Positions 1 through 64,000 of a stretch of 64,000 bases of DNA are shown piece by piece. The notes under the pieces were generated by a model, which saw only the letters and a list, made by a program, of their open reading frames with translations, ran no database searches and was not told where the DNA came from. Positions within the stretch are counted from its first letter, which is position 1; each line of letters opens with the position of its first letter. A program made the position numbers and the translations under genes. Origin of the DNA: a virus; IMG/VR virus record IMGVR_UViG_3300032291_003663, positions 27,060 to 91,059 of that record. The stretch is one strand, 5' to 3'.

Positions 1-1
1 A

Positions 2-121
2 CGTAAAGTATCTCGCTTTGTAACTGGTACTACACAAGATGCACTTATGCCTATACCAGTATTTACCTGTTCAAAATGTGGAGGTGTAAACGCTGATTTT
101 CTACCTAAAGATAAACAATAA
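2..121 (+). CDS. C-terminal fragment of a CxxC zinc-ribbon protein (partial)
   Basis: An open frame enters from the left edge and stops in a TAATG overlap with the next gene. The visible 39 residues contain CSKCGG followed by NADFLP, one half of a zinc-binding knuckle. The first half or partner cysteines would lie outside the window. Its tight coupling to the clamp-loader gene suggests a replication or transcription accessory protein, but the family is not recognised. Confidence 0.6.
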   Translation, partial: RKVSRFVTGTTQDALMPIPVFTCSKCGGVNADFLPKDKQ

Positions 122-567
122 TGCAGATATTTGATTGGATTAAACAAGTAACATATATTAAAGATCCTTGGTCTTCATTTAGTGAAGAAGATAAAGTAAC
201 TTTTAATCCATATATGGTACATAGATTCTTATCAATGCATGAACCTTATATTGAATTAGCTAATTACCTACAACAATTCTGGCAATTAACTCATGGACAG
301 ATTTACTTGATTTACTGTGAATACTTACCTGAAAGTAAAATATTTGCAAAGTATATTAAATCAACTAAACCTAAAGTAAATAATGAACTATTAAGTATAT
401 TATCTAATTATTATAAGGTATCAACTAGAGAAGTAAAAAATTATCTTCAAATACTAAAAGAAGATGAAGTAAAAGTAATCTTAAGTAGTAGAGGAATAGA
501 AGAAGATGAAATAAAAAAGTTATTAAAAGATGAAAAAACTACCAAAACATCTAAAGTTTCTACGTAA
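121..567 (+). CDS. gp62: Clamp-loader small subunit, T4 gp62-like
   Basis: This 148-residue protein resembles the phage clamp-loader A subunit. The N-terminus has a DWI..VTYIKDPW segment followed by the family signature FNPYMVHRFLSMHEPYIE near residues 28-46. In T4, gp62 joins four gp44 ATPases to load the gp45 sliding clamp onto DNA at replication forks, and the clamp also serves late transcription. The protein is a little shorter than T4 gp62 (187 residues). It starts inside the stop codon of the upstream gene and overlaps the nuclease gene by 38 bases, so the three are translationally coupled. Seen: the signature. Inferred: the clamp-loader role; gp44 and gp45 would lie outside the window. 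Confidence 0.72.
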   Translation: MQIFDWIKQVTYIKDPWSSFSEEDKVTFNPYMVHRFLSMHEPYIELANYLQQFWQLTHGQIYLIYCEYLPESKIFAKYIKSTKPKVNNELLSILSNYYKVSTREVKNYLQILKEDEVKVILSSRGIEEDEIKKLLKDEKTTKTSKVST

Positions 568-1471
568 TCATAAGGAAGTAGAAATAGATTGGAGTAAAGA
601 TAAAATAGTTTCATATTCACAATACTCTACATGGGCTCAATGTCCTCATAAATGGAAATTACAAAGTGTAGACAAACACAGAAATCCTCCAAGTATTGAA
701 CTTACATTCGGAAAAGCAATGCACACTGCTATCCAGCATTATTTAAAGGTAATGTATGAACAAAGTGGAACGGCTGCTGATAAAGAAGATATTATTGGAT
801 TATTTGAGAATACATTTAGAGAAGAATATAAAAGTGGATTTGAACAAAATAATAAAACACACTTCTCATCAGCTGAAGAAATGGCTGAGTATTTTGAAGA
901 CGGAAGATTAATAATTGAATTCTTTCTAAAAAAACGAGGCGAACACTTCTCAACTCGTAAAACACATCTTGTAGGAATTGAATTTCCTCTTTCATTTTCA
1001 CCACATGAGAATTACCCTAATGTTAAACTAAAAGGATTTATTGATTTTATCTTATACAATGAAAATACAGATACACTTTGTATCTATGATATTAAAACAT
1101 CTAAACGAGGGTGGAAGGATGAAGATAAAAGAAATGATATCAAAACATCACAAGTATTACTCTATAAAGAATATTTTAGTAAGATATTTAATTGGGATGT
1201 AGATAAAATTGAAGTTGAATTCTTCATTGTGAAACGTAAAATTTGGGAAGGAAGTGAATATCCAATACCTCGAATACAATCGTTCGTTCCTGCCTCAGGA
1301 CCACGAAAACGTTTGGCTACTGTACAGTCTTTTCGTACGTTTATAGAAGATTGTTTTAACAGAGACGGAAAACCATTAGTCAAAGAATACCTGAAACAGG
1401 TAGGACCATATTGCAAATGGTGCCAATTTAATAATAATCCCTCTCTTTGCAACAAATTGAATTCTTTGTAA
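530..1471 (+). CDS. PD-(D/E)XK nuclease with probable Fe-S cluster (RecB/Cas4-like)
   Basis: A 313-residue nuclease of the PDDEXK_1 superfamily. Visible motifs are SYSQYSTWAQCPHKW near the N-terminus, H65 in GKAMH, D172 in GFIDFIL, D187-I-K189 (the catalytic DxK) and Q208..Y213 in SQVLLYKEY. Four cysteines, C38 and the C-terminal trio C295, C298 and C307, match the spacing of the Fe-S staple in Cas4 and AddB nucleases. It probably trims DNA ends during phage replication or recombination or degrades host DNA. The gene overlaps the clamp-loader gene, which places it in the replication operon. A hairpin-free AT-rich gap with a TATTTATA box follows it. Confidence 0.78.
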   Translation: MKKLPKHLKFLRNHKEVEIDWSKDKIVSYSQYSTWAQCPHKWKLQSVDKHRNPPSIELTFGKAMHTAIQHYLKVMYEQSGTAADKEDIIGLFENTFREEYKSGFEQNNKTHFSSAEEMAEYFEDGRLIIEFFLKKRGEHFSTRKTHLVGIEFPLSFSPHENYPNVKLKGFIDFILYNENTDTLCIYDIKTSKRGWKDEDKRNDIKTSQVLLYKEYFSKIFNWDVDKIEVEFFIVKRKIWEGSEYPIPRIQSFVPASGPRKRLATVQSFRTFIEDCFNRDGKPLVKEYLKQVGPYCKWCQFNNNPSLCNKLNSL

Positions 1472-1480
1472 AAAAATATA

Positions 1481-1488
1481 TATTTATA
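1481..1488 (+). promoter_or_regulatory. Candidate late promoter octamer TATTTATA
   Basis: TATTTATA ends 17 bases before the ATG of the ribbon-helix-helix gene. The same box at similar distance precedes many late and RNA units in this window. There is no TTTG element at the -33 position. Confidence 0.5.
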
Positions 1489-1504
1489 TTCAAATATATA
1501 ATTT

Positions 1505-1708
1505 ATGGCCGGTAAAAATGAAAAATTAACACTTACGAGTGTAAAAGTACATCAAGAATTATTTGATGATTTTAAAGTTGCTAGTATTAAAAATAAGTTT
1601 AACTTACAAAAACTTACTAATAGAGCAATGCATTTATATTTAAACAATGATGATTTTCGTAAACAACTACACAACCATGCTGAATTAGTGATGAGTGGTA
1701 GTCTTTAA
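1505..1708 (+). CDS. Small ribbon-helix-helix-like protein
   Basis: A 67-residue protein. The short beta-prone segment LTLTSVKVHQELFDDFKVAS is followed by two helices (NKFNLQKLTNRAMHLYL), the layout of MetJ/Arc DNA-binding proteins. It could be a repressor or an architectural DNA-binding protein. It lies between the replication genes and the glycan cassette and has its own TATTTATA box. The fold is inferred from pattern only. Confidence 0.5.
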   Translation: MAGKNEKLTLTSVKVHQELFDDFKVASIKNKFNLQKLTNRAMHLYLNNDDFRKQLHNHAELVMSGSL

Positions 1709-1725
1709 TACTTTTAAAATTTGTT

Positions 1726-3168
1726 ATGAAAGAAGGTTATATTCCTCAAGAACAACGTAAAAAAATCTTACTATTATCGGATGACATTAGAACAACATCT
1801 GGTATAGCAACAATGGCAAGAGAGATAATTTTAGGTACTTGTCATCACTACAATTGGATAAATTTAGGAAGCACAATCCACAACCCAGATGAGGGTAAAA
1901 AATTAGATTTAAGTGCAGATTCTAACAACTTTAATGGAATAACAGACGCTAGCGTAATGTTATACCCCAATTCAGGATATGGTACTATTGAGAAGATCAG
2001 GGATTTACTACGAATAGAAAAACCAGATGCAATAATGTTATTTACGGATCCACGTTATTGGACATGGTTGTGGATGCATGAGCGTGAAATACGTGCTCAA
2101 GTTCCTATTATTTATCTTAATATTTGGGATTCTTTACCTTATCCGTTATATAATAGAGCTTTCTATGAGTCATGTGATGGTTTATTAGCAATTTCTAAAC
2201 AAACAGAAAATATTAATAACGTTGTATTAGCAGATAAAGCTAAAGATAAAGTTATAGGATACGTTCCTCATGGTATAAATGAAGATGTATTTTTTCCTAT
2301 TAAAAAAGGAGATGCTAAATGGGATGAACTTCAAACATTTAAAAAACAAATCTTTAAAGATAAAGAATACGATTTTATCTTAATGTTTAATTCTAGAAAT
2401 ATCAGACGAAAATCATTTCCTGATGTTCTATTAGCTTGGAAATTATTCGTAGATAATCTTCCTGAAGACAAAAAAGATAAAGTAGCTCTACTTGCTCATA
2501 CTCAACCACTAGATGAAAACGGAACAGACATTCCAGCTGTAATGGAAATGATATGGGGTAAAAACCCACCTAATGTGTTTATAACAGGTTTAAATAGATT
2601 TATTCCTGAACAAATGAACTTATTATACAATATATCAGATGCTACAATCTTGATTTCATCTAATGAAGGATGGGGATTGTCACTTACCGAAGCAATGATG
2701 TGTGGAAAACCAATTATTGCAAACGTAACAGGTGGTATGCAAGATCAAATGCGTTTTGAAGATGAAAATGGTAACTGGGTTAAATTTACAGAAGAATTTG
2801 GTTCAAATCACTTTGGAAAATATAAAAAATGTGGTAAATGGGCCTTTCCCGTATTTCCTTCAAATTTATCAATTGTAGGTTCAATTCCAACACCTTATAT
2901 ATTTGATGATAGAGCTGATTTTAGAGATGCTGCTAATCAAATGCGAGTACTGTATGATTTAGGTTCTGAAGAAATAGAAAATAGAGGAAATGCTGCTCGT
3001 AAATGGGTTACATCTGATGAGGCTATGATGACATCTAAGAATATGGCTAAAAACTATATTAAGTATACAGATGAAATGTTTGATAAATGGAAACCTAGAG
3101 AAAATTATGACTTTATAAAAATAGAAGAATTACCTGCAAAACAAAATAAACATATAATTTCGTTATGA
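1726..3168 (+). CDS. GT-B glycosyltransferase (GT4-like)
   Basis: 480 residues with a GT-B architecture. The N-terminal half opens LLLSDDIRTTSGIATMAREI, the acceptor-side Rossmann fold. The C-terminal half holds RNIRRKSFPDVLLAW and the nucleotide-sugar signature NEGWGLSLTEAMMCGKPI, the E-x7-E motif of GT4 enzymes. Residues from about 340 carry an insert before the last helices. It should transfer a sugar from an NDP- or GDP-donor to a glycan or protein in the cytoplasm. It is the first gene of the glycan cassette and overlaps the next glycosyltransferase by four bases (TTATGA). Donor and acceptor cannot be read from the sequence. Confidence 0.8.
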   Translation: MKEGYIPQEQRKKILLLSDDIRTTSGIATMAREIILGTCHHYNWINLGSTIHNPDEGKKLDLSADSNNFNGITDASVMLYPNSGYGTIEKIRDLLRIEKPDAIMLFTDPRYWTWLWMHEREIRAQVPIIYLNIWDSLPYPLYNRAFYESCDGLLAISKQTENINNVVLADKAKDKVIGYVPHGINEDVFFPIKKGDAKWDELQTFKKQIFKDKEYDFILMFNSRNIRRKSFPDVLLAWKLFVDNLPEDKKDKVALLAHTQPLDENGTDIPAVMEMIWGKNPPNVFITGLNRFIPEQMNLLYNISDATILISSNEGWGLSLTEAMMCGKPIIANVTGGMQDQMRFEDENGNWVKFTEEFGSNHFGKYKKCGKWAFPVFPSNLSIVGSIPTPYIFDDRADFRDAANQMRVLYDLGSEEIENRGNAARKWVTSDEAMMTSKNMAKNYIKYTDEMFDKWKPRENYDFIKIEELPAKQNKHIISL

Positions 3169-4463
3169 ACAAACCACTTTGCGTAGTAAGCTGTCCAATA
3201 GACACATATAGCGGATACGGAGCTAGATCTCGTGATTTTGTAAAATCTCTTATCAAAGCTAAAGGAGATGAATGGGATATTAAAATTTTATCTCAACGAT
3301 GGGGATCTACTCCATTCGGTGCCTTAAATGAAGATATTAAAGAAGATTTAGATTTAAAAAATAGAATAATAGGAGCACTTACAATGCAACTTAACTTCCA
3401 ACCCTATGTGTGGATTCAAATTACAGTACCTAACGAGTTCCAACCATTAGGAAAACATAATATTGGAGTAACAGCTGGAATAGAAACAACTATTTGTGAC
3501 CACACATGGCTTGAAGGATGTAACAGAATGGATATTAATTTAGTATCATCTGAACATTCTAAAAAGATATTTGAAACTAGTAATTTTGAACACAAAAATA
3601 CTGCTGGTCAAACTGTTGAAAAATTTGAACTAAAAAAACCTATTGAGGTACTTTTTGAAGGTGCAGATCTGAACAAGTATTTCAAATCAGATACACTTAC
3701 TGATTTTAACATTTATGATGATTTAAATACAATTAGCGAATCATTTTGTTATTTGTTCGTAGGACATTGGTTACAAGGTGAATACGGCGAAGATAGAAAA
3801 AATATTGGATACATGATTAAAGCATTCCTAGAAGTATTTAAAAACAAGAAAAATAAACCAGCATTGATTTTAAAAATATCTCAAGGTGCTCCTTCAATTA
3901 TGGATAGAGATGTTATTTTAAAGAAAATAGAAGATATTAGAAATACCATAGCTGGAAAAGATTTACCAAACATATATCTTGTTCATGGAGATCTAAGTGA
4001 TGAAGAAATAAATTGTATTTATAATCACCCAAAAGTAAAAGCAATGATTTCATTTACTAAAGGTGAAGGATTTGGACGACCATTACTTGAATTTAGTGTT
4101 GTTGGAAAACCAATTATCGCTAGTGGATGGAGTGGACATTTAGATTTCTTAAATGCTGAATTTTGCGGATTAGTAGGGGGATCATTGAATAAGGTACATC
4201 CAAGTGCTGTTGTTCAAAATACACTACTTGCTGAATCAATGTGGTTTAGACCAGATGATAATCAATCTGGACACGCTCTCGATGATGTATTTAATAACTA
4301 TAAAGATTATCAAGAAAAGGCAAAACGATTAGCATATAGAAATAAACAAAATTTTTCATTAGATAAAATGACTGAAAAACTAGGTGAATTACTTAAACAA
4401 TACGTGCCAGAAACACCAAAACATGTTACTTTAAATTTACCTAAGCTTAAAAAAGTAGATTAA
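3165..4463 (+). CDS. GT-B glycosyltransferase
   Basis: 432 residues, paired with the upstream glycosyltransferase by a four-base overlap. The N-terminus has CPIDTYSGYGARSRDFVKSL, a glycine-rich loop seen in GT-B enzymes. The C-terminal half has GEGFGRPLLEFSVVGKPIIA and then SGWSGHLDFL, the donor-binding region of the GT4 type. The repeated order of loop, SWEEGH-like glycine stretch and E-x7-E motif supports a retaining transferase. The two neighbouring GT-B genes may act in sequence on one glycan. Confidence 0.75.
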   Translation: MNKPLCVVSCPIDTYSGYGARSRDFVKSLIKAKGDEWDIKILSQRWGSTPFGALNEDIKEDLDLKNRIIGALTMQLNFQPYVWIQITVPNEFQPLGKHNIGVTAGIETTICDHTWLEGCNRMDINLVSSEHSKKIFETSNFEHKNTAGQTVEKFELKKPIEVLFEGADLNKYFKSDTLTDFNIYDDLNTISESFCYLFVGHWLQGEYGEDRKNIGYMIKAFLEVFKNKKNKPALILKISQGAPSIMDRDVILKKIEDIRNTIAGKDLPNIYLVHGDLSDEEINCIYNHPKVKAMISFTKGEGFGRPLLEFSVVGKPIIASGWSGHLDFLNAEFCGLVGGSLNKVHPSAVVQNTLLAESMWFRPDDNQSGHALDDVFNNYKDYQEKAKRLAYRNKQNFSLDKMTEKLGELLKQYVPETPKHVTLNLPKLKKVD

Positions 4464-4467
4464 CATA

Positions 4468-4475
4468 TATTTATA
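4468..4475 (+). promoter_or_regulatory. Candidate late promoter octamer TATTTATA
   Basis: TATTTATA ends 16 bases before the ATG of the lysine-rich protein, the same spacing as at the other late units. Confidence 0.5.
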
Positions 4476-4490
4476 TACAAAACACAAATC

Positions 4491-4700
4491 ATGGAAAAGA
4501 AACCAACAAAAAAAGCCACTTCTAAAAAGAAAGTCGATGTTGCTCCTAAAACGAAAGTAGTTAAAAAGAAAGTATCCGATAGTATAGAAGATTCTTTCTT
4601 AGCTCCCGAAGCAACTCCTCATGTTGAACATTATGTTCATACTAGTCCAAAAGTAAAAAAATCATTTTGGACTAAAGCTAAGAACTTTTTGGGATTCTAA
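4491..4700 (+). CDS. Lysine-rich small basic protein
   Basis: 69 residues. The first 27 are almost only Lys, Thr, Ala and Val (KKPTKKATSKKKVD and similar), like a histone H1 tail. The middle is acidic, and the end (KSFWTKAKNFLGF) could form a short amphipathic helix. It has its own TATTTATA box. It may bind DNA or polyanions or be an internal virion protein. No family is recognised. Confidence 0.55.
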   Translation: MEKKPTKKATSKKKVDVAPKTKVVKKKVSDSIEDSFLAPEATPHVEHYVHTSPKVKKSFWTKAKNFLGF

Positions 4701-4723
4701 TTTATTATTCGTAAATTTATAGC

Positions 4724-5155
4724 ATGACAGATAATTTAGTAAAATGCCACTGTTGTGGTGCTGAGATGTGTTACGAATATCATCATTCTCAATACATCCA
4801 ATGGATGTGCTTTAATTGTGGATATGGTAGTACATCACATATGGTTAAAGATAGTGATTTTATAAAAAATTCTAAAGAATCACTGCCTGAATTGATTAAG
4901 GATTTAGAAATCATAGATGAAGAAGGATTTATATGGTATCCAAGTACAATTAATGTTCCTGAAAAAGGTATGTTATTTCCAAATGGTGGAAATAAAGATG
5001 CTTGGGGATGGACAGTTGCTCCTTTAATATCCATTAAAGAAGAAGAAAGATCTCGTTTTCCTAAAAATCAAACACATAGAGTTGATTTAAACCACATGGA
5101 ACACTTTTCTAAGGAAAAATTTGCTGAAGCCGTTACAAAACTAAATTCTCTATGA
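4724..5155 (+). CDS. Zinc-ribbon protein, unknown function
   Basis: 143 residues. The N-terminus has a zinc ribbon: CHCCG near residue 8, a His-rich turn (YHH), then CFNCG near residue 29. The rest is a mixed fold with many Trp and Pro. Its stop overlaps the next ATG (CTATGA). Similar small zinc proteins are common in T4-like phages of aquatic bacteria, but no function can be given. Confidence 0.55.
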   Translation: MTDNLVKCHCCGAEMCYEYHHSQYIQWMCFNCGYGSTSHMVKDSDFIKNSKESLPELIKDLEIIDEEGFIWYPSTINVPEKGMLFPNGGNKDAWGWTVAPLISIKEEERSRFPKNQTHRVDLNHMEHFSKEKFAEAVTKLNSL

Positions 5156-5511
5156 CAAGCCCAGAATTTATAATTTGGTTAAAAGGCTTTACTGAAGCTT
5201 GTAATGATTTTACAGCAACACCAAAGCAATGGGACCGAATTAAAGAAGTATTATATGAGGTAAAAGATTATGATGATAACCCTGATCTTGATCAGGAAAT
5301 AGAGAGAGGCTTCAATGATTGGTATCCAATTGAATATACAACTGGATCTGGGTCTATATCTATTTCTGGGTCTACATCTACCTATAATAATGTAGTATGG
5401 AGTGATCAAAGAGGAAGTTGGCATTACACTAACAACCCAGAAGGATTTGGATACTATGATGCAAACAATACAATGGATATTAAGAATAAAAAAGAATTAT
5501 TAAATGATTAA
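5152..5511 (+). CDS. Hypothetical protein with Ser/Gly stretch
   Basis: 119 residues, coupled to the zinc-ribbon gene by a four-base overlap. The N-terminal half is helical and acidic. A low-complexity segment (TTGSGSISISGSTSTYNN) follows, then a Trp/Tyr-rich tail. Not recognised. Confidence 0.5.
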   Translation: MTSPEFIIWLKGFTEACNDFTATPKQWDRIKEVLYEVKDYDDNPDLDQEIERGFNDWYPIEYTTGSGSISISGSTSTYNNVVWSDQRGSWHYTNNPEGFGYYDANNTMDIKNKKELLND

Positions 5512-5514
5512 GTT

Positions 5515-6132
5515 ATGCCTTCAATTAGTTATGCTATCACTGCTCATAATGAAGTAGATGAATTAATTAGACTACTAAACCAATTAGTCAATATTGCCAA
5601 TAAAGAGGATGAAATAATCATTCAGCTAGACTTAACAGCAACTATGGGGGTAAAATATATTATAGATGAATATCCCACTGTTAAAAATATTGAGTTTGGA
5701 TTAAATAAAGATTTTGCTTCATTTAAGAATAATCTAAAAAATAATTGTACTAAAGATTACATATTTTTTATAGATGCAGATGAATATCCTTCTACTCATT
5801 TAATTAAGTTACTCAAACAAGTATTAACATCTCACGCTGATATAGATTGTTTTGCTTTACCTAGAATCAATACGGTTGATGGTCTTACTCAAGAACATAT
5901 TCAAAAGTGGGGATGGGTAGTAGACAATAAAAATAGAATTAATTGGCCCGATTATCAAACTAGAATTTGCAAGAATATTCCTGATATAAAATGGGTAGGT
6001 AAAGTTCATGAACGACTAGAAGGATTTAAAATTATCTCTCATTTCCCTTCAGAATATGAAGAATGGGCTTTAATTCATCCTAAGACAATCAAACGGCAAG
6101 AAATACAAAATAATCTTTACTCGCAAATATAA
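5515..6132 (+). CDS. GT-A glycosyltransferase, family 2-like
   Basis: 205 residues, a short GT2 domain. It opens SYAITAHNEVDELIRLLNQL, the start of the nucleotide-binding fold, and has the metal-binding motif FIDADEYPS near residue 85. The Trp-rich WGWVVDNKNRINWPDYQTR segment and HERLEGF near the end are found in lipopolysaccharide-type GT2 enzymes. It probably adds one sugar using an NDP-sugar. The start lies three bases after the upstream stop, within the same unit. Confidence 0.7.
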   Translation: MPSISYAITAHNEVDELIRLLNQLVNIANKEDEIIIQLDLTATMGVKYIIDEYPTVKNIEFGLNKDFASFKNNLKNNCTKDYIFFIDADEYPSTHLIKLLKQVLTSHADIDCFALPRINTVDGLTQEHIQKWGWVVDNKNRINWPDYQTRICKNIPDIKWVGKVHERLEGFKIISHFPSEYEEWALIHPKTIKRQEIQNNLYSQI

Positions 6133-6135
6133 GTT

Positions 6136-6771
6136 ATGGCAAACGGAATATATAAGATAACTGAGGATTTTGAAAAAGCATTATCTGATTACACAGGTGC
6201 TCCTTATGTGATTACAGTTGATAATCAAAGTAACGCTTTATTTTTAGCTTTAAAATACGAAAATATTAAAGGAGTAGAAATTACTATTCCTTCAAGAACA
6301 TATCCCTCCGTACCCTGTGAAATAATACATGCAGGCGGGAAAGTAAATTTTAGAAAAATTAAAGGTAAAACCATTAAAGGGGCATACCAATTAGCTCCTA
6401 CCAAAGTATGGGATAGTGCTTTAAGTTTTACTTACAATATGTACAAACCAAACACTCATATGTGTTTATCCTTTACAGGTCCGTATAAACATTTTAAATT
6501 AAGTAAAGGTGGAGCTATATTAACGGATGACTTTGATGCTTATAGTTGGTTTAAAAGAGCAAGATATAGTGGCAGAAGAGAATGCTCATACCATGATGAT
6601 AATCTCGACATGTTAGGATGGAATTTCTATATGATGCCAGAATTAGCAGCTAGAGGATTATTACTAATGAATCAATTTTATCATGGTGGTATTCCAAGAC
6701 ACAACTATGATTTAGAATTATCATACCCCGATTTATCTAAATTTCCTATTTACACTCAGAACCATGACTAA
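6136..6771 (+). CDS. Short DegT/DnrJ-type PLP aminotransferase-like protein
   Basis: 211 residues with a truncated DegT/DnrJ/EryC1 fold. Visible are the substrate loop IPSRTYPSV, the PLP-ring aspartate region VWDSA (about D93), and LSFTGPYKHFKLSKGGAIL, where K118 aligns with the Schiff-base lysine that precedes the GEGG-like turn. The family usually has about 370 residues; the C-terminal domain that completes the active site is missing. It may be a partner subunit, a reduced enzyme or a non-catalytic relic. It overlaps the WbqC gene by eight bases. Confidence 0.62.
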   Translation: MANGIYKITEDFEKALSDYTGAPYVITVDNQSNALFLALKYENIKGVEITIPSRTYPSVPCEIIHAGGKVNFRKIKGKTIKGAYQLAPTKVWDSALSFTYNMYKPNTHMCLSFTGPYKHFKLSKGGAILTDDFDAYSWFKRARYSGRRECSYHDDNLDMLGWNFYMMPELAARGLLLMNQFYHGGIPRHNYDLELSYPDLSKFPIYTQNHD

Positions 6772-7471
6772 TAAGGTAGCTATAATGCAACCATATTTCG
6801 TCCCATATATAGGCTACTTTCAACTAATCAACTCAGTAGATAACTTTATTATATATGATAATATTCAATATACTAAAAAGGGATGGATTAATAGAAATAG
6901 AATACTAGTTAATGGGAATGATAAAGTAATAACCTTACCTCTAAAAAAGGATTCTGATTATTTAAATGTAATGGATAGAAAATTATCTGAATCTTGGGAC
7001 AAGGATAAAAGAAAAATGTTAAATCTAATACACGTTTCATATCGTAATGCTCCTTATTTTATAGAAGCATATGATGTAATTCAAAAATGCTTGTTGGATA
7101 CCGAAGAAAATTTATTTACCTTTATATTAAATAATTTAAAAAATATAAATAATTATCTTGAAATTAAAACATCAATTATAGCTTCATCTGAATTAGATAT
7201 CGATCACTCTCTTAAATCACAAGATAAAGTATTAGCTATTTGTAAAGTACGAAAAGCTACTAAATATATAAATGCTATTGGTGGTATTGAACTTTATAAT
7301 AAAGAAGAATTTAAAAAACAAGATATTGAATTAAATTTTATAAAATCAAGTCCTATAAGCTATAAACAATTTAATAATGAATTTGTCTCTTGGCTTTCTA
7401 TTATTGATGTAATGATGTTTAATTCTAAAGAAACTATTAAACAATATTTAAACTTATATACTTTAATATGA
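6764..7471 (+). CDS. WbqC family protein
   Basis: 235 residues with the WbqC signature from the start: MQPYFVPYIGYFQLI, then DNIQYTKKGWINRNRI and the late motif SWLSIIDVMMFN. WbqC proteins are found in O-antigen and surface-glycan clusters, often beside DegT aminotransferases, and are thought to help make or attach modified amino sugars; the biochemical role is not settled. Here it follows a short DegT protein and overlaps the methyltransferase gene by four bases, which fits that association. Confidence 0.85.
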   Translation: MTNKVAIMQPYFVPYIGYFQLINSVDNFIIYDNIQYTKKGWINRNRILVNGNDKVITLPLKKDSDYLNVMDRKLSESWDKDKRKMLNLIHVSYRNAPYFIEAYDVIQKCLLDTEENLFTFILNNLKNINNYLEIKTSIIASSELDIDHSLKSQDKVLAICKVRKATKYINAIGGIELYNKEEFKKQDIELNFIKSSPISYKQFNNEFVSWLSIIDVMMFNSKETIKQYLNLYTLI

Positions 7472-8028
7472 AAAGTATACCCCACTATTACGAAAACATC
7501 CAAGGATGGTTTAGTTTTTCTAAATTATACTCTCATGTAGTACAGAAATATCCTAATGGAAGCCATTTTATAGAAGTTGGAGTATGGAAAGGCACATCAG
7601 CATCATACATGGGAGTTGAAATATATAACTCTGGTAAAAATATTAAATTTGATTGTATCGATCCATTTGTACCTGTAAAAAATGATATGCCTGAATTTGA
7701 AATAACTCATAAAGATTTAAAAAATACATTTATTAACAATATGAAGCCACTTAAAGGCTACTACAATCTCATACTAACCGGATCTCCAGAATGCACAGAA
7801 TTATATAAAGATAAATCCGTTGATTTCGTTTTCATTGATGGTGATCATTCATATAGTGCTGTTATGCAAGATATAAAAGCATGGCTTCCTAAAATGAAAC
7901 CAGGAAGTATTCTTGCAGGTCACGATTACGCATTTCCCGAAGTAAGAAAAGCATGTCATGATGTTCTTGGAGAAAAAAATTGGAGTGATCCTTTTGAATG
8001 TGATTGTTGGATGGTAGAAATTGAATAA
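7468..8028 (+). CDS. Class I SAM-dependent methyltransferase (Methyltransf_24 type)
   Basis: 186 residues. SAM-binding motif I is FIEVGVWKGTSASYMG (about residues 34-49), the acidic loop is FDCIDPFVP, and the later motif VFIDGDHSYSAVMQDIKAW is typical of Methyltransf_24 and CmcI-like O-methyltransferases. It likely methylates a sugar hydroxyl or a small acceptor of the cassette. It is coupled by overlap to WbqC. Confidence 0.78.
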   Translation: MKSIPHYYENIQGWFSFSKLYSHVVQKYPNGSHFIEVGVWKGTSASYMGVEIYNSGKNIKFDCIDPFVPVKNDMPEFEITHKDLKNTFINNMKPLKGYYNLILTGSPECTELYKDKSVDFVFIDGDHSYSAVMQDIKAWLPKMKPGSILAGHDYAFPEVRKACHDVLGEKNWSDPFECDCWMVEIE

Positions 8029-8029
8029 T

Positions 8030-8986
8030 ATGAAATGGAAAAAATTAGGTAGGATATTTAATCCTCAAGATTATCAAACAGAGTGGATGAAAGAATTTGC
8101 TCAATGTACTAGTGCATTGGTGTTTGATACTTACGTTAGAATTTACTTTAGTTGTCGTCCTGAAAAAGATAAAGAGGGACAAGCAAAATCATACACTGCT
8201 TTTATAGATGTTGATAGAAATAATTTATTTAATATAATAAATGTAGCTAAAGAACCTATATTGCCACTTGGTGAATTAGGAACATTTGATGAATTTGCAG
8301 TATATCCTACTTCTGTGTTTAGAGACTATGAGGACATAAAATTATATTATGCTGGATGGAATAGGATGAAATCAGTACCATTTAATACATCAATTGGTTT
8401 AGCTATAAGTAAAGATGGAGGTACAACATTCAATAGAATAGGAGCTGGCCCCATATTGTCTGCTAGCACTGATGAACCATTTGTTATTAGTGGTCCTAAA
8501 GTAAGAAGATTTAATGGAATACTGTATATGTTCTACTTAGCAGGAACTAAATGGATAGAACATGAAGGTAAACCGGAAATTATTTATAAACTTAAAATGG
8601 CTGTTTCTAAAGATGGAATGCATTGGACTAAAATAAATAAAAATATTGTAAGTGATATTCTAGAAGAAAATGAATGCCAAGCAGGTCCTGATGTGTTTTA
8701 TCATAATGGAAAATACCATATGTACTTTATTTACAGATATGCGTTAGATTTTAGAAACAATAGAGGCAGGGGATACCAAATAGGATACGCATATTCAGAC
8801 GACCTAATCAAATGGACACGAGATGATGAAAATGTAGGAATACATTATTCCGAACCAGGTGAATGGGACGGGGACATGCATCATTATCCCCATGTGTTTG
8901 AATTAGATGGAAATCATTACATGTTATATAATGGAAACGAATTTGGTAAATATGGCTTTGGCCTTGCAATTTTAGAAAATGAATAA
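8030..8986 (+). CDS. GH43-like five-bladed beta-propeller protein
   Basis: 318 residues, counting from the ATG one base after the upstream stop; an earlier TTG is possible but less likely. Blade repeats are visible: VRIYFSCRP, IKLYYAGWN, GLAISKDGGTTF, ILYMFYLAGTKW, KMAVSKDGMHWTKI, KYHMYFIYRY and GYAYSDDLIKWTRDD. These are the recurring Y-F/S-x-D-G-W blades of GH43/GH32/GH130-type propellers. In surface-sugar clusters such proteins can be phosphorylases, hydrolases or sugar-transfer accessory proteins. Catalytic residues cannot be assigned with confidence. Confidence 0.7.
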   Translation: MKWKKLGRIFNPQDYQTEWMKEFAQCTSALVFDTYVRIYFSCRPEKDKEGQAKSYTAFIDVDRNNLFNIINVAKEPILPLGELGTFDEFAVYPTSVFRDYEDIKLYYAGWNRMKSVPFNTSIGLAISKDGGTTFNRIGAGPILSASTDEPFVISGPKVRRFNGILYMFYLAGTKWIEHEGKPEIIYKLKMAVSKDGMHWTKINKNIVSDILEENECQAGPDVFYHNGKYHMYFIYRYALDFRNNRGRGYQIGYAYSDDLIKWTRDDENVGIHYSEPGEWDGDMHHYPHVFELDGNHYMLYNGNEFGKYGFGLAILENE

Positions 8987-10145
8987 TATAAGTTTTAAAA
9001 TAAATACTTCAACGGTAAATGATATTAAGAAGCATCTTGAAGAATGTTCAATTCATTTTGCTCCTGCTTTAGACACATATGTTAATATAGAAGAATACGC
9101 TAATAAAATTTATAACAAAGCTGTTAGATTTGAAGCATTTAATGACTCTAAATTAATAGGTTTAATAGCAATGTATATTGACTTAAATAAAAAAATAGGA
9201 TTCATAACTAATGTAAGTATAGATATTGAATATAAAGGACAGGGTGTAGGGGGTATTTTAATAAATAAAGCTAAAAAACATGCTTCTAAAAACAATATTG
9301 AATTAATTGAACTAGAAGTTTATAATGAAAATATTAAAGCTATGGGTTTTTACCATAAACATGGATTTAATACATCCCAAATAAGTGAACAAACATCTTT
9401 TATGCAATATGAGTGTGAACGAGACTATGACCAGGAATTTCAAGATACAGCAGATCATAAGTATGCTTATAACTTTGATTTTGATGTAATGCATCCTTAT
9501 ATGATTAAATCCTTTGAGCCATTTTTTAAAGGAGATGATGTACTTGAGTTAGGTAGTTTTAAAGGTGATTTTACTAAACATTTATCTGGGTATTTTGCTG
9601 AGGTAGCATGTGTTGAAGCATCTCATAAAGCTATACAACATGCTAAAACTAAATTTAATGATGCTACAACATTCTATAATTCATTATTTGAAAATACAGT
9701 ATTATCTAAAAAATATAATAATATTGTATTAACACATGTTTTAGAACATGTAGATAATCCTGTAAAACTATTAAATAAAATTAAAGAGGAATGGTTAACA
9801 GATGATGGTTGCTTATTTGTCGTTTGTCCTAATGCTAATGCTCCTTCAAGACAAATAGCAGTTAAAATGGGATTAATAACACATAATAGCGCTATCACAC
9901 CAGCAGAAGCAGAACATGGGCATAGAATCACATATACATTAGACACATTAGAAAGAGATGCTAAACAAAGCGGATTAAAAGTAATTTACCGCTCAGGTAT
10001 ATTCTTTAAAGCATTAGCTAATTTTCAGTGGGATCAATTACTTCAAACAGACATTATAAGTAAAGAATATCTAGATGGATGTTATGCCTTAGGCCAACAA
10101 TACCCAGACTTATGTTCAAGTATATTACTAGTATGTAAAAAATAA
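8979..10145 (+). CDS. Two-domain GNAT acetyltransferase - SAM methyltransferase fusion
   Basis: 388 residues with two enzymes in one chain. Residues 1-145 are a GNAT domain: IGFITNVSIDIEYKGQGVGG gives the acetyl-CoA pyrophosphate loop (87-92), and the end has NIKAMGFYHKHGF. Residues 170-388 are a class I methyltransferase: VLELGSFKGDFTKHL (188-202), the acidic strand VACVEAS, and TLVHVLEH-type motif IV (LTHVLEHVDNP). The two modifications, acetylation and methylation, may act on the same sugar. The start overlaps the propeller gene by eight bases. Confidence 0.8.
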   Translation: MNNISFKINTSTVNDIKKHLEECSIHFAPALDTYVNIEEYANKIYNKAVRFEAFNDSKLIGLIAMYIDLNKKIGFITNVSIDIEYKGQGVGGILINKAKKHASKNNIELIELEVYNENIKAMGFYHKHGFNTSQISEQTSFMQYECERDYDQEFQDTADHKYAYNFDFDVMHPYMIKSFEPFFKGDDVLELGSFKGDFTKHLSGYFAEVACVEASHKAIQHAKTKFNDATTFYNSLFENTVLSKKYNNIVLTHVLEHVDNPVKLLNKIKEEWLTDDGCLFVVCPNANAPSRQIAVKMGLITHNSAITPAEAEHGHRITYTLDTLERDAKQSGLKVIYRSGIFFKALANFQWDQLLQTDIISKEYLDGCYALGQQYPDLCSSILLVCKK

Positions 10146-10150
10146 ATAAT

Positions 10151-11014
10151 ATGAAAGAATACATTTTACCGGGATATAATCCCAAACTGTTGATAAAAGA
10201 TAAAGAACGTATAGCAAAATTGTATAACGAATATGGTGTTGTTATATTCCCTGGGTTTTTAAAAAAGGATAAAAATTTTAAAAACTATATTAAAGATTTA
10301 AATTGGGTGTTTGAAGAAATTATTTCAAGACACAGTACTAAATCATTACCAAAAGATTTAGGAGATAAACTATCATTGTTAAATAAACTTAAAGCAATAG
10401 ATGGTAAGATAATTACAAATCTCGGTACTCAACCTAATAAATTTAATTCATTTAATATACTTAAATATTCTCCATGTGTAGATGCTATTTTAAAAGAAAT
10501 ATACGGAGAACAAGCAATAATAGCTACACCTCAAGCAGGTGATACCTTGCATTTCTTCCCATCCGGAGAAGAATTTTATAAATATAATTTACCTCCCCAC
10601 CAGGACTATCAATACTTGATGCAATCACCATCCCAAGCTACATTTTATATGGGGTTATCATCATATAAAGAAGATGTTGGAGGACTTAAAATATGGGAAA
10701 AATCACATAAATTAGGTATATTACCTACTACAACAAATGAATTTGGTTCATTTGAAGTTAAAGATAGTGAAATAATACTTAAAGAATTTGAAACTCTAGA
10801 TTATAAATGGGAAATGGGGGATCTTGGACTTTTTGATAGTTTACTATCTCATAGTTCTATCCCTAATAAAAGTAAAAAACACAGTAGAATTGTTCAGATA
10901 TTTAGATTTTCGGATCTAAACAATCAACAAGCTAAAGAATATGATTTTAAATCTGCTACATATAAACGAGACGGAATATTATTTGCTGATATACATTCAT
11001 CCTTATTAAGTTAA
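10151..11014 (+). CDS. PhyH-type Fe(II)/2-oxoglutarate dioxygenase
   Basis: 287 residues. The iron-binding facial triad is visible as H150-x-D152 (PPHQDYQYL) and H234 (LLSHSSIPN), with R247 as the likely 2-oxoglutarate ligand (HSRIVQIFRF). The motif GGLKIWEKSHKLG fits the phytanoyl-CoA dioxygenase family. In glycan clusters these enzymes hydroxylate or oxidise sugars or lipid parts. It follows the fusion enzyme by five bases. Confidence 0.75.
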   Translation: MKEYILPGYNPKLLIKDKERIAKLYNEYGVVIFPGFLKKDKNFKNYIKDLNWVFEEIISRHSTKSLPKDLGDKLSLLNKLKAIDGKIITNLGTQPNKFNSFNILKYSPCVDAILKEIYGEQAIIATPQAGDTLHFFPSGEEFYKYNLPPHQDYQYLMQSPSQATFYMGLSSYKEDVGGLKIWEKSHKLGILPTTTNEFGSFEVKDSEIILKEFETLDYKWEMGDLGLFDSLLSHSSIPNKSKKHSRIVQIFRFSDLNNQQAKEYDFKSATYKRDGILFADIHSSLLS

Positions 11015-11020
11015 AAACAT

Positions 11021-11704
11021 ATGACAATACACGTAATTTATAGACACACAGACAATTTAGAAGCTTGCGGAGTAGGAAAGAATAGACCAAAATGGTTTTC
11101 ATTTGATGGATGTTTAAATAATATTCTATCAACTATAGAAGATGCTGATTTTGTGAAATTTCATTTAATATATGATGGTGAGTTTAAAGGTGAAATTGAT
11201 AAAAGAATAGACCATGTAGAAATAATTAATGAAAAATCTGCTATGGGGGCTTGGGTTAAAGCCTGGGACTATGCTAAAAGTTTAGATTTAAAAGATGATG
11301 ATTTAATTTATCATCTTGAAAATGACTATATGCACGCTTATGGATGGCCCTATAAAATAATGGAATTATATGATTTATACAGTGAAGTAGATTACGTTAC
11401 ACTTTATGATCATCCCCATTTCTACCATCCTAATGATTACCCTAATTTATCAACTAATATACTACCCACTTATTCACATCATTGGATCACTCGCCCCAGT
11501 ACTACAGGAGCGTTTATAGTTAACAAAAGAATCTTATTTGAAGATTACGACACTTGGGTGGATGGGCCAGGAGATTATCATAAATTCATATCGTTAGGAA
11601 AAAATAAGAAAAGAAATATCGTATCACCTATTCCTAGTTTATCTACTCATTGTGAAACAGAATGGTTAGCAACAACGGTAGATTGGGAAAAATTATCTAA
11701 ATAA
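11021..11704 (+). CDS. GT-A-like glycosyltransferase
   Basis: 227 residues. HVIYRHTDN begins a nucleotide-binding fold. LIYHLENDYMHAYGW (about residues 93-107) places END where GT-A enzymes have DxD, and RPSTTGAFIVNKRIL is the acceptor-side motif. A C-terminal HCETEWLA segment is conserved in such short transferases. Family number uncertain. Confidence 0.6.
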   Translation: MTIHVIYRHTDNLEACGVGKNRPKWFSFDGCLNNILSTIEDADFVKFHLIYDGEFKGEIDKRIDHVEIINEKSAMGAWVKAWDYAKSLDLKDDDLIYHLENDYMHAYGWPYKIMELYDLYSEVDYVTLYDHPHFYHPNDYPNLSTNILPTYSHHWITRPSTTGAFIVNKRILFEDYDTWVDGPGDYHKFISLGKNKKRNIVSPIPSLSTHCETEWLATTVDWEKLSK

Positions 11705-11706
11705 AA

Positions 11707-12987
11707 ATGATAGAATTATCTAATATACAGGCATTAGCCGGGAACCATGTTCCAAAATATATCTACAATGATCATTTTGAACCCGGAAATACACCTGTGT
11801 ATTATTCTGGTCCATACTGGGATAGTAGAGAAATAGTAGCAGCAATGGATTCTTTCCTAAATGGCAAATGGATTACAGCGGGAGAAAAAGTACACAAATT
11901 TGAAAGTCAATTTGGAAAACGTTTCAAAACCAAACATTCACATATGGTGAATTCTGGATCATCTGCTAATCTAATTTTAATAGCAGCTCTTAAAAAACGC
12001 TTTAAGTGGGAAGATGAAGATGAAATTATTGTATCGCCTGTTGGATTTGCAACTACTGTATCTGTATTATATCAAAATCGACTAAAACCAGTATTTGTAG
12101 ATATTGAATGGGATACTTTAAACTTTGACATTAACCAAATTGAAGCTAAGATAACACCTAAAACTAAAGGGATATTCGTATCACCTGTATTAGGTAATCC
12201 TCCTGATATAGACAGGTTAGTTAAATTATGTATTAAATATGATATAAAACTAATAGGAGATAACTGTGATAGTTTAGGAAGCAAATGGGAGGGAAAATAT
12301 TTAAATGAATACTACGTAGCATATGCTAATTCTTTCTATCCTGCTCATCATATTAGTACAGGAGAAGGGGGAATGTGTTGTACAGACGATGATGAATTGA
12401 AAAAATTATTTGTTAGTTTATCATGGTGGGGAAGAGATTGTTATTGTGTTGGTTCTGCTAATTTATTACCTTGTGGAACATGTGGAAACAGATTTGATAA
12501 ATGGTTAGAAAATTACGACGGCGTTATTGATCACAAATACGTATTCAGTGAAATGGGTTATAATTTAAAACCTCTAGATTTACAAGGAGCTATTGGATTG
12601 GTTCAATTAGAAAAATTAGATGAAATTGAAACTAATAGAAAACGCTCTAAAGAAACTATCTCTAAAATATTTACAGACAATATCTCAGGGTTGAGAACAC
12701 CAAGTACATTAAGCAAGGCTGATCCTTGTTGGTTTGGTACTCCATTTATATGTGAAGAGGAAGGACTAAAACACAAATTAGTTGCTCATTTAGAAGCAAA
12801 TAAAATTCAAACGCGTAACTATTTCGCAGGAAATATTTTATTACATCCTGGATATTCATCATTAGATGATTATAAGAATTATCCGGAGGCAAATAAGGTA
12901 TTAGATAAGGTATTCTTTATAGGAGCAGCACCTCACTATACTCAAGATGTATTTAACTATATTGAAGATATAATAAAAAAATTCTAA
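11707..12987 (+). CDS. RfbH-like CDP-4-keto-6-deoxyglucose 3-dehydratase homologue
   Basis: 426 residues, full length for the DegT fold. The residue that is the PLP-binding lysine in aminotransferases is a histidine here: SFYPAHHISTGEGG, with H214 and H215. That is the hallmark of the E1/RfbH/ColD dehydratases. D185 in GDNCDS binds the PLP ring. Four cysteines, C245, C247, C256 and C259 (RDCYCVG and PCGTCG), match the region that holds the [2Fe-2S] cluster in E1. The expected reaction is C3 deoxygenation on the way to a 3,6-dideoxyhexose, with an electron-transfer partner (E3) that is not seen here. The one-base overlap (TAATG) couples it to the RmlD-like reductase. Confidence 0.8.
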   Translation: MIELSNIQALAGNHVPKYIYNDHFEPGNTPVYYSGPYWDSREIVAAMDSFLNGKWITAGEKVHKFESQFGKRFKTKHSHMVNSGSSANLILIAALKKRFKWEDEDEIIVSPVGFATTVSVLYQNRLKPVFVDIEWDTLNFDINQIEAKITPKTKGIFVSPVLGNPPDIDRLVKLCIKYDIKLIGDNCDSLGSKWEGKYLNEYYVAYANSFYPAHHISTGEGGMCCTDDDELKKLFVSLSWWGRDCYCVGSANLLPCGTCGNRFDKWLENYDGVIDHKYVFSEMGYNLKPLDLQGAIGLVQLEKLDEIETNRKRSKETISKIFTDNISGLRTPSTLSKADPCWFGTPFICEEEGLKHKLVAHLEANKIQTRNYFAGNILLHPGYSSLDDYKNYPEANKVLDKVFFIGAAPHYTQDVFNYIEDIIKKF

Positions 12988-13727
12988 TGAAAATACTAGT
13001 ATTAGGAGATGGAAAGTTAGGATCTGAAATAATAAAACAGACAAATTGGGAGTATATTTCAAGAAAAAAAGATGGATTTGACTTTACAAATGCTCGTGAT
13101 ATTACTAAAGCACTAATAGAAGACCATCATGGAACTATACTAGTAAAAAAATATGACGCAGTAATAAACTGCATGGCTAATACTGATACTTATTCTACTG
13201 AAAAAGAACTAATGTATAAAGTAAATTATGAAGCAGTTGCTAACTTATCTGATATATGTAATGCTTATAAGATTAAATTAGTTCATATTTCAACAGATTA
13301 TGTTTATGCTGGTTCTGTAAATAATGCTACTGAAGAAGATATGCCTGTACCTTCAAATAACTGGTACACATATTATAAATTATTAGCTGATGAATATATT
13401 GCAATAACTAATTCTAATTACTTAATTTGTCGATGCTCATTTAAGTCAAAACCCTTTGAATTTAAGTATGCTTGGTATAACCAAATAGGTAACTTTGATT
13501 ATGTTGATGTTATAACAGAATTAATTATTAAACTAGTTAAAGGAGATGCTAAAGGAATTTATAATGTAGGTACTGAAACTAAAACTATGCTTGATCTAGC
13601 CAAACAAACAAAACCAGAAACTCAACCATCACAAAGACCAGATCACGCACCTGCAAATATTTCTATAGATATTAGTAAATTAAAAAATTTCTTAAATGAA
13701 AACACTAGTAACAATACTAAACCATAA
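12987..13727 (+). CDS. RmlD-like NAD(P)-dependent sugar-nucleotide reductase
   Basis: 246 residues, an extended short-chain dehydrogenase. The nucleotide loop is MKILVLGDGKLGSEII. INCMANTDTY and ISTDYVYAG contain the catalytic Ser/Thr, and YTYYKLLADEY gives YxxxK. DTDP-4-dehydrorhamnose reductases have about 290 residues, so this one is slightly short. Following the RfbH-like dehydratase it could reduce the 4-keto group of a 3,6-dideoxyhexose intermediate. It shares 32 bases with the next glycosyltransferase. Confidence 0.72.
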   Translation: MKILVLGDGKLGSEIIKQTNWEYISRKKDGFDFTNARDITKALIEDHHGTILVKKYDAVINCMANTDTYSTEKELMYKVNYEAVANLSDICNAYKIKLVHISTDYVYAGSVNNATEEDMPVPSNNWYTYYKLLADEYIAITNSNYLICRCSFKSKPFEFKYAWYNQIGNFDYVDVITELIIKLVKGDAKGIYNVGTETKTMLDLAKQTKPETQPSQRPDHAPANISIDISKLKNFLNENTSNNTKP

Positions 13728-14430
13728 CCTACCAGAATATACTAATTTCTTATATAGGGAATTGAAACAACATCAAACAGACACACATGATATATTCGTG
13801 TTTGATAATGCTAGTTCACCTGAAGGACAACCTGAAATTGTACATTTATCAACAGATGAAAATTGCTATTTTGGAGGTGCTATGAACCTAGCATTTGAGT
13901 TTATATTAAATACAGATGAATATGATTCATTATTATTCTTAAGTAACGACGTTATTTTACATGGTAATAATTTTGTAGACACCTTGCGCAATGAAATGTT
14001 TGAGCATGATTATACCGTTTTATCTCCATCAGTACTGCAAATTAGAACGCAGCCTGATATGTGGAGACAAATGTTTAATTATGGAACTAAAAATGTAAGA
14101 CAAGTACCGTGGGTTGATTATATGTCACCTTTAATTCACAGACGTTTGATTGAAGAAATTCAACAATTTGACATGCGAATGATATACGGATGGGGACTAG
14201 ACATTTATTCAGGAATAGTATGTGAACAAAAAGGTTGGAAAATAGGAGTAGTTGATTATCTTGCAGCTGCACACTTAGTAGCAAAAACAACTAAAGAAGG
14301 CAAATCAGATATTACATCTGAACAATACTTTAGATTAGCTCAAAACGGAATGGATAGTTTCTTCTCTAGTAATGGATTAGATAGTGAAAAACACAGATTA
14401 ATGAATTTAGCTCAAACATATAAAGTATGA
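13696..14430 (+). CDS. GT2 family glycosyltransferase
   Basis: 244 residues. It opens LVTILNHNLPEYTNFLYREL and has FVFDNASSPEG, the donor-binding strand with DNAS, followed by FGGAMNLAF. LLFLSNDVIL replaces the usual DxD with SND. WGLDIYSGIVCEQKGW matches the (E/Q)D-type catalytic loop. It starts inside the RmlD-like gene (32-base overlap) and ends with a four-base overlap (ATGA). Confidence 0.75.
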   Translation: MKTLVTILNHNLPEYTNFLYRELKQHQTDTHDIFVFDNASSPEGQPEIVHLSTDENCYFGGAMNLAFEFILNTDEYDSLLFLSNDVILHGNNFVDTLRNEMFEHDYTVLSPSVLQIRTQPDMWRQMFNYGTKNVRQVPWVDYMSPLIHRRLIEEIQQFDMRMIYGWGLDIYSGIVCEQKGWKIGVVDYLAAAHLVAKTTKEGKSDITSEQYFRLAQNGMDSFFSSNGLDSEKHRLMNLAQTYKV

Positions 14431-15320
14431 TAACATTTTGCGTCTCAACATATAATAATTTAGAATATCTTAAATGGTGTATTAAATCAGTAAAAGAAAA
14501 TGCTCATTTTAATACTGCTCCGTTTATAGTACATGCTGAAAACTGTACTGATGGAACAAATGAATGGCTTGAAGAAGTTAAAGATCAATATAATTTAGAA
14601 ATATATATTGAACCAGAAGTAAAACCTGCTCGAGGAATAGGGGGTGGAATGAACTTCTGTGCAGATAAGATAAAAACAAAATACATTATATTTCTTCAAT
14701 CTGATTTCTATGTTGCTAAGAATTTTGACTTAGCTTTATTAAATGAAATAGAAAAATATGAGAAACATTATATTATATCATCCTGGAGAATTCAACCAAA
14801 TATATTCAATAATCCTCCAATGAAACCGGGTAATATATTTTTTCCTATAGATTATCTTGGAGCATATTGGAATGATTTTCAAGATAAATACTTTATTGAA
14901 TTTGCAGAAGAATTCAGTGAATTAAATGATATACAAATTAGAAGAGGAGAAGGAGCAGGTGGATTTATAATTAAAAAAGAAGATTGGGATTACATTGGTG
15001 GAAATGATTCATTATTTGCTCCTACATCTTGGGAGGATATGGATTTATTTATTCGAATGCAAAATGAAGGATTTGAATTTATTCAAACAACAAAATCTGT
15101 AATTTGGCATTTTGCTGGACGAGGTTCGCATCGCTTAGAAGAAAATGAAGGACAATCATCTAATAGACAAAAAGAAACAGAACATATAAATGCAGGTAAA
15201 TTTTATCATAAATGGGGACAATTACCTCAAATAGATGAAAATGAATTTGTAAAACCAATACTATCAACCAAAAATAGAATGACATATGATATCACTAATA
15301 ATACCAGCTACAACATCTAA
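14427..15320 (+). CDS. GT2 family glycosyltransferase
   Basis: 297 residues. TFCVSTYNNLEYLKWCIKSV begins the GT-A fold, HAENCTDGTNEWL is the nucleoside-binding strand, and IIFLQSDFYV is the DxD equivalent. GGFIIKKEDWDYIGG and SWEDMDLFIRM give the catalytic-base loop. It is coupled at both ends, with a 35-base overlap into the next gene. Confidence 0.78.
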   Translation: MITFCVSTYNNLEYLKWCIKSVKENAHFNTAPFIVHAENCTDGTNEWLEEVKDQYNLEIYIEPEVKPARGIGGGMNFCADKIKTKYIIFLQSDFYVAKNFDLALLNEIEKYEKHYIISSWRIQPNIFNNPPMKPGNIFFPIDYLGAYWNDFQDKYFIEFAEEFSELNDIQIRRGEGAGGFIIKKEDWDYIGGNDSLFAPTSWEDMDLFIRMQNEGFEFIQTTKSVIWHFAGRGSHRLEENEGQSSNRQKETEHINAGKFYHKWGQLPQIDENEFVKPILSTKNRMTYDITNNTSYNI

Positions 15321-16218
15321 TCAACACTATACAGACTTTGCAATACAACAAATTCGAGAATTATATCCAAATGAAAACGAAGTTGAGATTGTAGTTGAAG
15401 TAAATGATAATGTAACATTAGGAATTAACTATAATAATGCCGTAGCTAAAGCTAAAGGTGAGATTGTGGTATTGATGCATAACGATATGGTACCACACCC
15501 TGGGTTTGTAGAAGCAATTTTAAAGCATATAGAGCGCAAATTAGTACTCGTTTATCATCGAATAGAACCGCCTATCTACACAGACACATATTTAGGCAAG
15601 TCAATATCTGACTGTGGTAAAGATATTGAAACATACGATAAAGATAAATTTTTCTCGTATAATAGTGATGACATGATATTAGAAGGTGGTTCACAATTAT
15701 TCTTTGCTGTTTATAAAGATGATTACTTAGATATAGATGGATATACATTTAAAAAGTTTTGTGAAGATGATGATGTACATTTAAGATATAAAACAGCAGG
15801 ATATCAATGTAAAGTTGCTACAGGCGCTATGGTTTATCACTTTGTAAGTAAAACATCAAGAGTTGATAACTATCAAGAAACTGAAATGCTATCTAATTTA
15901 GCGTTTATTAGAAAATGGGGCTTTAGAGTATCTAAATACAACAAGGTATATAAGAAAGCATATACACTTAAAGGTACTGCTCCTCATGATTTAATTAATG
16001 CTCTTAATCTATGGTTCACATCTACCCTTGCAGAGGCAAATGTGGTTGCCGAAATAAATGTTAGTACCTTTACTCAACAAGATTACGCGTTTTTAACGCA
16101 ATTAAATGACATAATTGCTGAGAGTGGTGAAGTGGGCACATTCGAATTAGGGAACGTTAAAATCAACGTTAAATCGCTAGAATCATTTGAAAAAGATTTA
16201 ATATTTATACAAAAATAA
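15286..16218 (+). CDS. GT2-like glycosyltransferase
   Basis: 310 residues, the last transferase of the cassette. SLIIPATTSNQHYTDFAI opens the fold, LGINYNNAVAKAKGEIVVLMHNDMV carries the HND form of the metal motif, and FCEDDDVHLRYKTAGY holds the catalytic acidic loop. The C-terminal 90 residues are not glycosyltransferase-like and may bind an acceptor. The start lies 35 bases inside the upstream gene. Confidence 0.72.
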   Translation: MISLIIPATTSNQHYTDFAIQQIRELYPNENEVEIVVEVNDNVTLGINYNNAVAKAKGEIVVLMHNDMVPHPGFVEAILKHIERKLVLVYHRIEPPIYTDTYLGKSISDCGKDIETYDKDKFFSYNSDDMILEGGSQLFFAVYKDDYLDIDGYTFKKFCEDDDVHLRYKTAGYQCKVATGAMVYHFVSKTSRVDNYQETEMLSNLAFIRKWGFRVSKYNKVYKKAYTLKGTAPHDLINALNLWFTSTLAEANVVAEINVSTFTQQDYAFLTQLNDIIAESGEVGTFELGNVKINVKSLESFEKDLIFIQK

Positions 16219-16222
16219 CCAC

Positions 16223-16594
16223 ATGGAAGCTATTAGCATATTAGAAGAATTAAAATTATTTCTGGAAGCCGAAGAAGAAGTAGATGCTGAAGCTGATCTA
16301 CAGATAGACGCTCCTACATCGCCTCGTCTAAAATTAGACGTTAATCCAAATCCAACTAAAAAAGGAGTAAAGGTACAATTTGTATTACCTAAAGGGTATA
16401 GCACAAATCAAAAAGAAGAATTAACTCAAAAGTTAAAAACTAAACTGAATGCTGGTTTAGCTCCACATATGTTAAGTGTAGATGTTGATTTAGATGTACC
16501 TTATGAAAATGTTATTGGATTTTTAATTAGACTAAGTAACTTTAAAATGCTTATAAAATCTATACTAGAAGAAGGAAGTAAAAAACCAGCTTAA
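16223..16594 (+). CDS. Hypothetical protein, acidic N-terminus
   Basis: 123 residues. An acidic helix (EELKLFLEAEEEVDAEADL) is followed by a compact alpha/beta part with LKLDVNPNPTKKGVKVQFVLP. It starts four bases after the last glycosyltransferase. Not recognised; a late or virion-assembly role is possible from its neighbours. Confidence 0.5.
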   Translation: MEAISILEELKLFLEAEEEVDAEADLQIDAPTSPRLKLDVNPNPTKKGVKVQFVLPKGYSTNQKEELTQKLKTKLNAGLAPHMLSVDVDLDVPYENVIGFLIRLSNFKMLIKSILEEGSKKPA

Positions 16595-16604
16595 AATATA
16601 AAAC

Positions 16605-16994
16605 ATGGCTAAAAGAATTATCCCTAATCTATATATTGCCATTCAAGAAGGAACTGACTTTAACATAATCCAAGATAATGCTCAAATACAAGAAGTATTA
16701 TTCAATAGTGTAGTGGATGGAATTAAAGACGCAGCTAAAACCAACAAACAAGAAGCAACAATAATAGAATTAAACTCATCAGGTAACTATATTTCTATCA
16801 ATTATGAAAATTGGAAATTATCTTTAGAAAAAGCGCAAATATATTTTGCCGGTTTAGAACAATATGAAGTGTGTGCAGATATTCAAAAAATAATAGAATC
16901 AATTAATAGTTATGAACCCAAAAGATCATATAGAAAAACTACAAGAACAAATAAACCAAATAATAGGAACTCAGAGTGTCTTAAAACGTCGTAA
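16605..16994 (+). CDS. Hypothetical protein, paralogue of the 18680-19075 gene
   Basis: 129 residues. The central part (EATIIELNSSGNYISINYEN, then LEQYEVCADIQKIIESI) aligns by eye with the protein at 18680-19075 (VFAEIIVPASKEIICLNIEE, EEEYELCAELVKAKEKII). The basic C-terminal tail overlaps the next gene by 83 bases in another frame. Function unknown. Confidence 0.5.
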   Translation: MAKRIIPNLYIAIQEGTDFNIIQDNAQIQEVLFNSVVDGIKDAAKTNKQEATIIELNSSGNYISINYENWKLSLEKAQIYFAGLEQYEVCADIQKIIESINSYEPKRSYRKTTRTNKPNNRNSECLKTS

Positions 16995-17316
16995 AAAGAC
17001 AAACGAGGATGCTCAACGTGAATTATTTATTAATACTGTTCCTTTATTAGAACATATTGTGAATAGAGGAGATATGTTATTTGCTGACTATGGGATTAAT
17101 TTACTTAAACATGATGAATCTTTCTTCCAAATTATAGATAGCTTAATATATATGCATTTTGGAAAAGATGCCGGGGAGATAATAATGTTTTACGTTTATG
17201 AAAGAATTAATCCTGATGGAACAATAAATCCACTATATGATACTGAGGATAATGTTGTTCCTTTAGATAAAATTGAAGACTTGTGGGAATTAGTAAAGCA
17301 ATTAATTAAAAAATAA
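16912..17316 (+). CDS. Hypothetical conserved T4-like phage protein
   Basis: 134 residues, acidic and helical. The C-terminal segment YVYERINPDGTINPLYD, then VPLDKIEDLWELVK, resembles a small protein frequent in T4-like phages of aquatic bacteria. Function unknown. It starts deep inside the previous gene and its TAATG stop overlaps the next start. Confidence 0.55.
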   Translation: MNPKDHIEKLQEQINQIIGTQSVLKRRKKTNEDAQRELFINTVPLLEHIVNRGDMLFADYGINLLKHDESFFQIIDSLIYMHFGKDAGEIIMFYVYERINPDGTINPLYDTEDNVVPLDKIEDLWELVKQLIKK

Positions 17317-17966
17317 TGCCTGCTGCTAAACCATTAAGTAAAGAAGATATATTACGAGCAATGCGATTTACAAAATCAAATCGTGCTGCCGCTCGTTATC
17401 TAGGAGTATCCTATCAACATTATAAACCTTGGGCTAAGCAATATAAAGCAGATGATGGCAATATTGACTTACCATCTCTATTTGAATTACATAAAAACCA
17501 ATCAGGTAAAGGTATCCCTAAATTCTTACCCAATAAACGTAAAGACCCAAATGTTAAACTTATAATTGAGACAGGTACAGGATGGGAATCATTTACACCT
17601 GAGAAAATTAAGTCACGATTAATAGCAGAAGCATATTTAAAAGACGAATGTTACCATTGTGGATTTAATGAGCGTAGAGTAACTGATTATAAAACACCAC
17701 TGTTATTACATTTTAAAGATGAAAATAAATGTAATTATTTACTCGATAATTTAGAACTATACTGTTATAATTGTTATTTCTTATACGTTGCTAATCCGTT
17801 AACATTAGATCAAATACGTCATATTGAAGACAATACTGAGGTTAAAGCGGTAGCACATGAGTGGGATTTAACACCTGAGCAAATAGAGAATATGAAATCA
17901 CTAGGCCTATGGGATGAAGATAAAAATGATGAACCTGGATCTGAATTTATAGCTTATCAAAAATAA
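17316..17966 (+). CDS. HTH plus degenerate HNH-fold zinc protein
   Basis: 216 residues. Residues 8-40 (ILRAMRFTKSNRAAARYLGV) form a Fis/homeodomain-like helix-turn-helix. Residues about 109-160 follow the HNH layout: CYHCG, LLLHFKDENKCNYLLDNLEL, then CYNCYFLY. Two expected catalytic histidines are altered (HH to HF and NCH to NCY), so nuclease activity is doubtful and a zinc-stabilised DNA-binding regulator is more likely. It is the most probable regulatory protein in this stretch. Confidence 0.6.
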   Translation: MPAAKPLSKEDILRAMRFTKSNRAAARYLGVSYQHYKPWAKQYKADDGNIDLPSLFELHKNQSGKGIPKFLPNKRKDPNVKLIIETGTGWESFTPEKIKSRLIAEAYLKDECYHCGFNERRVTDYKTPLLLHFKDENKCNYLLDNLELYCYNCYFLYVANPLTLDQIRHIEDNTEVKAVAHEWDLTPEQIENMKSLGLWDEDKNDEPGSEFIAYQK

Positions 17967-17968
17967 AA

Positions 17969-17976
17969 TATTTATA
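17969..17976 (+). promoter_or_regulatory. Candidate late promoter octamer TATTTATA
   Basis: TATTTATA ends 19 bases before the ATG of the following gene and begins just after the stop of the HTH-HNH gene. Confidence 0.5.
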
Positions 17977-17994
17977 AACACAAAAATCAAGATT

Positions 17995-18201
17995 ATGGAA
18001 AACAAGTATTACACAGTTAAAGTGGAATTTCAAATGGAAGATGACAAAGGTAAAATTAAAAAACAAACCTTTTCATATCTAGTAGATGCTATGTCGGTAA
18101 CAGAGGCCGAAACTAAAATGACTAAATGGTTAGTTGAAAGAAGTGAACGTGATTTTCAAATTAAAGCAGCTATTGCATCACCAATTGTAGAAGTACTATA
18201 A
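17995..18201 (+). CDS. Hypothetical protein
   Basis: 68 residues, beta-rich (YYTVKVEFQMEDDKGKIKKQTFSYLV) followed by one helix. It resembles small phage proteins of the form 'VKV.F...DGK.KK....YLV.A.SV.EAE'. Its role is unknown. It heads a short unit after a TATTTATA box. Confidence 0.5.
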   Translation: MENKYYTVKVEFQMEDDKGKIKKQTFSYLVDAMSVTEAETKMTKWLVERSERDFQIKAAIASPIVEVL

Positions 18202-18210
18202 AAAATAAAA

Positions 18211-18396
18211 ATGGCAATCCAAACTAAAGACGAAGCTCAAAGTAAAGTAGATAAAAAAGTAGATAGATCATTTTATAAAAAGAAAAAATACGTACCGTTA
18301 CGTGAAGAAAGTTGGGCTGATTTAAATCAGCGAGGCGCATCTTTAGCAGATCAACTTGAATGGATAAAATTAAAGAAAAATCAAAGTACTTCATAA
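18211..18396 (+). CDS. Small basic hypothetical protein
   Basis: 61 residues, very rich in Lys and Arg, with FYKKKKYVPLREESWADLNQ in the middle. It follows the previous gene by nine bases. Not recognised. Confidence 0.45.
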   Translation: MAIQTKDEAQSKVDKKVDRSFYKKKKYVPLREESWADLNQRGASLADQLEWIKLKKNQSTS

Positions 18397-18408
18397 TTAG
18401 GTAAATAA

Positions 18409-18416
18409 TATTTATA
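18409..18416 (+). promoter_or_regulatory. Candidate late promoter octamer TATTTATA
   Basis: TATTTATA followed by ATCAAAA, 17 bases before the ATG of the Cys/Pro-rich protein. Confidence 0.5.
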
Positions 18417-18432
18417 ATCAAAAATATAGAAT

Positions 18433-18690
18433 ATGAAACTTTGTGGTAACTGTGGAATTCAATTATCTTGCGGGTGTCAAAGACGAGACGCCTCTGATGG
18501 GAAATCATGTTGTGATCAATGCATAAATGTATATGAAACATCTATTGCACCTCCTCTACCTCCTCCGCCCCCTCCTACTTCTATTCCACTACCAGTAGCA
18601 AAACCAGCTATTGTAGAAGAAATTAAAGTAGAAGAAGTAGTACTTCCTGTTAAAACACTTACTAGAAGAAGTAATTCGGATGAGAAATAG
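18433..18690 (+). CDS. Cys-rich, polyproline small protein
   Basis: 85 residues. The N-terminus has paired cysteines (CGNCGIQLSCGCQRR and CCDQC), probably a zinc knuckle. A polyproline stretch (PPLPPPPPPTSIPLP) and an acidic/basic tail follow. It may be an adaptor or virion-associated protein. It overlaps the next gene by 11 bases and ends with TAG. Confidence 0.5.
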   Translation: MKLCGNCGIQLSCGCQRRDASDGKSCCDQCINVYETSIAPPLPPPPPPTSIPLPVAKPAIVEEIKVEEVVLPVKTLTRRSNSDEK

Positions 18691-19075
18691 TAAATCAAAT
18701 ATAATTGTATTTGAACCTCTATCTATACGAACCAATAAACCTAAAACGGTTTTTGAAGAGTATAAAGTAAAAATGGCTATAAAAGTAGTAGAGGCTATCT
18801 TACATTGTATTAAATTTGGAAAATCTAAAACAGTATTTGCAGAAATAATAGTTCCGGCATCTAAAGAAATAATTTGTCTAAATATTGAAGAAAGTAACTT
18901 TTTAGATACTTTAAATATAAATTTAGATACTTTAGTAGTAGAAGAAGAATATGAGCTATGTGCTGAATTAGTTAAAGCAAAAGAAAAAATAATAAATGGT
19001 CTTCCAAAGAAAAGTACTCGTCAAAAGAAAAAAGAAGCAGTTGACGATCTTATCGGAACCATAAAAAATCTTTAG
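18680..19075 (+). CDS. Hypothetical protein, paralogue of the 16605-16994 gene
   Basis: 131 residues. The core (VFAEIIVPASKEIICLNIEE ... EEEYELCAELVKAKEKII) matches the protein at 16605-16994 in order and spacing, with a Lys-rich tail. Function unknown. It directly precedes the tmRNA promoter. Confidence 0.5.
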   Translation: MRNSKSNIIVFEPLSIRTNKPKTVFEEYKVKMAIKVVEAILHCIKFGKSKTVFAEIIVPASKEIICLNIEESNFLDTLNINLDTLVVEEEYELCAELVKAKEKIINGLPKKSTRQKKKEAVDDLIGTIKNL

Positions 19076-19083
19076 TATATTTG
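19076..19083 (+). promoter_or_regulatory. -7 box of the tmRNA gene
   Basis: TATATTTG is an exact TAnnTTTG box. The -33 position reads TCGG, but the spacer begins with AACC as in the small-gene promoters. The tmRNA 5' end lies 20 bases downstream. Confidence 0.5.
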
Positions 19084-19102
19084 CATTAGTTCTTTAACAT
19101 AT

Positions 19103-19467
19103 GGGGGTAACTGGATTTGATTGCAATGAGAATTGTAGTATCACACGTAGAGGTAAGTGCTAGAAACTCTTTAAAACTGTACAAAACATTAACTGACGAA
19201 ATGTCAACTATGACCTTTGATTCTCTTATGAGTTTCATTGGTGCTGATTACGCTCTAGCAGCCTAATTCCTCCCGTACACATCATGGGACAATTAAATAG
19301 AATGTGAAACCAATGTGGCATAGGAGCCGAATCGAACTCCTATCACCGTCAGCTAACGCGGTGTGAGAATGTTAGATAAGTGTTCATTCTGAATAATGGA
19401 ATAAACGTGTGACATGCTGGTATTATAGTTACTTTGTAAGACGTGGGTTCGAATCCCACTACCTCCA
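19103..19467 (+). ncRNA. ssrA: tmRNA (ribosome rescue RNA)
   Basis: The ends form a tRNA-like domain. The 5' end GGGGGTAACTGGATTTGA pairs GGGGGTA with TACCTCC at the 3' end, and the T-arm GTGGGTTCGAATCCCAC precedes it; no CCA is encoded. Inside, a frame ends GAT TAC GCT CTA GCA GCC TAA, giving a proteolysis tag ending in GADYALAA, close to known tags that end YALAA. The resume codon is not fixed by the sequence: GGT at 19240 would give an eight-residue tag, but that lies about 137 bases from the 5' end, farther than usual, so the tag may start upstream. The RNA would rescue stalled ribosomes and mark products for proteases. It is a phage copy, as it sits among phage late genes. Confidence 0.9.
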
Positions 19468-19550
19468 CTAAAATAATCATTATAAACAAATTAAATTTTG
19501 AAACCCTATTTTAGGGTAATACATTTAATTAAATAAAAAACAAAAATAAC

Positions 19551-19703
19551 ATGAAAAAAGCAATTTTCGCTCTAGCATTAGTATCAGTATTATCAAGTTG
19601 TGGTGGTGGATCAAATGAAGTACCAACAATAGATTCAACAAAAGTAGATTCTGTAAAGGTAGATTCAACAGTAGTAACTGATTCTTCTGCAAATGTGAAG
19701 TAA
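19551..19703 (+). CDS. Small lipoprotein
   Basis: 50 residues with a lipoprotein signal peptide (MKKAIFALALVSVLSSC, lipobox LSSC). The mature part is short, GGG then Asp/Ser/Val/Thr-rich repeats (STKVDSVKVDSTVVTDSS). It lies between the tmRNA and an antisense holin-like gene, so it may act at the envelope during lysis (for example spanin-like) or in superinfection exclusion. Confidence 0.7.
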   Translation: MKKAIFALALVSVLSSCGGGSNEVPTIDSTKVDSVKVDSTVVTDSSANVK

Positions 19704-19724
19704 TTTAGAATATTAAACTAATAA

Positions 19725-19756
19725 AAGCTCTGAGATTAAAATCAGGGCTTTTTTAC
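19725..19756 (+). terminator. Intrinsic terminator after the lipoprotein gene
   Basis: Nine-pair stem AAGCTCTGA/TCAGGGCTT (two G-T pairs) followed by six T. Confidence 0.75.
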
Positions 19757-19780
19757 ATTTACTTATAACATCAAAAATAA

Positions 19781-19804
19781 AAAAAGCCGGCTTTTCAGCC
19801 GGCT
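19781..19804 (-). terminator. Terminator of the minus-strand holin-like gene
   Basis: Perfect stem AGCCGGC/GCCGGCT around TTTTCA, with a T-run on the minus strand (AAAAA on +). It separates the two convergent genes. Confidence 0.75.
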
Positions 19805-19824
19805 ATACAAATAAAAATAATAGA

Positions 19825-19989
19825 CTAAGCTTTCTTTTTAGAAGCTATAGACCATCCAGCACCAACAAGTGTCATAACACCACCAAGGATTTCTTGGAAC
19901 ATTACGTCATCAACAAGTCCTTTTGCAACAATAATACCACCAATGAAGGTTAATGAGTGCCTGATAAGGCCTAAAGTTTGTTCTTTCAT
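19825..19989 (-). CDS. Small holin-like membrane protein (Pam3-gp28-type)
   Basis: 54 residues on the minus strand, the clear exception to the + orientation. The pattern LGLIRHSLTFIGGIIVAKG, LVDD, MFQEILGGVMTLVGAGWSIAS, KKKA is that of small two-helix putative holins. Two hydrophobic segments (about residues 13-24 and 35-48) flank a short acidic loop, with a positive C-terminus. It could permeabilise the inner membrane at lysis. The start is the only ATG in frame, and a TATTTATA box lies in sense direction upstream. No endolysin is seen in the window. Confidence 0.62.
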   Translation of the reverse strand: MKEQTLGLIRHSLTFIGGIIVAKGLVDDVMFQEILGGVMTLVGAGWSIASKKKA

Positions 19990-20022
19990 AATAATTGGGT
20001 TTAGTTAATAAATGAGAACACA

Positions 20023-20030
20023 TATAAATA
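20023..20030 (-). promoter_or_regulatory. Candidate late promoter octamer, minus strand
   Basis: TATTTATA read on the minus strand, about 34 bases before the holin-like start. The + strand carries a divergent copy at 20063. This sense-oriented copy before the one reversed gene supports a promoter role. Confidence 0.5.
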
Positions 20031-20062
20031 TGAAAAAGTGGGAACCAAATAGTATATTCATA

Positions 20063-20070
20063 TATTTATA
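20063..20070 (+). promoter_or_regulatory. Candidate late promoter octamer before tRNA-Leu
   Basis: TATTTATA, 17 bases before the mature 5' end of tRNA-Leu. Confidence 0.45.
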
Positions 20071-20087
20071 TTGTTCAAAAGATATAT

Positions 20088-20173
20088 GCCCTTGTGGTGA
20101 AATTGGTAGACACGCAAGACTTAAAATCTTGTTCGCTGTAAAGCGAGTGCGGGTTCAATTCCCGCTGGGGGTA
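20088..20173 (+). tRNA. tRNA-Leu (anticodon UAA)
   Basis: 86 bases, class II. The acceptor GCCCTTG pairs with TGGGGGT (several G-T pairs). The D-arm is TGGTGAAATTGGTAGACACG, the anticodon arm CAAGA-CTTAAAA-TCTTG with anticodon TAA, the variable arm CGCT..AGCG, and the T-arm GCGGGTTCAATTCCCGC. No CCA is encoded. UUA should be a common leucine codon in so AT-rich a genome. Confidence 0.9.
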
Positions 20174-20183
20174 CTTAGTTAAT

Positions 20184-20339
20184 TGTCAAGTGGTGAAAGC
20201 TAGATCAGCAGGCATACACACCCACTCGTCTCGTGGGCGCTGAGTTTGAAATAGATGTTTTGGGTATGGGTTGACCACAAGCCGGCTATTTTGTCCAACA
20301 TTGAATCACAGCGTGGAGGTTCGAATCCTTCCTTGACAG
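20184..20339 (+). ncRNA. tRNA-like structured RNA 1 with giant variable region
   Basis: The ends pair as a seven-base acceptor (TGTCAAG/CTTGACA), and a T-arm GGAGGTTCGAATCCTTC stands directly before the 3' strand. The middle is not a normal tRNA. A D-arm-like GTG..CAC encloses a small hairpin GCT-AGATC-AGC. A five-pair, seven-base-loop arm CCCAC-TCGTCTC-GTGGG follows at the right spacing for an anticodon arm, but position 33 is C and not T. Then come about 76 bases closed by CGCTG/CAGCG. Total 156 bases. It could be an intron-containing tRNA, a tRNA decoy or a new tRNA-like RNA. Confidence 0.5.
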
Positions 20340-20610
20340 CTTAAATATAGATACAAAAGGTTGATTGGGAAGCCTTACACCTTCATTAAAAAGTTGGAAT
20401 GTAAGCGAGGAGGTGTAGGAACCGAAGTAAAGCCAATCGTAAAAGTAGATGTCCACGCACCCATCTTCTACTTTCCTAAAATTATTGACACGCACGGCAA
20501 CCGAAGTCATACTAGTCAAAGATTAGGCAATGCGAACAACCATGAAGAATACCTCACTGTGCGTAGGTAAGTTTTAAGTTCTTCTGACTGTGGGGAAAGA
20601 CCCACTCTTT
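20340..20610 (+). other. Structured non-coding stretch between tRNA-like RNAs
   Basis: No convincing gene. Long-range pairs are visible: GATTGG with CCAATC, enclosing CCTTACACCT with AGGTGTAGG; then AAAGTAGATG with the matching CATCTTCTACTTT strand; and GTGGGGAAAGACCCAC just before the second tRNA-like RNA. GC content is clearly higher than in the surrounding genes. It may be one or two structured RNAs or the leader/spacer of a polycistronic RNA transcript. Confidence 0.4.
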
Positions 20611-20718
20611 AGTCAGGTGGCGGAATTGGTAGACGCATTGAGGAATCTAAACTTGGTAACATTTGTTAGATTTAATAGTAATCCTCCTTCCTTACAGGTT
20701 CGAATCCTGTCCTGACTA
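20611..20718 (+). ncRNA. tRNA-like RNA 2, Leu-like ends
   Basis: Acceptor AGTCAGG/CCTGACT, a textbook leucine D-arm (TGGCGGAATTGGTAGACGC) and T-arm ACAGGTTCGAATCCTGT. The anticodon region is abnormal: GAGGA pairs with TCCTC across 37 bases that hold a seven-pair hairpin AATCTAA/TTAGATT. If the extra bases are an insertion after position 37, the anticodon would be CTA, reading UAG; this is speculative. 108 bases, no CCA. Confidence 0.5.
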
Positions 20719-20931
20719 CAATGGGTAAGAGATACTCACTAGTCTTTAATTCAAGACTTAAACAATGGATTCGCAGAAAGTCTACGGCGCGAGTGGGACT
20801 TCATGGGAATAAAGGAGCGGACACAACTCCTCCCAGTAGTGTTGGATGTTTTTATGAGGGATGCCTCGCAGGTTTTTAAGAAATAGAAAACCGAAACAAC
20901 TACTCATCAGTAATCTCAAGGTGGGGAAAAT
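20719..20931 (+). other. Structured non-coding spacer
   Basis: 213 bases without a gene. Pairings such as GGAG/CTCC, GGTTTT/AAAACC and GAGTGGGACTTC near CTCCCAG are present. No conserved group I intron core elements were recognised. It separates tRNA-like RNAs 2 and 3, which share the same acceptor sequence. Confidence 0.35.
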
Positions 20932-21048
20932 AGTCAGGTGGGCGTAATGAGGGATGGTCCCGAGTCCTAGAGACCAATCGACACCTGTAAAGGTGCAAAA
21001 TGATGGAGTCGTAAGGTTGCTTATCCGGTTCGAGTCCGGCCCTGACTA
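20932..21048 (+). ncRNA. tRNA-like RNA 3
   Basis: Same acceptor as RNA 2 (AGTCAGG/CCTGACT, discriminator A), with T-arm CCGGTTCGAGTCCGG. The middle is unusual: a GGGATGGTCCC hairpin, then CGAC/GTCG closing a CACCTGTAAAGGTG hairpin. No acceptable anticodon arm was found. 117 bases. Confidence 0.45.
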
Positions 21049-21063
21049 CTTCTTTAAAAATGA

Positions 21064-21071
21064 TATTTATA
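21064..21071 (+). promoter_or_regulatory. Candidate late promoter octamer TATTTATA
   Basis: TATTTATA ends 14 bases before the ATG of the HtrL-like gene. Confidence 0.5.
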
Positions 21072-21084
21072 ACAAATTAGATTT

Positions 21085-22068
21085 ATGAAAACAAAATTAG
21101 TTACTGCTTATTACCCATTACATCAAGGCCCTCCATTTTGGGGTAAACAAAATAGAGAAAGATGGTACAAGCATTCAATTGCTTCAATATGTGAAACTAA
21201 AGTCCCAATAATTTGTTATACAGACGAACTTGGTTATGATGAGCTATTTGCTGTTAAAACTGATAGACAACTAGACAATCTTACAATTAAAATGTACGAT
21301 TTAACAACTAGTCAGTTTCATGATAGAGTTTATAAAGCAAGAATGGAAGGCAATCCTGAAATGTACAATAATGAGCTTCATCCATATTATAGAATGCCTG
21401 TTTCTGTTTATTGGATGAAATGGGGATTTTTAAAAATGGAATATGAAGAAGATACTTACATATATTGGATAGATGGAGGATTATCAACTCAAGGTGTATT
21501 TCCAGGTAGAGCATCATCATACGGAACAGATCCAGGATATTTTAAGAACTATAATGGAGAAGAAGGAGATTTTTATACAACACATGAGTTTAAATTATTC
21601 GTGTTTGATAAAATATTTAACCTCAATTTCATCCCCAATCTAAATAAATTTTCAGAAGGTAAAATAGTTAATATCTGTAGACAAGATTGTACGGATAATG
21701 ATTTTCATTTATTCGAAGAAAAACTAAACTTACCTAAAGGAAATATAATCTACACTAATAAATTCCCAGTAGGTGCCTTATTTGGAGGACATTCTTCCCA
21801 AATAATGAAGTATATAGATGAATTTAATGAGGTAGCAAATAAAGTTCTTGAAGTAGGAGATTATGTTTGTACAGAACAAGAAATAATGGGATATATTCAT
21901 TCAATACATCCCGATTGGTTTACAGATTGGACTTTTCATGACTTTTATCATGAAGATTGGAAATTAGCAAATGGTCCTAGTGTACTTATCCCATATAGAG
22001 AAGCATATCCTAATAATATTTCATTTAGTAAGTTATTTATAGATACTTTGGGAGCTCCTCAAGTTTAA
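21085..22068 (+). CDS. HtrL/YibB-like glycosyltransferase
   Basis: 327 residues. The N-terminus KLVTAYYPL and CYTDELGY, a hydrophobic YIYWIDGGLS (the D-x-G metal region near residue 131), and GALFGGHSSQIMKYIDEF with a late TEQEIMGYIHSIHPDW resemble the HtrL/YibB/WlaTC group of GT-A enzymes. It stands apart from the main glycan cassette with its own TATTTATA box, right after the RNA island. Confidence 0.55.
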   Translation: MKTKLVTAYYPLHQGPPFWGKQNRERWYKHSIASICETKVPIICYTDELGYDELFAVKTDRQLDNLTIKMYDLTTSQFHDRVYKARMEGNPEMYNNELHPYYRMPVSVYWMKWGFLKMEYEEDTYIYWIDGGLSTQGVFPGRASSYGTDPGYFKNYNGEEGDFYTTHEFKLFVFDKIFNLNFIPNLNKFSEGKIVNICRQDCTDNDFHLFEEKLNLPKGNIIYTNKFPVGALFGGHSSQIMKYIDEFNEVANKVLEVGDYVCTEQEIMGYIHSIHPDWFTDWTFHDFYHEDWKLANGPSVLIPYREAYPNNISFSKLFIDTLGAPQV

Positions 22069-22081
22069 ATACATTTATACA

Positions 22082-22582
22082 ATGTACAACATAAAACAAT
22101 TCTTTAAACGCATTTACAACTTAATACGTTGGGCTCCAATTATATGGAAAGATCAGGATTGGGATGACCATTATATCTTTGAAATACTTAAATTCAAATT
22201 AAAGAATCAAGCTAAATACATTGGAGATAAAGATCGTCATATGTCTGCTAAACGTGATGCTGAAATAATGATGTTATGTGTTCGTTTAATTGAAAAAGTA
22301 CAAAGTGAATATTACGGCTGTGAATATCAAGACTACTACAAATCAGATATTAAATTTATACCTAGTATTTCCCACCCAGGTTGTTTTGAAATGGATGAGG
22401 AACCAATATCAGAACATTATGATGATTATTTTAAAAAATATCCATTAATTTATAGAATGGTTCCTGATTTGCAAGCACCTAAAGAAAAAATTGCATTCCA
22501 AATGGCTAGAATAAACGGAGAACGAGCACATAAATTATTATTTACAATATTAGAACAAAACATTAGAAAATGGTGGGATTAA
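22082..22582 (+). CDS. Hypothetical protein
   Basis: 166 residues, basic N-terminal helix (YNIKQFFKRIYNLIRWAPIIW), then helical with many Tyr, Asp and Lys. Proteins of this type are frequent in T4-like phages of aquatic bacteria, but the function is unknown. Its end overlaps the next small gene. Confidence 0.55.
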   Translation: MYNIKQFFKRIYNLIRWAPIIWKDQDWDDHYIFEILKFKLKNQAKYIGDKDRHMSAKRDAEIMMLCVRLIEKVQSEYYGCEYQDYYKSDIKFIPSISHPGCFEMDEEPISEHYDDYFKKYPLIYRMVPDLQAPKEKIAFQMARINGERAHKLLFTILEQNIRKWWD

Positions 22583-22728
22583 TTTTATTTATACTAGCAA
22601 TAGCAGCATCACTTGTTTGGTTATGGGCTGGTGGGATTGATTATATGAAAGAAAATCATCCTGACTATAAAGGAAAAGACTGGTTAAATTGGGATAAGGA
22701 TGAAGAGGATAAAAATCAAATATCATAG
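22570..22728 (+). CDS. Small single-span membrane protein
   Basis: 52 residues. Residues 3-21 (GLILFILAIAASLVWLWAG) are a transmembrane segment; the rest is a charged tail with two Trp. It starts 13 bases before the upstream stop. Possible roles are lysis or membrane association. Confidence 0.55.
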   Translation: MVGLILFILAIAASLVWLWAGGIDYMKENHPDYKGKDWLNWDKDEEDKNQIS

Positions 22729-22756
22729 TTTATAAAAATTATAATAACAAATAACT

Positions 22757-23410
22757 ATGTGGAATATTAAATTAAAACCCCACCAAAAACTATTCTTCAT
22801 CTCAGATACTCATTATAACCATAAAAATATCTGTCGTGGTATAACAAGTTGGACTCATGCTAATAGTCATACTAGAGATTTCCCCACATTGTCTAAAATG
22901 AATGATACTATTATAAACAACATTAACGATATTGTTGGTTTAGACGATATACTAGTTCACTTAGGTGATTGGTCATTTGGTGGGTTTGAATCTGTTAGTG
23001 AATTTAGAAATAGAATAATGTGCCAAAACATTTATTTAATATTAGGTAATCATGATCATCATATTGAAAACAATAAAGAAAATATTCAATCATTGTTTGT
23101 AAAAACATCACATTACGAAATACTAAGAGTAATTGATGAAGATAGTGATGATATAGAATATGACTTTGTATTATCACATTTCCCCATTGTTAGTTGGCAT
23201 GACATGAGTAAAGGTCGCTTCCATATATTTGGCCATGTCCATCTACCAGGCCATAGAAAAATAATGCCGGGTAGAGCAATGGATGTTGGATTAGAAGGAA
23301 ATAATTTAAAACCATATGAAATGAAAGAAGTAGTATCACTACTTGAAACTAGACCAGTTAAAACTAGTACTATACCTTCAGATCACCATGAAAAACAACT
23401 CAACAATTGA
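22757..23410 (+). CDS. Calcineurin-like metallophosphoesterase
   Basis: 217 residues with all five motifs of the family: SDTHYNHKN (D17, H19), HLGDWSFGG, LGNHDHH, SHFPIVSWH and FGHVHLPGH. This spacing fits the small YfcE-like phage phosphoesterases. It would hydrolyse a phosphodiester or phosphomonoester, perhaps a nucleotide signal or an RNA/DNA end. A second member lies 490 bases downstream. Confidence 0.85.
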   Translation: MWNIKLKPHQKLFFISDTHYNHKNICRGITSWTHANSHTRDFPTLSKMNDTIINNINDIVGLDDILVHLGDWSFGGFESVSEFRNRIMCQNIYLILGNHDHHIENNKENIQSLFVKTSHYEILRVIDEDSDDIEYDFVLSHFPIVSWHDMSKGRFHIFGHVHLPGHRKIMPGRAMDVGLEGNNLKPYEMKEVVSLLETRPVKTSTIPSDHHEKQLNN

Positions 23411-23415
23411 AATCC

Positions 23416-23625
23416 ATGAAAACCTCAGAAATTAACCCCGGACACTATTTAGAAATTATGGATCGTTTACATATTATAATATGTACTTTAAATGATCATT
23501 GTGTTGAGCATCCTATAACTAAATCGGACTGTCGTATTGAATCGTTATTGATTAAGGCTACAGAAGAGTTATTAGATGCTTATCAAATAGCGGGAGAAAT
23601 ATTTTCTGAAGAAAATGATAAATAA
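23416..23625 (+). CDS. Hypothetical protein
   Basis: 69 residues, helical and acidic, with the C-terminal ATEELLDAYQIAGEIFSEE helix. The start is the first ATG after the upstream stop; a TTG upstream is possible. Not recognised. Confidence 0.45.
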   Translation: MKTSEINPGHYLEIMDRLHIIICTLNDHCVEHPITKSDCRIESLLIKATEELLDAYQIAGEIFSEENDK

Positions 23626-23642
23626 ATATATTTATCTGTGCT

Positions 23643-23870
23643 ATGATACGATATGCCAAACATAGTAGTAAAAACTACATTGTAATAGATAGCTCATTTG
23701 AGATAAATGAGTTAAAAGTTCCTCTGCATATCCAAATAAATGTTGATGAATTAAGTGAAAATGATAGAAGTATCATATATCGAACAGCTGCAGTAGCTTT
23801 TAATCGTCATATCATTTTCAATAAGAATAAACCCACAAGTTTTAAAAAACCTTGGTGGAAGATTTGGTAA
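23643..23870 (+). CDS. Hypothetical protein
   Basis: 75 residues; beta-rich N-terminus (NYIVIDSSFEINELKVPLHIQINVD is the core, cut here for length), Trp-rich basic end KKPWWKIW. Not recognised. Confidence 0.45.
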   Translation: MIRYAKHSSKNYIVIDSSFEINELKVPLHIQINVDELSENDRSIIYRTAAVAFNRHIIFNKNKPTSFKKPWWKIW

Positions 23871-23899
23871 TTCTAAATTAATTAATTAAATTTAAGGTT

Positions 23900-24619
23900 A
23901 TGAAAACAATCGTACTTGGCGATACCCATGGTCGTTCGAATTGGAAATTAGCAATACATCAAGACAATCCTGATAGAGTTATCTTTATAGGTGATTATTT
24001 TGATTCATTCCATATCAATACAACTGACCAAATCAATAATTTCCTTGATATTATTGAATATAAAAAAACATCAGGTAAAGAAGTTATACTACTAATAGGT
24101 AATCACGACCACCATTACTATCCCGAAGTAGGAAATACAGGTACATCAGGATACCAGCATGTAGGAAATTTTCAAATAGTTCCTACCATTGATGCTAATA
24201 GAGAACATTTACAGGTAGCTTATCAAATGAATGATTTTTTGTTTACACACGCCGGTGTAAGTAGTGAATTTATGGATAATGTTTATGGTAACAATGGATG
24301 GAAATTAGAAACATTGGTTGATGACTTAAATGAATTATTTAAGTATAAACCTAAAACATTTGACTTTAATGGTATTGATGGTTATGGAGACGATACTTGG
24401 CAGACTCCATTTTGGATTAGACCTAAATCACTAATGCGTGTGAATAAAAACACATTACGTAAGCAAATTATTCAAGTAGTAGGACATACATCCCAAAAAC
24501 AAATTGATCGTAAAGGTACAGCTACAGGTGGTAAGTATTATTTTATTGATACAATGGATACAAGTGGAGAATACTTGGTTATTCAAGATAACCAACTTAC
24601 CTTCAATTCAGTAAAATAA
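23900..24619 (+). CDS. Metallophosphoesterase, Ser/Thr-phosphatase-like
   Basis: 239 residues. The motifs are LGDTHGR (D8, H10), FIGDYFDS, LIGNHDHHYY, FTHAGVS and VVGHTSQKQ, a complete dinuclear-metal site of the PPP type. It differs enough from the enzyme at 22757 to suggest a different substrate. Protein dephosphorylation or removal of a nucleotide signal are both possible. Confidence 0.85.
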   Translation: MKTIVLGDTHGRSNWKLAIHQDNPDRVIFIGDYFDSFHINTTDQINNFLDIIEYKKTSGKEVILLIGNHDHHYYPEVGNTGTSGYQHVGNFQIVPTIDANREHLQVAYQMNDFLFTHAGVSSEFMDNVYGNNGWKLETLVDDLNELFKYKPKTFDFNGIDGYGDDTWQTPFWIRPKSLMRVNKNTLRKQIIQVVGHTSQKQIDRKGTATGGKYYFIDTMDTSGEYLVIQDNQLTFNSVK

Positions 24620-24624
24620 ATAAC

Positions 24625-24840
24625 ATGACAGTTAAAGAATTAATCGAACAACTACAACAACTCGATTCCGAATTGCATGTGTTTGTAGATGGGTATGAGG
24701 GGGGATATGATGACATAGCAATAAGTGAAGTTAAAGATATAGCATTAAACGTTCATAAAGAATGGTGGTATGGTCAACATGACAATGCTAATGATGATAA
24801 GTTTATTGATGCTAAAATTGTAAAAGGTATTGTGTTATAA
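24625..24840 (+). CDS. Small acidic protein of the VKELIEQLQQLD family
   Basis: 71 residues. TVKELIEQLQQLDSELHVFV followed by a Gly/Asp-rich segment is a pattern found in many phages; the gene at 36544 has the same start (KVKELMEQLSTFDPETEVI). Function unknown. Confidence 0.55.
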   Translation: MTVKELIEQLQQLDSELHVFVDGYEGGYDDIAISEVKDIALNVHKEWWYGQHDNANDDKFIDAKIVKGIVL

Positions 24841-24847
24841 ATAAGCA

Positions 24848-25462
24848 ATGATAAGAAAATTAAAATATACATTACAAAGTCTTCAATGGATTAAAGCACT
24901 ATGGAGTCCATTTAAACCATTCACTGTTAAAGGGTATATAGGCAAAACGCAAATCGGTATTCCATATTTCCTACCCAGAAAATGGGTTAAAGCAACCCCA
25001 GAATTACGAACAAAAGCAGTATTAGATAAAATTAAAAATGAAGAAAATTACAATAAATTAAATCCAAATTCAGCTCGTAAAATAAAATCATTTGATGAAT
25101 TGTATGAGGAATATAAAAACTATACATTTCCTATACCACTTAAAGTAGGATTTAGTTATTGTGGTTTAGGTTGGAAAACAAAATGGACATCAACTGATTT
25201 TAGATATGAGTGGGGTCCTGTATTTTCATTTGTATTCTTTGGATATCAAATAGCATTAATGGTTGGTCATAGGGATGCTAGTCATTATTGGGAGGCCTGG
25301 TTATATTATGAATATGCCACAGATAAAACTAAATCAAAACGTAAGCGAGTAAGGCAATGTAGAAAAAGATTTCCACAAACATGGACAACACACAGGCATG
25401 ATGGAGAGCCAAAAACCGTAGATTATTATACTAAAATACTTAAATTAAAATATCTAAAATGA
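24848..25462 (+). CDS. Hypothetical aromatic-rich protein
   Basis: 204 residues, many Trp and Tyr. FVFFGYQIALMV and DASHYWEAWLYYEYATDKTK resemble the gene at 41960 (WFGFRA..QWEQWLWVHMYYDGDVDK), so the two may be distant paralogues. It is coupled by a four-base overlap to the next gene. Unknown function. Confidence 0.5.
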   Translation: MIRKLKYTLQSLQWIKALWSPFKPFTVKGYIGKTQIGIPYFLPRKWVKATPELRTKAVLDKIKNEENYNKLNPNSARKIKSFDELYEEYKNYTFPIPLKVGFSYCGLGWKTKWTSTDFRYEWGPVFSFVFFGYQIALMVGHRDASHYWEAWLYYEYATDKTKSKRKRVRQCRKRFPQTWTTHRHDGEPKTVDYYTKILKLKYLK

Positions 25463-25767
25463 AACGACAGGATAAAAATACAGAGATCTTAAAAACACTA
25501 ATTGATAAGATGTTCGAAATATCCGGTCATTCTCTTAAATTTGAAGATGTTGAGGGTAGAACTGATAATTGGTTTCAACAATATACAATGACTGAAGCTC
25601 AAAATAAGGAGTGGCGAGATTGGGGTACTAAATTTATAAATAAGAAACGTCGTTTTGGTGTAAAATTAGCTTCACGTGAAATGGCTTTTTTAGATTTATA
25701 TTGTGGATTAAAAATATCAGATAGTAGATTTGCAACTAATGAAGAAGAAAAAAGAACAGCCGATTGA
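25459..25767 (+). CDS. Hypothetical protein
   Basis: 102 residues. Helical with the segment TMTEAQNKEWRDWGTKFINK, typical of short phage proteins of unknown function; basic middle and acidic end. Confidence 0.5.
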   Translation: MKRQDKNTEILKTLIDKMFEISGHSLKFEDVEGRTDNWFQQYTMTEAQNKEWRDWGTKFINKKRRFGVKLASREMAFLDLYCGLKISDSRFATNEEEKRTAD

Positions 25768-25954
25768 ACGACAAGAATTTGTTGTATTTAGTGAATATGG
25801 TTATTTTTCAGGATTAGCTTATGGAGGGACACCTCAATGGTCTATGAATCAAAAGGATGCTAAACCACTTAACCACATGAATAAATTTTATACTTTACGA
25901 AGTATATCTCATACAGAACTAATGTTTGAAATGCTTGGAAACTCAAAAAAATAA
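25739..25954 (+). CDS. Hypothetical protein
   Basis: 71 residues from ATG 25739; a TTG start nine bases upstream is less likely. The basic start MKKKKEQPIERQ is followed by an aromatic beta-rich body (EYGYFSGLAYGGTPQWS). It overlaps the previous gene by 29 bases. Confidence 0.45.
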   Translation: MKKKKEQPIERQEFVVFSEYGYFSGLAYGGTPQWSMNQKDAKPLNHMNKFYTLRSISHTELMFEMLGNSKK

Positions 25955-25969
25955 TTTTACATTTATTGT

Positions 25970-26158
25970 ATGAGAACAGAAGCCGAACGTTTATTACATT
26001 ACAGAGCAGCATTTCTTGAAAAAGTGAAGAAGTGGAGATGGGAAGAGCCTAATGAAGAAAGTTATAATAGACGAGGTCGTAAACCAAAATCTAGTATACG
26101 AATTGAAGCACGTCCTAGAACTAAAGGAGAAGAACTAGCATTTATAAATCAAAAATAA
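25970..26158 (+). CDS. Small basic protein with GRKPK motif
   Basis: 62 residues with an AT-hook-like RRGRKPKSS near residue 34-42. It may bind AT-rich DNA. The other AT-hook protein lies at 35252. Confidence 0.45.
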   Translation: MRTEAERLLHYRAAFLEKVKKWRWEEPNEESYNRRGRKPKSSIRIEARPRTKGEELAFINQK

Positions 26159-26161
26159 AAA

Positions 26162-26344
26162 ATGAAAAAAGTTAACTATATCCTAATGACTATTGCCGCT
26201 ATATGTGCTCTTATTAGCGGAATAATTAATCTTATTAGTGATACAGGTTTTACAGGATGGGCGTGGCAGCTAACTGTACTTATGTGGATTGGCAATTCAT
26301 ACATACATCAGAAAATAATTGACAGATATGAAGAAAATATTTAA
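26162..26344 (+). CDS. Small membrane protein
   Basis: 60 residues with two hydrophobic segments (YILMTIAAICALISGIINL and WAWQLTVLMWIGNSYI). Not recognised. Confidence 0.5.
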   Translation: MKKVNYILMTIAAICALISGIINLISDTGFTGWAWQLTVLMWIGNSYIHQKIIDRYEENI

Positions 26345-26359
26345 ATAAATAAACAAGTT

Positions 26360-26554
26360 ATGAATAAGTATAACGCAATTGATGGTATCTACTTTGGATT
26401 TGAAATATTTGATGAAATATTTAACGTCATAAATGAACGTGGTTATGAAAACCCGGACAATATGTTTAAAGCAGGTGTGGCAAGTGCTGAAGCTGCTGTT
26501 AGACGATTAAGAGAAAAATACTACGAAGCCATACCTAAAACAGTGGATATTTAA
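26360..26554 (+). CDS. Hypothetical protein
   Basis: 64 residues, acidic and helical (FEIFDEIFNVINERGYE), Arg-rich end. Not recognised. Confidence 0.4.
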   Translation: MNKYNAIDGIYFGFEIFDEIFNVINERGYENPDNMFKAGVASAEAAVRRLREKYYEAIPKTVDI

Positions 26555-26571
26555 CAATGATATTTATAGAT

Positions 26572-27201
26572 ATGAAATACCTGTTATCCATTCTTATGTT
26601 TATTACTGTTACTGCTTATAGTCAAGATACAGTTACTATTGTACATAAATCGTATAAAACAACTTATAGTAAGTCTAAACATTATCCTGTTAAAGTTGAA
26701 TGGTGGCTAACTAAAGCAATGTTAAGTTGTTCCACCAAAATTAAACGAACTGATAAGTTCGTAGCGGACCCTAAATTACCATTAGATACCGATTTACAAC
26801 CAGATTATAACTCTTCTGGATTCGATCGTGGTCATAATTTTAACGCCGCAGATGGCGCTTGTAATCAAACAACTATGATTGAATCTTTCTATTTCAGCAA
26901 TATGACGGCTCAATACCCAGCATTAAACCGTGGTGATTGGAAGACATTAGAAATAATGACTCGCAAATCAGCACTTGAAGAAGATTCAATCCACATATGG
27001 TGTGGGTCCGTAGGTGAAGCTAAAAAGATAGGCACAACATCAGTTCCTACTCAATGTTGGAAAGTTATTTATATTAAGAAAACAAATAAATGGGAAGCTT
27101 ACTTATTCAACAATGACTTAAATAAAGCTGATGGTATAGAAAATAATCAAGTTGAAGTGAAAATCATTGAGCAAATTACAGGTTTTAAATTTAAAAAATA
27201 A
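26572..27201 (+). CDS. Secreted DNA/RNA non-specific endonuclease (NUC1/EndA type)
   Basis: 209 residues if the ATG at 26572 is used, which begins directly with a signal peptide (KYLLSILMFITVTAYSQ); an in-frame ATG five codons upstream also exists. The catalytic motif is FDRGHNFNAADG, with DRGH and the following Asn. FYFSNMTAQYPALNRGDWKTLE gives the metal-binding Asn and the downstream Asn/Trp/Glu. The enzyme should leave the cytoplasm and cut nucleic acids in the periplasm or outside. That would scavenge nucleotides or destroy incoming DNA of rivals. A secreted nuclease of this family in a phage is unusual. Confidence 0.82.
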   Translation: MKYLLSILMFITVTAYSQDTVTIVHKSYKTTYSKSKHYPVKVEWWLTKAMLSCSTKIKRTDKFVADPKLPLDTDLQPDYNSSGFDRGHNFNAADGACNQTTMIESFYFSNMTAQYPALNRGDWKTLEIMTRKSALEEDSIHIWCGSVGEAKKIGTTSVPTQCWKVIYIKKTNKWEAYLFNNDLNKADGIENNQVEVKIIEQITGFKFKK

Positions 27202-27206
27202 ACATA

Positions 27207-27524
27207 ATGGATAGCATAGTAAAAAGCGTTATATCTCGTTTTGAAACCAGAGCAGAGATGGGAAATAAAAAATACGGTACAGATCTTGATAGAAAAGATC
27301 TAACACCATTAGAATGGATTCAACACCTACAAGACGAACTACACGACGCTTACCTATACTCAGAAAAATTAAAGATTGAATATATCAATGGAATAAAACA
27401 ATTAATGAGTGAGTGGATACAGGAGAAAAAACTTCAAGGAGCCAATGTTCCTGTTGAAGCATTTACTGCTGGATTTTATGCTTATTTATTAGAAAAAAAG
27501 AACGAAGATAGTAACAGTAATTAA
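27207..27524 (+). CDS. Small helical protein, possibly MazG-like
   Basis: 105 residues. RFETRAEMGNKKYGTDLDR, LTPLEWIQHLQDELHDAYLY is the core, with a helix bearing E-x-x-D acidic positions. This is the layout of short MazG/dUTPase-like or related phage nucleotide-metabolism helices, but it is also a common unassigned family. The second half is helical without clear motifs. Confidence 0.42.
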   Translation: MDSIVKSVISRFETRAEMGNKKYGTDLDRKDLTPLEWIQHLQDELHDAYLYSEKLKIEYINGIKQLMSEWIQEKKLQGANVPVEAFTAGFYAYLLEKKNEDSNSN

Positions 27525-27587
27525 AATTGGAAACCCCACTTATCAATATTATGTTTAGTGTATTAAATAATTAAAAAATCAAAGGTT

Positions 27588-28379
27588 ATGACTGTTACAA
27601 ACAAAAGACAACCAATGGATCTTGTAGAAATACAAGACATCTGTTCAAGTGCATTTACAGCTGTATCTGCACCTAATGTTTCATCTAATTATACTCACAT
27701 TCCAACATCTCAAGTAATTGAAGACATGGTTGAGTTAGGATGGACACCAGTAAGTGCTCAAGAAGTTAGGGCACGTAAAGGTAGAGGATTTCAGAAGCAT
27801 ATTATTCGTTTTCAAAACCAAAACATTACTATTAAGGGTAATGATGGTGATGATGTATTTCCTGAACTGCTATTAACTAATAGTCATGATGGTAAAAACG
27901 CATTTCATCTAAGAGTTGGATTGTATCGTTTAGTATGTTCAAATGGACTTGTAATTGCTGATTCTGAATTTAGTAATGTAGCAATTCGTCATATGGGTTA
28001 TACATTTGAAGCACTTCGTGAACAAGTATTAACCATGATTAACACATTACCTAATCTTGTACAGAAAATTAATACATTTAAAACCACAGCATTGTCAGAC
28101 GAACAAATAATTGAATTTGCACTTAAAGCATCTGAATTGCGTTGGAAAAATAAAAATATAACATTAGATATGGATGAATTAACTAGTTCACAACGTGATC
28201 AAGACAATGATCCAAATCTATGGACGGTATTTAACCGCATCCAGGAAAAATTAGTTAACGGTGGTATCAGTTATACAAATGGAAAGAAAACGCGTAAAGT
28301 AAGAGCTCTTAAGAATTTTACAGCCGACATGCAGTTTAATGGTGAATTATGGCAGCTGGCAGAAGAATATGCTAATTGA
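27588..28379 (+). CDS. DUF932 family protein
   Basis: 263 residues. The segment LRVGLYRLVCSNGLVI, ADSEFSNVAIRHMG and QVLTMINTLPNLVQKI is typical of DUF932, found in phages and plasmids. No activity is established here. Its unit carries a leader with AAAGGTT before the ATG and is followed by a strong terminator. Confidence 0.72.
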   Translation: MTVTNKRQPMDLVEIQDICSSAFTAVSAPNVSSNYTHIPTSQVIEDMVELGWTPVSAQEVRARKGRGFQKHIIRFQNQNITIKGNDGDDVFPELLLTNSHDGKNAFHLRVGLYRLVCSNGLVIADSEFSNVAIRHMGYTFEALREQVLTMINTLPNLVQKINTFKTTALSDEQIIEFALKASELRWKNKNITLDMDELTSSQRDQDNDPNLWTVFNRIQEKLVNGGISYTNGKKTRKVRALKNFTADMQFNGELWQLAEEYAN

Positions 28380-28394
28380 TGTTGTATTGTTATA

Positions 28395-28425
28395 AAAAGA
28401 GCTCGGGAAACCGAGCTCTTATCTT
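28395..28425 (+). terminator. Intrinsic terminator after DUF932 gene
   Basis: Perfect ten-pair stem AAGAGCTCGG/CCGAGCTCTT with GAAA tetraloop, followed by a short T-rich stretch. Confidence 0.75.
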
Positions 28426-28451
28426 TACATTTATGGTATAAATTAAAAATT

Positions 28452-28604
28452 ATGAGTAAAATTAAAGAAGCACTTTTAACAGATAACCACATAAGCCTAA
28501 ACCCAGATATGATTGATGCTGATTATCAATATGAACAGTGGCTAATACAGCAACAGCAAGAAGAAGAATATTATGCATTATTAACTGAACTAAATAATCA
28601 GTAA
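28452..28604 (+). CDS. Small acidic protein
   Basis: 50 residues, Gln/Glu-rich middle (YEQWLIQQQQEEEYYALL). It is coupled by TAATG to the following gene. Not recognised. Confidence 0.5.
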   Translation: MSKIKEALLTDNHISLNPDMIDADYQYEQWLIQQQQEEEYYALLTELNNQ

Positions 28605-28813
28605 TGACACCAAGAGAAAAAGCAGAAGAATTATTTGATAAAATGTTATATAATGATGGGAATAGCTATCATCATTGTAGTCATTATGTAGGTAAAAACT
28701 GTGCATTAATAGCAGTGGGTGAAATCGTAAAGGTTATCGGGTATGATCCATTAACATTAGGACAAGCAGAAATATATTGGGAAGAAGTTAAACAAGAAAT
28801 AGAAAAGCTATAA
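28604..28813 (+). CDS. Small protein, CALIAVDEI family (copy 1)
   Basis: 69 residues. PREKAEELFDKM at the start, NCALIAVGEIV in the middle and EEVKQEIEKL at the end recur in two genes at 42861 and 43064. The conserved Cys-Ala-Leu-Ile-Ala-Val and the terminal helix define a small paralogous family common in Bacteroidota phages. Function unknown. Confidence 0.6.
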   Translation: MTPREKAEELFDKMLYNDGNSYHHCSHYVGKNCALIAVGEIVKVIGYDPLTLGQAEIYWEEVKQEIEKL

Positions 28814-28869
28814 GTAAAATTGGAGGGGTAAAACAATATTCATATATTTAGACATGAAACTAACCTCTT

Positions 28870-29319
28870 ATGAGCAATATATCTTTATATACTCGCACTC
28901 GTAACTTAACACGGAAGGAATTAGTTATCTATATTAAAGAAGTACTTAATCTGTTACATAAAGAATATCACACCCCATACCATAAGAAAATTAAATTTAA
29001 GATATATAGATATAAAGCACCTAAACGCAAACCAGGTGTTAATGTTTTAAGACGTAATACAAAACATTTTAAAAATATGGCGGATTGGGTTAAAGATGAT
29101 AACTTAATTACTATTCATTTAAAACGAAATAAAACAATAAAATCTTTAACTATATCTTTATTACACGAATATTGCCATTATACTCAAGATATGAATATCT
29201 ACTACGACTTTGCCGACAAATATGGCTACTGGAAAAACCCATACGAGATTCAGGCTGAAGATTTTGCTAGGGCTAATACTGAAAAAGCATTTGAAGAATG
29301 TAAATGGACATTTGTATAA
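28870..29319 (+). CDS. Putative zinc metallopeptidase (HExxH)
   Basis: 149 residues with LLHEYCHYTQ (H99, E100, H103), the HExxH zinc motif inside a helix, and a downstream NPYEIQAEDFARANTE where E126 or E130 could be the third ligand (as in gluzincins and SprT-like proteins). The N-terminal half is basic. It could act as a small protease, for example against host proteins, or be a non-catalytic zinc protein. Confidence 0.62.
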   Translation: MSNISLYTRTRNLTRKELVIYIKEVLNLLHKEYHTPYHKKIKFKIYRYKAPKRKPGVNVLRRNTKHFKNMADWVKDDNLITIHLKRNKTIKSLTISLLHEYCHYTQDMNIYYDFADKYGYWKNPYEIQAEDFARANTEKAFEECKWTFV

Positions 29320-29352
29320 TGGTTTTCCCAATATATTTATTTAAAAAATAAA

Positions 29353-29601
29353 ATGACAATGAACATTTATGAACAACTTTTAGAAATCCATGAACAATTA
29401 AGCGATGATGAAATGTGGCTTAATATTTTAGATATTGCTTATGATGAAATAGGAGCAGATAGTATTGATGATCTAATTGAAAAGGCAACTGAAAATGAAG
29501 ATGAAGGGATAATATATAATTTGATTGACGAAGGCGAAAATATTTTGTCGCTGAAAGATTTAGATAATTATATAGATGGAGACGATTTTGACGAATATTA
29601 A
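29353..29601 (+). CDS. Very acidic small protein
   Basis: 82 residues with a large excess of Asp and Glu, e.g. KATENEDEGIIYNLIDEGEN. Strongly acidic proteins of early phage regions often mimic DNA or bind basic host proteins, but this is inference only. Not recognised. Confidence 0.45.
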   Translation: MTMNIYEQLLEIHEQLSDDEMWLNILDIAYDEIGADSIDDLIEKATENEDEGIIYNLIDEGENILSLKDLDNYIDGDDFDEY

Positions 29602-29621
29602 TCAGTTATAAAAATAAACAA

Positions 29622-29840
29622 ATGGTAGAAATTAATTTACAAAGTGCGTATAACATAGCTAGTCTATTCGGATTTGGTATTTGTATGTATAAGATATACA
29701 AATTAGAAATAATAATTGAGTTACTTAAAACTAACCAATTACTAAGCGCTATGACTAATTTTGTTTTAACTAAAACACTTAAAGATAAAGGTGTAATAGG
29801 AGAAGATGAATTAGAAGCAAAGATTAAGGAAGAATTGTAA
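29622..29840 (+). CDS. Small membrane-associated protein
   Basis: 72 residues with an amphipathic/hydrophobic start (SAYNIASLFGFGICMYKIY) and an acidic end. Not recognised. Confidence 0.45.
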   Translation: MVEINLQSAYNIASLFGFGICMYKIYKLEIIIELLKTNQLLSAMTNFVLTKTLKDKGVIGEDELEAKIKEEL

Positions 29841-29884
29841 CCATAAAAAGTAGTTATACATTTACTTAAACAAAAATAAAGGTT

Positions 29885-30175
29885 ATGGATAAAAATCTCA
29901 AGTCATTATTGACAAGTTTAGGACTCATTTTGTTATATTACTACGCAACAGTAGGTATAGTTAAACTTATTTGGAACACGGACGATGATTATAAATTTGA
30001 AGGCCGAGTTAAATTTTTAGTTTTATTATCTATTTTGTTTTCTATCATTTACATATTTGGGATATATTACGTTGTTGGATTACACCATGTTGATTCGTTT
30101 TATAAATTTTTTATTGTAGCACAATTGATATATGTTGGTTTAGGTGTTATCTTAAATGCATTAATTAAGAGATAG
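29885..30175 (+). CDS. Three-span membrane protein
   Basis: 96 residues. Hydrophobic segments near 7-29, 43-65 and 72-92 (LILLYYYATVGIVKLIW; FLVLLSILFSIIYIFGIYYV; FFIVAQLIYVGLGVILNAL). Possibly an exclusion or membrane-modifying protein. Not recognised. Confidence 0.5.
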   Translation: MDKNLKSLLTSLGLILLYYYATVGIVKLIWNTDDDYKFEGRVKFLVLLSILFSIIYIFGIYYVVGLHHVDSFYKFFIVAQLIYVGLGVILNALIKR

Positions 30176-30226
30176 TTTTGAGAAACCAAGTAATATTCAT
30201 ACATTTACGTTATAAAATTAAAATGT

Positions 30227-30484
30227 ATGAAATTAACATCAACCTTAGACAAAATTACAGAACAAGTATTTGGGGCAAAAACATGTGACGAGGCTAAACA
30301 AATTGTTATTGCTTACCTTAATGAAAGTAAAATTAAAGAAACAGATCGTATTAAAATGATTAATGAAGTTACTAATATGAAGTATCTTTACAAAGTACAA
30401 ATGTATATTGCTAATGCATTATTGAAATATGAAGGATTAGGGGTTGGCAATAAGCCAACCTCTCCTTCTGTTGATGAAAATTAA
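30227..30484 (+). CDS. Hypothetical protein
   Basis: 85 residues, helical with CDEAKQIVIAYLNESKIKET. It follows a promoter-like TACATTTA. Not recognised. Confidence 0.45.
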   Translation: MKLTSTLDKITEQVFGAKTCDEAKQIVIAYLNESKIKETDRIKMINEVTNMKYLYKVQMYIANALLKYEGLGVGNKPTSPSVDEN

Positions 30485-30500
30485 ACGAAATAAATAAGTT

Positions 30501-30716
30501 ATGAAGACAGCAATGCAAGAATTATGGGAGTGGATTGATGCTAATTATCATGAAGATAGTTTTAATCTAAATGATGCAAAGGAAATATCGCTTCAACGAG
30601 AACAAGATACAGCAATAAAATTCCATAGATGGATGTTAAAAAACGACACAGAACAAAACGCAGAAATATATTTTCATTATAGCGATAATGATATGTGGAA
30701 TGAATTTTTAAAATAA
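30501..30716 (+). CDS. Hypothetical protein
   Basis: 71 residues, acidic, Trp-rich (ELWEWIDANYHEDSF), with a late QEQDTAIKFHRWML helix. Not recognised. Confidence 0.4.
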   Translation: MKTAMQELWEWIDANYHEDSFNLNDAKEISLQREQDTAIKFHRWMLKNDTEQNAEIYFHYSDNDMWNEFLK

Positions 30717-30729
30717 AAATAAAATAATC

Positions 30730-30999
30730 ATGGCTGACTTTAGTAAACAATGGTGTGAAATAAATGATCCTGAAATGCTACATGACTTTGATATATTTGA
30801 AGAACATAGCAAACTACAACAAGGATATGGTATTAATTTTATATGTGAAGGGTTTGGTTTTGTAATGATAGCTAAGGGACATAACGATGAAATATTGTTA
30901 GCTGTACCTGATGAAGAAGACCATAATATGGTTATTTGGGTTGATTATGATGATTTTATAAATAAGGAACTAAAAAATCATAGAGAATTTCCTATATAA
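30730..30999 (+). CDS. Hypothetical acidic protein
   Basis: 89 residues. Strongly acidic with aromatic residues (FICEGFGFVMIAKGHNDEIL). Not recognised. Confidence 0.4.
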   Translation: MADFSKQWCEINDPEMLHDFDIFEEHSKLQQGYGINFICEGFGFVMIAKGHNDEILLAVPDEEDHNMVIWVDYDDFINKELKNHREFPI

Positions 31000-31015
31000 A
31001 CTGAATTTTTGTTTA

Positions 31016-31023
31016 TATATTTA
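31016..31023 (+). promoter_or_regulatory. -7 box of a small-gene promoter
   Basis: TATATTTA preceded by a T-rich spacer, 23 bases upstream of a small membrane-peptide gene. The -33 box is not clear. Confidence 0.4.
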
Positions 31024-31045
31024 CTTAAACAAAAAATTGTAAATT

Positions 31046-31144
31046 ATGGATAAAGTTAAATTAATAACATGGGTTGCTATAATGGCACTTGGTATTGCAC
31101 TTTGGTATTTTATATTTAAGTTAATAACTAACATTCTAAACTAA
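31046..31144 (+). CDS. 32-residue single-span membrane peptide
   Basis: MDKVKLITWVAIMALGIALWYF is followed by a short tail; one membrane helix covers most of it. The A-rich leader and promoter box make it more likely to be expressed than chance. Confidence 0.42.
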   Translation: MDKVKLITWVAIMALGIALWYFIFKLITNILN

Positions 31145-31150
31145 AAGGTT

Positions 31151-31561
31151 ATGGACAACAAAGTAACACTTACAGAACAGCTTAAAGCATTTGATGACGG
31201 CCGTATTATTGACAGTAATGGTAGTGAAAATGACTGCTACAATTTTTATGATTGGTTTTGTTCCGACAAGGCTTTAAAAGCCAAATCCGAGAGACTATTT
31301 AGGGCAGTAAAGCGTTGGGTAGAAAAACGCAACACCGATACAGATAAAGTATATGTTTTTTTTAAGAATAATTGTCCTATGAATGGATCATTATATGATG
31401 ATTTTCGTATTTGTGATGTTGAAACGGGGGATGTAGTTTGGACAGTAACACCTAAAAGTGGACATAGTGGATTAGCAGAGATTTGGGGCAGACAAAATGA
31501 ATTTAAGGGAGCAATTATAACGGGAGAGACTATGAATGAAATCTATAGAAGTAATTTTTGA
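31151..31561 (+). CDS. Hypothetical protein
   Basis: 136 residues. Mixed fold with CYNFYDWFCSDKALKAKSERL, then basic and aromatic. Not recognised. Confidence 0.45.
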   Translation: MDNKVTLTEQLKAFDDGRIIDSNGSENDCYNFYDWFCSDKALKAKSERLFRAVKRWVEKRNTDTDKVYVFFKNNCPMNGSLYDDFRICDVETGDVVWTVTPKSGHSGLAEIWGRQNEFKGAIITGETMNEIYRSNF

Positions 31562-31606
31562 AACTAAATAACGAGCGTATATTCATGTTAACCAAATAAA
31601 TAAAAC

Positions 31607-31948
31607 ATGAAACAAATCGAAGTAAAATTATTAGGTTTAAACGAATTAGGTGTTAAAGAATTAAACGAATACTACAAACACAATATTACAAAGTATGATA
31701 ATTGGCCTCCATTTAAATATGGTCAAACATTAGGTATAACTAGAAAACGTTTCAAACAACCTAAAGCTTTCTATAATAGTGGTTTAAATACATATGTGGG
31801 TAATTTCGATTGTCAACAATTAGTATTAAACGAAGATGGTAGTGAATGTAAATACGGAGGTGGTAACTTCTCATATCAAATAAAGCATTTCAATCATAAG
31901 ATATATGAAATAGAGGTTATAGAAACATTTACAGAAATAAAGCTTTAA
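31607..31948 (+). CDS. Hypothetical protein
   Basis: 113 residues, aromatic and basic, with NWPPFKYGQTLGITRKRFK in the middle. Not recognised. Confidence 0.45.
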   Translation: MKQIEVKLLGLNELGVKELNEYYKHNITKYDNWPPFKYGQTLGITRKRFKQPKAFYNSGLNTYVGNFDCQQLVLNEDGSECKYGGGNFSYQIKHFNHKIYEIEVIETFTEIKL

Positions 31949-31994
31949 GGCAAGGTAATGTTCGTACATTTATGTTAATTAAAAATTAAAACAT

Positions 31995-32192
31995 ATGGAG
32001 ATTAAACTAACATTTACCGAAACTCTATTACTACAAGAGTCAATAGCAGCTCGTTTACAACTCATACAAAAGTTAATGACAGTATTTAGTGAGAATGAGG
32101 GTACAGAGGAATTAATTAAATACTATAATGGTGAAGTAGATAAGTTAAATGCTTTGCAAATCAAACTAACAATATCACAAGTTATAAGTTAG
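31995..32192 (+). CDS. Small helical protein
   Basis: 65 residues, LTFTETLLLQESIAARLQLI is a long amphipathic helix. Not recognised. About 125 bases of AT-rich DNA without a gene follow. Confidence 0.4.
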   Translation: MEIKLTFTETLLLQESIAARLQLIQKLMTVFSENEGTEELIKYYNGEVDKLNALQIKLTISQVIS

Positions 32193-32317
32193 TTACATAA
32201 TAGTTAACAAAAAATAGCAAAGCTTTCGCAATACAACACCTCAATACAAACATACGTATATACGCTTGGAAATCAAGTAAGTATAGCATATGTATGTTTA
32301 ACTAATAAAAAATAATA

Positions 32318-32503
32318 ATGGAAACGGATTTAAAAAGACTATTGCAAACAGCAACTAATTATGGTAATGAACAAGGATATATTACTCATGATGAGGTATC
32401 AAATTTATGTAATGGCGATGTAGAATTAACCGAATGGGTTGTTAACCATCTTAAAAGATTAAAGAAAAACAACGCAATTCAGTTTGAGCTTGATCTTGTG
32501 TAA
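32318..32503 (+). CDS. Small helical protein, HTH-like
   Basis: 61 residues. GYITHDEVSNLCNGDVELTEWVVNHLKRL has the helix-turn-helix length of winged-helix fragments, and the gene at 32548 has the same YGYISEDGILDVC opening. They are probably diverged copies. Function unknown. Confidence 0.42.
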   Translation: METDLKRLLQTATNYGNEQGYITHDEVSNLCNGDVELTEWVVNHLKRLKKNNAIQFELDLV

Positions 32504-32547
32504 CCAAGTTTTTATTTGTATATTCATTTAAACAAAAAATAAAGGTT

Positions 32548-32727
32548 ATGACTAAACAAGAAGCATTACAATTAGTACTTGATCAGATTAAGGAATATGG
32601 TTACATTAGTGAGGATGGTATTTTGGATGTGTGTGATGAGGAAATGAAGTTAGTTAGTTTTGTTCATAAGCAGCTAGCGAAAATGGTTGAAAATGGTGAG
32701 TTGAGTGATGATGAATATGGTAAATAA
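32548..32727 (+). CDS. Small protein, copy of the 32318 type
   Basis: 59 residues. TKQEALQLVLDQIKEYGYIS and VHKQLAKMVENGEL mirror the gene at 32318. Its AAAGGTT leader touches the ATG. Confidence 0.42.
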   Translation: MTKQEALQLVLDQIKEYGYISEDGILDVCDEEMKLVSFVHKQLAKMVENGELSDDEYGK

Positions 32728-32765
32728 ACCAAATAATTTTTTATACATTTAAATAAATAAAGGTT

Positions 32766-32939
32766 ATGACTCAATTTGAAGAAAACAACCCAGAACAACT
32801 TAAGGAATTTACTCGTCAACTTAGAATACTAATGGATGATTTTCATCCAAACTTATATACAATTGATGGTGTATGGGAAGGTGCCGCTAAAATAGAACAA
32901 GCGATTAAAGAAGTATTAGAAGGAGCCAATAATGGATAA
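32766..32939 (+). CDS. Small hypothetical protein
   Basis: 57 residues, acidic, with KEFTRQLRILMDDFHP. It overlaps the next gene by eight bases. Confidence 0.4.
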   Translation: MTQFEENNPEQLKEFTRQLRILMDDFHPNLYTIDGVWEGAAKIEQAIKEVLEGANNG

Positions 32940-33114
32940 CTACAACACATCAGGTGATAATTTAGGATTAAGGGTAGTATTGTTTTTAATATTCACAGCA
33001 TTAAAGCTAACACACTACATAGGTTGGAGTTGGATAGCGATAACGTCTCCGTTGTGGATACCTCTAGTTATGATTATATTTTTAGCGTTGATTCACAATA
33101 TTTTCAAGCAATAG
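32932..33114 (+). CDS. Small two-span membrane protein
   Basis: 60 residues, with hydrophobic segments LGLRVVLFLIFTALKLTHYIG and ITSPLWIPLVMIIFLALIH (each cut here for length). Not recognised. Confidence 0.45.
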   Translation: MDNYNTSGDNLGLRVVLFLIFTALKLTHYIGWSWIAITSPLWIPLVMIIFLALIHNIFKQ

Positions 33115-33156
33115 GAAACGTAATTTTTGTTTGTACATTTAATTAAATAAATTAAT

Positions 33157-33354
33157 ATGTTAACAGAACATCAAAGTGAATTGTTTAGTAAATTAATAGA
33201 TGCAAGTTGGGAAGCAGACAACACAGCTAATTCACCGCTTACAAGGGATTTGGCGCGCAATGAATTTTGGCGATTAAAGAAAGAATTGATGAATGATATG
33301 GGTACGGAAGCGTACCTTTTGTTTGTGGCACGAGGTAAACAGATGTTTGCTTAG
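33157..33354 (+). CDS. Small helical protein
   Basis: 65 residues, LFSKLIDASWEADNTANSPL and a basic helix LARNEFWRLKKELMND. Not recognised. Confidence 0.4.
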   Translation: MLTEHQSELFSKLIDASWEADNTANSPLTRDLARNEFWRLKKELMNDMGTEAYLLFVARGKQMFA

Positions 33355-33402
33355 ATGAAACCAAATAATTTTTTTATACATTTAATTAAATAAATAAAGG
33401 TT

Positions 33403-33687
33403 ATGCAAGACATTAAGTATCCAATCGGTTTCGAAATTTTCAAGTTAGAGGAAAATAAAGAAGAGTACACTGTTACAGGTACTATAGCTAAAGCATATCG
33501 ATTTAGAGATTTCGATAGCGCCTATGACCTTGAAAAATACATTCAGAAGCACATAGACTGTTCAGGTATTGATTTCGACTCAGAGTATTGTCAGTTTTTT
33601 GCTTATACTAAAACTATTGAGCGAGCAAAGCAATTTGTTAATGATATAACTGCTTGGGTAGAGAAGGTAAAGGAATTAGTAAGTTAA
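33403..33687 (+). CDS. Hypothetical acidic protein
   Basis: 94 residues. DSAYDLEKYIQKHIDCSGID and a terminal helix. Not recognised. Confidence 0.4.
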   Translation: MQDIKYPIGFEIFKLEENKEEYTVTGTIAKAYRFRDFDSAYDLEKYIQKHIDCSGIDFDSEYCQFFAYTKTIERAKQFVNDITAWVEKVKELVS

Positions 33688-33734
33688 TAATAAGGGCAAA
33701 GTAACAATCATACATTCATATAAATTAATAAGTT

Positions 33735-33947
33735 ATGAAATACGAAATAACAGATCAAGTCACATACAGAACAATATATTTTACTATTGAAGCGGATGAT
33801 GGTAAAGTATATAATGTAAGTGTTGCAGAAGAAAATGAATGGAAAGATAATTGGAGAATAATGGATGAAGATGGTAATGAAATAAATGACAACTCAGAAT
33901 TGTATGATGCCTTAGTTGCGTTATGTAAAGAAAGTATAAGTAAGTAA
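33735..33947 (+). CDS. Small beta-rich acidic protein
   Basis: 70 residues, with TDQVTYRTIYFTIEADDGKV, NVSVAEENEWKDN. Not recognised. Confidence 0.4.
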   Translation: MKYEITDQVTYRTIYFTIEADDGKVYNVSVAEENEWKDNWRIMDEDGNEINDNSELYDALVALCKESISK

Positions 33948-34000
33948 TTTTTTGTTACCAAACTATTTGTGTATATTTAGTTAAATAAAAAATAAAAGTT

Positions 34001-34192
34001 ATGAAAATTAAAGAAATACAAGACGGAATAGTAAATAACTTAGGGTACTTATATTCAAGTACACCAACATTTGCTTCGGACATACGTAAGTGTACTAGTT
34101 TACTTGAATTAGTAGTAATGTTAGGTCAATACGGATATGATAAACAAGGCGCAATTGGTGTATTAGATGGTGTAATAGTAACTAACGAATAA
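34001..34192 (+). CDS. Small hypothetical protein
   Basis: 63 residues, FASDIRKCTSLLELVVMLGQ. Not recognised. Confidence 0.4.
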   Translation: MKIKEIQDGIVNNLGYLYSSTPTFASDIRKCTSLLELVVMLGQYGYDKQGAIGVLDGVIVTNE

Positions 34193-34209
34193 TTAAATAA
34201 ATAAAGGTT

Positions 34210-34401
34210 ATGGCAAACATGAGTTATTGTAGATTTGAGAACACGCTTAGTGATCTTTTGGATTGTTTTAATAACATGGATAGCGGTGATTTAAGCGCGA
34301 GGGAATTTGCTAAACGCAAACAAATGATTAAAGTATGTATGTCGATTGCTTGCGACTATGCCGATCTTTTAGAAGAAGAATTTGTTGATGACGAAGATTA
34401 A
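34210..34401 (+). CDS. Small Cys-containing protein
   Basis: 63 residues. NMSYCRFENTLSDLLDCFNN is a pattern (MSYCRFENT) shared by many phage and bacterial small proteins of unknown function. Confidence 0.55.
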   Translation: MANMSYCRFENTLSDLLDCFNNMDSGDLSAREFAKRKQMIKVCMSIACDYADLLEEEFVDDED

Positions 34402-34594
34402 AAACACAACGGTACCTCATGTCGGGGACACAATTGAACTACCTGACGAATCGCTACGTAAAGTAATTAGAGTAGACGATAACGGACTAATTTGGTACGG
34501 ATTGCCATATGGGGTAGGACAAACGATAACGAGCAGTATTGTACGGGTGATTAGAATAAATGGAAATAATATGATAACGAATAACCCAGCATAA
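34388..34594 (+). CDS. Small beta-rich protein
   Basis: 68 residues. VGDTIELPDESLRKVIRVDD is SH3-like in pattern. Start is the ATG at 34388, inside the previous gene; earlier TTG starts are unlikely. Confidence 0.42.
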   Translation: MTKIKNTTVPHVGDTIELPDESLRKVIRVDDNGLIWYGLPYGVGQTITSSIVRVIRINGNNMITNNPA

Positions 34595-34768
34595 ATGAAT
34601 TTTTTTCTCACGCGTTTTTTTGTTACGGCGATAAAAGCAAACAGAAACATAACGTTACATAGAAGTGATAACACGGGTAAACGTGTGACGACGAACAGTG
34701 ATGAACGGGTAGACGGAAAAACGGGTAAACGGGTAGATAATAGGCTGGATATGTTACGTAAAGAATAA
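34595..34768 (+). CDS. Possible small basic protein
   Basis: 57 residues, starting on the base after the upstream stop. Arg/Asn/Thr-rich with a repeated TGKRV (NTGKRV..KTGKRVD). Codon use differs from the neighbours (many CGT, ACG, GGT) and no promoter or leader is visible. It may be real or chance in an unusual stretch. Confidence 0.32.
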   Translation: MNFFLTRFFVTAIKANRNITLHRSDNTGKRVTTNSDERVDGKTGKRVDNRLDMLRKE

Positions 34769-34832
34769 CGTAAATACCGTGTGTTTTTTGTTTCGACAAC
34801 GTACACATACGGCGAGAGGTAATTAAAATTTG

Positions 34833-34867
34833 CGCGCTAATATTAACGATTATGCGCGTTTTTTTGT
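34833..34867 (+). terminator. Hairpin with T-run
   Basis: CGCGC/GCGCG stem with an AT-rich loop, followed by seven T. It closes the unit that ends near 34768. Confidence 0.6.
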
Positions 34868-35240
34868 CGTATGGGTGTAGAGTAAAGTGGGTAAAACAAG
34901 ATATAAGTATATCAAAACATAGGCATATCGGTATTTTTTTATGTGTGGATATGTAATGGTATGTGGAACGCTTTGAGGGTATGGGTATTGTGATATTATG
35001 TTGTGATGCAAATATTCAACCCAACACTACTAAAACACTTCGAACATTTTTGTATATACAACGTTTCATTTTTTGTTTGTTGCTTTTTTGTTGTATTCAT
35101 TTGGAACCGTAGTTTTGTTTTCGTTTTTTATCGTCCGATTATATATTTTTTTTTGTTTTAATTATAAACAAAATTGGAACCCGAAAAAAACGTCGTATAT
35201 TTAATTGTTAATTTGATTTGATAATATAAATTTTTAAAAA
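34868..35240 (+). other. Non-coding, T-rich region before the AT-hook gene
   Basis: About 370 bases without a gene. The first part is GT-rich with ATATGGTATGTGG-like runs (TATGGGTATTG, ATGTAATGGTATG); the rest is strongly T-rich on the + strand (many T5-T9 runs). A TATTTAATTG box and an AAAAAAGGTT leader stand next to the following gene. It could be an origin or a long 5' leader. Confidence 0.4.
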
Positions 35241-35251
35241 CAAAAAAGGTT

Positions 35252-35518
35252 ATGGAAACAATGATTCAAGCAACAGCAGAAACAAAGCAAAGGGGACGTA
35301 AAGTAAACCCGAACAGTGTTCGTCAATTGAAATTTCAAATGAGAGAAACACTTGCAGAACAAGGATTAATGGTTCAACGGGGTAGAAAACCAAACGAAAC
35401 GAGTGCACGTCAACAACGACTTGCAGTGTTTGCAGAACGAATTGCAAACGGAGAAGTTGTTAAACGTGGACGTCCGAAGAAAGTAGCTATTGAAACAACT
35501 TTGTTCATAGCTGAATAG
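35252..35518 (+). CDS. AT-hook repeat protein
   Basis: 88 residues with three AT-hook motifs (RGRK at 14-17, RGRKP at 43-47, RGRPKK at 72-77) spaced by 29 residues. The spacer helices are also alike (RKVNPNSVRQLK and RKPNETSARQQR). AT-hooks bind the minor groove of AT-rich DNA, so this is probably a DNA-bending or regulatory protein. It is preceded by the longest AT-rich non-coding stretch of the region and followed by a strong terminator, so it stands as a single-gene unit. Confidence 0.72.
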   Translation: METMIQATAETKQRGRKVNPNSVRQLKFQMRETLAEQGLMVQRGRKPNETSARQQRLAVFAERIANGEVVKRGRPKKVAIETTLFIAE

Positions 35519-35542
35519 CTGATAATTAGGGGTTATTAGCGA

Positions 35543-35575
35543 GACCTGACTCAAATGAGTTGGGTCTTTTCTTGT
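35543..35575 (+). terminator. Intrinsic terminator after the AT-hook gene
   Basis: Ten-pair stem GACCTGACTC/GAGTTGGGTC followed by TTTTCTT. Confidence 0.7.
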
Positions 35576-35757
35576 CTAGGATGTATTTGGGGAACTCAAT
35601 TCTTATAAGTATCTTTATACCAATTTTATTTGTGTCATAGACATAAAGACGTCTTAAGCAGCCTACCTCTGATCTCTTCACCTGTTTCATTAGGCGCCTA
35701 TCCAAATCGATAATGTAAACGTACGAACAAGAATTGGGTTTACAAACAAGTTCTCAA

Positions 35758-35788
35758 TTTGAAACCATGTTTTTATCACGTACATTTA
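35758..35788 (+). promoter_or_regulatory. Bacteroidota-type promoter
   Basis: TTTG, a 19-base spacer beginning AAACC, then TACATTTA. The gene at 35807 begins 19 bases after the -7 box. Confidence 0.7.
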
Positions 35789-35806
35789 TGTTATAAAAAT
35801 TATAAT

Positions 35807-35992
35807 ATGGAAAATAAAACACCATTAAACCATAACGGCTACATAGAAGTGATGGGAGACAAATTCGATTATGCTATGGTTTTACTAACAAATGCATGGT
35901 TTGAATGGAAAAATGGACCATTAACAGAAAGTAGTGATATTGAACTAGCAAAGGAAGACATAATAGATCATATTAGGACAATCATTTATTAA
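35807..35992 (+). CDS. Small hypothetical protein
   Basis: 61 residues from the ATG behind the promoter; a longer frame starts upstream inside the promoter and is not preferred. GYIEVMGDKFDYAMVLLTNAW is acidic/aromatic. Not recognised. Confidence 0.5.
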   Translation: MENKTPLNHNGYIEVMGDKFDYAMVLLTNAWFEWKNGPLTESSDIELAKEDIIDHIRTIIY

Positions 35993-36015
35993 CCTAATTA
36001 TGTTGTGTACATTTA
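35985..36015 (+). promoter_or_regulatory. Bacteroidota-type promoter, overlapping the previous stop
   Basis: TTTA, 19-base spacer with AACC, then TACATTTA. The -33 box lies inside the last codons of the preceding gene, and the next ATG is 20 bases downstream. Confidence 0.65.
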
Positions 36016-36034
36016 TGTTATAAAATTAAAAATT

Positions 36035-36190
36035 ATGTATAGTTTAAAATGCAGTTATTACACAAAGCAATTTTCATCAATTGATGAATTAGTTAACGAT
36101 GTTATTGTTAGTGGGATGGATCCCAACTATGAAATTACATTTAACGGTGAAGGTATGGATGAAGAGGTAATTGATTATATCCAGTTCTGA
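36035..36190 (+). CDS. Small acidic protein
   Basis: 51 residues, start chosen behind the promoter. YSLKCSYYTKQFSSIDELVN, acidic end. Not recognised. Confidence 0.45.
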   Translation: MYSLKCSYYTKQFSSIDELVNDVIVSGMDPNYEITFNGEGMDEEVIDYIQF

Positions 36191-36199
36191 TGGTGTTCA

Positions 36200-36230
36200 T
36201 TTATTAACTCAGTTTTGTTATATACATTTA
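36200..36230 (+). promoter_or_regulatory. Bacteroidota-type promoter
   Basis: TTTA, 19-base spacer with AAC, TACATTTA; next ATG 21 bases downstream. Confidence 0.6.
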
Positions 36231-36250
36231 TTTAAATAAAATTATAAATT

Positions 36251-36481
36251 ATGAAAGTAACAGATTTAAAATCGAATTACAGTATTTTTGGAAACAAGGG
36301 TAATGTATGGAACAACACAGCTCACATTTACAAGTCAGGTGAAGGTATATTATGTGGCACACCGGCTCTAAGTAGTAATTGGGCTCGTATTGAAAATGTT
36401 GAACATATAGGATGTCCGACATGTTTAGAAAAGTATAAAAAGGAACAATTGACAGAAGTATTAGGTGCGGCATTTATTTAA
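36251..36481 (+). CDS. Small hypothetical protein with Cys motif
   Basis: 76 residues. GEGILCGTPALSSNWARIEN and HIGCPTCLEKYKKEQ with CPTC suggest a zinc or redox site. Similar short proteins occur in many phages of Bacteroidota. Unknown role. Confidence 0.5.
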   Translation: MKVTDLKSNYSIFGNKGNVWNNTAHIYKSGEGILCGTPALSSNWARIENVEHIGCPTCLEKYKKEQLTEVLGAAFI

Positions 36482-36492
36482 GATGACATTCC

Positions 36493-36523
36493 GTTATTAA
36501 CTCGATTTTATTATGTACATTTA
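36493..36523 (+). promoter_or_regulatory. Bacteroidota-type promoter
   Basis: GTTA in place of TTTG, 19-base spacer with AACTCG, then TACATTTA; ATG 21 bases downstream. Confidence 0.5.
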
Positions 36524-36543
36524 TTTAAACAAAAATTAAATTT

Positions 36544-36807
36544 ATGAAAGTAAAAGAATTAATGGAACAACTAAGTACATTTGACCCGGAAACAGAGGTA
36601 ATATGTTCGTATGTTGACCACACAGATTACACCTACAAGTTACCAGTTGCTGCTCTTGTTTTAGACAGTCCGTATGATTCGAATGGTTATTCAGGTATTG
36701 ATGGAACAGAAATTGATGAAGATGGTTATGATGACCATTGGGATGAAGAAGGTGAGTATATTGGACCTAATAAAGCATTGGTTATTGTATTGGACGGTGT
36801 AGAATAA
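36544..36807 (+). CDS. Acidic protein, VKELMEQL family
   Basis: 87 residues. KVKELMEQLSTFDPETEVIC matches the start of the gene at 24625; the rest is rich in Asp, Gly and Tyr (SGIDGTEIDEDGYDDHWDEE). Function unknown. A GAAA-tetraloop terminator follows. Confidence 0.6.
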   Translation: MKVKELMEQLSTFDPETEVICSYVDHTDYTYKLPVAALVLDSPYDSNGYSGIDGTEIDEDGYDDHWDEEGEYIGPNKALVIVLDGVE

Positions 36808-36815
36808 AAAAAATT

Positions 36816-36845
36816 GAAGCGTCTCAGAAATGAGGCGCTTCATTT
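36816..36845 (+). terminator. GAAA-tetraloop terminator fused to the next promoter
   Basis: Eleven-pair stem GAAGCGTCTCA/TGAGGCGCTTC with GAAA loop. The stem ends one base before the TTTG of the next promoter. Confidence 0.75.
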
Positions 36846-36873
36846 GTTAACCCAATTTCGATTTGTATATTTA
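36843..36873 (+). promoter_or_regulatory. Bacteroidota-type promoter
   Basis: Exact TTTG, 19-base spacer starting TTAACCC, then TATATTTA. It drives the gene at 36915, with a long A-rich leader. Confidence 0.75.
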
Positions 36874-36914
36874 CACTGTTAAAATAATTTATTAAAAATT
36901 AAAATTTAAAGTTT

Positions 36915-37235
36915 ATGACAAAAGAACAATTGTTAGAGAAATTACAAAGTTCGGAAGAACTAATTAGAATTGCTTACATTCCGGTTTCGGAAGTAATTAA
37001 TTGGATTAATGAACTTGAAGAAACTAAAGCAACTTTTACTAATGAACAAATTAAAGAGTTTGCTGAAACTATAACTGGTCGAATTACAGATATGGGGATT
37101 GATGCTATTGATGATTATGATTTATCTATGAGTTATAGAGAAGTGGAACTTGACAGTATTGATTTTGATTCTAGTAAGATTCAAAGAACAATTGAATCTG
37201 AACTTGAAGAATTATTTTCGGTAAATGAAGATTAA
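36915..37235 (+). CDS. Hypothetical helical protein
   Basis: 106 residues. SEELIRIAYIPVSEVINWIN and a terminal ELEELFSVNED. Not recognised. A GGGG/CCCC terminator follows. Confidence 0.5.
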   Translation: MTKEQLLEKLQSSEELIRIAYIPVSEVINWINELEETKATFTNEQIKEFAETITGRITDMGIDAIDDYDLSMSYREVELDSIDFDSSKIQRTIESELEELFSVNED

Positions 37236-37248
37236 AACAACGGAACAG

Positions 37249-37277
37249 GAGGGGAACGCAATTCCCCTTCTTATTTT
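37249..37277 (+). terminator. Intrinsic terminator
   Basis: GAGGGGAA/TTCCCCTT with five-base loop, then T-rich. Confidence 0.65.
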
Positions 37278-37300
37278 TATTTAAACAAAAATTAAAAATC

Positions 37301-37618
37301 ATGGTTGAAATTAAAAATGCAAACCTAAATGTGATGGCCGCCTTTATAATTAAGATAGGCGAACTTCAAGTAACAGCTGAAGCCCAAATGTGGGTTTATA
37401 AGGATAAGGATGGTACTAAAACAGTTGATACCGACTTTGCTGACATTACAGATATTACCTATATGGGTATTCCTATTGTAGGATATGAAAGTTTTAATAA
37501 ATTCAAGAAATTCCATAAGGAAATGGGAATTGATTTTGAGAAAGCGATTCATAATGAATATGAGAAAGTAATGGGGGATGATGCCGTAAAAGAATTAGCT
37601 AAGAAAATAACATTCTAA
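37301..37618 (+). CDS. Hypothetical protein
   Basis: 105 residues. ELQVTAEAQMWVYKDKDGTK and TYMGIPIVGYESFNKFKKFH. Not recognised. Confidence 0.48.
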   Translation: MVEIKNANLNVMAAFIIKIGELQVTAEAQMWVYKDKDGTKTVDTDFADITDITYMGIPIVGYESFNKFKKFHKEMGIDFEKAIHNEYEKVMGDDAVKELAKKITF

Positions 37619-37627
37619 ATACGGAAA

Positions 37628-37655
37628 GAGAGGGGAACACAACCCCTCTTTTTAT
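37628..37655 (+). terminator. Intrinsic terminator
   Basis: AGAGGGG/CCCCTCT with AACACAA loop, then TTTTTAT. Confidence 0.65.
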
Positions 37656-37677
37656 ATTTATTTATAAATTAAACATT

Positions 37678-37863
37678 ATGACTAAAATTATTAAAGAATT
37701 AGTTTTTGGTGTACCGCGTACCGGTGAAAAATTTAAAGATAAAATTGAAATTAAGTCAACGTATCCTAAGAAGTGGACAGGTAGTGACTCAGAATATTTT
37801 GTTTGGTGTAGAGAATATAAGGTAGGAATTCTAACAGATAAAACAAAATTTATATTTAGTTAA
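37678..37863 (+). CDS. Small basic protein
   Basis: 61 residues, LVFGVPRTGEKFKDKIEIK. Not recognised. Confidence 0.42.
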   Translation: MTKIIKELVFGVPRTGEKFKDKIEIKSTYPKKWTGSDSEYFVWCREYKVGILTDKTKFIFS

Positions 37864-37914
37864 ACCCAATTTTTTTATATATATTTAGTGTATTAAAAAA
37901 TTAAAATAAAGGTT

Positions 37915-38298
37915 ATGTCAACAAGATCAATTATTGGGAAACAAAATCCCGACGACACAGTTAGTTTTATCTATTGTCACTTTGATGGTTATCCGAGTGG
38001 TGTAGGACAAACACTAGTAGAAAACTACAAGACAGAAACGTATGTAGACGAACTACTAAAGTTAGGTGATTTGAGTATATTAGATAAGTATTTAGGTGAA
38101 GTACAAGATTTTAAAGACCCACGTCCCGAATGGTGTTTAGCATACGGGAGAGATAGAGGTGAGAGTAATACAGAATATCAAACAGTACCATATGATACTT
38201 TCTTTGAAAGTAGCGTACGGGGTGAAGATTACAAATATCTATTTAAAGATAATATCTGGACTTGTTATGATTACAATGGTAATCCAGTTCAATTATAA
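37915..38298 (+). CDS. Conserved phage protein (STRSIIGK family)
   Basis: 127 residues. STRSIIGKQNPDDTVSFIYC followed by HFDGYPSGVGQTLVENY is a well-known start of a small phage family with Tyr/Asp-rich C-termini. The family occurs in many phages but has no assigned function. It follows a promoter-like TATATTTA and an AAAGGTT leader. Confidence 0.6.
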   Translation: MSTRSIIGKQNPDDTVSFIYCHFDGYPSGVGQTLVENYKTETYVDELLKLGDLSILDKYLGEVQDFKDPRPEWCLAYGRDRGESNTEYQTVPYDTFFESSVRGEDYKYLFKDNIWTCYDYNGNPVQL

Positions 38299-38337
38299 AG
38301 AGTGTTCATACTTTTAATTTTAGCAGATGCGGGTTCC

Positions 38338-38368
38338 ATTGTGAACCCAATTCTGTTTTGTATATTTA
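38338..38368 (+). promoter_or_regulatory. Bacteroidota-type promoter with GGGTTC hairpin
   Basis: ATTG, 19-base spacer TGAACCC.., TATATTTA. The spacer start also forms the GAACCC side of a GGGTTC hairpin, so termination of the previous unit and start of the next overlap. Confidence 0.6.
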
Positions 38369-38387
38369 AGTTATAAAATTAATAATT

Positions 38388-38573
38388 ATGAAAATTGAAT
38401 TAGTAAAAGAGTTAGACAGTATAGGCGACATTACCTATTACATCAAAGTAGATGACAAATTCCAATCAGGTACTATTAGATTAAAATTACCAGAAGCAAT
38501 GGAAGTGTATGAAAATGTAAAAGCGAATTACAGTAAATCAAGAGTGGAGGTATTAATTCAAGAAGAAATTTAA
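38388..38573 (+). CDS. Small hypothetical protein
   Basis: 61 residues. ELVKELDSIGDITYYIKVDD. Not recognised. Confidence 0.42.
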   Translation: MKIELVKELDSIGDITYYIKVDDKFQSGTIRLKLPEAMEVYENVKANYSKSRVEVLIQEEI

Positions 38574-38583
38574 TTAAGTTTTT

Positions 38584-38613
38584 TTTGTAACCCAATTATG
38601 TTGTGTATATTTA
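38584..38613 (+). promoter_or_regulatory. Bacteroidota-type promoter
   Basis: TTTG, 18-base spacer with AACCCAA, TATATTTA; ATG 21 bases downstream. Confidence 0.65.
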
Positions 38614-38633
38614 ATTAAATAAAATTAAAAATT

Positions 38634-38906
38634 ATGACTCCATTTCAACAAGCCTTAATTCAGGCATCAGAGGGTAAATTACAAACCCCGACAGTATCAA
38701 CTTCAAATGGTAATATCAATTATTTTGGTTACCAATTAGCAGTGCATAAGTATAATCTTAGCTTAATGGCTGTAGGTGTTCACAGTCGAGGTATTAAATT
38801 AAAAGACATAAAGAATTATTATGGTCTTAAAGGTAAAACAGCAGCCGATTGTTTACCTCAATTTGTCCAGTTAATGGAATCATTTAAAGAGGCTCTTAAA
38901 GGTTAG
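38634..38906 (+). CDS. Small hypothetical protein
   Basis: 90 residues. QASEGKLQTPTVSTSNGNIN and GIKLKDIKNYYGLKGKTAAD, the latter helix-turn-helix-like. Not recognised. Confidence 0.48.
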   Translation: MTPFQQALIQASEGKLQTPTVSTSNGNINYFGYQLAVHKYNLSLMAVGVHSRGIKLKDIKNYYGLKGKTAADCLPQFVQLMESFKEALKG

Positions 38907-38913
38907 ATGAAAC

Positions 38914-38945
38914 AGGAGGGGAACATAATTCCCCTCCTTATATTT
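38914..38945 (+). terminator. Intrinsic terminator
   Basis: AGGAGGGGA/TCCCCTCCT with short loop. Confidence 0.65.
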
Positions 38946-38965
38946 AATTTATAAATAAAAAGGTT

Positions 38966-39103
38966 ATGAAAAATAAAAACGACATTGACGTCACAATTCC
39001 CTTTATTGCTTTAATTTTAATCCTTGTATTAGCTCTTTCTAGCTGTGCCCGTAACGGATATGGTTGTCATGGTAGAAGTAAGATAATGACTCGAGTACGT
39101 TAA
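38966..39103 (+). CDS. Small lipoprotein
   Basis: 45 residues. A charged N-terminus, a hydrophobic stretch IPFIALILILVLALSS and lipobox cysteine (LALSSC, then ARNGYG). The mature part is short and basic. It may be an exclusion or lysis factor. Leader AAAAGGTT touches the ATG. Confidence 0.55.
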   Translation: MKNKNDIDVTIPFIALILILVLALSSCARNGYGCHGRSKIMTRVR

Positions 39104-39111
39104 AATATTCA

Positions 39112-39142
39112 TTTATTAACCCTGTTTTTTTTTGTATATTTA
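39112..39142 (+). promoter_or_regulatory. Bacteroidota-type promoter
   Basis: TTTA, 19-base spacer starting TTAACCC, TATATTTA. Confidence 0.65.
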
Positions 39143-39163
39143 ATTAAACAAAAATTAAAACAT

Positions 39164-39406
39164 ATGAATATTGAAATTGTAAATGAAAATGAAAACTATT
39201 GGTACCACAATAGAAAAGGCTTAGTATGTAAGATAGTAGACGATGAAGATGATCAATATGTAGTAAAAGTATGGCTAAATAAAAATTATATGAATCTAGC
39301 TTTTATTGATAAGTGTGATTGTGTTGTTAGTGAGAAAAAGGCATTTAATAAACAACAGACAATTAATTTAGTAGGTGATTATTTAGGATGGAGTAAATGT
39401 GTTTAA
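39164..39406 (+). CDS. Small hypothetical protein
   Basis: 80 residues, RKGLVCKIVDDEDDQYVVKV and KCDCVVSEKKAF. Acidic with one CDC pair. Not recognised. Confidence 0.45.
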   Translation: MNIEIVNENENYWYHNRKGLVCKIVDDEDDQYVVKVWLNKNYMNLAFIDKCDCVVSEKKAFNKQQTINLVGDYLGWSKCV

Positions 39407-39414
39407 AGTATTCA

Positions 39415-39445
39415 TTTGTAAACTAAACAAATCATATTACATTTA
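39415..39445 (+). promoter_or_regulatory. Bacteroidota-type promoter
   Basis: Exact TTTG, 19-base spacer starting TAAAC, TACATTTA. Confidence 0.7.
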
Positions 39446-39466
39446 ATTAAACAAAAATTAAAACGT

Positions 39467-39664
39467 ATGAACACATTTAAATTTATTACTGCAAATGAAA
39501 GAGCAGAAATGATCGTAGAAGAATTAGGAAGTAAAGTAACAGTAGAACCTTATGATGATGAATGTAGTAGAGTAACATTTACTGATCTTACTGATTTTGA
39601 TTTGTTATTATTGTTGCATGCTGGAATAAGGTATGGAGCGAATATATTTAATAAGGTTAGATAG
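39467..39664 (+). CDS. Small acidic protein
   Basis: 65 residues, NERAEMIVEELGSKVTVEPY, ends in LLLLHAGIRYGANI. Not recognised. Confidence 0.45.
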   Translation: MNTFKFITANERAEMIVEELGSKVTVEPYDDECSRVTFTDLTDFDLLLLLHAGIRYGANIFNKVR

Positions 39665-39678
39665 ATATGGTAATAAAG

Positions 39679-39708
39679 AAATGCTCTAGCAATGGGGCAT
39701 TTCATTTG
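39679..39708 (+). terminator. Hairpin fused to next promoter
   Basis: AAATGC/GCATTT stem with weak centre, followed two bases later by TTTG of the next promoter. Confidence 0.55.
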
Positions 39709-39735
39709 TAAACCTTATTATTTTAATTATATTTA
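39705..39735 (+). promoter_or_regulatory. Bacteroidota-type promoter
   Basis: Exact TTTG, 19-base spacer TAAACC.., TATATTTA. Its CATTTGTAAACCTTAT block is also at 40665. Confidence 0.72.
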
Positions 39736-39796
39736 ATTAATAAAGTTAATAATAATAATATTATTAATTATTTTTTAAAAATTAAAATTAAAGAAA

Positions 39797-40171
39797 ATGA
39801 GTAAAAAAATGACAAATGTAGAAATTAACGCAATTGTTAATTCTATAAGGGACAAAGTTGATGCTGCTAAAGAAAAAGCAATTAGTGTAAAATTAAGTAA
39901 GGACAAAAATTATCAGTTGTTTAAAAAATTACATGCTGAAGAAAAAGTAATGCAAGGTAAAGTAAATGAATTAAGTAGGAAGGTTAATTGTATTAGTAGT
40001 GAATTAAATAGTAAATATGGAGTTACATTTAGGAGTGAAGGAGGAATATATAATAGTGATAGCTACAAAATACAGCAGGAGGTATATAATAAAGTAGTAT
40101 TATTAAATATTAATAGTGGAATTGATGTTGAAGCGTTAATTGAAAAATTGGCTGCTGAATATATTAAATAA
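39797..40171 (+). CDS. Helical hypothetical protein
   Basis: 124 residues, long helices (ELSRKVNCISSELNSKYG), basic N-terminus. Not recognised. A nine-pair GGGTCCTAC terminator follows. Confidence 0.5.
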   Translation: MSKKMTNVEINAIVNSIRDKVDAAKEKAISVKLSKDKNYQLFKKLHAEEKVMQGKVNELSRKVNCISSELNSKYGVTFRSEGGIYNSDSYKIQQEVYNKVVLLNINSGIDVEALIEKLAAEYIK

Positions 40172-40180
40172 TTAAATTAA

Positions 40181-40208
40181 GGGTCCTACGTAATGTAGGA
40201 CCCATTAT
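40181..40208 (+). terminator. Intrinsic terminator
   Basis: Perfect GGGTCCTAC/GTAGGACCC with five-base loop. Confidence 0.72.
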
Positions 40209-40230
40209 TAAAAATTAAAACTATTGATTT

Positions 40231-40632
40231 ATGTATAATCCAATGAATATAATATTAAATAAAGATGAATGTAAAGCTAGTTTAATACTAAGGGATATAG
40301 TTATAAAGGATTTAAAAAATATGACTGGTGGACAATGGTATATAAGTTTTAATGATATATATTATACCAAGGAACATGTTGTTAGAAGATTAAAAATAGG
40401 TTGTGGTAAAATAATAAATAAAGATACATGGTTAATTTGGGCTAGTAAAATAAAACAAATGAAATACGATAATAAATTTATTGTTGAATTTGATGAATTA
40501 GAACAAAGGATATCTGATAAACGTTTAGGACAGCTTGTAATTAGTAATCCTGAATATTATGTGAATTTTAACTATGCTGAATATTTAAAATCAAATGATA
40601 CATTTATAGTTAGGATTAAATGGAAACATTAA
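40231..40632 (+). CDS. Hypothetical protein
   Basis: 133 residues. GGQWYISFNDIYYTKEHVVR and a Tyr-rich tail. Not recognised. Confidence 0.5.
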   Translation: MYNPMNIILNKDECKASLILRDIVIKDLKNMTGGQWYISFNDIYYTKEHVVRRLKIGCGKIINKDTWLIWASKIKQMKYDNKFIVEFDELEQRISDKRLGQLVISNPEYYVNFNYAEYLKSNDTFIVRIKWKH

Positions 40633-40642
40633 TATAAATAGA

Positions 40643-40670
40643 GGCGCCTCAAATCGAGGCGCTTCATTTG
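40643..40670 (+). terminator. Hairpin fused to next promoter
   Basis: GCGCCTC/GAGGCGC with AAATC loop, followed by TTCATTTG. Confidence 0.72.
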
Positions 40671-40697
40671 TAAACCTTATAAATTTAATTATATTTA
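40667..40697 (+). promoter_or_regulatory. Bacteroidota-type promoter
   Basis: Exact TTTG, 19-base spacer, TATATTTA; drives the gene at 40729. Confidence 0.72.
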
Positions 40698-40728
40698 ATT
40701 ATTAAATAATTAATTAAAATTAAAAATT

Positions 40729-40968
40729 ATGACTAAGTTTACCCTCATTGATGGCGACATGGATTATAGCGTTTATGAACACGTTATTAGTGGTCGAATG
40801 ACTAAATTAAGATACCAAATAATTAACCGCTATGCTCGAAAGAAAAGCTGGCGTGAAAGCTGTGGACACGAGTGGGATTGCTGTGGATGCATGTATGCTC
40901 AAGGTATGAAATTGGAATATAAAGATAATAAATGGGTATTATATAAATCAGAGCATTTTAATTATTAA
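40729..40968 (+). CDS. Small Cys-rich basic protein
   Basis: 79 residues. SCGHEWDCCGCMYAQGMKLE has four cysteines and a histidine, a possible zinc site. Not recognised. Confidence 0.5.
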   Translation: MTKFTLIDGDMDYSVYEHVISGRMTKLRYQIINRYARKKSWRESCGHEWDCCGCMYAQGMKLEYKDNKWVLYKSEHFNY

Positions 40969-40977
40969 TAAACAGAG

Positions 40978-41004
40978 GCGCCTCATAACGAGGCGCTTCA
41001 TTTA
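40978..41004 (+). terminator. Hairpin fused to next promoter
   Basis: GCGCCTC/GAGGCGC with ATAAC loop; almost identical to the hairpin at 40643. Confidence 0.7.
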
Positions 41005-41031
41005 TAAACTCAATAATATTAATTACATTTA
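41001..41031 (+). promoter_or_regulatory. Bacteroidota-type promoter
   Basis: TTTA, 19-base spacer starting TAAAC, TACATTTA; ATG 20 bases downstream. Confidence 0.65.
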
Positions 41032-41050
41032 AGTTATAAAATTAAAACAT

Positions 41051-41230
41051 ATGAAACAATTAATCATTTCACTTCTGGTATCATTCACTGTATTGTATTT
41101 AGTAGTAGCATTCATAGGCCTTGTTCCTAATGTAACTGAGTGGGGAGCAGGTGGACGTGCTGCTTACCTATTATTTGGGACTATATTTGGGGCTGTGGGT
41201 TATACTGTATATTTCGAAATAGGAAAGTAA
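41051..41230 (+). CDS. Small two-span membrane protein
   Basis: 59 residues. SLLVSFTVLYLVVAFIGLVP and AYLLFGTIFGAVGYTVYF are membrane segments separated by a polar turn. Function unknown. Confidence 0.55.
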   Translation: MKQLIISLLVSFTVLYLVVAFIGLVPNVTEWGAGGRAAYLLFGTIFGAVGYTVYFEIGK

Positions 41231-41244
41231 TATAATAACAAAAA

Positions 41245-41282
41245 GATAGGGCGCGCTCCGTAGGGGCGTGCCTTTCTCTATC
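41245..41282 (+). terminator. Large GC-rich hairpin
   Basis: GATAG/CTATC outer stem with GGCGCGC/GCGTGCC inner stem. It terminates the membrane-protein unit and opens the GC-rich island. Confidence 0.55.
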
Positions 41283-41515
41283 TTCAAAAAGAAGGAATAT
41301 TCGATAGCGCTGCGCACACGTTACGATGGCGAAACGACCCCACGGCAATAGCGGTCCATCGACGCGGTGCATATATGGCGACGGTTGCCCCGTACTCACA
41401 GATAAACTACAAATCTCGAGCCCACCCCTCATATATACAAATATACTACCAAAATCATTATAACCCATTCACGCAAAAATCCACGAGGGCGTAACCCCTT
41501 TTTTCTACGATCTTT
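41283..41515 (+). other. GC-rich non-coding island
   Basis: About 230 bases, much richer in GC than anything near it. No convincing gene is seen on either strand. Pairings such as GGCAA/TTGCC are visible around a CGACGCGG centre, so a structured RNA or a replication element is possible. A terminator-like AACCCCTTTTTTC and a new TATACATATC box lie at the right end. Confidence 0.45.
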
Positions 41516-41565
41516 TTTGGAAACCCAAATGTATATACATATCTTTATAAATAAAACACAATAAT

Positions 41566-41634
41566 ATGAAATCAAAATTTAAAACCATTGCTATATTATT
41601 TTTTATTACAATAATAACAAATCCAGGTTGTTAA
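41566..41634 (+). CDS. Very short signal-peptide-like peptide
   Basis: 22 residues. MKSKFKTIAILFFITIITNP then Gly-Cys. It has the profile of a lipoprotein signal that stops at the cysteine, and a leader typical of real genes. A reduced lysis lipopeptide or a chance frame. Confidence 0.32.
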   Translation: MKSKFKTIAILFFITIITNPGC

Positions 41635-41682
41635 TTAATTAACCGAGCATCAGCCTACAGCACATACAATAAAAAATAAATT

Positions 41683-41877
41683 ATGATATATTTAATAAGT
41701 TATTGGATATTAACAACAGTATATGGTGTATATTGGTGCATTACAAATCCTTCAATATTAGAGGATAGGGAGTATTTTACAATATTAGACATAATGGCAT
41801 ATACAGTCCCATCAATGATTGTTGCACCCTTCGCTGTTCCATTAATGTTACTAAATCAAATTAAATTTAAACGATAA
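41683..41877 (+). CDS. Small membrane protein
   Basis: 64 residues, two hydrophobic segments (YLISYWILTTVYGVYWCI and YTVPSMIVAPFAVPLMLL). Not recognised. Confidence 0.5.
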   Translation: MIYLISYWILTTVYGVYWCITNPSILEDREYFTILDIMAYTVPSMIVAPFAVPLMLLNQIKFKR

Positions 41878-41880
41878 GTT

Positions 41881-41958
41881 ATGGAACAATCAATAAACAT
41901 AAGTGATTTATTTAATCCAACCACAGAAAAAAGTCAAGAACATTTAAATAATAAATGA
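41881..41958 (+). CDS. 25-residue peptide
   Basis: MEQSINISDLFNPTTEKSQE followed by HLNNK. It sits between two genes with one- to three-base spacings, so it is probably translated. Confidence 0.35.
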   Translation: MEQSINISDLFNPTTEKSQEHLNNK

Positions 41959-41959
41959 T

Positions 41960-42292
41960 ATGGAGACTTATAAAAGCGATTACAAGAAACCAAAATGGAC
42001 ATTTCACTTCTATAAGAACTATAGATTTGTATTGATTCCTGAAAAGTGGAGAGTGAAAGAACTATTATGGAAAGATAAATTTGGTACTCCACGTTGCGAA
42101 GTACCACCTTATATTAGAATTGAATGGTTGTGGTTTGGATTTCGTGCTACACAAGGAGATGATGCTCAATGGGAACAGTGGTTATGGGTTCATATGTATT
42201 ATGATGGTGATGTAGATAAAGCAGAGAAAGAGTGGGAATGGATTGATGGTCAAACTAAAAAGTCTACTTGGGACGATACATTTGGAAAATGA
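41960..42292 (+). CDS. Trp-rich hypothetical protein
   Basis: 110 residues. Aromatic and charged, with EQWLWVHMYYDGDVDKAEKE. The layout resembles the C-terminal half of the 24848 gene. Not recognised. Confidence 0.5.
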   Translation: METYKSDYKKPKWTFHFYKNYRFVLIPEKWRVKELLWKDKFGTPRCEVPPYIRIEWLWFGFRATQGDDAQWEQWLWVHMYYDGDVDKAEKEWEWIDGQTKKSTWDDTFGK

Positions 42293-42396
42293 TTAAAATA
42301 ATATACTTAATATTTCAACTAGTAGTAGCAGCATCCATACCTTTAGGATTATTATGGATAGCAATTAAAATATCTGATAAAATAAATAAGTTATGA
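42289..42396 (+). CDS. 35-residue membrane peptide
   Basis: IYLIFQLVVAASIPLGLLWI is a membrane span. It overlaps the neighbours at both ends by four bases (ATGA), typical of a translationally coupled gene. Confidence 0.45.
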   Translation: MIKIIYLIFQLVVAASIPLGLLWIAIKISDKINKL

Positions 42397-42611
42397 AGAA
42401 GACAGCAATGGAACTAGCACTAGCTAGAATAGAGTTAATGAAGGATATAAGTCCAGATAGTATACATTGGAAAATGTTTAAAGATAATTATATTCAACAA
42501 GAAGAGCAACAGATTCAAAATGCTTATTGGGTAGCATATAAAGAAGGTCAGTATAGTGGTGATAGAACAGCAGAAGAATATTATAATGAAACATTTAAAG
42601 ATAATATATGA
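42393..42611 (+). CDS. Small protein, YYNETF family
   Basis: 72 residues. KKTAMELALARIELMKD then EEYYNETFKDNI. The YYNETFK motif recurs in the gene at 43294. Unknown function, common in Bacteroidota phages. Confidence 0.52.
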   Translation: MKKTAMELALARIELMKDISPDSIHWKMFKDNYIQQEEQQIQNAYWVAYKEGQYSGDRTAEEYYNETFKDNI

Positions 42612-42859
42612 TTTACATTTATTATGCATGCCGTGAAGACAATAAGTCTCCAATAACCGCATCAAATACATTTGAAGGACTGTTAGAAGCCGTGGATGAT
42701 TATATGGGTGCTAATAGTAAATATAAGAATAGTGGTAAGAGGATTAAGTATGAACCATTCTATAGTAAATACCCTTCAGAATTTGAAGGAACTATAACCT
42801 ATCAAACACCAGAGGAAGAAAGGGTGAGTGTTTATATAGTTGACTTTAATCAAAAATAA
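42608..42859 (+). CDS. Small hypothetical protein
   Basis: 83 residues. TFEGLLEAVDDYMGANSKYK. Not recognised. Confidence 0.45.
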   Translation: MIYIYYACREDNKSPITASNTFEGLLEAVDDYMGANSKYKNSGKRIKYEPFYSKYPSEFEGTITYQTPEEERVSVYIVDFNQK

Positions 42860-42860
42860 T

Positions 42861-43067
42861 ATGACACCAAAAGAAAAAGCAGCAGAATTAATTGTTAACT
42901 ATCAATTAAAATGTAAATCATTAAACTATGATGAAGCTAAACAATGTGCCTTAATAGCAGTAGATAATATAATATTAGCAAACCCACATAGCAATCCATT
43001 TAATACAGATGTTTATTCAACAATGAAATACTGGGCAGAAGTTAGAAAAGAAATAGAAAATCTATGA
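42861..43067 (+). CDS. Small protein, CALIAVDEI family (copy 2)
   Basis: 68 residues from the ATG; a TTG upstream is not preferred. TPKEKAAELIVNYQL, QCALIAVDNIIL and EVRKEIENL repeat the motifs of the 28604 gene. Confidence 0.58.
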   Translation: MTPKEKAAELIVNYQLKCKSLNYDEAKQCALIAVDNIILANPHSNPFNTDVYSTMKYWAEVRKEIENL

Positions 43068-43297
43068 CACCAAAAGAAAAAGTAGAACAGCTAGTAGAAA
43101 GCTATAACGAGCTAGGTAAGGACTTTACGAGGGGTGTATCGATGAAAGAGTTTTCAAAGCAATGTGCATTAATAGCAGTAGATGAAATAATTAATACTTT
43201 AAACTTTGATATTAGAGATTTAGATGTAAGAGGAAATATTCTTTTAGATTTAATAAAATCTTGGAGAGAAGTTAAACAAGAAATAGAAAAGCTATGA
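43064..43297 (+). CDS. Small protein, CALIAVDEI family (copy 3)
   Basis: 77 residues. TPKEKVEQLVESYNEL, QCALIAVDEII and EVKQEIEKL. It overlaps copy 2 by four bases. Confidence 0.58.
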   Translation: MTPKEKVEQLVESYNELGKDFTRGVSMKEFSKQCALIAVDEIINTLNFDIRDLDVRGNILLDLIKSWREVKQEIEKL

Positions 43298-43656
43298 AAC
43301 AACAAACAGCCGTAGAATGGTTAATAAATGAATTAGTAGAATTAGATAAACTATTAGATGGTAGACGCAAGAACGAAGATGATACTGTTTTTAAACTTCC
43401 ACCCGATAAATTATATGAGCAAGCACTTGAAAAAGAAAAAGAGCAGATACTAATTTCATTTAGTGTAGGAAATGATTGTGGATATTGTTTTGCAAAAACA
43501 GAAGATACTCAACAATATAATAGTGGAGAACAATACTATAACGAAACATTTAAATATGCTAAGATAGAACATGCCATAATAGAATGGTCTAATGATAATA
43601 CAAAGACAGCAGGTGAGTTAACAAGACAAATATTAAAACTAGTTGAAAATAAGTAA
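43294..43656 (+). CDS. Hypothetical protein, YYNETF family
   Basis: 120 residues. QQTAVEWLINELVELDKLLD and GEQYYNETFKYAKIEHAI match the 42393 gene. The middle has a NDCGYCF pair of cysteines. Function unknown. Confidence 0.52.
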   Translation: MKQQTAVEWLINELVELDKLLDGRRKNEDDTVFKLPPDKLYEQALEKEKEQILISFSVGNDCGYCFAKTEDTQQYNSGEQYYNETFKYAKIEHAIIEWSNDNTKTAGELTRQILKLVENK

Positions 43657-43661
43657 TCAAA

Positions 43662-44141
43662 ATGATACGAATAACAATAGATGAAGCTAAACAGGATTAC
43701 TATCCCAGGCCAAACGGAATGTCGGTTAAATACGTAGACGCATTTACGCTCACACCGCTCAAGGATGAACAATATAAAAATTGTACCACCGCCGAATTTG
43801 TTAATTATTGGATTAAACGCCAACGTTTTGAAGCTCAACTATCATTTAACGAAGGATATATCTATATTTTAGAGAATAGGGGACAACCGGGTATACTAAA
43901 AATAGGGTATACGGATCGTACACCACAAGCGCGTGTTAGAGAAATTAACTCCGGTACGGGTGTTATCACCCCGTGGTTTATCGTTAATGCATTTCAATGT
44001 AAATCACCCGCACAGATCGAGTCTATTATACATTCCCAGCTTAATCAATATCGCATTAACAAGGAAGGATTCGGTATCACCATCTCCGCTGCCGAACAAA
44101 CTATCGTGCAAATTATCAACGAAAACCGCGCTAATATTTAA
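43662..44141 (+). CDS. T5orf172/GIY-YIG-like nuclease domain protein
   Basis: 159 residues. The N-terminal 60 are not recognised. Residues 65-145 have the GIY-YIG-like fold of the T5orf172 family: GYIYIL, KIGYTDRTPQARVREIN (R86, R91), then a late glutamate (QIESIIHSQL) and a histidine. It could nick DNA or bind it as a regulator. Confidence 0.68.
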   Translation: MIRITIDEAKQDYYPRPNGMSVKYVDAFTLTPLKDEQYKNCTTAEFVNYWIKRQRFEAQLSFNEGYIYILENRGQPGILKIGYTDRTPQARVREINSGTGVITPWFIVNAFQCKSPAQIESIIHSQLNQYRINKEGFGITISAAEQTIVQIINENRANI

Positions 44142-44303
44142 ATGATTCTTATTTACACACAATCTACAATCGATTACATGCACAAGGTTAATCCTAATTC
44201 AATTGCTGCATTAGAGAAAAACCATGGCGTTCCCGAAATTAAAGAATTTATGTCTAAAAATGGGGATAATATTCGGTATTATGTATTTGCAGATAAACAA
44301 TAA
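44142..44303 (+). CDS. Small hypothetical protein
   Basis: 53 residues, starting on the base after the previous stop and overlapping the next ATG. LIYTQSTIDYMHKVNPNSIA. Not recognised. Confidence 0.42.
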   Translation: MILIYTQSTIDYMHKVNPNSIAALEKNHGVPEIKEFMSKNGDNIRYYVFADKQ

Positions 44304-45187
44304 TGGTAAAATTAGCTACTACTCTAGATCGTCCGCCATCACTCTTCTTTAAAAAATGGATTGACTATCACACTTCATTATTTGATGTTAATTCATTTGT
44401 GTTCTTTAATCATAGTGATGATAATGAACAATTAGTGGATTATCTTGCTTCGATTGGTATGGATACTGTTACGTTTACTGTAACTGTATATACAGAGGGT
44501 AATGTTAAAGAGTTTGTACAATGCGGTCTTGATTCGAATAAATCGTTTATTATTCATTGCCCGTTAAAGTGTTTATTGAAGAATGAGTATAATGTTTATC
44601 ATTTGTCAATACACGAGTCTAATAACGTTATTAATTATATAAAGTCGGTTATTATAACCAATAACTATAAGTTAATATATCTGGATTTAGATGAATTAAT
44701 CGTTAGTAGCGACGTTAATTCTGTGTTAGAGGAAACGTTTGATCATATTGTTCCTATGGGATTTACTGTTATTCAAAATAGTAGTGAATCATGTCTTAAT
44801 TGGGATGTTCCTATACATAGGCAACGTTCATTTTGGCGTCGTGAGCCTTTCTTTTATGATAAACCTATTGTAATCGCTAAGGATTTAAATTGGGGAATTG
44901 GTAGACATCTTCATCATCATACTAATATGTTTGCTGATGGTGAGAATATTTTGGAAATTGAAGCTCGTCCCGATATTATTCTACTTCATTTACGTGATGT
45001 TTGTTTTGACTACTTGTTTGAGGAAAATCAACTTAGCTTAGAAATATATCCTAATAGCGAACAAAGACACCGTACTGTGTGGCAAGAAAAAGAATCATTT
45101 ATTCAATGGATAAATGAGGAACGCCGAGTTGATTTAGAACTCATCCCGGATGATATTATGTTATTACTTCAAAAATATAACATCTAA
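44303..45187 (+). CDS. Glycosyltransferase, GT-A type
   Basis: 294 residues. The motif LIYLDLDELIV (DxD/DLDE) near residue 130 and the start LATTLDRPPSLFFKKWIDYH are those of glycosyltransferases of the GT92/GT2_4 group. A late LLHLRDVCFDYLFEEN is the acceptor-side loop. It stands alone at the edge of the late block, apart from the main glycan cassette. Confidence 0.6.
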   Translation: MVKLATTLDRPPSLFFKKWIDYHTSLFDVNSFVFFNHSDDNEQLVDYLASIGMDTVTFTVTVYTEGNVKEFVQCGLDSNKSFIIHCPLKCLLKNEYNVYHLSIHESNNVINYIKSVIITNNYKLIYLDLDELIVSSDVNSVLEETFDHIVPMGFTVIQNSSESCLNWDVPIHRQRSFWRREPFFYDKPIVIAKDLNWGIGRHLHHHTNMFADGENILEIEARPDIILLHLRDVCFDYLFEENQLSLEIYPNSEQRHRTVWQEKESFIQWINEERRVDLELIPDDIMLLLQKYNI

Positions 45188-45190
45188 CAA

Positions 45191-45198
45191 TATTTATA
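45191..45198 (+). promoter_or_regulatory. Candidate late promoter octamer TATTTATA
   Basis: TATTTATA ATC, 23 bases before the ATG at 45221. Confidence 0.5.
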
Positions 45199-45220
45199 AT
45201 CAATTACATAAAAACGTACT

Positions 45221-45496
45221 ATGGCTGAATACTTAATGTATGATAAAGATAAAGCTGCCTTTATCAATCGAATGAATAAAATGTTAAAACAAGTTAAACC
45301 TAATCTTGAACTAGATAGTGTAAATTTTATTGATATACCTGGTAGTAACGATGGTGAAGACCAATGTATATTCGTTACGGATAGTATTATTGAGGAGAAA
45401 TTACTCGATACGTTAATTAGTAACCGAGCGTTTTCTTACACTATTAAAAAAATTCCTTTAAAGGAAATGATTAAAGCTTCTCGCACTTCTAAGTAA
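45221..45496 (+). CDS. Hypothetical protein
   Basis: 91 residues. INRMNKMLKQVKPNLELDSV and a basic end; the first gene behind the late box. Not recognised. A strong terminator follows. Confidence 0.5.
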   Translation: MAEYLMYDKDKAAFINRMNKMLKQVKPNLELDSVNFIDIPGSNDGEDQCIFVTDSIIEEKLLDTLISNRAFSYTIKKIPLKEMIKASRTSK

Positions 45497-45535
45497 GCCT
45501 AAATAGCATGAAAGCCATTTAGGCTTTCTCTCTTG
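45495..45535 (+). terminator. Intrinsic terminator
   Basis: Perfect ten-pair AAGCCTAAAT/ATTTAGGCTT with a 12-base loop, followed by TCTCTC. Confidence 0.7.
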
Positions 45536-45663
45536 CTTGAGATGTGTGTATATACGTATCTATTGATGAATTAAGGGGCAAGCGCTTAAAACGAGGCATA
45601 GAGGATTTGGAAATTGCAAATACGGGTCGTATATTATCATTATATTCAAAAATTAAAAAAATT

Positions 45664-45846
45664 ATGAAATACAAATTACAAGCACTTTCAAAAATAGAAA
45701 AACTAGAAAACCAACTTAAAGCTTTAGAAATGGGAATCCATCGTTCTTTTTCGGCCGAGGATGTTCAAAAAACTATTGATAGTATTAAAGAAGTAGTCGA
45801 ATCTCTTCGTAGCACTATTTCTATTGAACACGATGAATGGAATTAA
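45664..45846 (+). CDS. Small coiled-coil protein
   Basis: 60 residues from the ATG behind an A-rich leader. KIEKLENQLKALEMGIHRSF then a second helix. A longer frame begins at 45544, but that start lies just after a terminator and without a leader, and a promoter-like TTTG..TATATT lies in between. Confidence 0.45.
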   Translation: MKYKLQALSKIEKLENQLKALEMGIHRSFSAEDVQKTIDSIKEVVESLRSTISIEHDEWN

Positions 45847-45848
45847 TT

Positions 45849-46136
45849 ATGATAGTACTATCTATTATTTTATTTTTAGCAACCTCTCTTTTGGGATATA
45901 TTGCTTATAATCTTTTTAAAAAAGTTGAAAAACTAGAAAAAATTGTTGATTCGCAAGAACAATATATTACTAAATTTTCTAGTGCTGTAGACTATACTAA
46001 TAAAAAGTTAGAAGCTATTGATGCTAAGGGAACCTTTGAATCAGACGACGAAGTTGGCTGGTTCTTTGAAAGTGTAAAAACATTACAAAGAGAATTAAAT
46101 GATTTCAATACCAACGAAAGACGCAGAGGTCAATAA
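45849..46136 (+). CDS. Membrane-anchored coiled-coil protein
   Basis: 95 residues from ATG 45849. VLSIILFLATSLLGYIAYNL is a membrane anchor, KKVEKLEKIVDSQEQYITKF a coiled coil. The shape fits an i-spanin or a structural anchor; the upstream small coiled-coil protein could be a partner. An alternative start four codons upstream exists. Confidence 0.5.
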   Translation: MIVLSIILFLATSLLGYIAYNLFKKVEKLEKIVDSQEQYITKFSSAVDYTNKKLEAIDAKGTFESDDEVGWFFESVKTLQRELNDFNTNERRRGQ

Positions 46137-46899
46137 TAACCTACTGTTAGCAGATGATAGCTTAGTATCTATTGAACTAACTAAATCAGGGAAAATACGT
46201 AAGCGTAAGCCCAAAACATCTAATACTTATTTTACAGAAGATACTCAAAATGCTATTATAGAATATGTGGCGTCTGAAGATCAACATTTTAGAGATACTG
46301 TCTATCGTGAACGTATTGAGTATGGGTTTTTTAAACTAACTCAGAATATTATTCATACGTTTAAATTTTATTATACAGACGGAGAATCAGTAGAAGATGT
46401 ACAACAGGAAGTAATTGCTTTCTTACTTGAAAAGTTAAGACTTTTTAAACCACATAAAGGAAAAGCATATTCGTATTTTGGTACTATAGCCAAACGTTAT
46501 CTTATACTTAAAAATAAAAAGAACTATAAGAAGTTACAAGATAAAGGTGATTTGACCGAGGTAGATGATGATAAGAGAATTAAAGAAGAAACGATAAATG
46601 AGTATTATAGTCAAGATTATAGTACTAGTGAATTTATGGGTTTATTTATTAAGTATGTAGATAAACATCTTACTAGATTATTTTTAAAAGAAGCAGATGC
46701 TAAAACAGCAGATGCTATTATGGAGTTATTTCGTAAGTGTGAATCGTTAGATATATTTAATAAAAAAGCTCTTTACATGTATATTCGTGAGATGGTAGAC
46801 GTTGATACTCCTCAAATTACTAAGATTATTAAGAAGTTAAAAATAGTTTATATTGACTTGTACAATAAATATTATCAAACCGGGTATATAAAAGTATAA
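46099..46899 (+). CDS. gp55: Late sigma factor, T4 gp55-like
   Basis: 266 residues. The central part YGFFKLTQNIIHTFKFYYTD, VEDVQQEVIAFLLEKL, FKPHKGKAYSYFGTIAKRYL is a sigma-70 region 2: a -10-recognition helix followed by an aromatic-rich YSYFG..AKRYL, like T4 gp55. A Lys-rich stretch follows. In T4, gp55 with gp33 and the gp45 clamp directs the host polymerase to late promoters. Here it is the first regulatory gene of the virion block and overlaps its upstream neighbour by 38 bases. Expected targets are the TATTTATA boxes. Confidence 0.7.
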   Translation: MISIPTKDAEVNNNLLLADDSLVSIELTKSGKIRKRKPKTSNTYFTEDTQNAIIEYVASEDQHFRDTVYRERIEYGFFKLTQNIIHTFKFYYTDGESVEDVQQEVIAFLLEKLRLFKPHKGKAYSYFGTIAKRYLILKNKKNYKKLQDKGDLTEVDDDKRIKEETINEYYSQDYSTSEFMGLFIKYVDKHLTRLFLKEADAKTADAIMELFRKCESLDIFNKKALYMYIREMVDVDTPQITKIIKKLKIVYIDLYNKYYQTGYIKV

Positions 46900-46915
46900 A
46901 ACTTTATTACCTCTA

Positions 46916-46923
46916 TATTTATA
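46916..46923 (+). promoter_or_regulatory. Candidate late promoter octamer TATTTATA
   Basis: TATTTATA ATCAAAA, 17 bases before the ATG at 46940; the first gene of the virion operon. Confidence 0.55.
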
Positions 46924-46939
46924 ATCAAAAATTGACATA

Positions 46940-47293
46940 ATGAATTTTGATCAAGTAATGTGGGGTAGTAAAAAGTTTTCCGATCTGCTTAAGGATATAT
47001 ACACCAACTCCAAAGATAAAGAAAAACAAATTAGAGAACTAATTGAAACATTAAAACCTCTAGTTAATGATGCCCAATCCGCTCTCATGATTGTCCCATT
47101 AATAGCCGAACATCTTAATATTAGTGTAAAGAACGATGAACAACTTGTTAAATTAGCAGGCATAGTTCAACGTGCTTTATCTACTAATATAGATGAAGCG
47201 GCTAGTTTTATTTTAAGTGAAGCTGAAAAGGAACAATTGTACTCCTCAGTAAAAGAAATAGGTGACAACATTAGTGGCCCTGTAAATAAGTAA
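46940..47293 (+). CDS. Small virion-region protein
   Basis: 117 residues, helical. NFDQVMWGSKKFSDLLKDIY and LIETLKPLVNDAQSALMIVP. It has the profile of a small tail-assembly protein and precedes the gp5-like gene. Not recognised. Confidence 0.5.
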   Translation: MNFDQVMWGSKKFSDLLKDIYTNSKDKEKQIRELIETLKPLVNDAQSALMIVPLIAEHLNISVKNDEQLVKLAGIVQRALSTNIDEAASFILSEAEKEQLYSSVKEIGDNISGPVNK

Positions 47294-47294
47294 T

Positions 47295-48488
47295 ATGAGT
47301 ACTAGAATAAGAGAAGGACTATCATTTATTACCACAGCTATTGGTAATAATAATTTTATACCTCCTTTCCAATTTAAAGTAGGAAAGGTATATGCTGTTA
47401 TTCTAAATGATAAAAATGTTCCTGAAAAGGTATGGAATGATAATGGTAATTGGGCAGGTATTGGAACAGTATTATATCAATTATATAATGAAACTACCGA
47501 GATACCTTTAGAAGATTTAACTGACTCTAAACTTAGTGAATTACCTACTGCTTTGCCCTTATTTCCGTATCAAAAATACTTTCCTCTCCCCGGTGAGATC
47601 GTTTTATTAATGGATCTACCCTCTGCCCCTTCTCCTATTACTAATAAAACAGAAGAGACATATTATATATCTCCTATTAACGCTTGGAATAGTCCCCAAT
47701 TTAATGGTTTATTTTTAGAAGAAGATAAAAATTTACTTTATAATTCATTCAATGAACTTTCTGAATTTAGAGGATTATTAACCTTTGAAGGTGATTATGT
47801 TTTAGAAGGTAGATTTGGCAATTCAATTCGCTTTGGTAGTACAAATAAATCAGGAAATGAAGATTTATCCCCATGGTCTACTAACCCAGGGGAATTAAAT
47901 AATAACCCTATTTTATTATTATCCAATGAACACGGATATAAACCCCCAGGATCCGATTTATATGTTGAAGATATAAACAAAGACGGAGCTTCCGTTTATT
48001 TGTCTTCTCAGCAAAGTATTCCTTTAAATATAGGAAATATTAAGTTAAGTAATATAACTAGTCCTATAGGAGTAGCATCATATAATAGTCCTCAAGTTGT
48101 TATAAATGCCGATAGAACTATCATTTCTTCTAAAGCAGATGAAGTATTAGTATTTGGTAAAACGGGAGTTGAATTATATTCTCAAGGTCCTGTTTATATG
48201 CAAAGTGATAAAACAGGTATTACTATTCAAAATAATAAAGTATATTTAGGTCCATACAATAATTCTCAAACAACTCAACCCCTTGTATTAGGAAATGATT
48301 TAAAAAACTTTCTATCAGGATTATACAAGGCTTTAAGTAATTTCAGTACAACACTTGCTGGGGCTTTATCTACCCCAGAAGGGACAGCAATAACTCAAGT
48401 ACAATTAGCGGCTAACAATTTACAAACATATTTGAAAGATAATCCTGTTAGTAAAAAAATACTTTCTAAAAAAACATATACATTGTAA
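47295..48488 (+). CDS. gp5-like baseplate hub spike protein
   Basis: 397 residues. The N-terminal third has an OB-fold profile (VGKVYAVILNDKNVPEKVW, FPLPGEIVLLMDLPS). The C-terminal part from about residue 230 shows short beta-helix rungs (VVINADRTIISSKADEVLVF, GVELYSQGPVYMQSDKTGIT), as in the T4 gp5 trimeric needle. No lysozyme domain is visible between them, unlike T4 gp5. It forms the membrane-piercing tip with a hub. Confidence 0.62.
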   Translation: MSTRIREGLSFITTAIGNNNFIPPFQFKVGKVYAVILNDKNVPEKVWNDNGNWAGIGTVLYQLYNETTEIPLEDLTDSKLSELPTALPLFPYQKYFPLPGEIVLLMDLPSAPSPITNKTEETYYISPINAWNSPQFNGLFLEEDKNLLYNSFNELSEFRGLLTFEGDYVLEGRFGNSIRFGSTNKSGNEDLSPWSTNPGELNNNPILLLSNEHGYKPPGSDLYVEDINKDGASVYLSSQQSIPLNIGNIKLSNITSPIGVASYNSPQVVINADRTIISSKADEVLVFGKTGVELYSQGPVYMQSDKTGITIQNNKVYLGPYNNSQTTQPLVLGNDLKNFLSGLYKALSNFSTTLAGALSTPEGTAITQVQLAANNLQTYLKDNPVSKKILSKKTYTL

Positions 48489-49795
48489 TGCCAACAACAG
48501 ATGAAAAAATAAAAGCTGCTCAAAAATCATTAGCTGATTCTTCTGTCTTGTATGAAGATGGAAAGAAAAAATATGATGCTGCTGTTGCCGCTTATGAAGT
48601 AGCAAAAGTAGCATCTACTCAAGCTAGTTCATTTGTATCTACTCTAAAAAATACTCAACTAGACACTACAGCAGCTTTAACAGCGGCTGCTGCTTTTGCT
48701 CCTGATCCTAAACAATATGCTGCCCAAATTAACCAGCCCGGAGTAAATTCTCAAGAAATACAAAAGCAAGCATTAAATGATGGTATAAAAAAATCTAATG
48801 TAGCGGAAATTGCAAAGAAAAAAGCAGAAAAAGAAGTCCAACAAGCTACCCGATACCTAAATGGAATTAAAGATCGTATAAATGTTATAAAAAACCAATT
48901 AGGTATAGTAACATCTGGAAAAGATTTAACTAAAAACGCAGAACAAGCCGAATTATTAAGCGACAAAAAAGTCAAATCAGATCAATCAAAAATATCATTA
49001 AATAGTGCTAGAATACTTTTAAATGAAAATAAAACGGCTATTAAAGCATTAGCTAAGGCTGCTACGTTATATATTACGGCTAAAATACTTAATAATGAGG
49101 TTAAAAAATTATCTAAAACAGTACAACAGTTAAGTCAATTAGTTGATAAAGTAAATGAACAAATTGAATCTGTACAAACTAAACAAGACGTATTAAAAGC
49201 AAGAATAACAAGGGATGCTGCTTTAGTTACTCTAGATAATGCCGAAAGACAAATAATTAAAGTTAAAAAAACTATTAAAACATTAGAAACTATTCTTACT
49301 ATTATTTCGTTAATTATTAAGATATTATTGCTATTCCCTATACCTACTACTCCTAAAATAGTCCAAAAAATAGTAAATACAATATTACTTATAGATGCTA
49401 TTATAATATTACTAGGAATAACCAGAGTAGCTTTAGAAGATCTCATAGCAGAAGTTCAATATGAACGATCTCGATTATTGCCTATAAGCGACATAATCGA
49501 TCAAGCTATCAATAATAATTTAACCCCAGAAGAAATTGCTGCTTTATTAAATAGAATGGGTAATTTAGGGCAATTGGGACCCTTAGCAGGAATAGTATAT
49601 AGAGGATTTACATTTGCTATACTTGAAGAAAATGATCCTAAATATGTTGTAGCAGGTAATAAACGTAGGTATGCTGTTGCTTATGATAGAAGTGGATTTA
49701 TTGCTTTGCAATCTCAATCATCGTTTACATTGGATCCTGATGTGTTAGTGAACGAGTTAAAACTAAAAATTGATGAACGAAATCTTGAAGCTTAA
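48488..49795 (+). CDS. Long coiled-coil protein with two hydrophobic segments
   Basis: 435 residues. The first 250 are coiled-coil helices rich in Ala, Lys and Gln (TVQQLSQLVDKVNEQIESVQ). Residues 268-286 and 294-311 are membrane-like (ILTIISLIIKILLLF and ILLIDAIIILLG). The C-terminal 100 are globular. It lies between the spike and gp25, overlapping the spike by one base. A tail-tip or ejection protein that inserts into the host membrane is a reasonable idea, not proven. Confidence 0.6.
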   Translation: MPTTDEKIKAAQKSLADSSVLYEDGKKKYDAAVAAYEVAKVASTQASSFVSTLKNTQLDTTAALTAAAAFAPDPKQYAAQINQPGVNSQEIQKQALNDGIKKSNVAEIAKKKAEKEVQQATRYLNGIKDRINVIKNQLGIVTSGKDLTKNAEQAELLSDKKVKSDQSKISLNSARILLNENKTAIKALAKAATLYITAKILNNEVKKLSKTVQQLSQLVDKVNEQIESVQTKQDVLKARITRDAALVTLDNAERQIIKVKKTIKTLETILTIISLIIKILLLFPIPTTPKIVQKIVNTILLIDAIIILLGITRVALEDLIAEVQYERSRLLPISDIIDQAINNNLTPEEIAALLNRMGNLGQLGPLAGIVYRGFTFAILEENDPKYVVAGNKRRYAVAYDRSGFIALQSQSSFTLDPDVLVNELKLKIDERNLEA

Positions 49796-49806
49796 TATTT
49801 ATTAAT

Positions 49807-50145
49807 ATGGAAATACAAAAATTAAAAAATCTAATTAAAGACGCTGTTAGAGAAGTTTTAAAAGAAGAATTAGCTAATCTTGGCAAACAAAAAATCCAAG
49901 AATCATTGGGTGCATCAGAAGCATGGCCATCTGCTAATTTTACTAGTAACAATGTTAATCCTGCTGCTACCGCAGCGTTACGTCAAAGTTTAATGGATCA
50001 AATGGGAATGGCTGCGCCTCCCCCGGTTGCCGCTCCAACAACATTTGCTGAGAAGCAAAATGTATACCAAAATATACTAGCCCAAACAGCAGCTGAGCTA
50101 AGACAAAACCCAGCAGATATTAGTAATTTTAGAAACACTTATTAA
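49807..50145 (+). CDS. Small virion-region protein
   Basis: 112 residues. An N-terminal helix (MEIQKLKNLIKDAVREVLKE) is followed by a low-complexity Ala/Pro middle (MGMAAPPPVAAPT). It is coupled to gp25 by TAATG. Not recognised. Confidence 0.5.
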   Translation: MEIQKLKNLIKDAVREVLKEELANLGKQKIQESLGASEAWPSANFTSNNVNPAATAALRQSLMDQMGMAAPPPVAAPTTFAEKQNVYQNILAQTAAELRQNPADISNFRNTY

Positions 50146-50561
50146 TGGCTTATATAAGAAGTAATAGGGTTGATCCTAGAGATTTACAAAAAAATACAGC
50201 AATAGGTGTTAAACTACCGTTTAATGCCCCTGGTGTATTTTACAGTACCTTCTCTACTTCAGATCAATTAAAATATAACCTTATTAACTTATTATTAACA
50301 TCCAAAGGAGAAAGAATTGATAATCCAGAATTTGGTACTCTTTTAAGAGCTCAATTATTTAATCCTATGACTGCTGCCTCGTTTAGTGATATTGAAGATA
50401 GTATAAAGGATAGTGTTCAAATGTATATACCTGAAATTCTAATAAATAGTGTGGAATTTATACAAGAGGGAGAATATGGAAGTAATGTACTAGTAGTAAA
50501 AATAATATATCAAATATTAATATCCGGGCAAACCGATACAATAACAGTTAACTTCGAATAA
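50145..50561 (+). CDS. gp25: Baseplate wedge protein gp25
   Basis: 138 residues. The gp25/GPW fold is clear: LINLLLTSKGERIDNPEFGT, then LRAQLFNPMTAASFSDIEDSI. The domain is related to the T4 gp25 and P2 gpW proteins that start sheath polymerisation at the baseplate. It overlaps gp6 by one base. Confidence 0.88.
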   Translation: MAYIRSNRVDPRDLQKNTAIGVKLPFNAPGVFYSTFSTSDQLKYNLINLLLTSKGERIDNPEFGTLLRAQLFNPMTAASFSDIEDSIKDSVQMYIPEILINSVEFIQEGEYGSNVLVVKIIYQILISGQTDTITVNFE

Positions 50562-52372
50562 TGGCAGACCAAAAGAATATATCATACTTAAATAAAAATT
50601 TTACTCAATTCAAGACATCACTAATTGAATTTGCTAAAAATTATTTCCCCAATACCTATACAGATTTTTCAGAAGCATCTCCAGGTACAATGTTTATTGA
50701 AATGGCATCGTATGTGGGTGATATATTATCATTTTATACAGATACTCAAATTCAAGAAAACTTTGTTTTAACAGCTGTTGAAAAACAGAATTTGTTAAAT
50801 ATGGCTTATTCTTTAGGCTACAGACCTAAATCATCATATGCGGCTGTTACTACAGTAGATTTTTATCAACGTGTCCCTATTTCAGGTGGTAGTCCTAATT
50901 TAGACTATACTTTAATAATTCCCGAAAATACTCCCTTACAATCTATTAGTACAGGTATTAATTTTTTAACAATTGATAGAGTAGATTTTTCTGATACTGG
51001 TTCTGTTGATATTAGCTTATATGATGCCAATAATTACTTATTTAAAAAATCTACTAGAGCTGTATCTGCTGAGATTGTAAGTACAAATTTTACTTTTGGT
51101 GCTCCTCAAAAATTTACTTCTGTTGATATAAATGAGCCTAATTTTTTACAAATACTTCAAGTAACAGGAAGTGATAGTAGTGTATGGTATGAAGTACCAT
51201 ATCTAGCTCAGTCGAATATTATAAATAAAACTGTTAATACAGGTGCTAATTATGATAAGGTTCCTTATATTTTAAATTTATTACAAACTCCAAATCGTTA
51301 TGTTACTAGAATAAAAACAGACGATATTGTAGAAATGCAATTTGGAGCAGGAATGTATGTTAATACTCCTGATGATGTTATTATCCCCAATCCAGATACT
51401 ATTCAACTTGGGTTAGTACCATCCGTAGATACTTCTGATTTAGTTAATAATTACAATCAAGCTGCTGTATTTTATACCAAACAATATGGTACTGTGCCTG
51501 CTAATATTTCTCTAAATGTTCAATATACTGTTGGAGGTGGAATACAAGCTAATCTACCAGCCGGAGATATAGCACGAATAACATCTGTTGCTAACATAAC
51601 TGCTGTAAATTCTATTTATACAAATGCTGCTTTATTATCTTTAGTTTGTACAAATCCTGTTCCTTCAACGGGTGGTAGAAGTGGAGATACAGTTGAAGAA
51701 ATTCGTTTAAATACTTTAAATGCATTCTCAGCACAGTTAAGAGCTGTAACTAAGGATGACTATATGACCCGTGCTTTAAGCATGCCTTCAGAATTTGGTA
51801 CTATTGCTAAAGTTTATGTAGAACAAGCATCAACATTGTCCGTACAGTCAGGAAATGATCCATTAATTGATAATAATCCTCTTGCAATATCCATGTATGT
51901 GTTAGCGTATAATGATAATAAACAATTAGAAAATGCTACTACAGAACTAAAAACTAATCTTAAAGAATATCTTGAACCATTCAGAATGGTTACCGATGCC
52001 GTAACAATAAAAAATGGTTTTTATATCAACCTAGGTTTAAATTTTGATATAACTGTAATTCCAGGATTAAGTAATAAACAAATTTTAACTGATTGTATTT
52101 TATCTTTACAAAGCTTTTTTGATATAGATAAATGGCAAATCAATCAACCTATTATAATATCGGACATTTATGCCGTCTTAATGAAGGTAAAAGGGGTACA
52201 ATCGGTTGTTAAGCTTGAATTTACAAACATATCAGGGGGTAATTATTCGCCCTATAGCTATGATGTACAAGGAGCAACTAGAACGGGTATAATATACCCA
52301 TCAATGGACCCGTCTATATTTGAAATAAGATACCCAGACACAGATATTCAAGGTAGGGTTGTAACTTTTTAA
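50561..52372 (+). CDS. gp6: Baseplate wedge protein gp6
   Basis: 603 residues, close to T4 gp6 (660). Conserved regions are FTQFKTSLIEFAKNYFPNTY, MASYVGDILSFYTDTQIQEN, LLNMAYSLGYRPKS, the GGRSGDTVEEIRLNTLNAFS block (about 369-388) and KDDYMTRALSMP. This is the J-like/gp6 dimer that links wedges. It follows gp25 as in T4. Confidence 0.88.
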   Translation: MADQKNISYLNKNFTQFKTSLIEFAKNYFPNTYTDFSEASPGTMFIEMASYVGDILSFYTDTQIQENFVLTAVEKQNLLNMAYSLGYRPKSSYAAVTTVDFYQRVPISGGSPNLDYTLIIPENTPLQSISTGINFLTIDRVDFSDTGSVDISLYDANNYLFKKSTRAVSAEIVSTNFTFGAPQKFTSVDINEPNFLQILQVTGSDSSVWYEVPYLAQSNIINKTVNTGANYDKVPYILNLLQTPNRYVTRIKTDDIVEMQFGAGMYVNTPDDVIIPNPDTIQLGLVPSVDTSDLVNNYNQAAVFYTKQYGTVPANISLNVQYTVGGGIQANLPAGDIARITSVANITAVNSIYTNAALLSLVCTNPVPSTGGRSGDTVEEIRLNTLNAFSAQLRAVTKDDYMTRALSMPSEFGTIAKVYVEQASTLSVQSGNDPLIDNNPLAISMYVLAYNDNKQLENATTELKTNLKEYLEPFRMVTDAVTIKNGFYINLGLNFDITVIPGLSNKQILTDCILSLQSFFDIDKWQINQPIIISDIYAVLMKVKGVQSVVKLEFTNISGGNYSPYSYDVQGATRTGIIYPSMDPSIFEIRYPDTDIQGRVVTF

Positions 52373-52404
52373 TAACTCTATATTTATTGTAAATAACAAC
52401 ATAG

Positions 52405-53496
52405 ATGGCCGTCTATAAAATACTTCCTGAAAAGGACACAACTATATACTCTGCATACCCTACAACTAATACGGGACTAGATCAGATAATAGAAATTCAA
52501 AATACTGTATCGTCTTTTAGTAGTAGTGCTAGTGTATCCAGAATTCTACTAACTTTTCCTACATCTGTTATTCAAGATGTTATTAATAATGACGTTGGAA
52601 ATCCTTCACTTTTTAAAGCTTATTTAAAACTTTTTGTAGCAAATACTACATCTTTACCCGATCAATATACATTAAATGTATTTCCTGTTTCATCTTCTTG
52701 GGAAGTAGGAACAGGGCGCTTTTTATATAATCCTCCTGTTACGTCTGATTGTACATGGATTCAAAGAAGCAACTATGTAGATTGGGCTACATCCAGCTAT
52801 GTTGTAAATACAACAGGTTCCTATCTTACTAGTAGCCCAGGAGGAGGAACATGGTTTACACTATATGAAAATTCTCAGTCTTTTGTAATAAACAGTACAA
52901 AAGATACAAATGTAGACGTTACGGATATTGTAGGTAATTTCTATAATACTAATCTTAAGAATAATGGATTTTTAATAAAGATGGAAAATTCTTATGAATT
53001 TAACAATTCATCATCTTTTTCATTAAAATTCTTTTCTAAAGATACTCACACTATTTACCCCCCTCAGCTTGAAATTAAATGGGATGACAGTATATATATA
53101 ACAGGTAGTTTAACAACATTACAAAATGAAAATACAATTGTTACTTTAGGTAATAATGTAGGAGAATATAATGTAGATACTGTTTATCAATTTCGTGTAG
53201 ATGCAAGAAAAACATATCCTCCTAGACAATTCGTTACTGTATCTGTTTATACTTTAAATAATGCCCTTCCTATAACATCATACTGGGCTATACAAGATTT
53301 AGATACAGGAGAATATGTAGTAGATTTTGACACAACATATACTAAAATTAGTTGTGATTCTAATGGTAATTATTTTGATTTATATATGTCCGGATTACAA
53401 TCATCTAGATATTATAAAATATTAATTAAATCTGTGTTCAATAATGGATCGGAGGTAGTATTTGATAATGATTACATATTTAAAATAAACAAATAA
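52405..53496 (+). CDS. DNRLRE-domain tail/baseplate protein
   Basis: 363 residues, beta-rich. The start EKDTTIYSAYPTTNTG, with D-T-x-I and NTG, is that of the DNRLRE domain found in cell-surface and virion proteins. It may be a wedge or tail-fibre attachment protein. Not matched to a T4 gene. Confidence 0.6.
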   Translation: MAVYKILPEKDTTIYSAYPTTNTGLDQIIEIQNTVSSFSSSASVSRILLTFPTSVIQDVINNDVGNPSLFKAYLKLFVANTTSLPDQYTLNVFPVSSSWEVGTGRFLYNPPVTSDCTWIQRSNYVDWATSSYVVNTTGSYLTSSPGGGTWFTLYENSQSFVINSTKDTNVDVTDIVGNFYNTNLKNNGFLIKMENSYEFNNSSSFSLKFFSKDTHTIYPPQLEIKWDDSIYITGSLTTLQNENTIVTLGNNVGEYNVDTVYQFRVDARKTYPPRQFVTVSVYTLNNALPITSYWAIQDLDTGEYVVDFDTTYTKISCDSNGNYFDLYMSGLQSSRYYKILIKSVFNNGSEVVFDNDYIFKINK

Positions 53497-53852
53497 TGGC
53501 TGAAAATATTCCTGTTCAACATGCTATATATGACAAGAATAGATTTTCTAAGGTTATTGATACGCAGTTTAGAGAATTAAATATAACTGAGCCGGTTGCC
53601 CCCGAAGTAACAATTGAAGATTTTTTTGTCTTATATGATGAATTATTTTTCTCTATTCCTAGCGAAGGAAATATTAATTCTCATAGATATATTTTAAATA
53701 AAGAAGCAGAATATTTAGGTGTAAAATTTGCTGATGATGTTGATATTCAAGCTTTGTTACAAGAAATAACAGACTTAAGACAACAATTATTAGCAGCAGA
53801 AACAGACAACGCAGGTTTATTAGAACAAATAGCAAATACAACAAATGGCTGA
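53496..53852 (+). CDS. Small baseplate-region protein with C-terminal coiled coil
   Basis: 118 residues. Acidic head (EPVAPEVTIEDFFVLYDELF), then a coiled coil (IQALLQEITDLRQQLLAAET). It overlaps the upstream and downstream genes by one and eight bases. T4 gp53 occupies a comparable place, but identity is not shown. Confidence 0.52.
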   Translation: MAENIPVQHAIYDKNRFSKVIDTQFRELNITEPVAPEVTIEDFFVLYDELFFSIPSEGNINSHRYILNKEAEYLGVKFADDVDIQALLQEITDLRQQLLAAETDNAGLLEQIANTTNG

Positions 53853-56800
53853 TAATATTAAAATAGTAGGTCAGATTTTAAATACCGATATAATAAATCG
53901 TTATACGTTACAGGATGAGCAATTACTTCTTCCTTCTATACAGCAAGAAACTTTTGGCCAATCTAATGATTATATAGAATATTTCGTATTTGATCTCGGA
54001 GGCACAGTATTAAATTCAGATTACAACTACCAGGCATATAAATTACCTGCTAATGTTGGTTACTCTCAAAGTTTATTACCTGTTCTTGAAATAGACCCCA
54101 TTCAAGATATTGAAAATCTTGGATATGAATCCGGTGAAGTTACATCTAGATATAATTTCTTTAGAAAAATATACGGTGAACCTTTTCTTAATCAGATATT
54201 TATTCAACAAATATCTACAGATAGGACCGAAATTAGAGTAAATTCAACCGTTTATTCTCCCGAAGTATTATTATCTATTGCAAGCGAGTTTACTCAAAAA
54301 CAAGCTACTGTTCCCTATTACTACTATGTAATATTAAATTTTGGTAATAATAACCAAGTAATAGCCGTAAATTCATTAGCTAGTGTTAGTGATACCGGTG
54401 AAGCTAGTGTATTATTTAAATTATCTGAGCCCCTTCCTAATAATATAGGCTTAAAAGATACATTTTGGATTGTAGAAGAAATAGTTAATCCTTATATATT
54501 TGATCTTAATTTAGATAAATTAATATCTCCTCTTCCTCAACCTAGATTACAAGGGCCTAATTTTGATATTGAATTACAATTAAAAAATGTAGTTCCTACT
54601 CCATATAACAATTATGATCAACTTATATCTTCTCTAACAGGTTCATATTATCAAGTTGTTCTTAATCTAATTAACAATCAGAATACTGATATAAACATAA
54701 ATTATAGTAATCTTAACGACTTTGTCCACTACAGTTCGGCTGAGAATAGATTATATAACTTTATGTATAAGGTGGGGGAACTTGAGACATACCAGACAGA
54801 AATTAATGTTAGCACTCCTTTAACATCAAGTAATCCTTCCTTAGCAAGTTCCGTAAATAGGGCTAGTTCAAGCATAAATGAAATTATATCTAAATTTGAT
54901 GGATTTGAATCTTATTTATATTTTTATTCAAGTTCACTAACATCCTCTATACAAAATATTGTTTTAGAAACAGGATCTTACTTAGAATATTATGTGTCCC
55001 CATACCCTAAATCAGACTCTGATCAACCTTATATTTTATATCCTTCATCTTCTGTTACTGTTCAAAGTTGGTATTCAACTGCTTCTAATGTAGCGGTTGC
55101 ATATGATATTGATAATAAAGATATATTAATAGATACTATACCATCTTATATAAAAGAAGATACAAATAATTATCTTCCATATATTGTTTTTGTTAATATG
55201 ATAGGCCAATATTTTGATAATATTTGGATCTATATTGATAAATTAACAGATTTATGGGATAACGATAATAATTTAAATAAAGGTATATCTCAAGACTTAG
55301 TATATAATTGGTTACAATCTTTTGGAATAAAATTATATAATTCTCAAGGAAATCAAAATGTATTAGACTATAGAGTAGGTGGATATAGTGGTAGTATTGA
55401 TTTTAATAGTGATTATTCACCATCAAGTAGTTTTTTAAATAGTACACCTAGAAAAGATTTAGTACTAGATACATACAAAAGATTATATCATAATTTACCT
55501 TATTTATTTAAAGCTAAAGGAGCACATGGTGGTTTACAAGGTTTAATAAGCGTATTTGGTATTACCGGTTCTATTCTTCCTATTAAAGAATATGGAGGAA
55601 TGACAAACCAGCAAGATTTAAAAGGATATACTACAGATAAAATTACTTTAGGTGGCAATGCTATTACAGGTAGTATTTTATCCTCTATAAAACGTTTAGA
55701 AACATCTCCTACATCATCTACAAAAATTAAAAGCCAAGATGTACATTTTATAGATGTTTCTTTTTCACCGCAAACTCAAATAGATGCCGCTGTGTCTGCT
55801 TCTATTTCTGCCGTATCAGCATCGACATGGATTTTAGATAATTATATTGGTGATCCAAGAGATTTATATTTAAATACTTATCCTTCATTATCATATCAAA
55901 GAGATTATTGGTTTGGACAAACATTTGACGATCCCTTTGATTATGGAGGATTCATAAGACTAATACAGTTTTTTGATAATTCATTATTTAAAATGGTTAA
56001 AGATTTCACACCGGCTAGAGCTAATACTTGGACCGGAGTATCTATGAAATCGCCTGTATTAGAACGACCTAAAGTAATCCAATATGCTCCTAAATTTTCT
56101 CAAACCAATGAATTTTCTGGTACTACAGATAGTGCATCATTAGTACCTGTATATGATCCGTATTACTACTATTTAGCTGGGGATAAATTACCATATTATG
56201 ATGGTAATATATCGGGTTCAACTATTGATACTTATGTTTATTTTGAAGAAAATAACCGAAATCCCTACTTAGTAAATAATACAGTGGGATATATACCCCC
56301 CGGGTTTGTAAGCGGGAATACCGACTTTGTCTTAAATTATAACGCCCCAAGGTATGAGAATTTCTACCTAAACTCAGATTTTAACGCTATACAAAATAAT
56401 GTAGATGAAAGTTTAACATCTGAATATAGAAAAAAAATTACTCCTATATTGTCTGTAGATAATTTAGGAAGATGTTTTGAATCATATTCAATAACTGAGT
56501 CTGTCCAACTTCAAGATTCATATTTGTCATTAACGGCACATACGCGTCCTAGATATAGTGGTGTGCAATTATATGGGCAATTATATAATACATGGTCTGT
56601 TGGGGATATAACATATGGTACTTCTCCTGTTATTAATTATTATGTTAAGAAATTAGGATTATTTACTGAGGTGGTAGCCAATCGTTATGTGCCTTTTAAA
56701 AGTAATGCTGTTTTAAAATATCTTGTAGACGAAACAGGTAGACTTACTGAGCTAAATAAGCGTAATAGAAATTGGGTTGAAGTACAAAATACTTTTGAAA

Positions 56801-58443
56801 CTGGGGATTTTTTAAATGTATCCTTATTTGACTCTCAAAAGTTTAGTAATCAAACTCAAACTAATGGAAATAAACTAATTGCAGAAAGTGGATATTCTTA
56901 TTCTCCTGTATTTTATGCTTATGGAGAAGAAATAAGTAGTAATCCTACAATATCATCAAGCTGGTCAGCGTCTGCTGTATTTACTAATCCTTTTGGAGAC
57001 TCTCAAAATCTACTGGCTAGATTTTTCACAATAAATACTCAGACAGGAAGTTTAATTCCTGCAAATAGCATATTTTTATCTTCAAGCTATACTAGTTCTA
57101 GTACAGTAAACATGTTTGAAGTGTGGAATTTATTTAATTTTACTGGTTCTGCTTCTAATTTAGGAAGTTATTTTTATACGGGATCAGGTCCGAATAATGG
57201 TATTACATCATTAACTTCCTCTTACTATATTATTCCATCAGAAGGAAGTTATGAGTTTAATTATGATTTTACTCTTCAAGCTACTGCTTCTACCGATACA
57301 CCAAAAAGTTTTACAGCTAGTATGGAACTGTGGTTGAGCAGCTCAACTAATTATACTCTTTTAGATAAAAATAAAATCTCAGCATCTTATATTCCGGGAG
57401 GTTATTATCAAGCCTACTTAAAAAGTGTTCCTAATGGTTATTATTATTATGATTTCCAACCAGGCACAAATATTGTTACTTTAGAAGGTGGGAATAGTTT
57501 ATATGAATATTCAACAAATAATACTACTCCTTTTAGAATTACTACTCTTAGTGTAGATACATCATATAGAGAATGGAGAATATTCGGGTATGTCGCTAAT
57601 CCACTGCCTGGGTATCCTCCTACTATTGTCAGTCTCGGTCGTTTCTTTGCTATTACAAGTGCTTCACCAGATCAGTATAATTATTCTTCTATAACATGGT
57701 ATAATGCTATAAATTCTTATTTAACAACAGGAGTAGGAAATAATTCTTTTTTGTTTAGACGAACAATAAATTTAAATACTAGTGGTTCTGCAAACCCTGG
57801 AGATGCTATAGAATTTAGATTCTTCATAGATTCTAACACTACAGGCATGACATCTGTATCTATGAAAACGGGAGGAGTATTAAAAGCCACAGCTACTAAT
57901 AATGCTTTGTTTTCTAATAATACTGATGTGTGTGTTGATCAGACCGAAAATGCTTTTTATTTAAGTAGTAGCTTAAATCCATTTTATGGTCCTTCAAGTT
58001 TCTTTGATCCTTTAAATTCTACAGTATCTGCTTCTTATTCCACCTTATATAATGAATATGGTGATATTTTTTATCCATTTCTTTTAGAAGAAAATGATAA
58101 AATAGTAGTTCAAGCTAGTGGGTCAAGCGGGCCTATTGTAGAATATACCGTTTTACCTAATTTTATTCAAGGCGGTACAGATTATGTCTATATCCCGGTT
58201 AAAGAAGACATAGCCGGATATTTCGGTAATATGAACTGTGGTCAATATTATAAGATATTATTCTTAAAAAGAATAGTAGATGAAACAAGTGTTATATTAA
58301 ATTTTCCAAAACCTTCTGGGAAAACATCTTATGGTTTTATAATTCCTCAAAATATAAACCCGGATGTATTGGCTAATATTGATATGATTACTAAAAATGT
58401 TAATCAACAATTAGTAGACGTTGGAGTTGGGGTAACAACATAA
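53845..58443 (+). CDS. Very large baseplate/tail structural protein
   Basis: 1532 residues, the largest complete gene of the window. It is rich in Tyr, Ser, Asn and Thr. It has an N-terminal beta-rich part, a middle with LYHNLPYLFKAKGAHGGLQG and IFVFGITGSILPIKEYGG-type segments (about 550-590), and many repeated short beta motifs towards the end. Position and size fit a gp7/gp10-like wedge protein of T4-like phages of aquatic bacteria. Its exact T4 equivalent is not clear. Confidence 0.65.
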   Translation: MADNIKIVGQILNTDIINRYTLQDEQLLLPSIQQETFGQSNDYIEYFVFDLGGTVLNSDYNYQAYKLPANVGYSQSLLPVLEIDPIQDIENLGYESGEVTSRYNFFRKIYGEPFLNQIFIQQISTDRTEIRVNSTVYSPEVLLSIASEFTQKQATVPYYYYVILNFGNNNQVIAVNSLASVSDTGEASVLFKLSEPLPNNIGLKDTFWIVEEIVNPYIFDLNLDKLISPLPQPRLQGPNFDIELQLKNVVPTPYNNYDQLISSLTGSYYQVVLNLINNQNTDININYSNLNDFVHYSSAENRLYNFMYKVGELETYQTEINVSTPLTSSNPSLASSVNRASSSINEIISKFDGFESYLYFYSSSLTSSIQNIVLETGSYLEYYVSPYPKSDSDQPYILYPSSSVTVQSWYSTASNVAVAYDIDNKDILIDTIPSYIKEDTNNYLPYIVFVNMIGQYFDNIWIYIDKLTDLWDNDNNLNKGISQDLVYNWLQSFGIKLYNSQGNQNVLDYRVGGYSGSIDFNSDYSPSSSFLNSTPRKDLVLDTYKRLYHNLPYLFKAKGAHGGLQGLISVFGITGSILPIKEYGGMTNQQDLKGYTTDKITLGGNAITGSILSSIKRLETSPTSSTKIKSQDVHFIDVSFSPQTQIDAAVSASISAVSASTWILDNYIGDPRDLYLNTYPSLSYQRDYWFGQTFDDPFDYGGFIRLIQFFDNSLFKMVKDFTPARANTWTGVSMKSPVLERPKVIQYAPKFSQTNEFSGTTDSASLVPVYDPYYYYLAGDKLPYYDGNISGSTIDTYVYFEENNRNPYLVNNTVGYIPPGFVSGNTDFVLNYNAPRYENFYLNSDFNAIQNNVDESLTSEYRKKITPILSVDNLGRCFESYSITESVQLQDSYLSLTAHTRPRYSGVQLYGQLYNTWSVGDITYGTSPVINYYVKKLGLFTEVVANRYVPFKSNAVLKYLVDETGRLTELNKRNRNWVEVQNTFETGDFLNVSLFDSQKFSNQTQTNGNKLIAESGYSYSPVFYAYGEEISSNPTISSSWSASAVFTNPFGDSQNLLARFFTINTQTGSLIPANSIFLSSSYTSSSTVNMFEVWNLFNFTGSASNLGSYFYTGSGPNNGITSLTSSYYIIPSEGSYEFNYDFTLQATASTDTPKSFTASMELWLSSSTNYTLLDKNKISASYIPGGYYQAYLKSVPNGYYYYDFQPGTNIVTLEGGNSLYEYSTNNTTPFRITTLSVDTSYREWRIFGYVANPLPGYPPTIVSLGRFFAITSASPDQYNYSSITWYNAINSYLTTGVGNNSFLFRRTINLNTSGSANPGDAIEFRFFIDSNTTGMTSVSMKTGGVLKATATNNALFSNNTDVCVDQTENAFYLSSSLNPFYGPSSFFDPLNSTVSASYSTLYNEYGDIFYPFLLEENDKIVVQASGSSGPIVEYTVLPNFIQGGTDYVYIPVKEDIAGYFGNMNCGQYYKILFLKRIVDETSVILNFPKPSGKTSYGFIIPQNINPDVLANIDMITKNVNQQLVDVGVGVTT

Positions 58444-58464
58444 TTTAGATTTTAGAAAAATTAA

Positions 58465-58472
58465 TATTTATA
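58465..58472 (+). promoter_or_regulatory. Candidate late promoter octamer TATTTATA
   Basis: TATTTATA ATCAAAA, 20 bases before the ATG at 58492; a new start for the fibre genes. Confidence 0.55.
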
Positions 58473-58491
58473 ATCAAAATACGATAAAATA

Positions 58492-59154
58492 ATGGCTATT
58501 TTAAATAACAATACTGTAACGATTGATGCGATTTTAACAGCTAAGGGCAGAGAATTGCTAGCTAGAAATGATGGCTCGTTTCAAATCACTCAGTTTTCTT
58601 TAGCAGATGATGAGGTAGATTATACCTTATACAATCCCCAACACCCATCCGGATCAGCATTTTATGGTCAAGCCATTGAGGCGATGCCCGTAATTGAAGC
58701 ATTTCCTGATGATACACAGATAATGATTTATAAGTTAACTACTCTACCAAGAGGCACAGCTAAATTACCTGTAATTAGTGTTGGTTATAATAGTATTAAT
58801 TTAAAACAGGGTTCTACATTAACCATTACTCCACAAACATTAAATTATCTTGGTGCTACTAGTACATTTGAAGCCAATGGTTACGCAGTAACTATTGCTG
58901 ATGTTAGATTCTTATCTACTTTCTCTTCAACGGGGGTAGCAGGTGCTGAAGTTACAGCTACTGGGGTTACTCAAACTCTTGGATCTTCTGTGAGTCAAAC
59001 TTTAATTGGTACTTCATTTACATTAACTGGTACTACTATTAATACATTGTTCGGTTCTAGTTTAAGCCAAATCACTACTACTCTTACTGTATTAGGTAGA
59101 GACAGTGGTGCACGAATTACTATACCAGTAACAATAACAAAATCAAATTCTTAA
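58492..59154 (+). CDS. Tail/fibre structural protein
   Basis: 220 residues. NTVTIDAILTAKGRELLARN and ITQFSLADDEVDYTLYN are a conserved start seen in structural proteins of T4-like phages. The rest is Ser/Thr-rich beta-structure (TLTVLGRDSGARITIPVTIT). Probably a fibre-base or baseplate protein. Confidence 0.65.
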   Translation: MAILNNNTVTIDAILTAKGRELLARNDGSFQITQFSLADDEVDYTLYNPQHPSGSAFYGQAIEAMPVIEAFPDDTQIMIYKLTTLPRGTAKLPVISVGYNSINLKQGSTLTITPQTLNYLGATSTFEANGYAVTIADVRFLSTFSSTGVAGAEVTATGVTQTLGSSVSQTLIGTSFTLTGTTINTLFGSSLSQITTTLTVLGRDSGARITIPVTITKSNS

Positions 59155-59165
59155 TAATATAATAT

Positions 59166-60194
59166 ATGTCATTTGTAAGATACAACCCAGAAGATTCTGT
59201 AGTAAGTACTGAAACCGTAGTAAGACCAATGTGGAGTGGTGACACAAATGTGTTGGCTACTTATTATACTTCTAGTGCTATTACTAGTTCATTTTATTTA
59301 AACGTATATGCTGAATATCCTGGTGCTCTAACTTCTACCTCAGCTTCTGTTCAGTTTGCTACTCAATATGGTAACATGTATGGTAGTGGTGCTGCTTATA
59401 TTAGCCCATCAGTAACTAACCAATTGCCAGATAGTTCATCGATTACTAATTCTAGAGTTGTTTACGGGCAATATAGAACATTGTTGTTAGGAACAGAAAG
59501 CGGAAGCTTTCAATTTGGAGACGATACGCCACAAGGTATTTATATAATCAACATAGCTAGAAATAGATATAAAGAACATACCCAACCTGGTTCAATGACA
59601 TTAAAGTTAGAAAATGGTGCATATGAAGTTGTTTTAACAGATAATAGCCAAATAACATCAACAACTAATTATACAACAGCTGGTACTTTATACTATACTT
59701 TAATTAGTGGTAGTGCAGGTGTTCCTTATGGCAACGCGACAGGAATGTCTAATTCAACATACGGGATTTTATTCCCAGATGACGATATTATTATATTAAA
59801 TCCAACCGCATTGTCTAGATCGATTGTTAATGGAGGTATTTTTTTCGACCCAACAGTTAATACTCCAGGAACAGATAATAATTTAGATTTTCAATTTTAT
59901 ACATTGATATCTTCTAGTGCTTATTTTGGATTACAATCGGCTGAGAATGTTTCTTCTCATTATTTCTTTACAAGAATAAAAAATCAGGATTTTAATTACA
60001 CAACAAATCCCTCTATTATAGATAATAATGGTAATTTACTTTATTCTACATTAATTAACAATCCTCAAACATTTATAACAACTGTTGGATTGTATAATAA
60101 TAATAATGAATTATTAGCGGTTGCCAAATTGAGTAGGCCTTTAGTAAAAGATTTTACCAAAGAAGCCTTAATTAAAGTAAAATTAGACTATTAA
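59166..60194 (+). CDS. Structural protein, beta-rich
   Basis: 342 residues, Ser/Thr/Tyr/Asn-rich with SMTLKLENGAYEVVLTDNSQ. A large share of beta-strands and short loops suggests a fibre or baseplate component. Not recognised further. Confidence 0.55.
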   Translation: MSFVRYNPEDSVVSTETVVRPMWSGDTNVLATYYTSSAITSSFYLNVYAEYPGALTSTSASVQFATQYGNMYGSGAAYISPSVTNQLPDSSSITNSRVVYGQYRTLLLGTESGSFQFGDDTPQGIYIINIARNRYKEHTQPGSMTLKLENGAYEVVLTDNSQITSTTNYTTAGTLYYTLISGSAGVPYGNATGMSNSTYGILFPDDDIIILNPTALSRSIVNGGIFFDPTVNTPGTDNNLDFQFYTLISSSAYFGLQSAENVSSHYFFTRIKNQDFNYTTNPSIIDNNGNLLYSTLINNPQTFITTVGLYNNNNELLAVAKLSRPLVKDFTKEALIKVKLDY

Positions 60195-60215
60195 TCTTAA
60201 TAATAATGTTAATGC

Positions 60216-61214
60216 ATGGGATCCTTCAAAAAGTTAAAATCTTCAGATGTTATAACAATACCTGTTATAGCTAATAAACAGTGGAATTTTAACTATTGTC
60301 CTCTACCTCTAAGTGATCCCTATATTGATTTCTATAATGGTACTAACTTATCAGGAACTTTTAATCCTACTACGGACCCTATAACTAATGGGCAATATGA
60401 TAGATTAATATATGATTCTATAAATCAATTATTCTATCATCAATATTCCGGCAGTATATCTACTGCCTCTTTGGCGTCTTCTTTATATTATGCTACAGCT
60501 ACGGGACTAAGGCCAACTGCTTCTTATTTTAATTTTAATGATGATCCTGCTTTTATAAATTATTTCCCAACAGGGATAAATGAATCTATAAAAGTTCTTT
60601 CCATATCTACAAACTTATACGGCCAAAGAATTTTACCATATAGTTTTCAACTGACTTCATCTACATATCTTTTTACAGATGATGGAAAAGGTAATGTTTA
60701 TGATAGTGATACTACCCATGTGGGGAATGTATTTTATCCTGAAGGTATTTTTGTACTAACAAATCAAGATTATCAAGGAATATTCCCATCAACTCCTATT
60801 GCTTATGATGATGTTATATTCATTACTAGAAGTGATTATGGCAATCCTGTTACTTTATCTATTTCTCCTTTAGTAAATGATGACCTAAGAGGAAATACCC
60901 TTGTAAATCAATCAATTAAACTTTCAGGACCAAATATTAGTAATTTTAGTACAGGGTCTAATAATACGGTATCAATGTCATTTAGTGGATTAGGAACCGG
61001 AGTGTATCAAACATATTATACATTTAATGTAACGGGTTCTTATTGTGGGATGCTAACAAGCAATACAGCAAGCATAGTTATTACCGTATTAGACCCGGAT
61101 TGTGAATTTGAAATGAGTTTAGCATCGTTTTCAAAGATAATACTAGCTTCTCCATTTATGAGTGGTAGTCAAGTTTATGTAAGCTTTACAGATTTTACAG
61201 GATCTTTGGGATAA
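60216..61214 (+). CDS. Structural protein, beta-rich
   Basis: 332 residues. FKKLKSSDVITIPVIANKQW at the start and ISPLVNDDLRGNTLVNQ near the end. An immunoglobulin-like C-terminal part is plausible. It is the last complete gene before the fibre with repeats. Confidence 0.52.
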   Translation: MGSFKKLKSSDVITIPVIANKQWNFNYCPLPLSDPYIDFYNGTNLSGTFNPTTDPITNGQYDRLIYDSINQLFYHQYSGSISTASLASSLYYATATGLRPTASYFNFNDDPAFINYFPTGINESIKVLSISTNLYGQRILPYSFQLTSSTYLFTDDGKGNVYDSDTTHVGNVFYPEGIFVLTNQDYQGIFPSTPIAYDDVIFITRSDYGNPVTLSISPLVNDDLRGNTLVNQSIKLSGPNISNFSTGSNNTVSMSFSGLGTGVYQTYYTFNVTGSYCGMLTSNTASIVITVLDPDCEFEMSLASFSKIILASPFMSGSQVYVSFTDFTGSLG

Positions 61215-61239
61215 AAAATGCATAAAAAATAAATTAAAA

Positions 61240-64000
61240 ATGGCCTATACTAGTGCTTCATTTGATGTTACTGCTTCAGTATTATACGTAGATCAAGCGT
61301 ATATATATAATTCTATTGACGTCATAATAAACACATACAATATAAGTGGTAGTGCTTCATTTTCTCCTGTCCCTTCAGCAACATATAATCCATTTATATA
61401 TGCTGTAAATCCGGTAGAAAAAAATAGTACTATTATAGTATTTACTCCTCCTCCAACACCTACTACTACATCAACTCCTTCTATTACACCAACAAGGACT
61501 ATTACTCCAACAAAAACCATAACACCGACTATAACACCTAGTCCAACGATTACAGCAACACCTACTATTACTCCAAGTAGAACTATTACACCGACTATAA
61601 CAGCAACACCTACTATTACTCCAACTGTAACTATTACACCAACTATAACAACAACACCTACTATTACTCCAAGTAGAACTATTACCCCCACGGTAACTAT
61701 TACACCAACTATCACGACAACACCAACTATTACGCCAACAAGAACTATTACACCAACTTTAACTATAACACCTACTGTTACTATCACACCTACTGTTACT
61801 GAAACTCCTACTATTACTCCTAGTCCTAGTATTACACCAACATTAACGATAACACCAACGGTTACTGTAACTCCAAGTATAACTGCTAGTCCTAGTATTA
61901 CACCTAGTTTAACAATAACACCAACTATTACTGCTACTCCAACAATAACAGCAACACCGACTATTACTGCTTCTCCTTCTATTACGCCAACGAGAACTAT
62001 AACTCCTACTGCAACTATAACTCCAACTGTTACTATTACACCTAGTTTAACAATAACACCAACTATTACTGCTACTCCAACAATAACCGCGTCGCCGAGT
62101 ATAACACCAACAAGAACAATTACTCCGACTGTAACTGAGACTCCGACTGTAACACCAACAGCAACTATAACTCCTACAACAACTATAACATCAACTATTA
62201 CTGCTACTCCTTCAATTACACCAACACTTACAATTACTCCGAGTGTAACTGTTACTCCAAGTATAACTGCTAGTCCTAGTATTACACCAACATTAACAAT
62301 AACACCGACTTTAACTATAACTCCAACTGTAACATCAACAGCATCTATTACACCTACTGTTACAATTACACCAACTATAACAGGAACTCCTTCGATCACA
62401 CCAACATTAACGATAACACCAAGTGTAACAATAACACCGAGTATAACAGCATCTCCAACTATAACTCCAACTATTACAGTTACACCAACTATAACAGGAA
62501 CCCCTAGTATAACACCTACTTTAACTGTTACTCCAACAATAACATCAACACCAACTATTACAGCATCACCTTCTATTACACCGACAAGAACTATTACTCC
62601 TACTGTAACTATAACACCAACTGTAACGCCAACCATTACTGCAACTCCTTCTATAACACCAACTTTAACTGTTACACCTACTATAACAGCATCTCCAACT
62701 ATAACTCCTACTGTTACAGTTACACCAACTATAACTAAAACACCAACAATTACATCAACGGCTTCGATTACACCAACGTTAACAATTACACCTACTATTA
62801 CTTCAACACCAACTATTACACCTACTTTAACGATAACACCAAGTGTAACAATTACACCTACTATTACTCCAACTCTTACTATTACTCCTAGTGTAACTGT
62901 TACTCCGAGTATAACACCAACAAGAACAATAACTCCAAGTTTAACTGTTACTCCAACAATAACAACAACAAGAACAATTACACCAACATCAACAATTACT
63001 CCAACATCAACAATTACTCCAAGTATTACACCAACATTAACGATAACACCATCACCAACAATAACATCAACTCCAACAATAACAGCAACACCAACTATAA
63101 CACCATCAATTACTGCTTCTCCTTCTATAACACCAACAAGAACTATATCAGCAACACAACCCTATTATCCAGGTGCTGATTATATAGTATTCCAATACAC
63201 CTTAGCTCCAGGAGCGGGGGTTGATTTAGATACACTAACAACTCTAGTAGATCCTGTCACCGCCGGTCCTATGGGTTATTGTGTTGATGGAAGTTTAGCA
63301 TCTGGGGCTTGGGGTGGTCCTTATTTATATTGGGGAGGAGATAATACAACATCCGGAGGAACAGAGACTAATTATGTCGATCTTATTGCTTTAAAAGCTG
63401 CTTATCCTAGTATGACTCAAGCTGAGTTAACTTGTAGAGCAAACTGGTTTAGTACTAGAGGAAATGGAGATGTTTTTATAACTATGTATGCATACCAAGG
63501 TGGTACCATGGTTAGTAATGGTAATTTTGGATTTACAAATACAGGAGGTACATTAATAGGGACACGTGAATTCCCAACAGTCAATGTAACAGCAGTTAAT
63601 AATACATGTACGACTACGGATTGTGTAGGAACATATGTTTATAATATTTCAAGTGGTTTATTTACAAAAATTGATTGTGTAGAACCAAGTCCAACACCTA
63701 CTGTAACACCTACACTTACTATAACTCCAAGTATAACACCAACAAGGACTATAACACCAAGTATAACAGCAACACCGTCAATAACACCAACAGTAACAAG
63801 GACTATAACACCAAGTATAACAGCAACACCGTCAATAACACCAACAGCAACAAGAACACAAACACCTAGTATAACAGCAACAAGAACAATAACACCGTCT
63901 ATAACATTAACACCGTCAATCACAGCAACAAGAACAGTAACACCAACAAGAACAATAACACCGAGTATAACAGCAACATCTAGTATAACACCAACACCTA
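61240..64000 (+). CDS. Giant Thr-Pro-repeat tail fibre (open at the right edge)
   Basis: The frame runs from an ATG behind an A-rich leader to the edge without a stop (920 codons visible). Residues 1-65 are a head domain (AYTSASFDVTASVLYVDQAY). Residues about 66-640 are almost only Thr, Pro, Ile, Ser, Val and Ala in the register [IV]-T-[PA]-[TS]. A globular domain with cysteines and aromatics follows (YIVFQYTLAPGAGVDLDTLT ... NYVDLIALKAAYPSMTQAEL), and a second repeat tract starts near residue 817. It is probably a fibre or adhesin whose repeats may be glycosylated, which fits the phage's glycan genes. The complementary frame also stays open, but that is a consequence of the repeats. Confidence 0.75.
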   Translation, partial: MAYTSASFDVTASVLYVDQAYIYNSIDVIINTYNISGSASFSPVPSATYNPFIYAVNPVEKNSTIIVFTPPPTPTTTSTPSITPTRTITPTKTITPTITPSPTITATPTITPSRTITPTITATPTITPTVTITPTITTTPTITPSRTITPTVTITPTITTTPTITPTRTITPTLTITPTVTITPTVTETPTITPSPSITPTLTITPTVTVTPSITASPSITPSLTITPTITATPTITATPTITASPSITPTRTITPTATITPTVTITPSLTITPTITATPTITASPSITPTRTITPTVTETPTVTPTATITPTTTITSTITATPSITPTLTITPSVTVTPSITASPSITPTLTITPTLTITPTVTSTASITPTVTITPTITGTPSITPTLTITPSVTITPSITASPTITPTITVTPTITGTPSITPTLTVTPTITSTPTITASPSITPTRTITPTVTITPTVTPTITATPSITPTLTVTPTITASPTITPTVTVTPTITKTPTITSTASITPTLTITPTITSTPTITPTLTITPSVTITPTITPTLTITPSVTVTPSITPTRTITPSLTVTPTITTTRTITPTSTITPTSTITPSITPTLTITPSPTITSTPTITATPTITPSITASPSITPTRTISATQPYYPGADYIVFQYTLAPGAGVDLDTLTTLVDPVTAGPMGYCVDGSLASGAWGGPYLYWGGDNTTSGGTETNYVDLIALKAAYPSMTQAELTCRANWFSTRGNGDVFITMYAYQGGTMVSNGNFGFTNTGGTLIGTREFPTVNVTAVNNTCTTTDCVGTYVYNISSGLFTKIDCVEPSPTPTVTPTLTITPSITPTRTITPSITATPSITPTVTRTITPSITATPSITPTATRTQTPSITATRTITPSITLTPSITATRTVTPTRTITPSITATSSITPTP
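61440..63140 (+). repeat. Thr-Pro codon repeat tract 1
   Basis: About 1.7 kb of degenerate repeats with the codons for Ile/Val-Thr-Pro-Thr. Some blocks are near-identical at the DNA level, for example CCTAGTTTAACAATAACACC at 61903 and 62041 (138 bases apart), while most copies differ only at third positions. Confidence 0.85.
63741..63848 (+). repeat. 54-base direct repeat in tract 2
   Basis: Two adjacent 54-base units (63741-63794 and 63795-63848) differ at one base, so they arose recently. The second repeat tract reaches the window edge. Confidence 0.8.

Follow-up and report, generated by a model that had tools for sequence, protein, structure and literature searches.

A long open reading frame at the end of a phage contig, in which threonine or serine occupies every second residue over hundreds of positions, raises the question of what such a protein does and which enzyme would act on it. 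Here we report a computational analysis of this locus in the IMG/VR virus record IMGVR_UViG_3300032291_003663. The window analyzed is the last 64 kb (64,000 nucleotides) of this linear, 91,059-base record and starts at contig position 27060; its end coincides with the end of the record, inside the fibre gene (61240-63999), which according to the ORF list and its translation encodes 920 amino acids and is open at its 3' end. All features given below in window coordinates lie on the plus strand. We consider it probable that the phage encodes a mucin-type O-glycosylation system, in which the repetitive stalk of the predicted fibre is the acceptor, a glycosyltransferase of family GT60 is the initiator, and a cassette of sugar genes provides possible extenders.

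The fibre protein begins with an N-terminal domain (residues 1-69; 61240-61446) that shows 64-71% identity to five relatives. It continues into tract 1 (residues 70-639; 61447-63156), where 284 of 285 odd positions are Thr or Ser out of a total of 298 such residues (hypergeometric log10 p -144). The intervening X positions are mostly P, I, or V, with A, L, R, S, and a small number of other residues making up the rest. The 570 residues of this tract include 248 Thr, 105 Pro, 90 Ile, and 50 Ser, and Thr, Ser, and Pro together make up 403 of them (71%), which is the composition of a long repetitive Thr/Ser/Pro-rich domain of the mucin (PTS) type. The initial annotation had described a Thr-Pro fibre tract of more than 500 residues; the length holds, but the sequence rule is an alternating (T/S)-X rather than Thr-Pro, Pro accounts for 18% of tract 1, and a 176-residue globular domain (residues 640-815; 63157-63684) splits the alternation. 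Behind this domain, translation and composition reveal tract 2 (residues 816-920, 105 amino acids; 63685-63999), which is cut by the contig end and has Thr or Ser at all odd positions. The 99% T/S purity of tracts in relatives and at GT60 loci follows partly from the construction of the scan, which does not apply to the window figure. In an AF2 model of the last 58 tract residues (three sequences, monomer only), the chain is a coil with pLDDT 33-43 and no strands, as expected for a bare mucin chain.

The interrupting domain matches phrog_24956, and its AF2 model suggests a beta fold that weakly resembles TerD (VIA-align against 3ibz: Z 8.9, rmsd 3.3, 135 aligned residues, model pLDDT 60.5); no TerD Pfam match to it was found at E values up to 10. 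It contains a GGDN motif, and a calcium-binding module is possible. Homologues of the domain occur in the viral loci L004/L348 and L347 and in ORF372 of the isolated phage XacN1, where the homologue likewise lies between tracts.

The units of the tract carry the traces of both selection and duplication. In paired tract sub-windows, pS is 0.22-0.28 and pN is 0.06-0.08, with pN/pS of 0.28-0.32 (0.20-0.29 at the T/S register), a ratio that is rough since the pairs were chosen greedily by nucleotide identity. These values bear out the earlier proposal that the protein pattern is under selection and that the units differ at synonymous sites. Codon choice in the tract is similar to that of other phage genes for Thr and Ile, and somewhat different for Pro, Ser, and Ala. 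A repeat search identified an exact 54-nt repeat with copies at 61896-61949 and 62034-62087 (spacing 138 nt) and an exact 53-nt repeat with copies at 63741-63793 and 63795-63847 (spacing 54 nt), both longer than any repeat in 300 synonymous-codon shuffles that kept the protein sequence (maxima 37 and 36 nt, respectively). The tract thus combines older units that have diverged at third bases with others that were copied recently. Fresh duplications had been reported as near-identical blocks of 54 and 138 bases; the former is confirmed, while 138 is the spacing between copies and not the length of a block.

The genomic context points to a role of the protein in the phage tail. The window encodes a baseplate wedge protein (50561-52372; phrog_6) with 42.7% identity to that of Flavobacterium phage immuto, which assigns the fibre gene to the tail module. 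Further downstream, two genes encoding proteins of 220 and 342 amino acids (58492-60194; 68% and 43% identity) stand in the same order as the genes preceding the immuto tail fibre. The tail module as a whole is syntenic with that of immuto (34-68% identity), up to the position of the immuto tail fibre and spikes. Directly upstream of the fibre gene lies the gene for a 332-aa protein (60216-61214) with 24 relatives in viral contigs. In 21 of these relatives, alternating T/S tracts of 20 or more residues either come next or are fused to the protein, and the other three contigs stop earlier. In at least six relatives (L015, L017, L018, L020, L023, and L027), the 332-aa domain is continuous with the tract within a single protein, as it also is in L060 by its N-terminus. 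The 332-aa protein thus probably anchors the fibre in the virion. By both the immuto synteny and the fused relatives, the gene occupies the tail-fibre position, and its product would thus be located in the virion.

Several features of the relatives deserve mention. Their tracts extend up to about 1,300-1,700 residues (L008, L012, L016). Loci L347 (2047-16183) and L348 (3006-19018) carry 11 and 12 tracts with globular segments between them in a beads-on-string layout, and the phage of L348 has one open ORF of more than 4,200 amino acids. In both L012 and L016, a TAA stop occurs at the same site of the conserved N-terminal domain (DPS*, about locus 9213-9216) and is followed by a Met restart, consistent with either a split gene or recoding. 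The 7,620-base contig L126 stops short of the fibre, but its baseplate protein has 100% identity to that of the window, so a near-identical strain exists.

A candidate enzyme for this acceptor is encoded in the same virus, in the 27 kb of the record that precede the window, about 75 kb from the fibre gene. Two adjacent genes at contig positions 10690-13268 match PF11397 ('Glycosyltransferase (GlcNAc)'), which we take to correspond to CAZy family GT60, an assignment supported by the DxH motif. The first of them matches with E 2e-68 and 231.9 bits against a curated cut-off of 21, and the second scores 163.3 bits; the glycosyltransferase family phrog_24687 was matched as well. The D-S-H triplet is invariant in all ten aligned GT60 sequences, and each of the 104 viral GT60 ORFs contains D-x-H. 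When PDB sequences were searched with a profile built from the phage GT60 alignment, none matched, so that family membership rests on Pfam, the motif, and the fold. The fold was assessed on the GT60 protein of locus L047, which is 78% identical to the enzyme of the virus; its AF2 model (39 sequences, pLDDT 92.7) has a GT-A fold near GT27, and its best 29 VIA rows (PDB) are all ppGalNAc-T structures (Z 22.2-18.9), followed by a next match at 16.6. In the two GT60 proteins the highest 19-residue Kyte-Doolittle means are 0.3 and 0.6; this lack of an evident hydrophobic helix is consistent with a location in the cytoplasm. GT60 includes the Trypanosoma cruzi UDP-GlcNAc:polypeptide alpha-GlcNAc-transferase, which initiates mucin glycosylation on Thr, as well as Gnt1, whose acceptor is hydroxyproline on Skp1 (PMC6939170, PMC9472816, PMC3769586), and glycosylation of polypeptide Ser/Thr and the replacement of DxD by DxH are common to GT27 and GT60 (PMC7185993). 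By homology and the structural model, the phage enzymes are predicted to transfer HexNAc to Thr/Ser of the tract.

The virus has further sugar genes. A cassette at 1726-16218 of the window comprises, by Pfam, two GT1-type and three GT2-type transferases, DegT aminotransferases, WbqC, methyl- and acetyltransferases, and an RmlD-like reductase. In each of four contigs longer than 90 kb that were searched (G000, which is this virus, G004, G008, and G011), we found two GT60 genes, at least five GT2 matches with the PF11397 genes counted in, and two GT1 matches. Among 26 IMG/VR records, PF11397 is present in six, namely in all five longer than 70 kb and in one of 21 shorter ones, which are fragments. 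A carbamoyltransferase gene is located near GT60 in this virus (contig 15276-16907), in XacN1 (AP018399.1, ORF333), and, by sequence resemblance, in the bacterium Jiulongibacter (L315:11262-12833), and its product may cap the glycan.

To evaluate the association between the enzyme and the tracts, we analyzed the 80 viral GT60 loci that are most similar to the enzyme of the virus; they are the best 80 of at least 588, ranked by similarity rather than drawn at random, and include the near-duplicates L078/L079, L110/L112, and L050/L052. A tract of at least 40 residues is present in the fetched flanks of 35 of these best 80 loci, lying upstream of GT60 on the same strand in 28 and on the other strand in six. 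In 19 of them, no more than 300 bp separate the end of the tract gene from GT60 downstream on the same strand, with gaps mostly of 38-86 bp. Control loci contain no tract of this length, neither around thymidylate synthase (0/80, Fisher p 5e-13) nor around GroEL (0/25). The mean locus length was 11.5 kb for thymidylate synthase, 14.4 kb for GroEL, and 17.8 kb for GT60; when only loci of at least 12 kb are counted, tracts occur in 33 of 72 GT60 loci (from the same best 80 of at least 588), 0 of 35 thymidylate synthase loci, and 0 of 14 GroEL loci. Raising the threshold from 20 to 100 residues reduces the number of tract-bearing loci among the best 80 from 37 to 20, and the controls remain at none. 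Clustering of these loci at 70% identity gave 24 GT60 clusters, of which 9 contain an adjacent tract and 15 a tract in any position. A search from the fibre side revealed two divergent phages in which the tract gene is followed on the same strand by GT60, at distances of 54 and 47 bp.

In a control with other letter classes, AG, DE, KR, and NQ alternate in none of these best 80 loci, and the I/V/L alternation seen in 21 is not independent, since these are the X residues of the same tracts. The GroEL-like chaperonin recognized by sequence in the virus (contig 24442-26073) served as the control query. Two other controls were rejected. A GT2 gene of the window retrieved a single locus, which is too few, and loci of the baseplate gene, 25 of 80 of which have tracts, are not neutral since the tract gene lies downstream of the baseplate gene in this phage family.

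Isolated phages allowed us to examine the prediction that GT60 phages carry tracts. A tblastn search with the GT60 protein of the virus identified 3 of 50,697 phage records, XacN1 and the Stenotrophomonas phages CM1 and RAS14; the latter two were picked for GT60 alone, and their tracts are near-copies. Scanning of the whole genomes, in pieces, revealed 11, 9, and 8 tracts of at least 40 residues in XacN1, CM1, and RAS14, respectively, in agreement with the prediction, and no tract in six large phages without GT60 (immuto, Mel-JY01, Atu_ph07, PA5oct, BRock, and LR756508). One more record, LR756511, was searched for GT60 alone, outside the tract scan. XacN1 (AP018399.1; ORF369-372 and others) and RAS14 (OP752703.1) encode sets of tract proteins, several of which adjoin tail genes. 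The XacN1 virion contains at least two glycoproteins, tentatively credited by its authors to the phage transferases ORF328 and ORF334, and the accessible text of that report leaves the glycoproteins unnamed and draws no link between glycosylation and tracts (PMC5852040). ORF334 is the GT60 protein and adjoins a carbamoyltransferase. Tail fibres were not seen in the electron microscopy of XacN1 as described in the accessible text (PMC5852040), which gives no help to the fibre reading for that phage. A tblastn search of phage records with the tract as the only query returned nothing, an uninformative outcome given the low-complexity masking. In the open-access literature, we found no description of phages with threonine-rich repeats, Thr-Pro stalks, or mucin-like fibres, or of PF11397 in phages.

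The pairing of the enzyme with a tract extends to bacteria. Among 36 GT60 loci from bacterial genomes, three (from Saprospiraceae, a Bacteroidia MAG, and Jiulongibacter) have a gene for an exported-looking, alternating T/S protein divergently adjoining GT60 (L312:8525-9670, L315:8968-9756, and L313:2684-3412). The bacterial tract proteins have what we take, by eye, to be an Arg-Arg Tat-like start, and one of them an end like a type IX sorting domain; they are possible mucin-type surface stalks. In Jiulongibacter, the gene after the pair is similar in sequence to the carbamoyltransferase gene located near GT60 in the virus. A fourth candidate, L323, was left uncounted, as it has a plain TP repeat on the other strand, at a distance of about 5 kb. 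A full-length GT60 was found in one of 395 Bacteroidota genomes drawn, the centre genome itself, and the other ten matches were short and weak; GT60 is thus rare in Bacteroidota, and the bacterial side rests on three of 36 loci. We hold at even chances the wider proposal in which the phage has a mucin-type system, with the Thr/Ser-every-second stalk and the paired GT60 HexNAc-transferase producing a virion bottlebrush, the same pair serves a surface-exported stalk in some Bacteroidota, the module may be shared or exchanged between phage and host, and the coat could mimic surface glycans of the host.

Four other explanations were weighed. The tract might be an unglycosylated flexible linker, and GT60 might act on another virion protein, on DNA, or on a host surface glycan, so that the neighborhood would reflect a common tail and host-interaction module. 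The predicted coil suits this explanation, as do the indirect nature of the case for tract glycosylation and the 45 of the best 80 of at least 588 GT60 loci that have no tract of at least 40 residues in their fetched flanks, some of them through short flanks or a tract elsewhere. However, the close same-strand spacing of GT60 and the tract gene, the constancy of the T/S register while X varies, the action of GT60 and its fold neighbors on polypeptide Thr/Ser, and the presence of tracts in all three GT60-bearing isolated phages argue against a mere linker, which we regard as unlikely.

The glycan might instead be attached to hydroxyproline, as on Skp1 by the GT60 member Gnt1 (PMC6939170). The tracts are rich in Pro, and a PhyH-type oxygenase identified by Pfam at 10151-11014 of the window leaves room for such a modification, but the invariant tract positions are Thr/Ser and not Pro. 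The 2OG-Fe(II) oxygenase family PF13640, which has prolyl 4-hydroxylases among its members, is absent from all 15 IMG/VR contigs searched and from XacN1; its only occurrence is in Mel-JY01, a phage with neither GT60 nor tracts. Its absence from the tract-bearing records makes Thr/Ser the likelier acceptor; we regard attachment to hydroxyproline as very improbable. We find it equally hard to credit an ordered beta fibre, a solenoid or intertwined strands with alternate Thr/Ser on one face and glycosylation incidental: the strict two-residue period and the frequent I or V at X would suit it, but Pro at about 37% of X positions, unit spacings that differ between 2, 4, and 6 residues, and the strandless AF2 model argue against it. 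Finally, an assembly artefact of a short repeat, a worry of the initial annotation that is justified insofar as the contig, like those of four of 24 relatives (L005, L006, L011, and L025), ends within a tract, is extremely unlikely, since third bases differ throughout, which sets the units apart from copies of a single short read, a 1,613-aa ORF of a relative has the same sequence in three assemblies, and tracts occur in independent phages, including isolates.

We therefore return to the mucin-type O-glycosylation system as the preferred explanation. The initial annotation had proposed a mucin-like stalk as a possible target of the phage glycosyltransferases, and the presence of GT60 in the same virus, its adjacency to tracts elsewhere, the tract-free controls, the ppGalNAc-T fold match, and the isolated phages favor this proposal; the key enzyme, though, is encoded outside the window and is not among the window transferases. 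Its distance of about 75 kb from the fibre gene in this virus speaks against the proposal, as do the GT60 loci with tract-free flanks. In the proposed mechanism, the protein encoded at 61240-63999 would be a tail-fibre stalk working like a mucin, presenting Thr/Ser at each second residue of a chain that is extended and otherwise disordered. The phage GT60, present in two tandem copies, would act in the host cytoplasm and add the first HexNAc, probably alpha-GlcNAc, to many Thr/Ser of the tract, and other sugar enzymes of the phage may lengthen or cap the glycans. The product would be a stiff, hydrated, protease-resistant bottlebrush that keeps the globular end modules off the virion. The tract would grow and shrink by in-register duplication and loss, with selection retaining the T/S spacing only.

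Mucins are commonly regarded as an invention of animals and protists. If correct, the proposed system would represent a new class of virion surface and would account for some 'glycosyltransferase' genes found in large aquatic phages, Thr/Ser at each second residue would serve as a sequence rule for finding acceptors, and a compact cytoplasmic route to synthetic mucins would be available. The target of the phage glycosyltransferases becomes a directly testable question in already isolated phages.

Comparison with known systems provides insights into what is shared and what is distinct. One parallel is that of the T. cruzi mucins and their alpha-GlcNAc-transferase, with a Thr-rich acceptor, the same enzyme family (GT60, PF11397), and the DxH of GT27 and GT60; in contrast, the phage system would be cytoplasmic, with no Golgi, has strict two-residue acceptor spacing and an adjacent gene pair, and its GT60 activity is predicted. 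Animal mucin-type O-glycosylation is similar in that ppGalNAc-T (GT27) is the best structural match of the phage GT60 model and the acceptor is rich in Thr, Ser, and Pro (71%), but the phage GT60 is about 13% identical to ppGalNAc-T, and its sugar is assigned by inference. Glycans on mycobacteriophage virion proteins are said to act as a shield (Freeman 2023, cited in PMC12619734); as described in the accessible part of that source, they are located at the C-termini of capsid and tail tube proteins, with no dedicated stalk (PMC12619734). Flavobacterium phage immuto shares the syntenic tail module, with 34-68% identity in the common genes, but has ordinary tail fibre and spike genes at this position, no GT60, and no tract in its genome. 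XacN1 resembles the virus studied here in combining GT60 (ORF334) and tracts within one isolated phage, whose virion, according to the accessible text, has at least two glycoproteins (PMC5852040).
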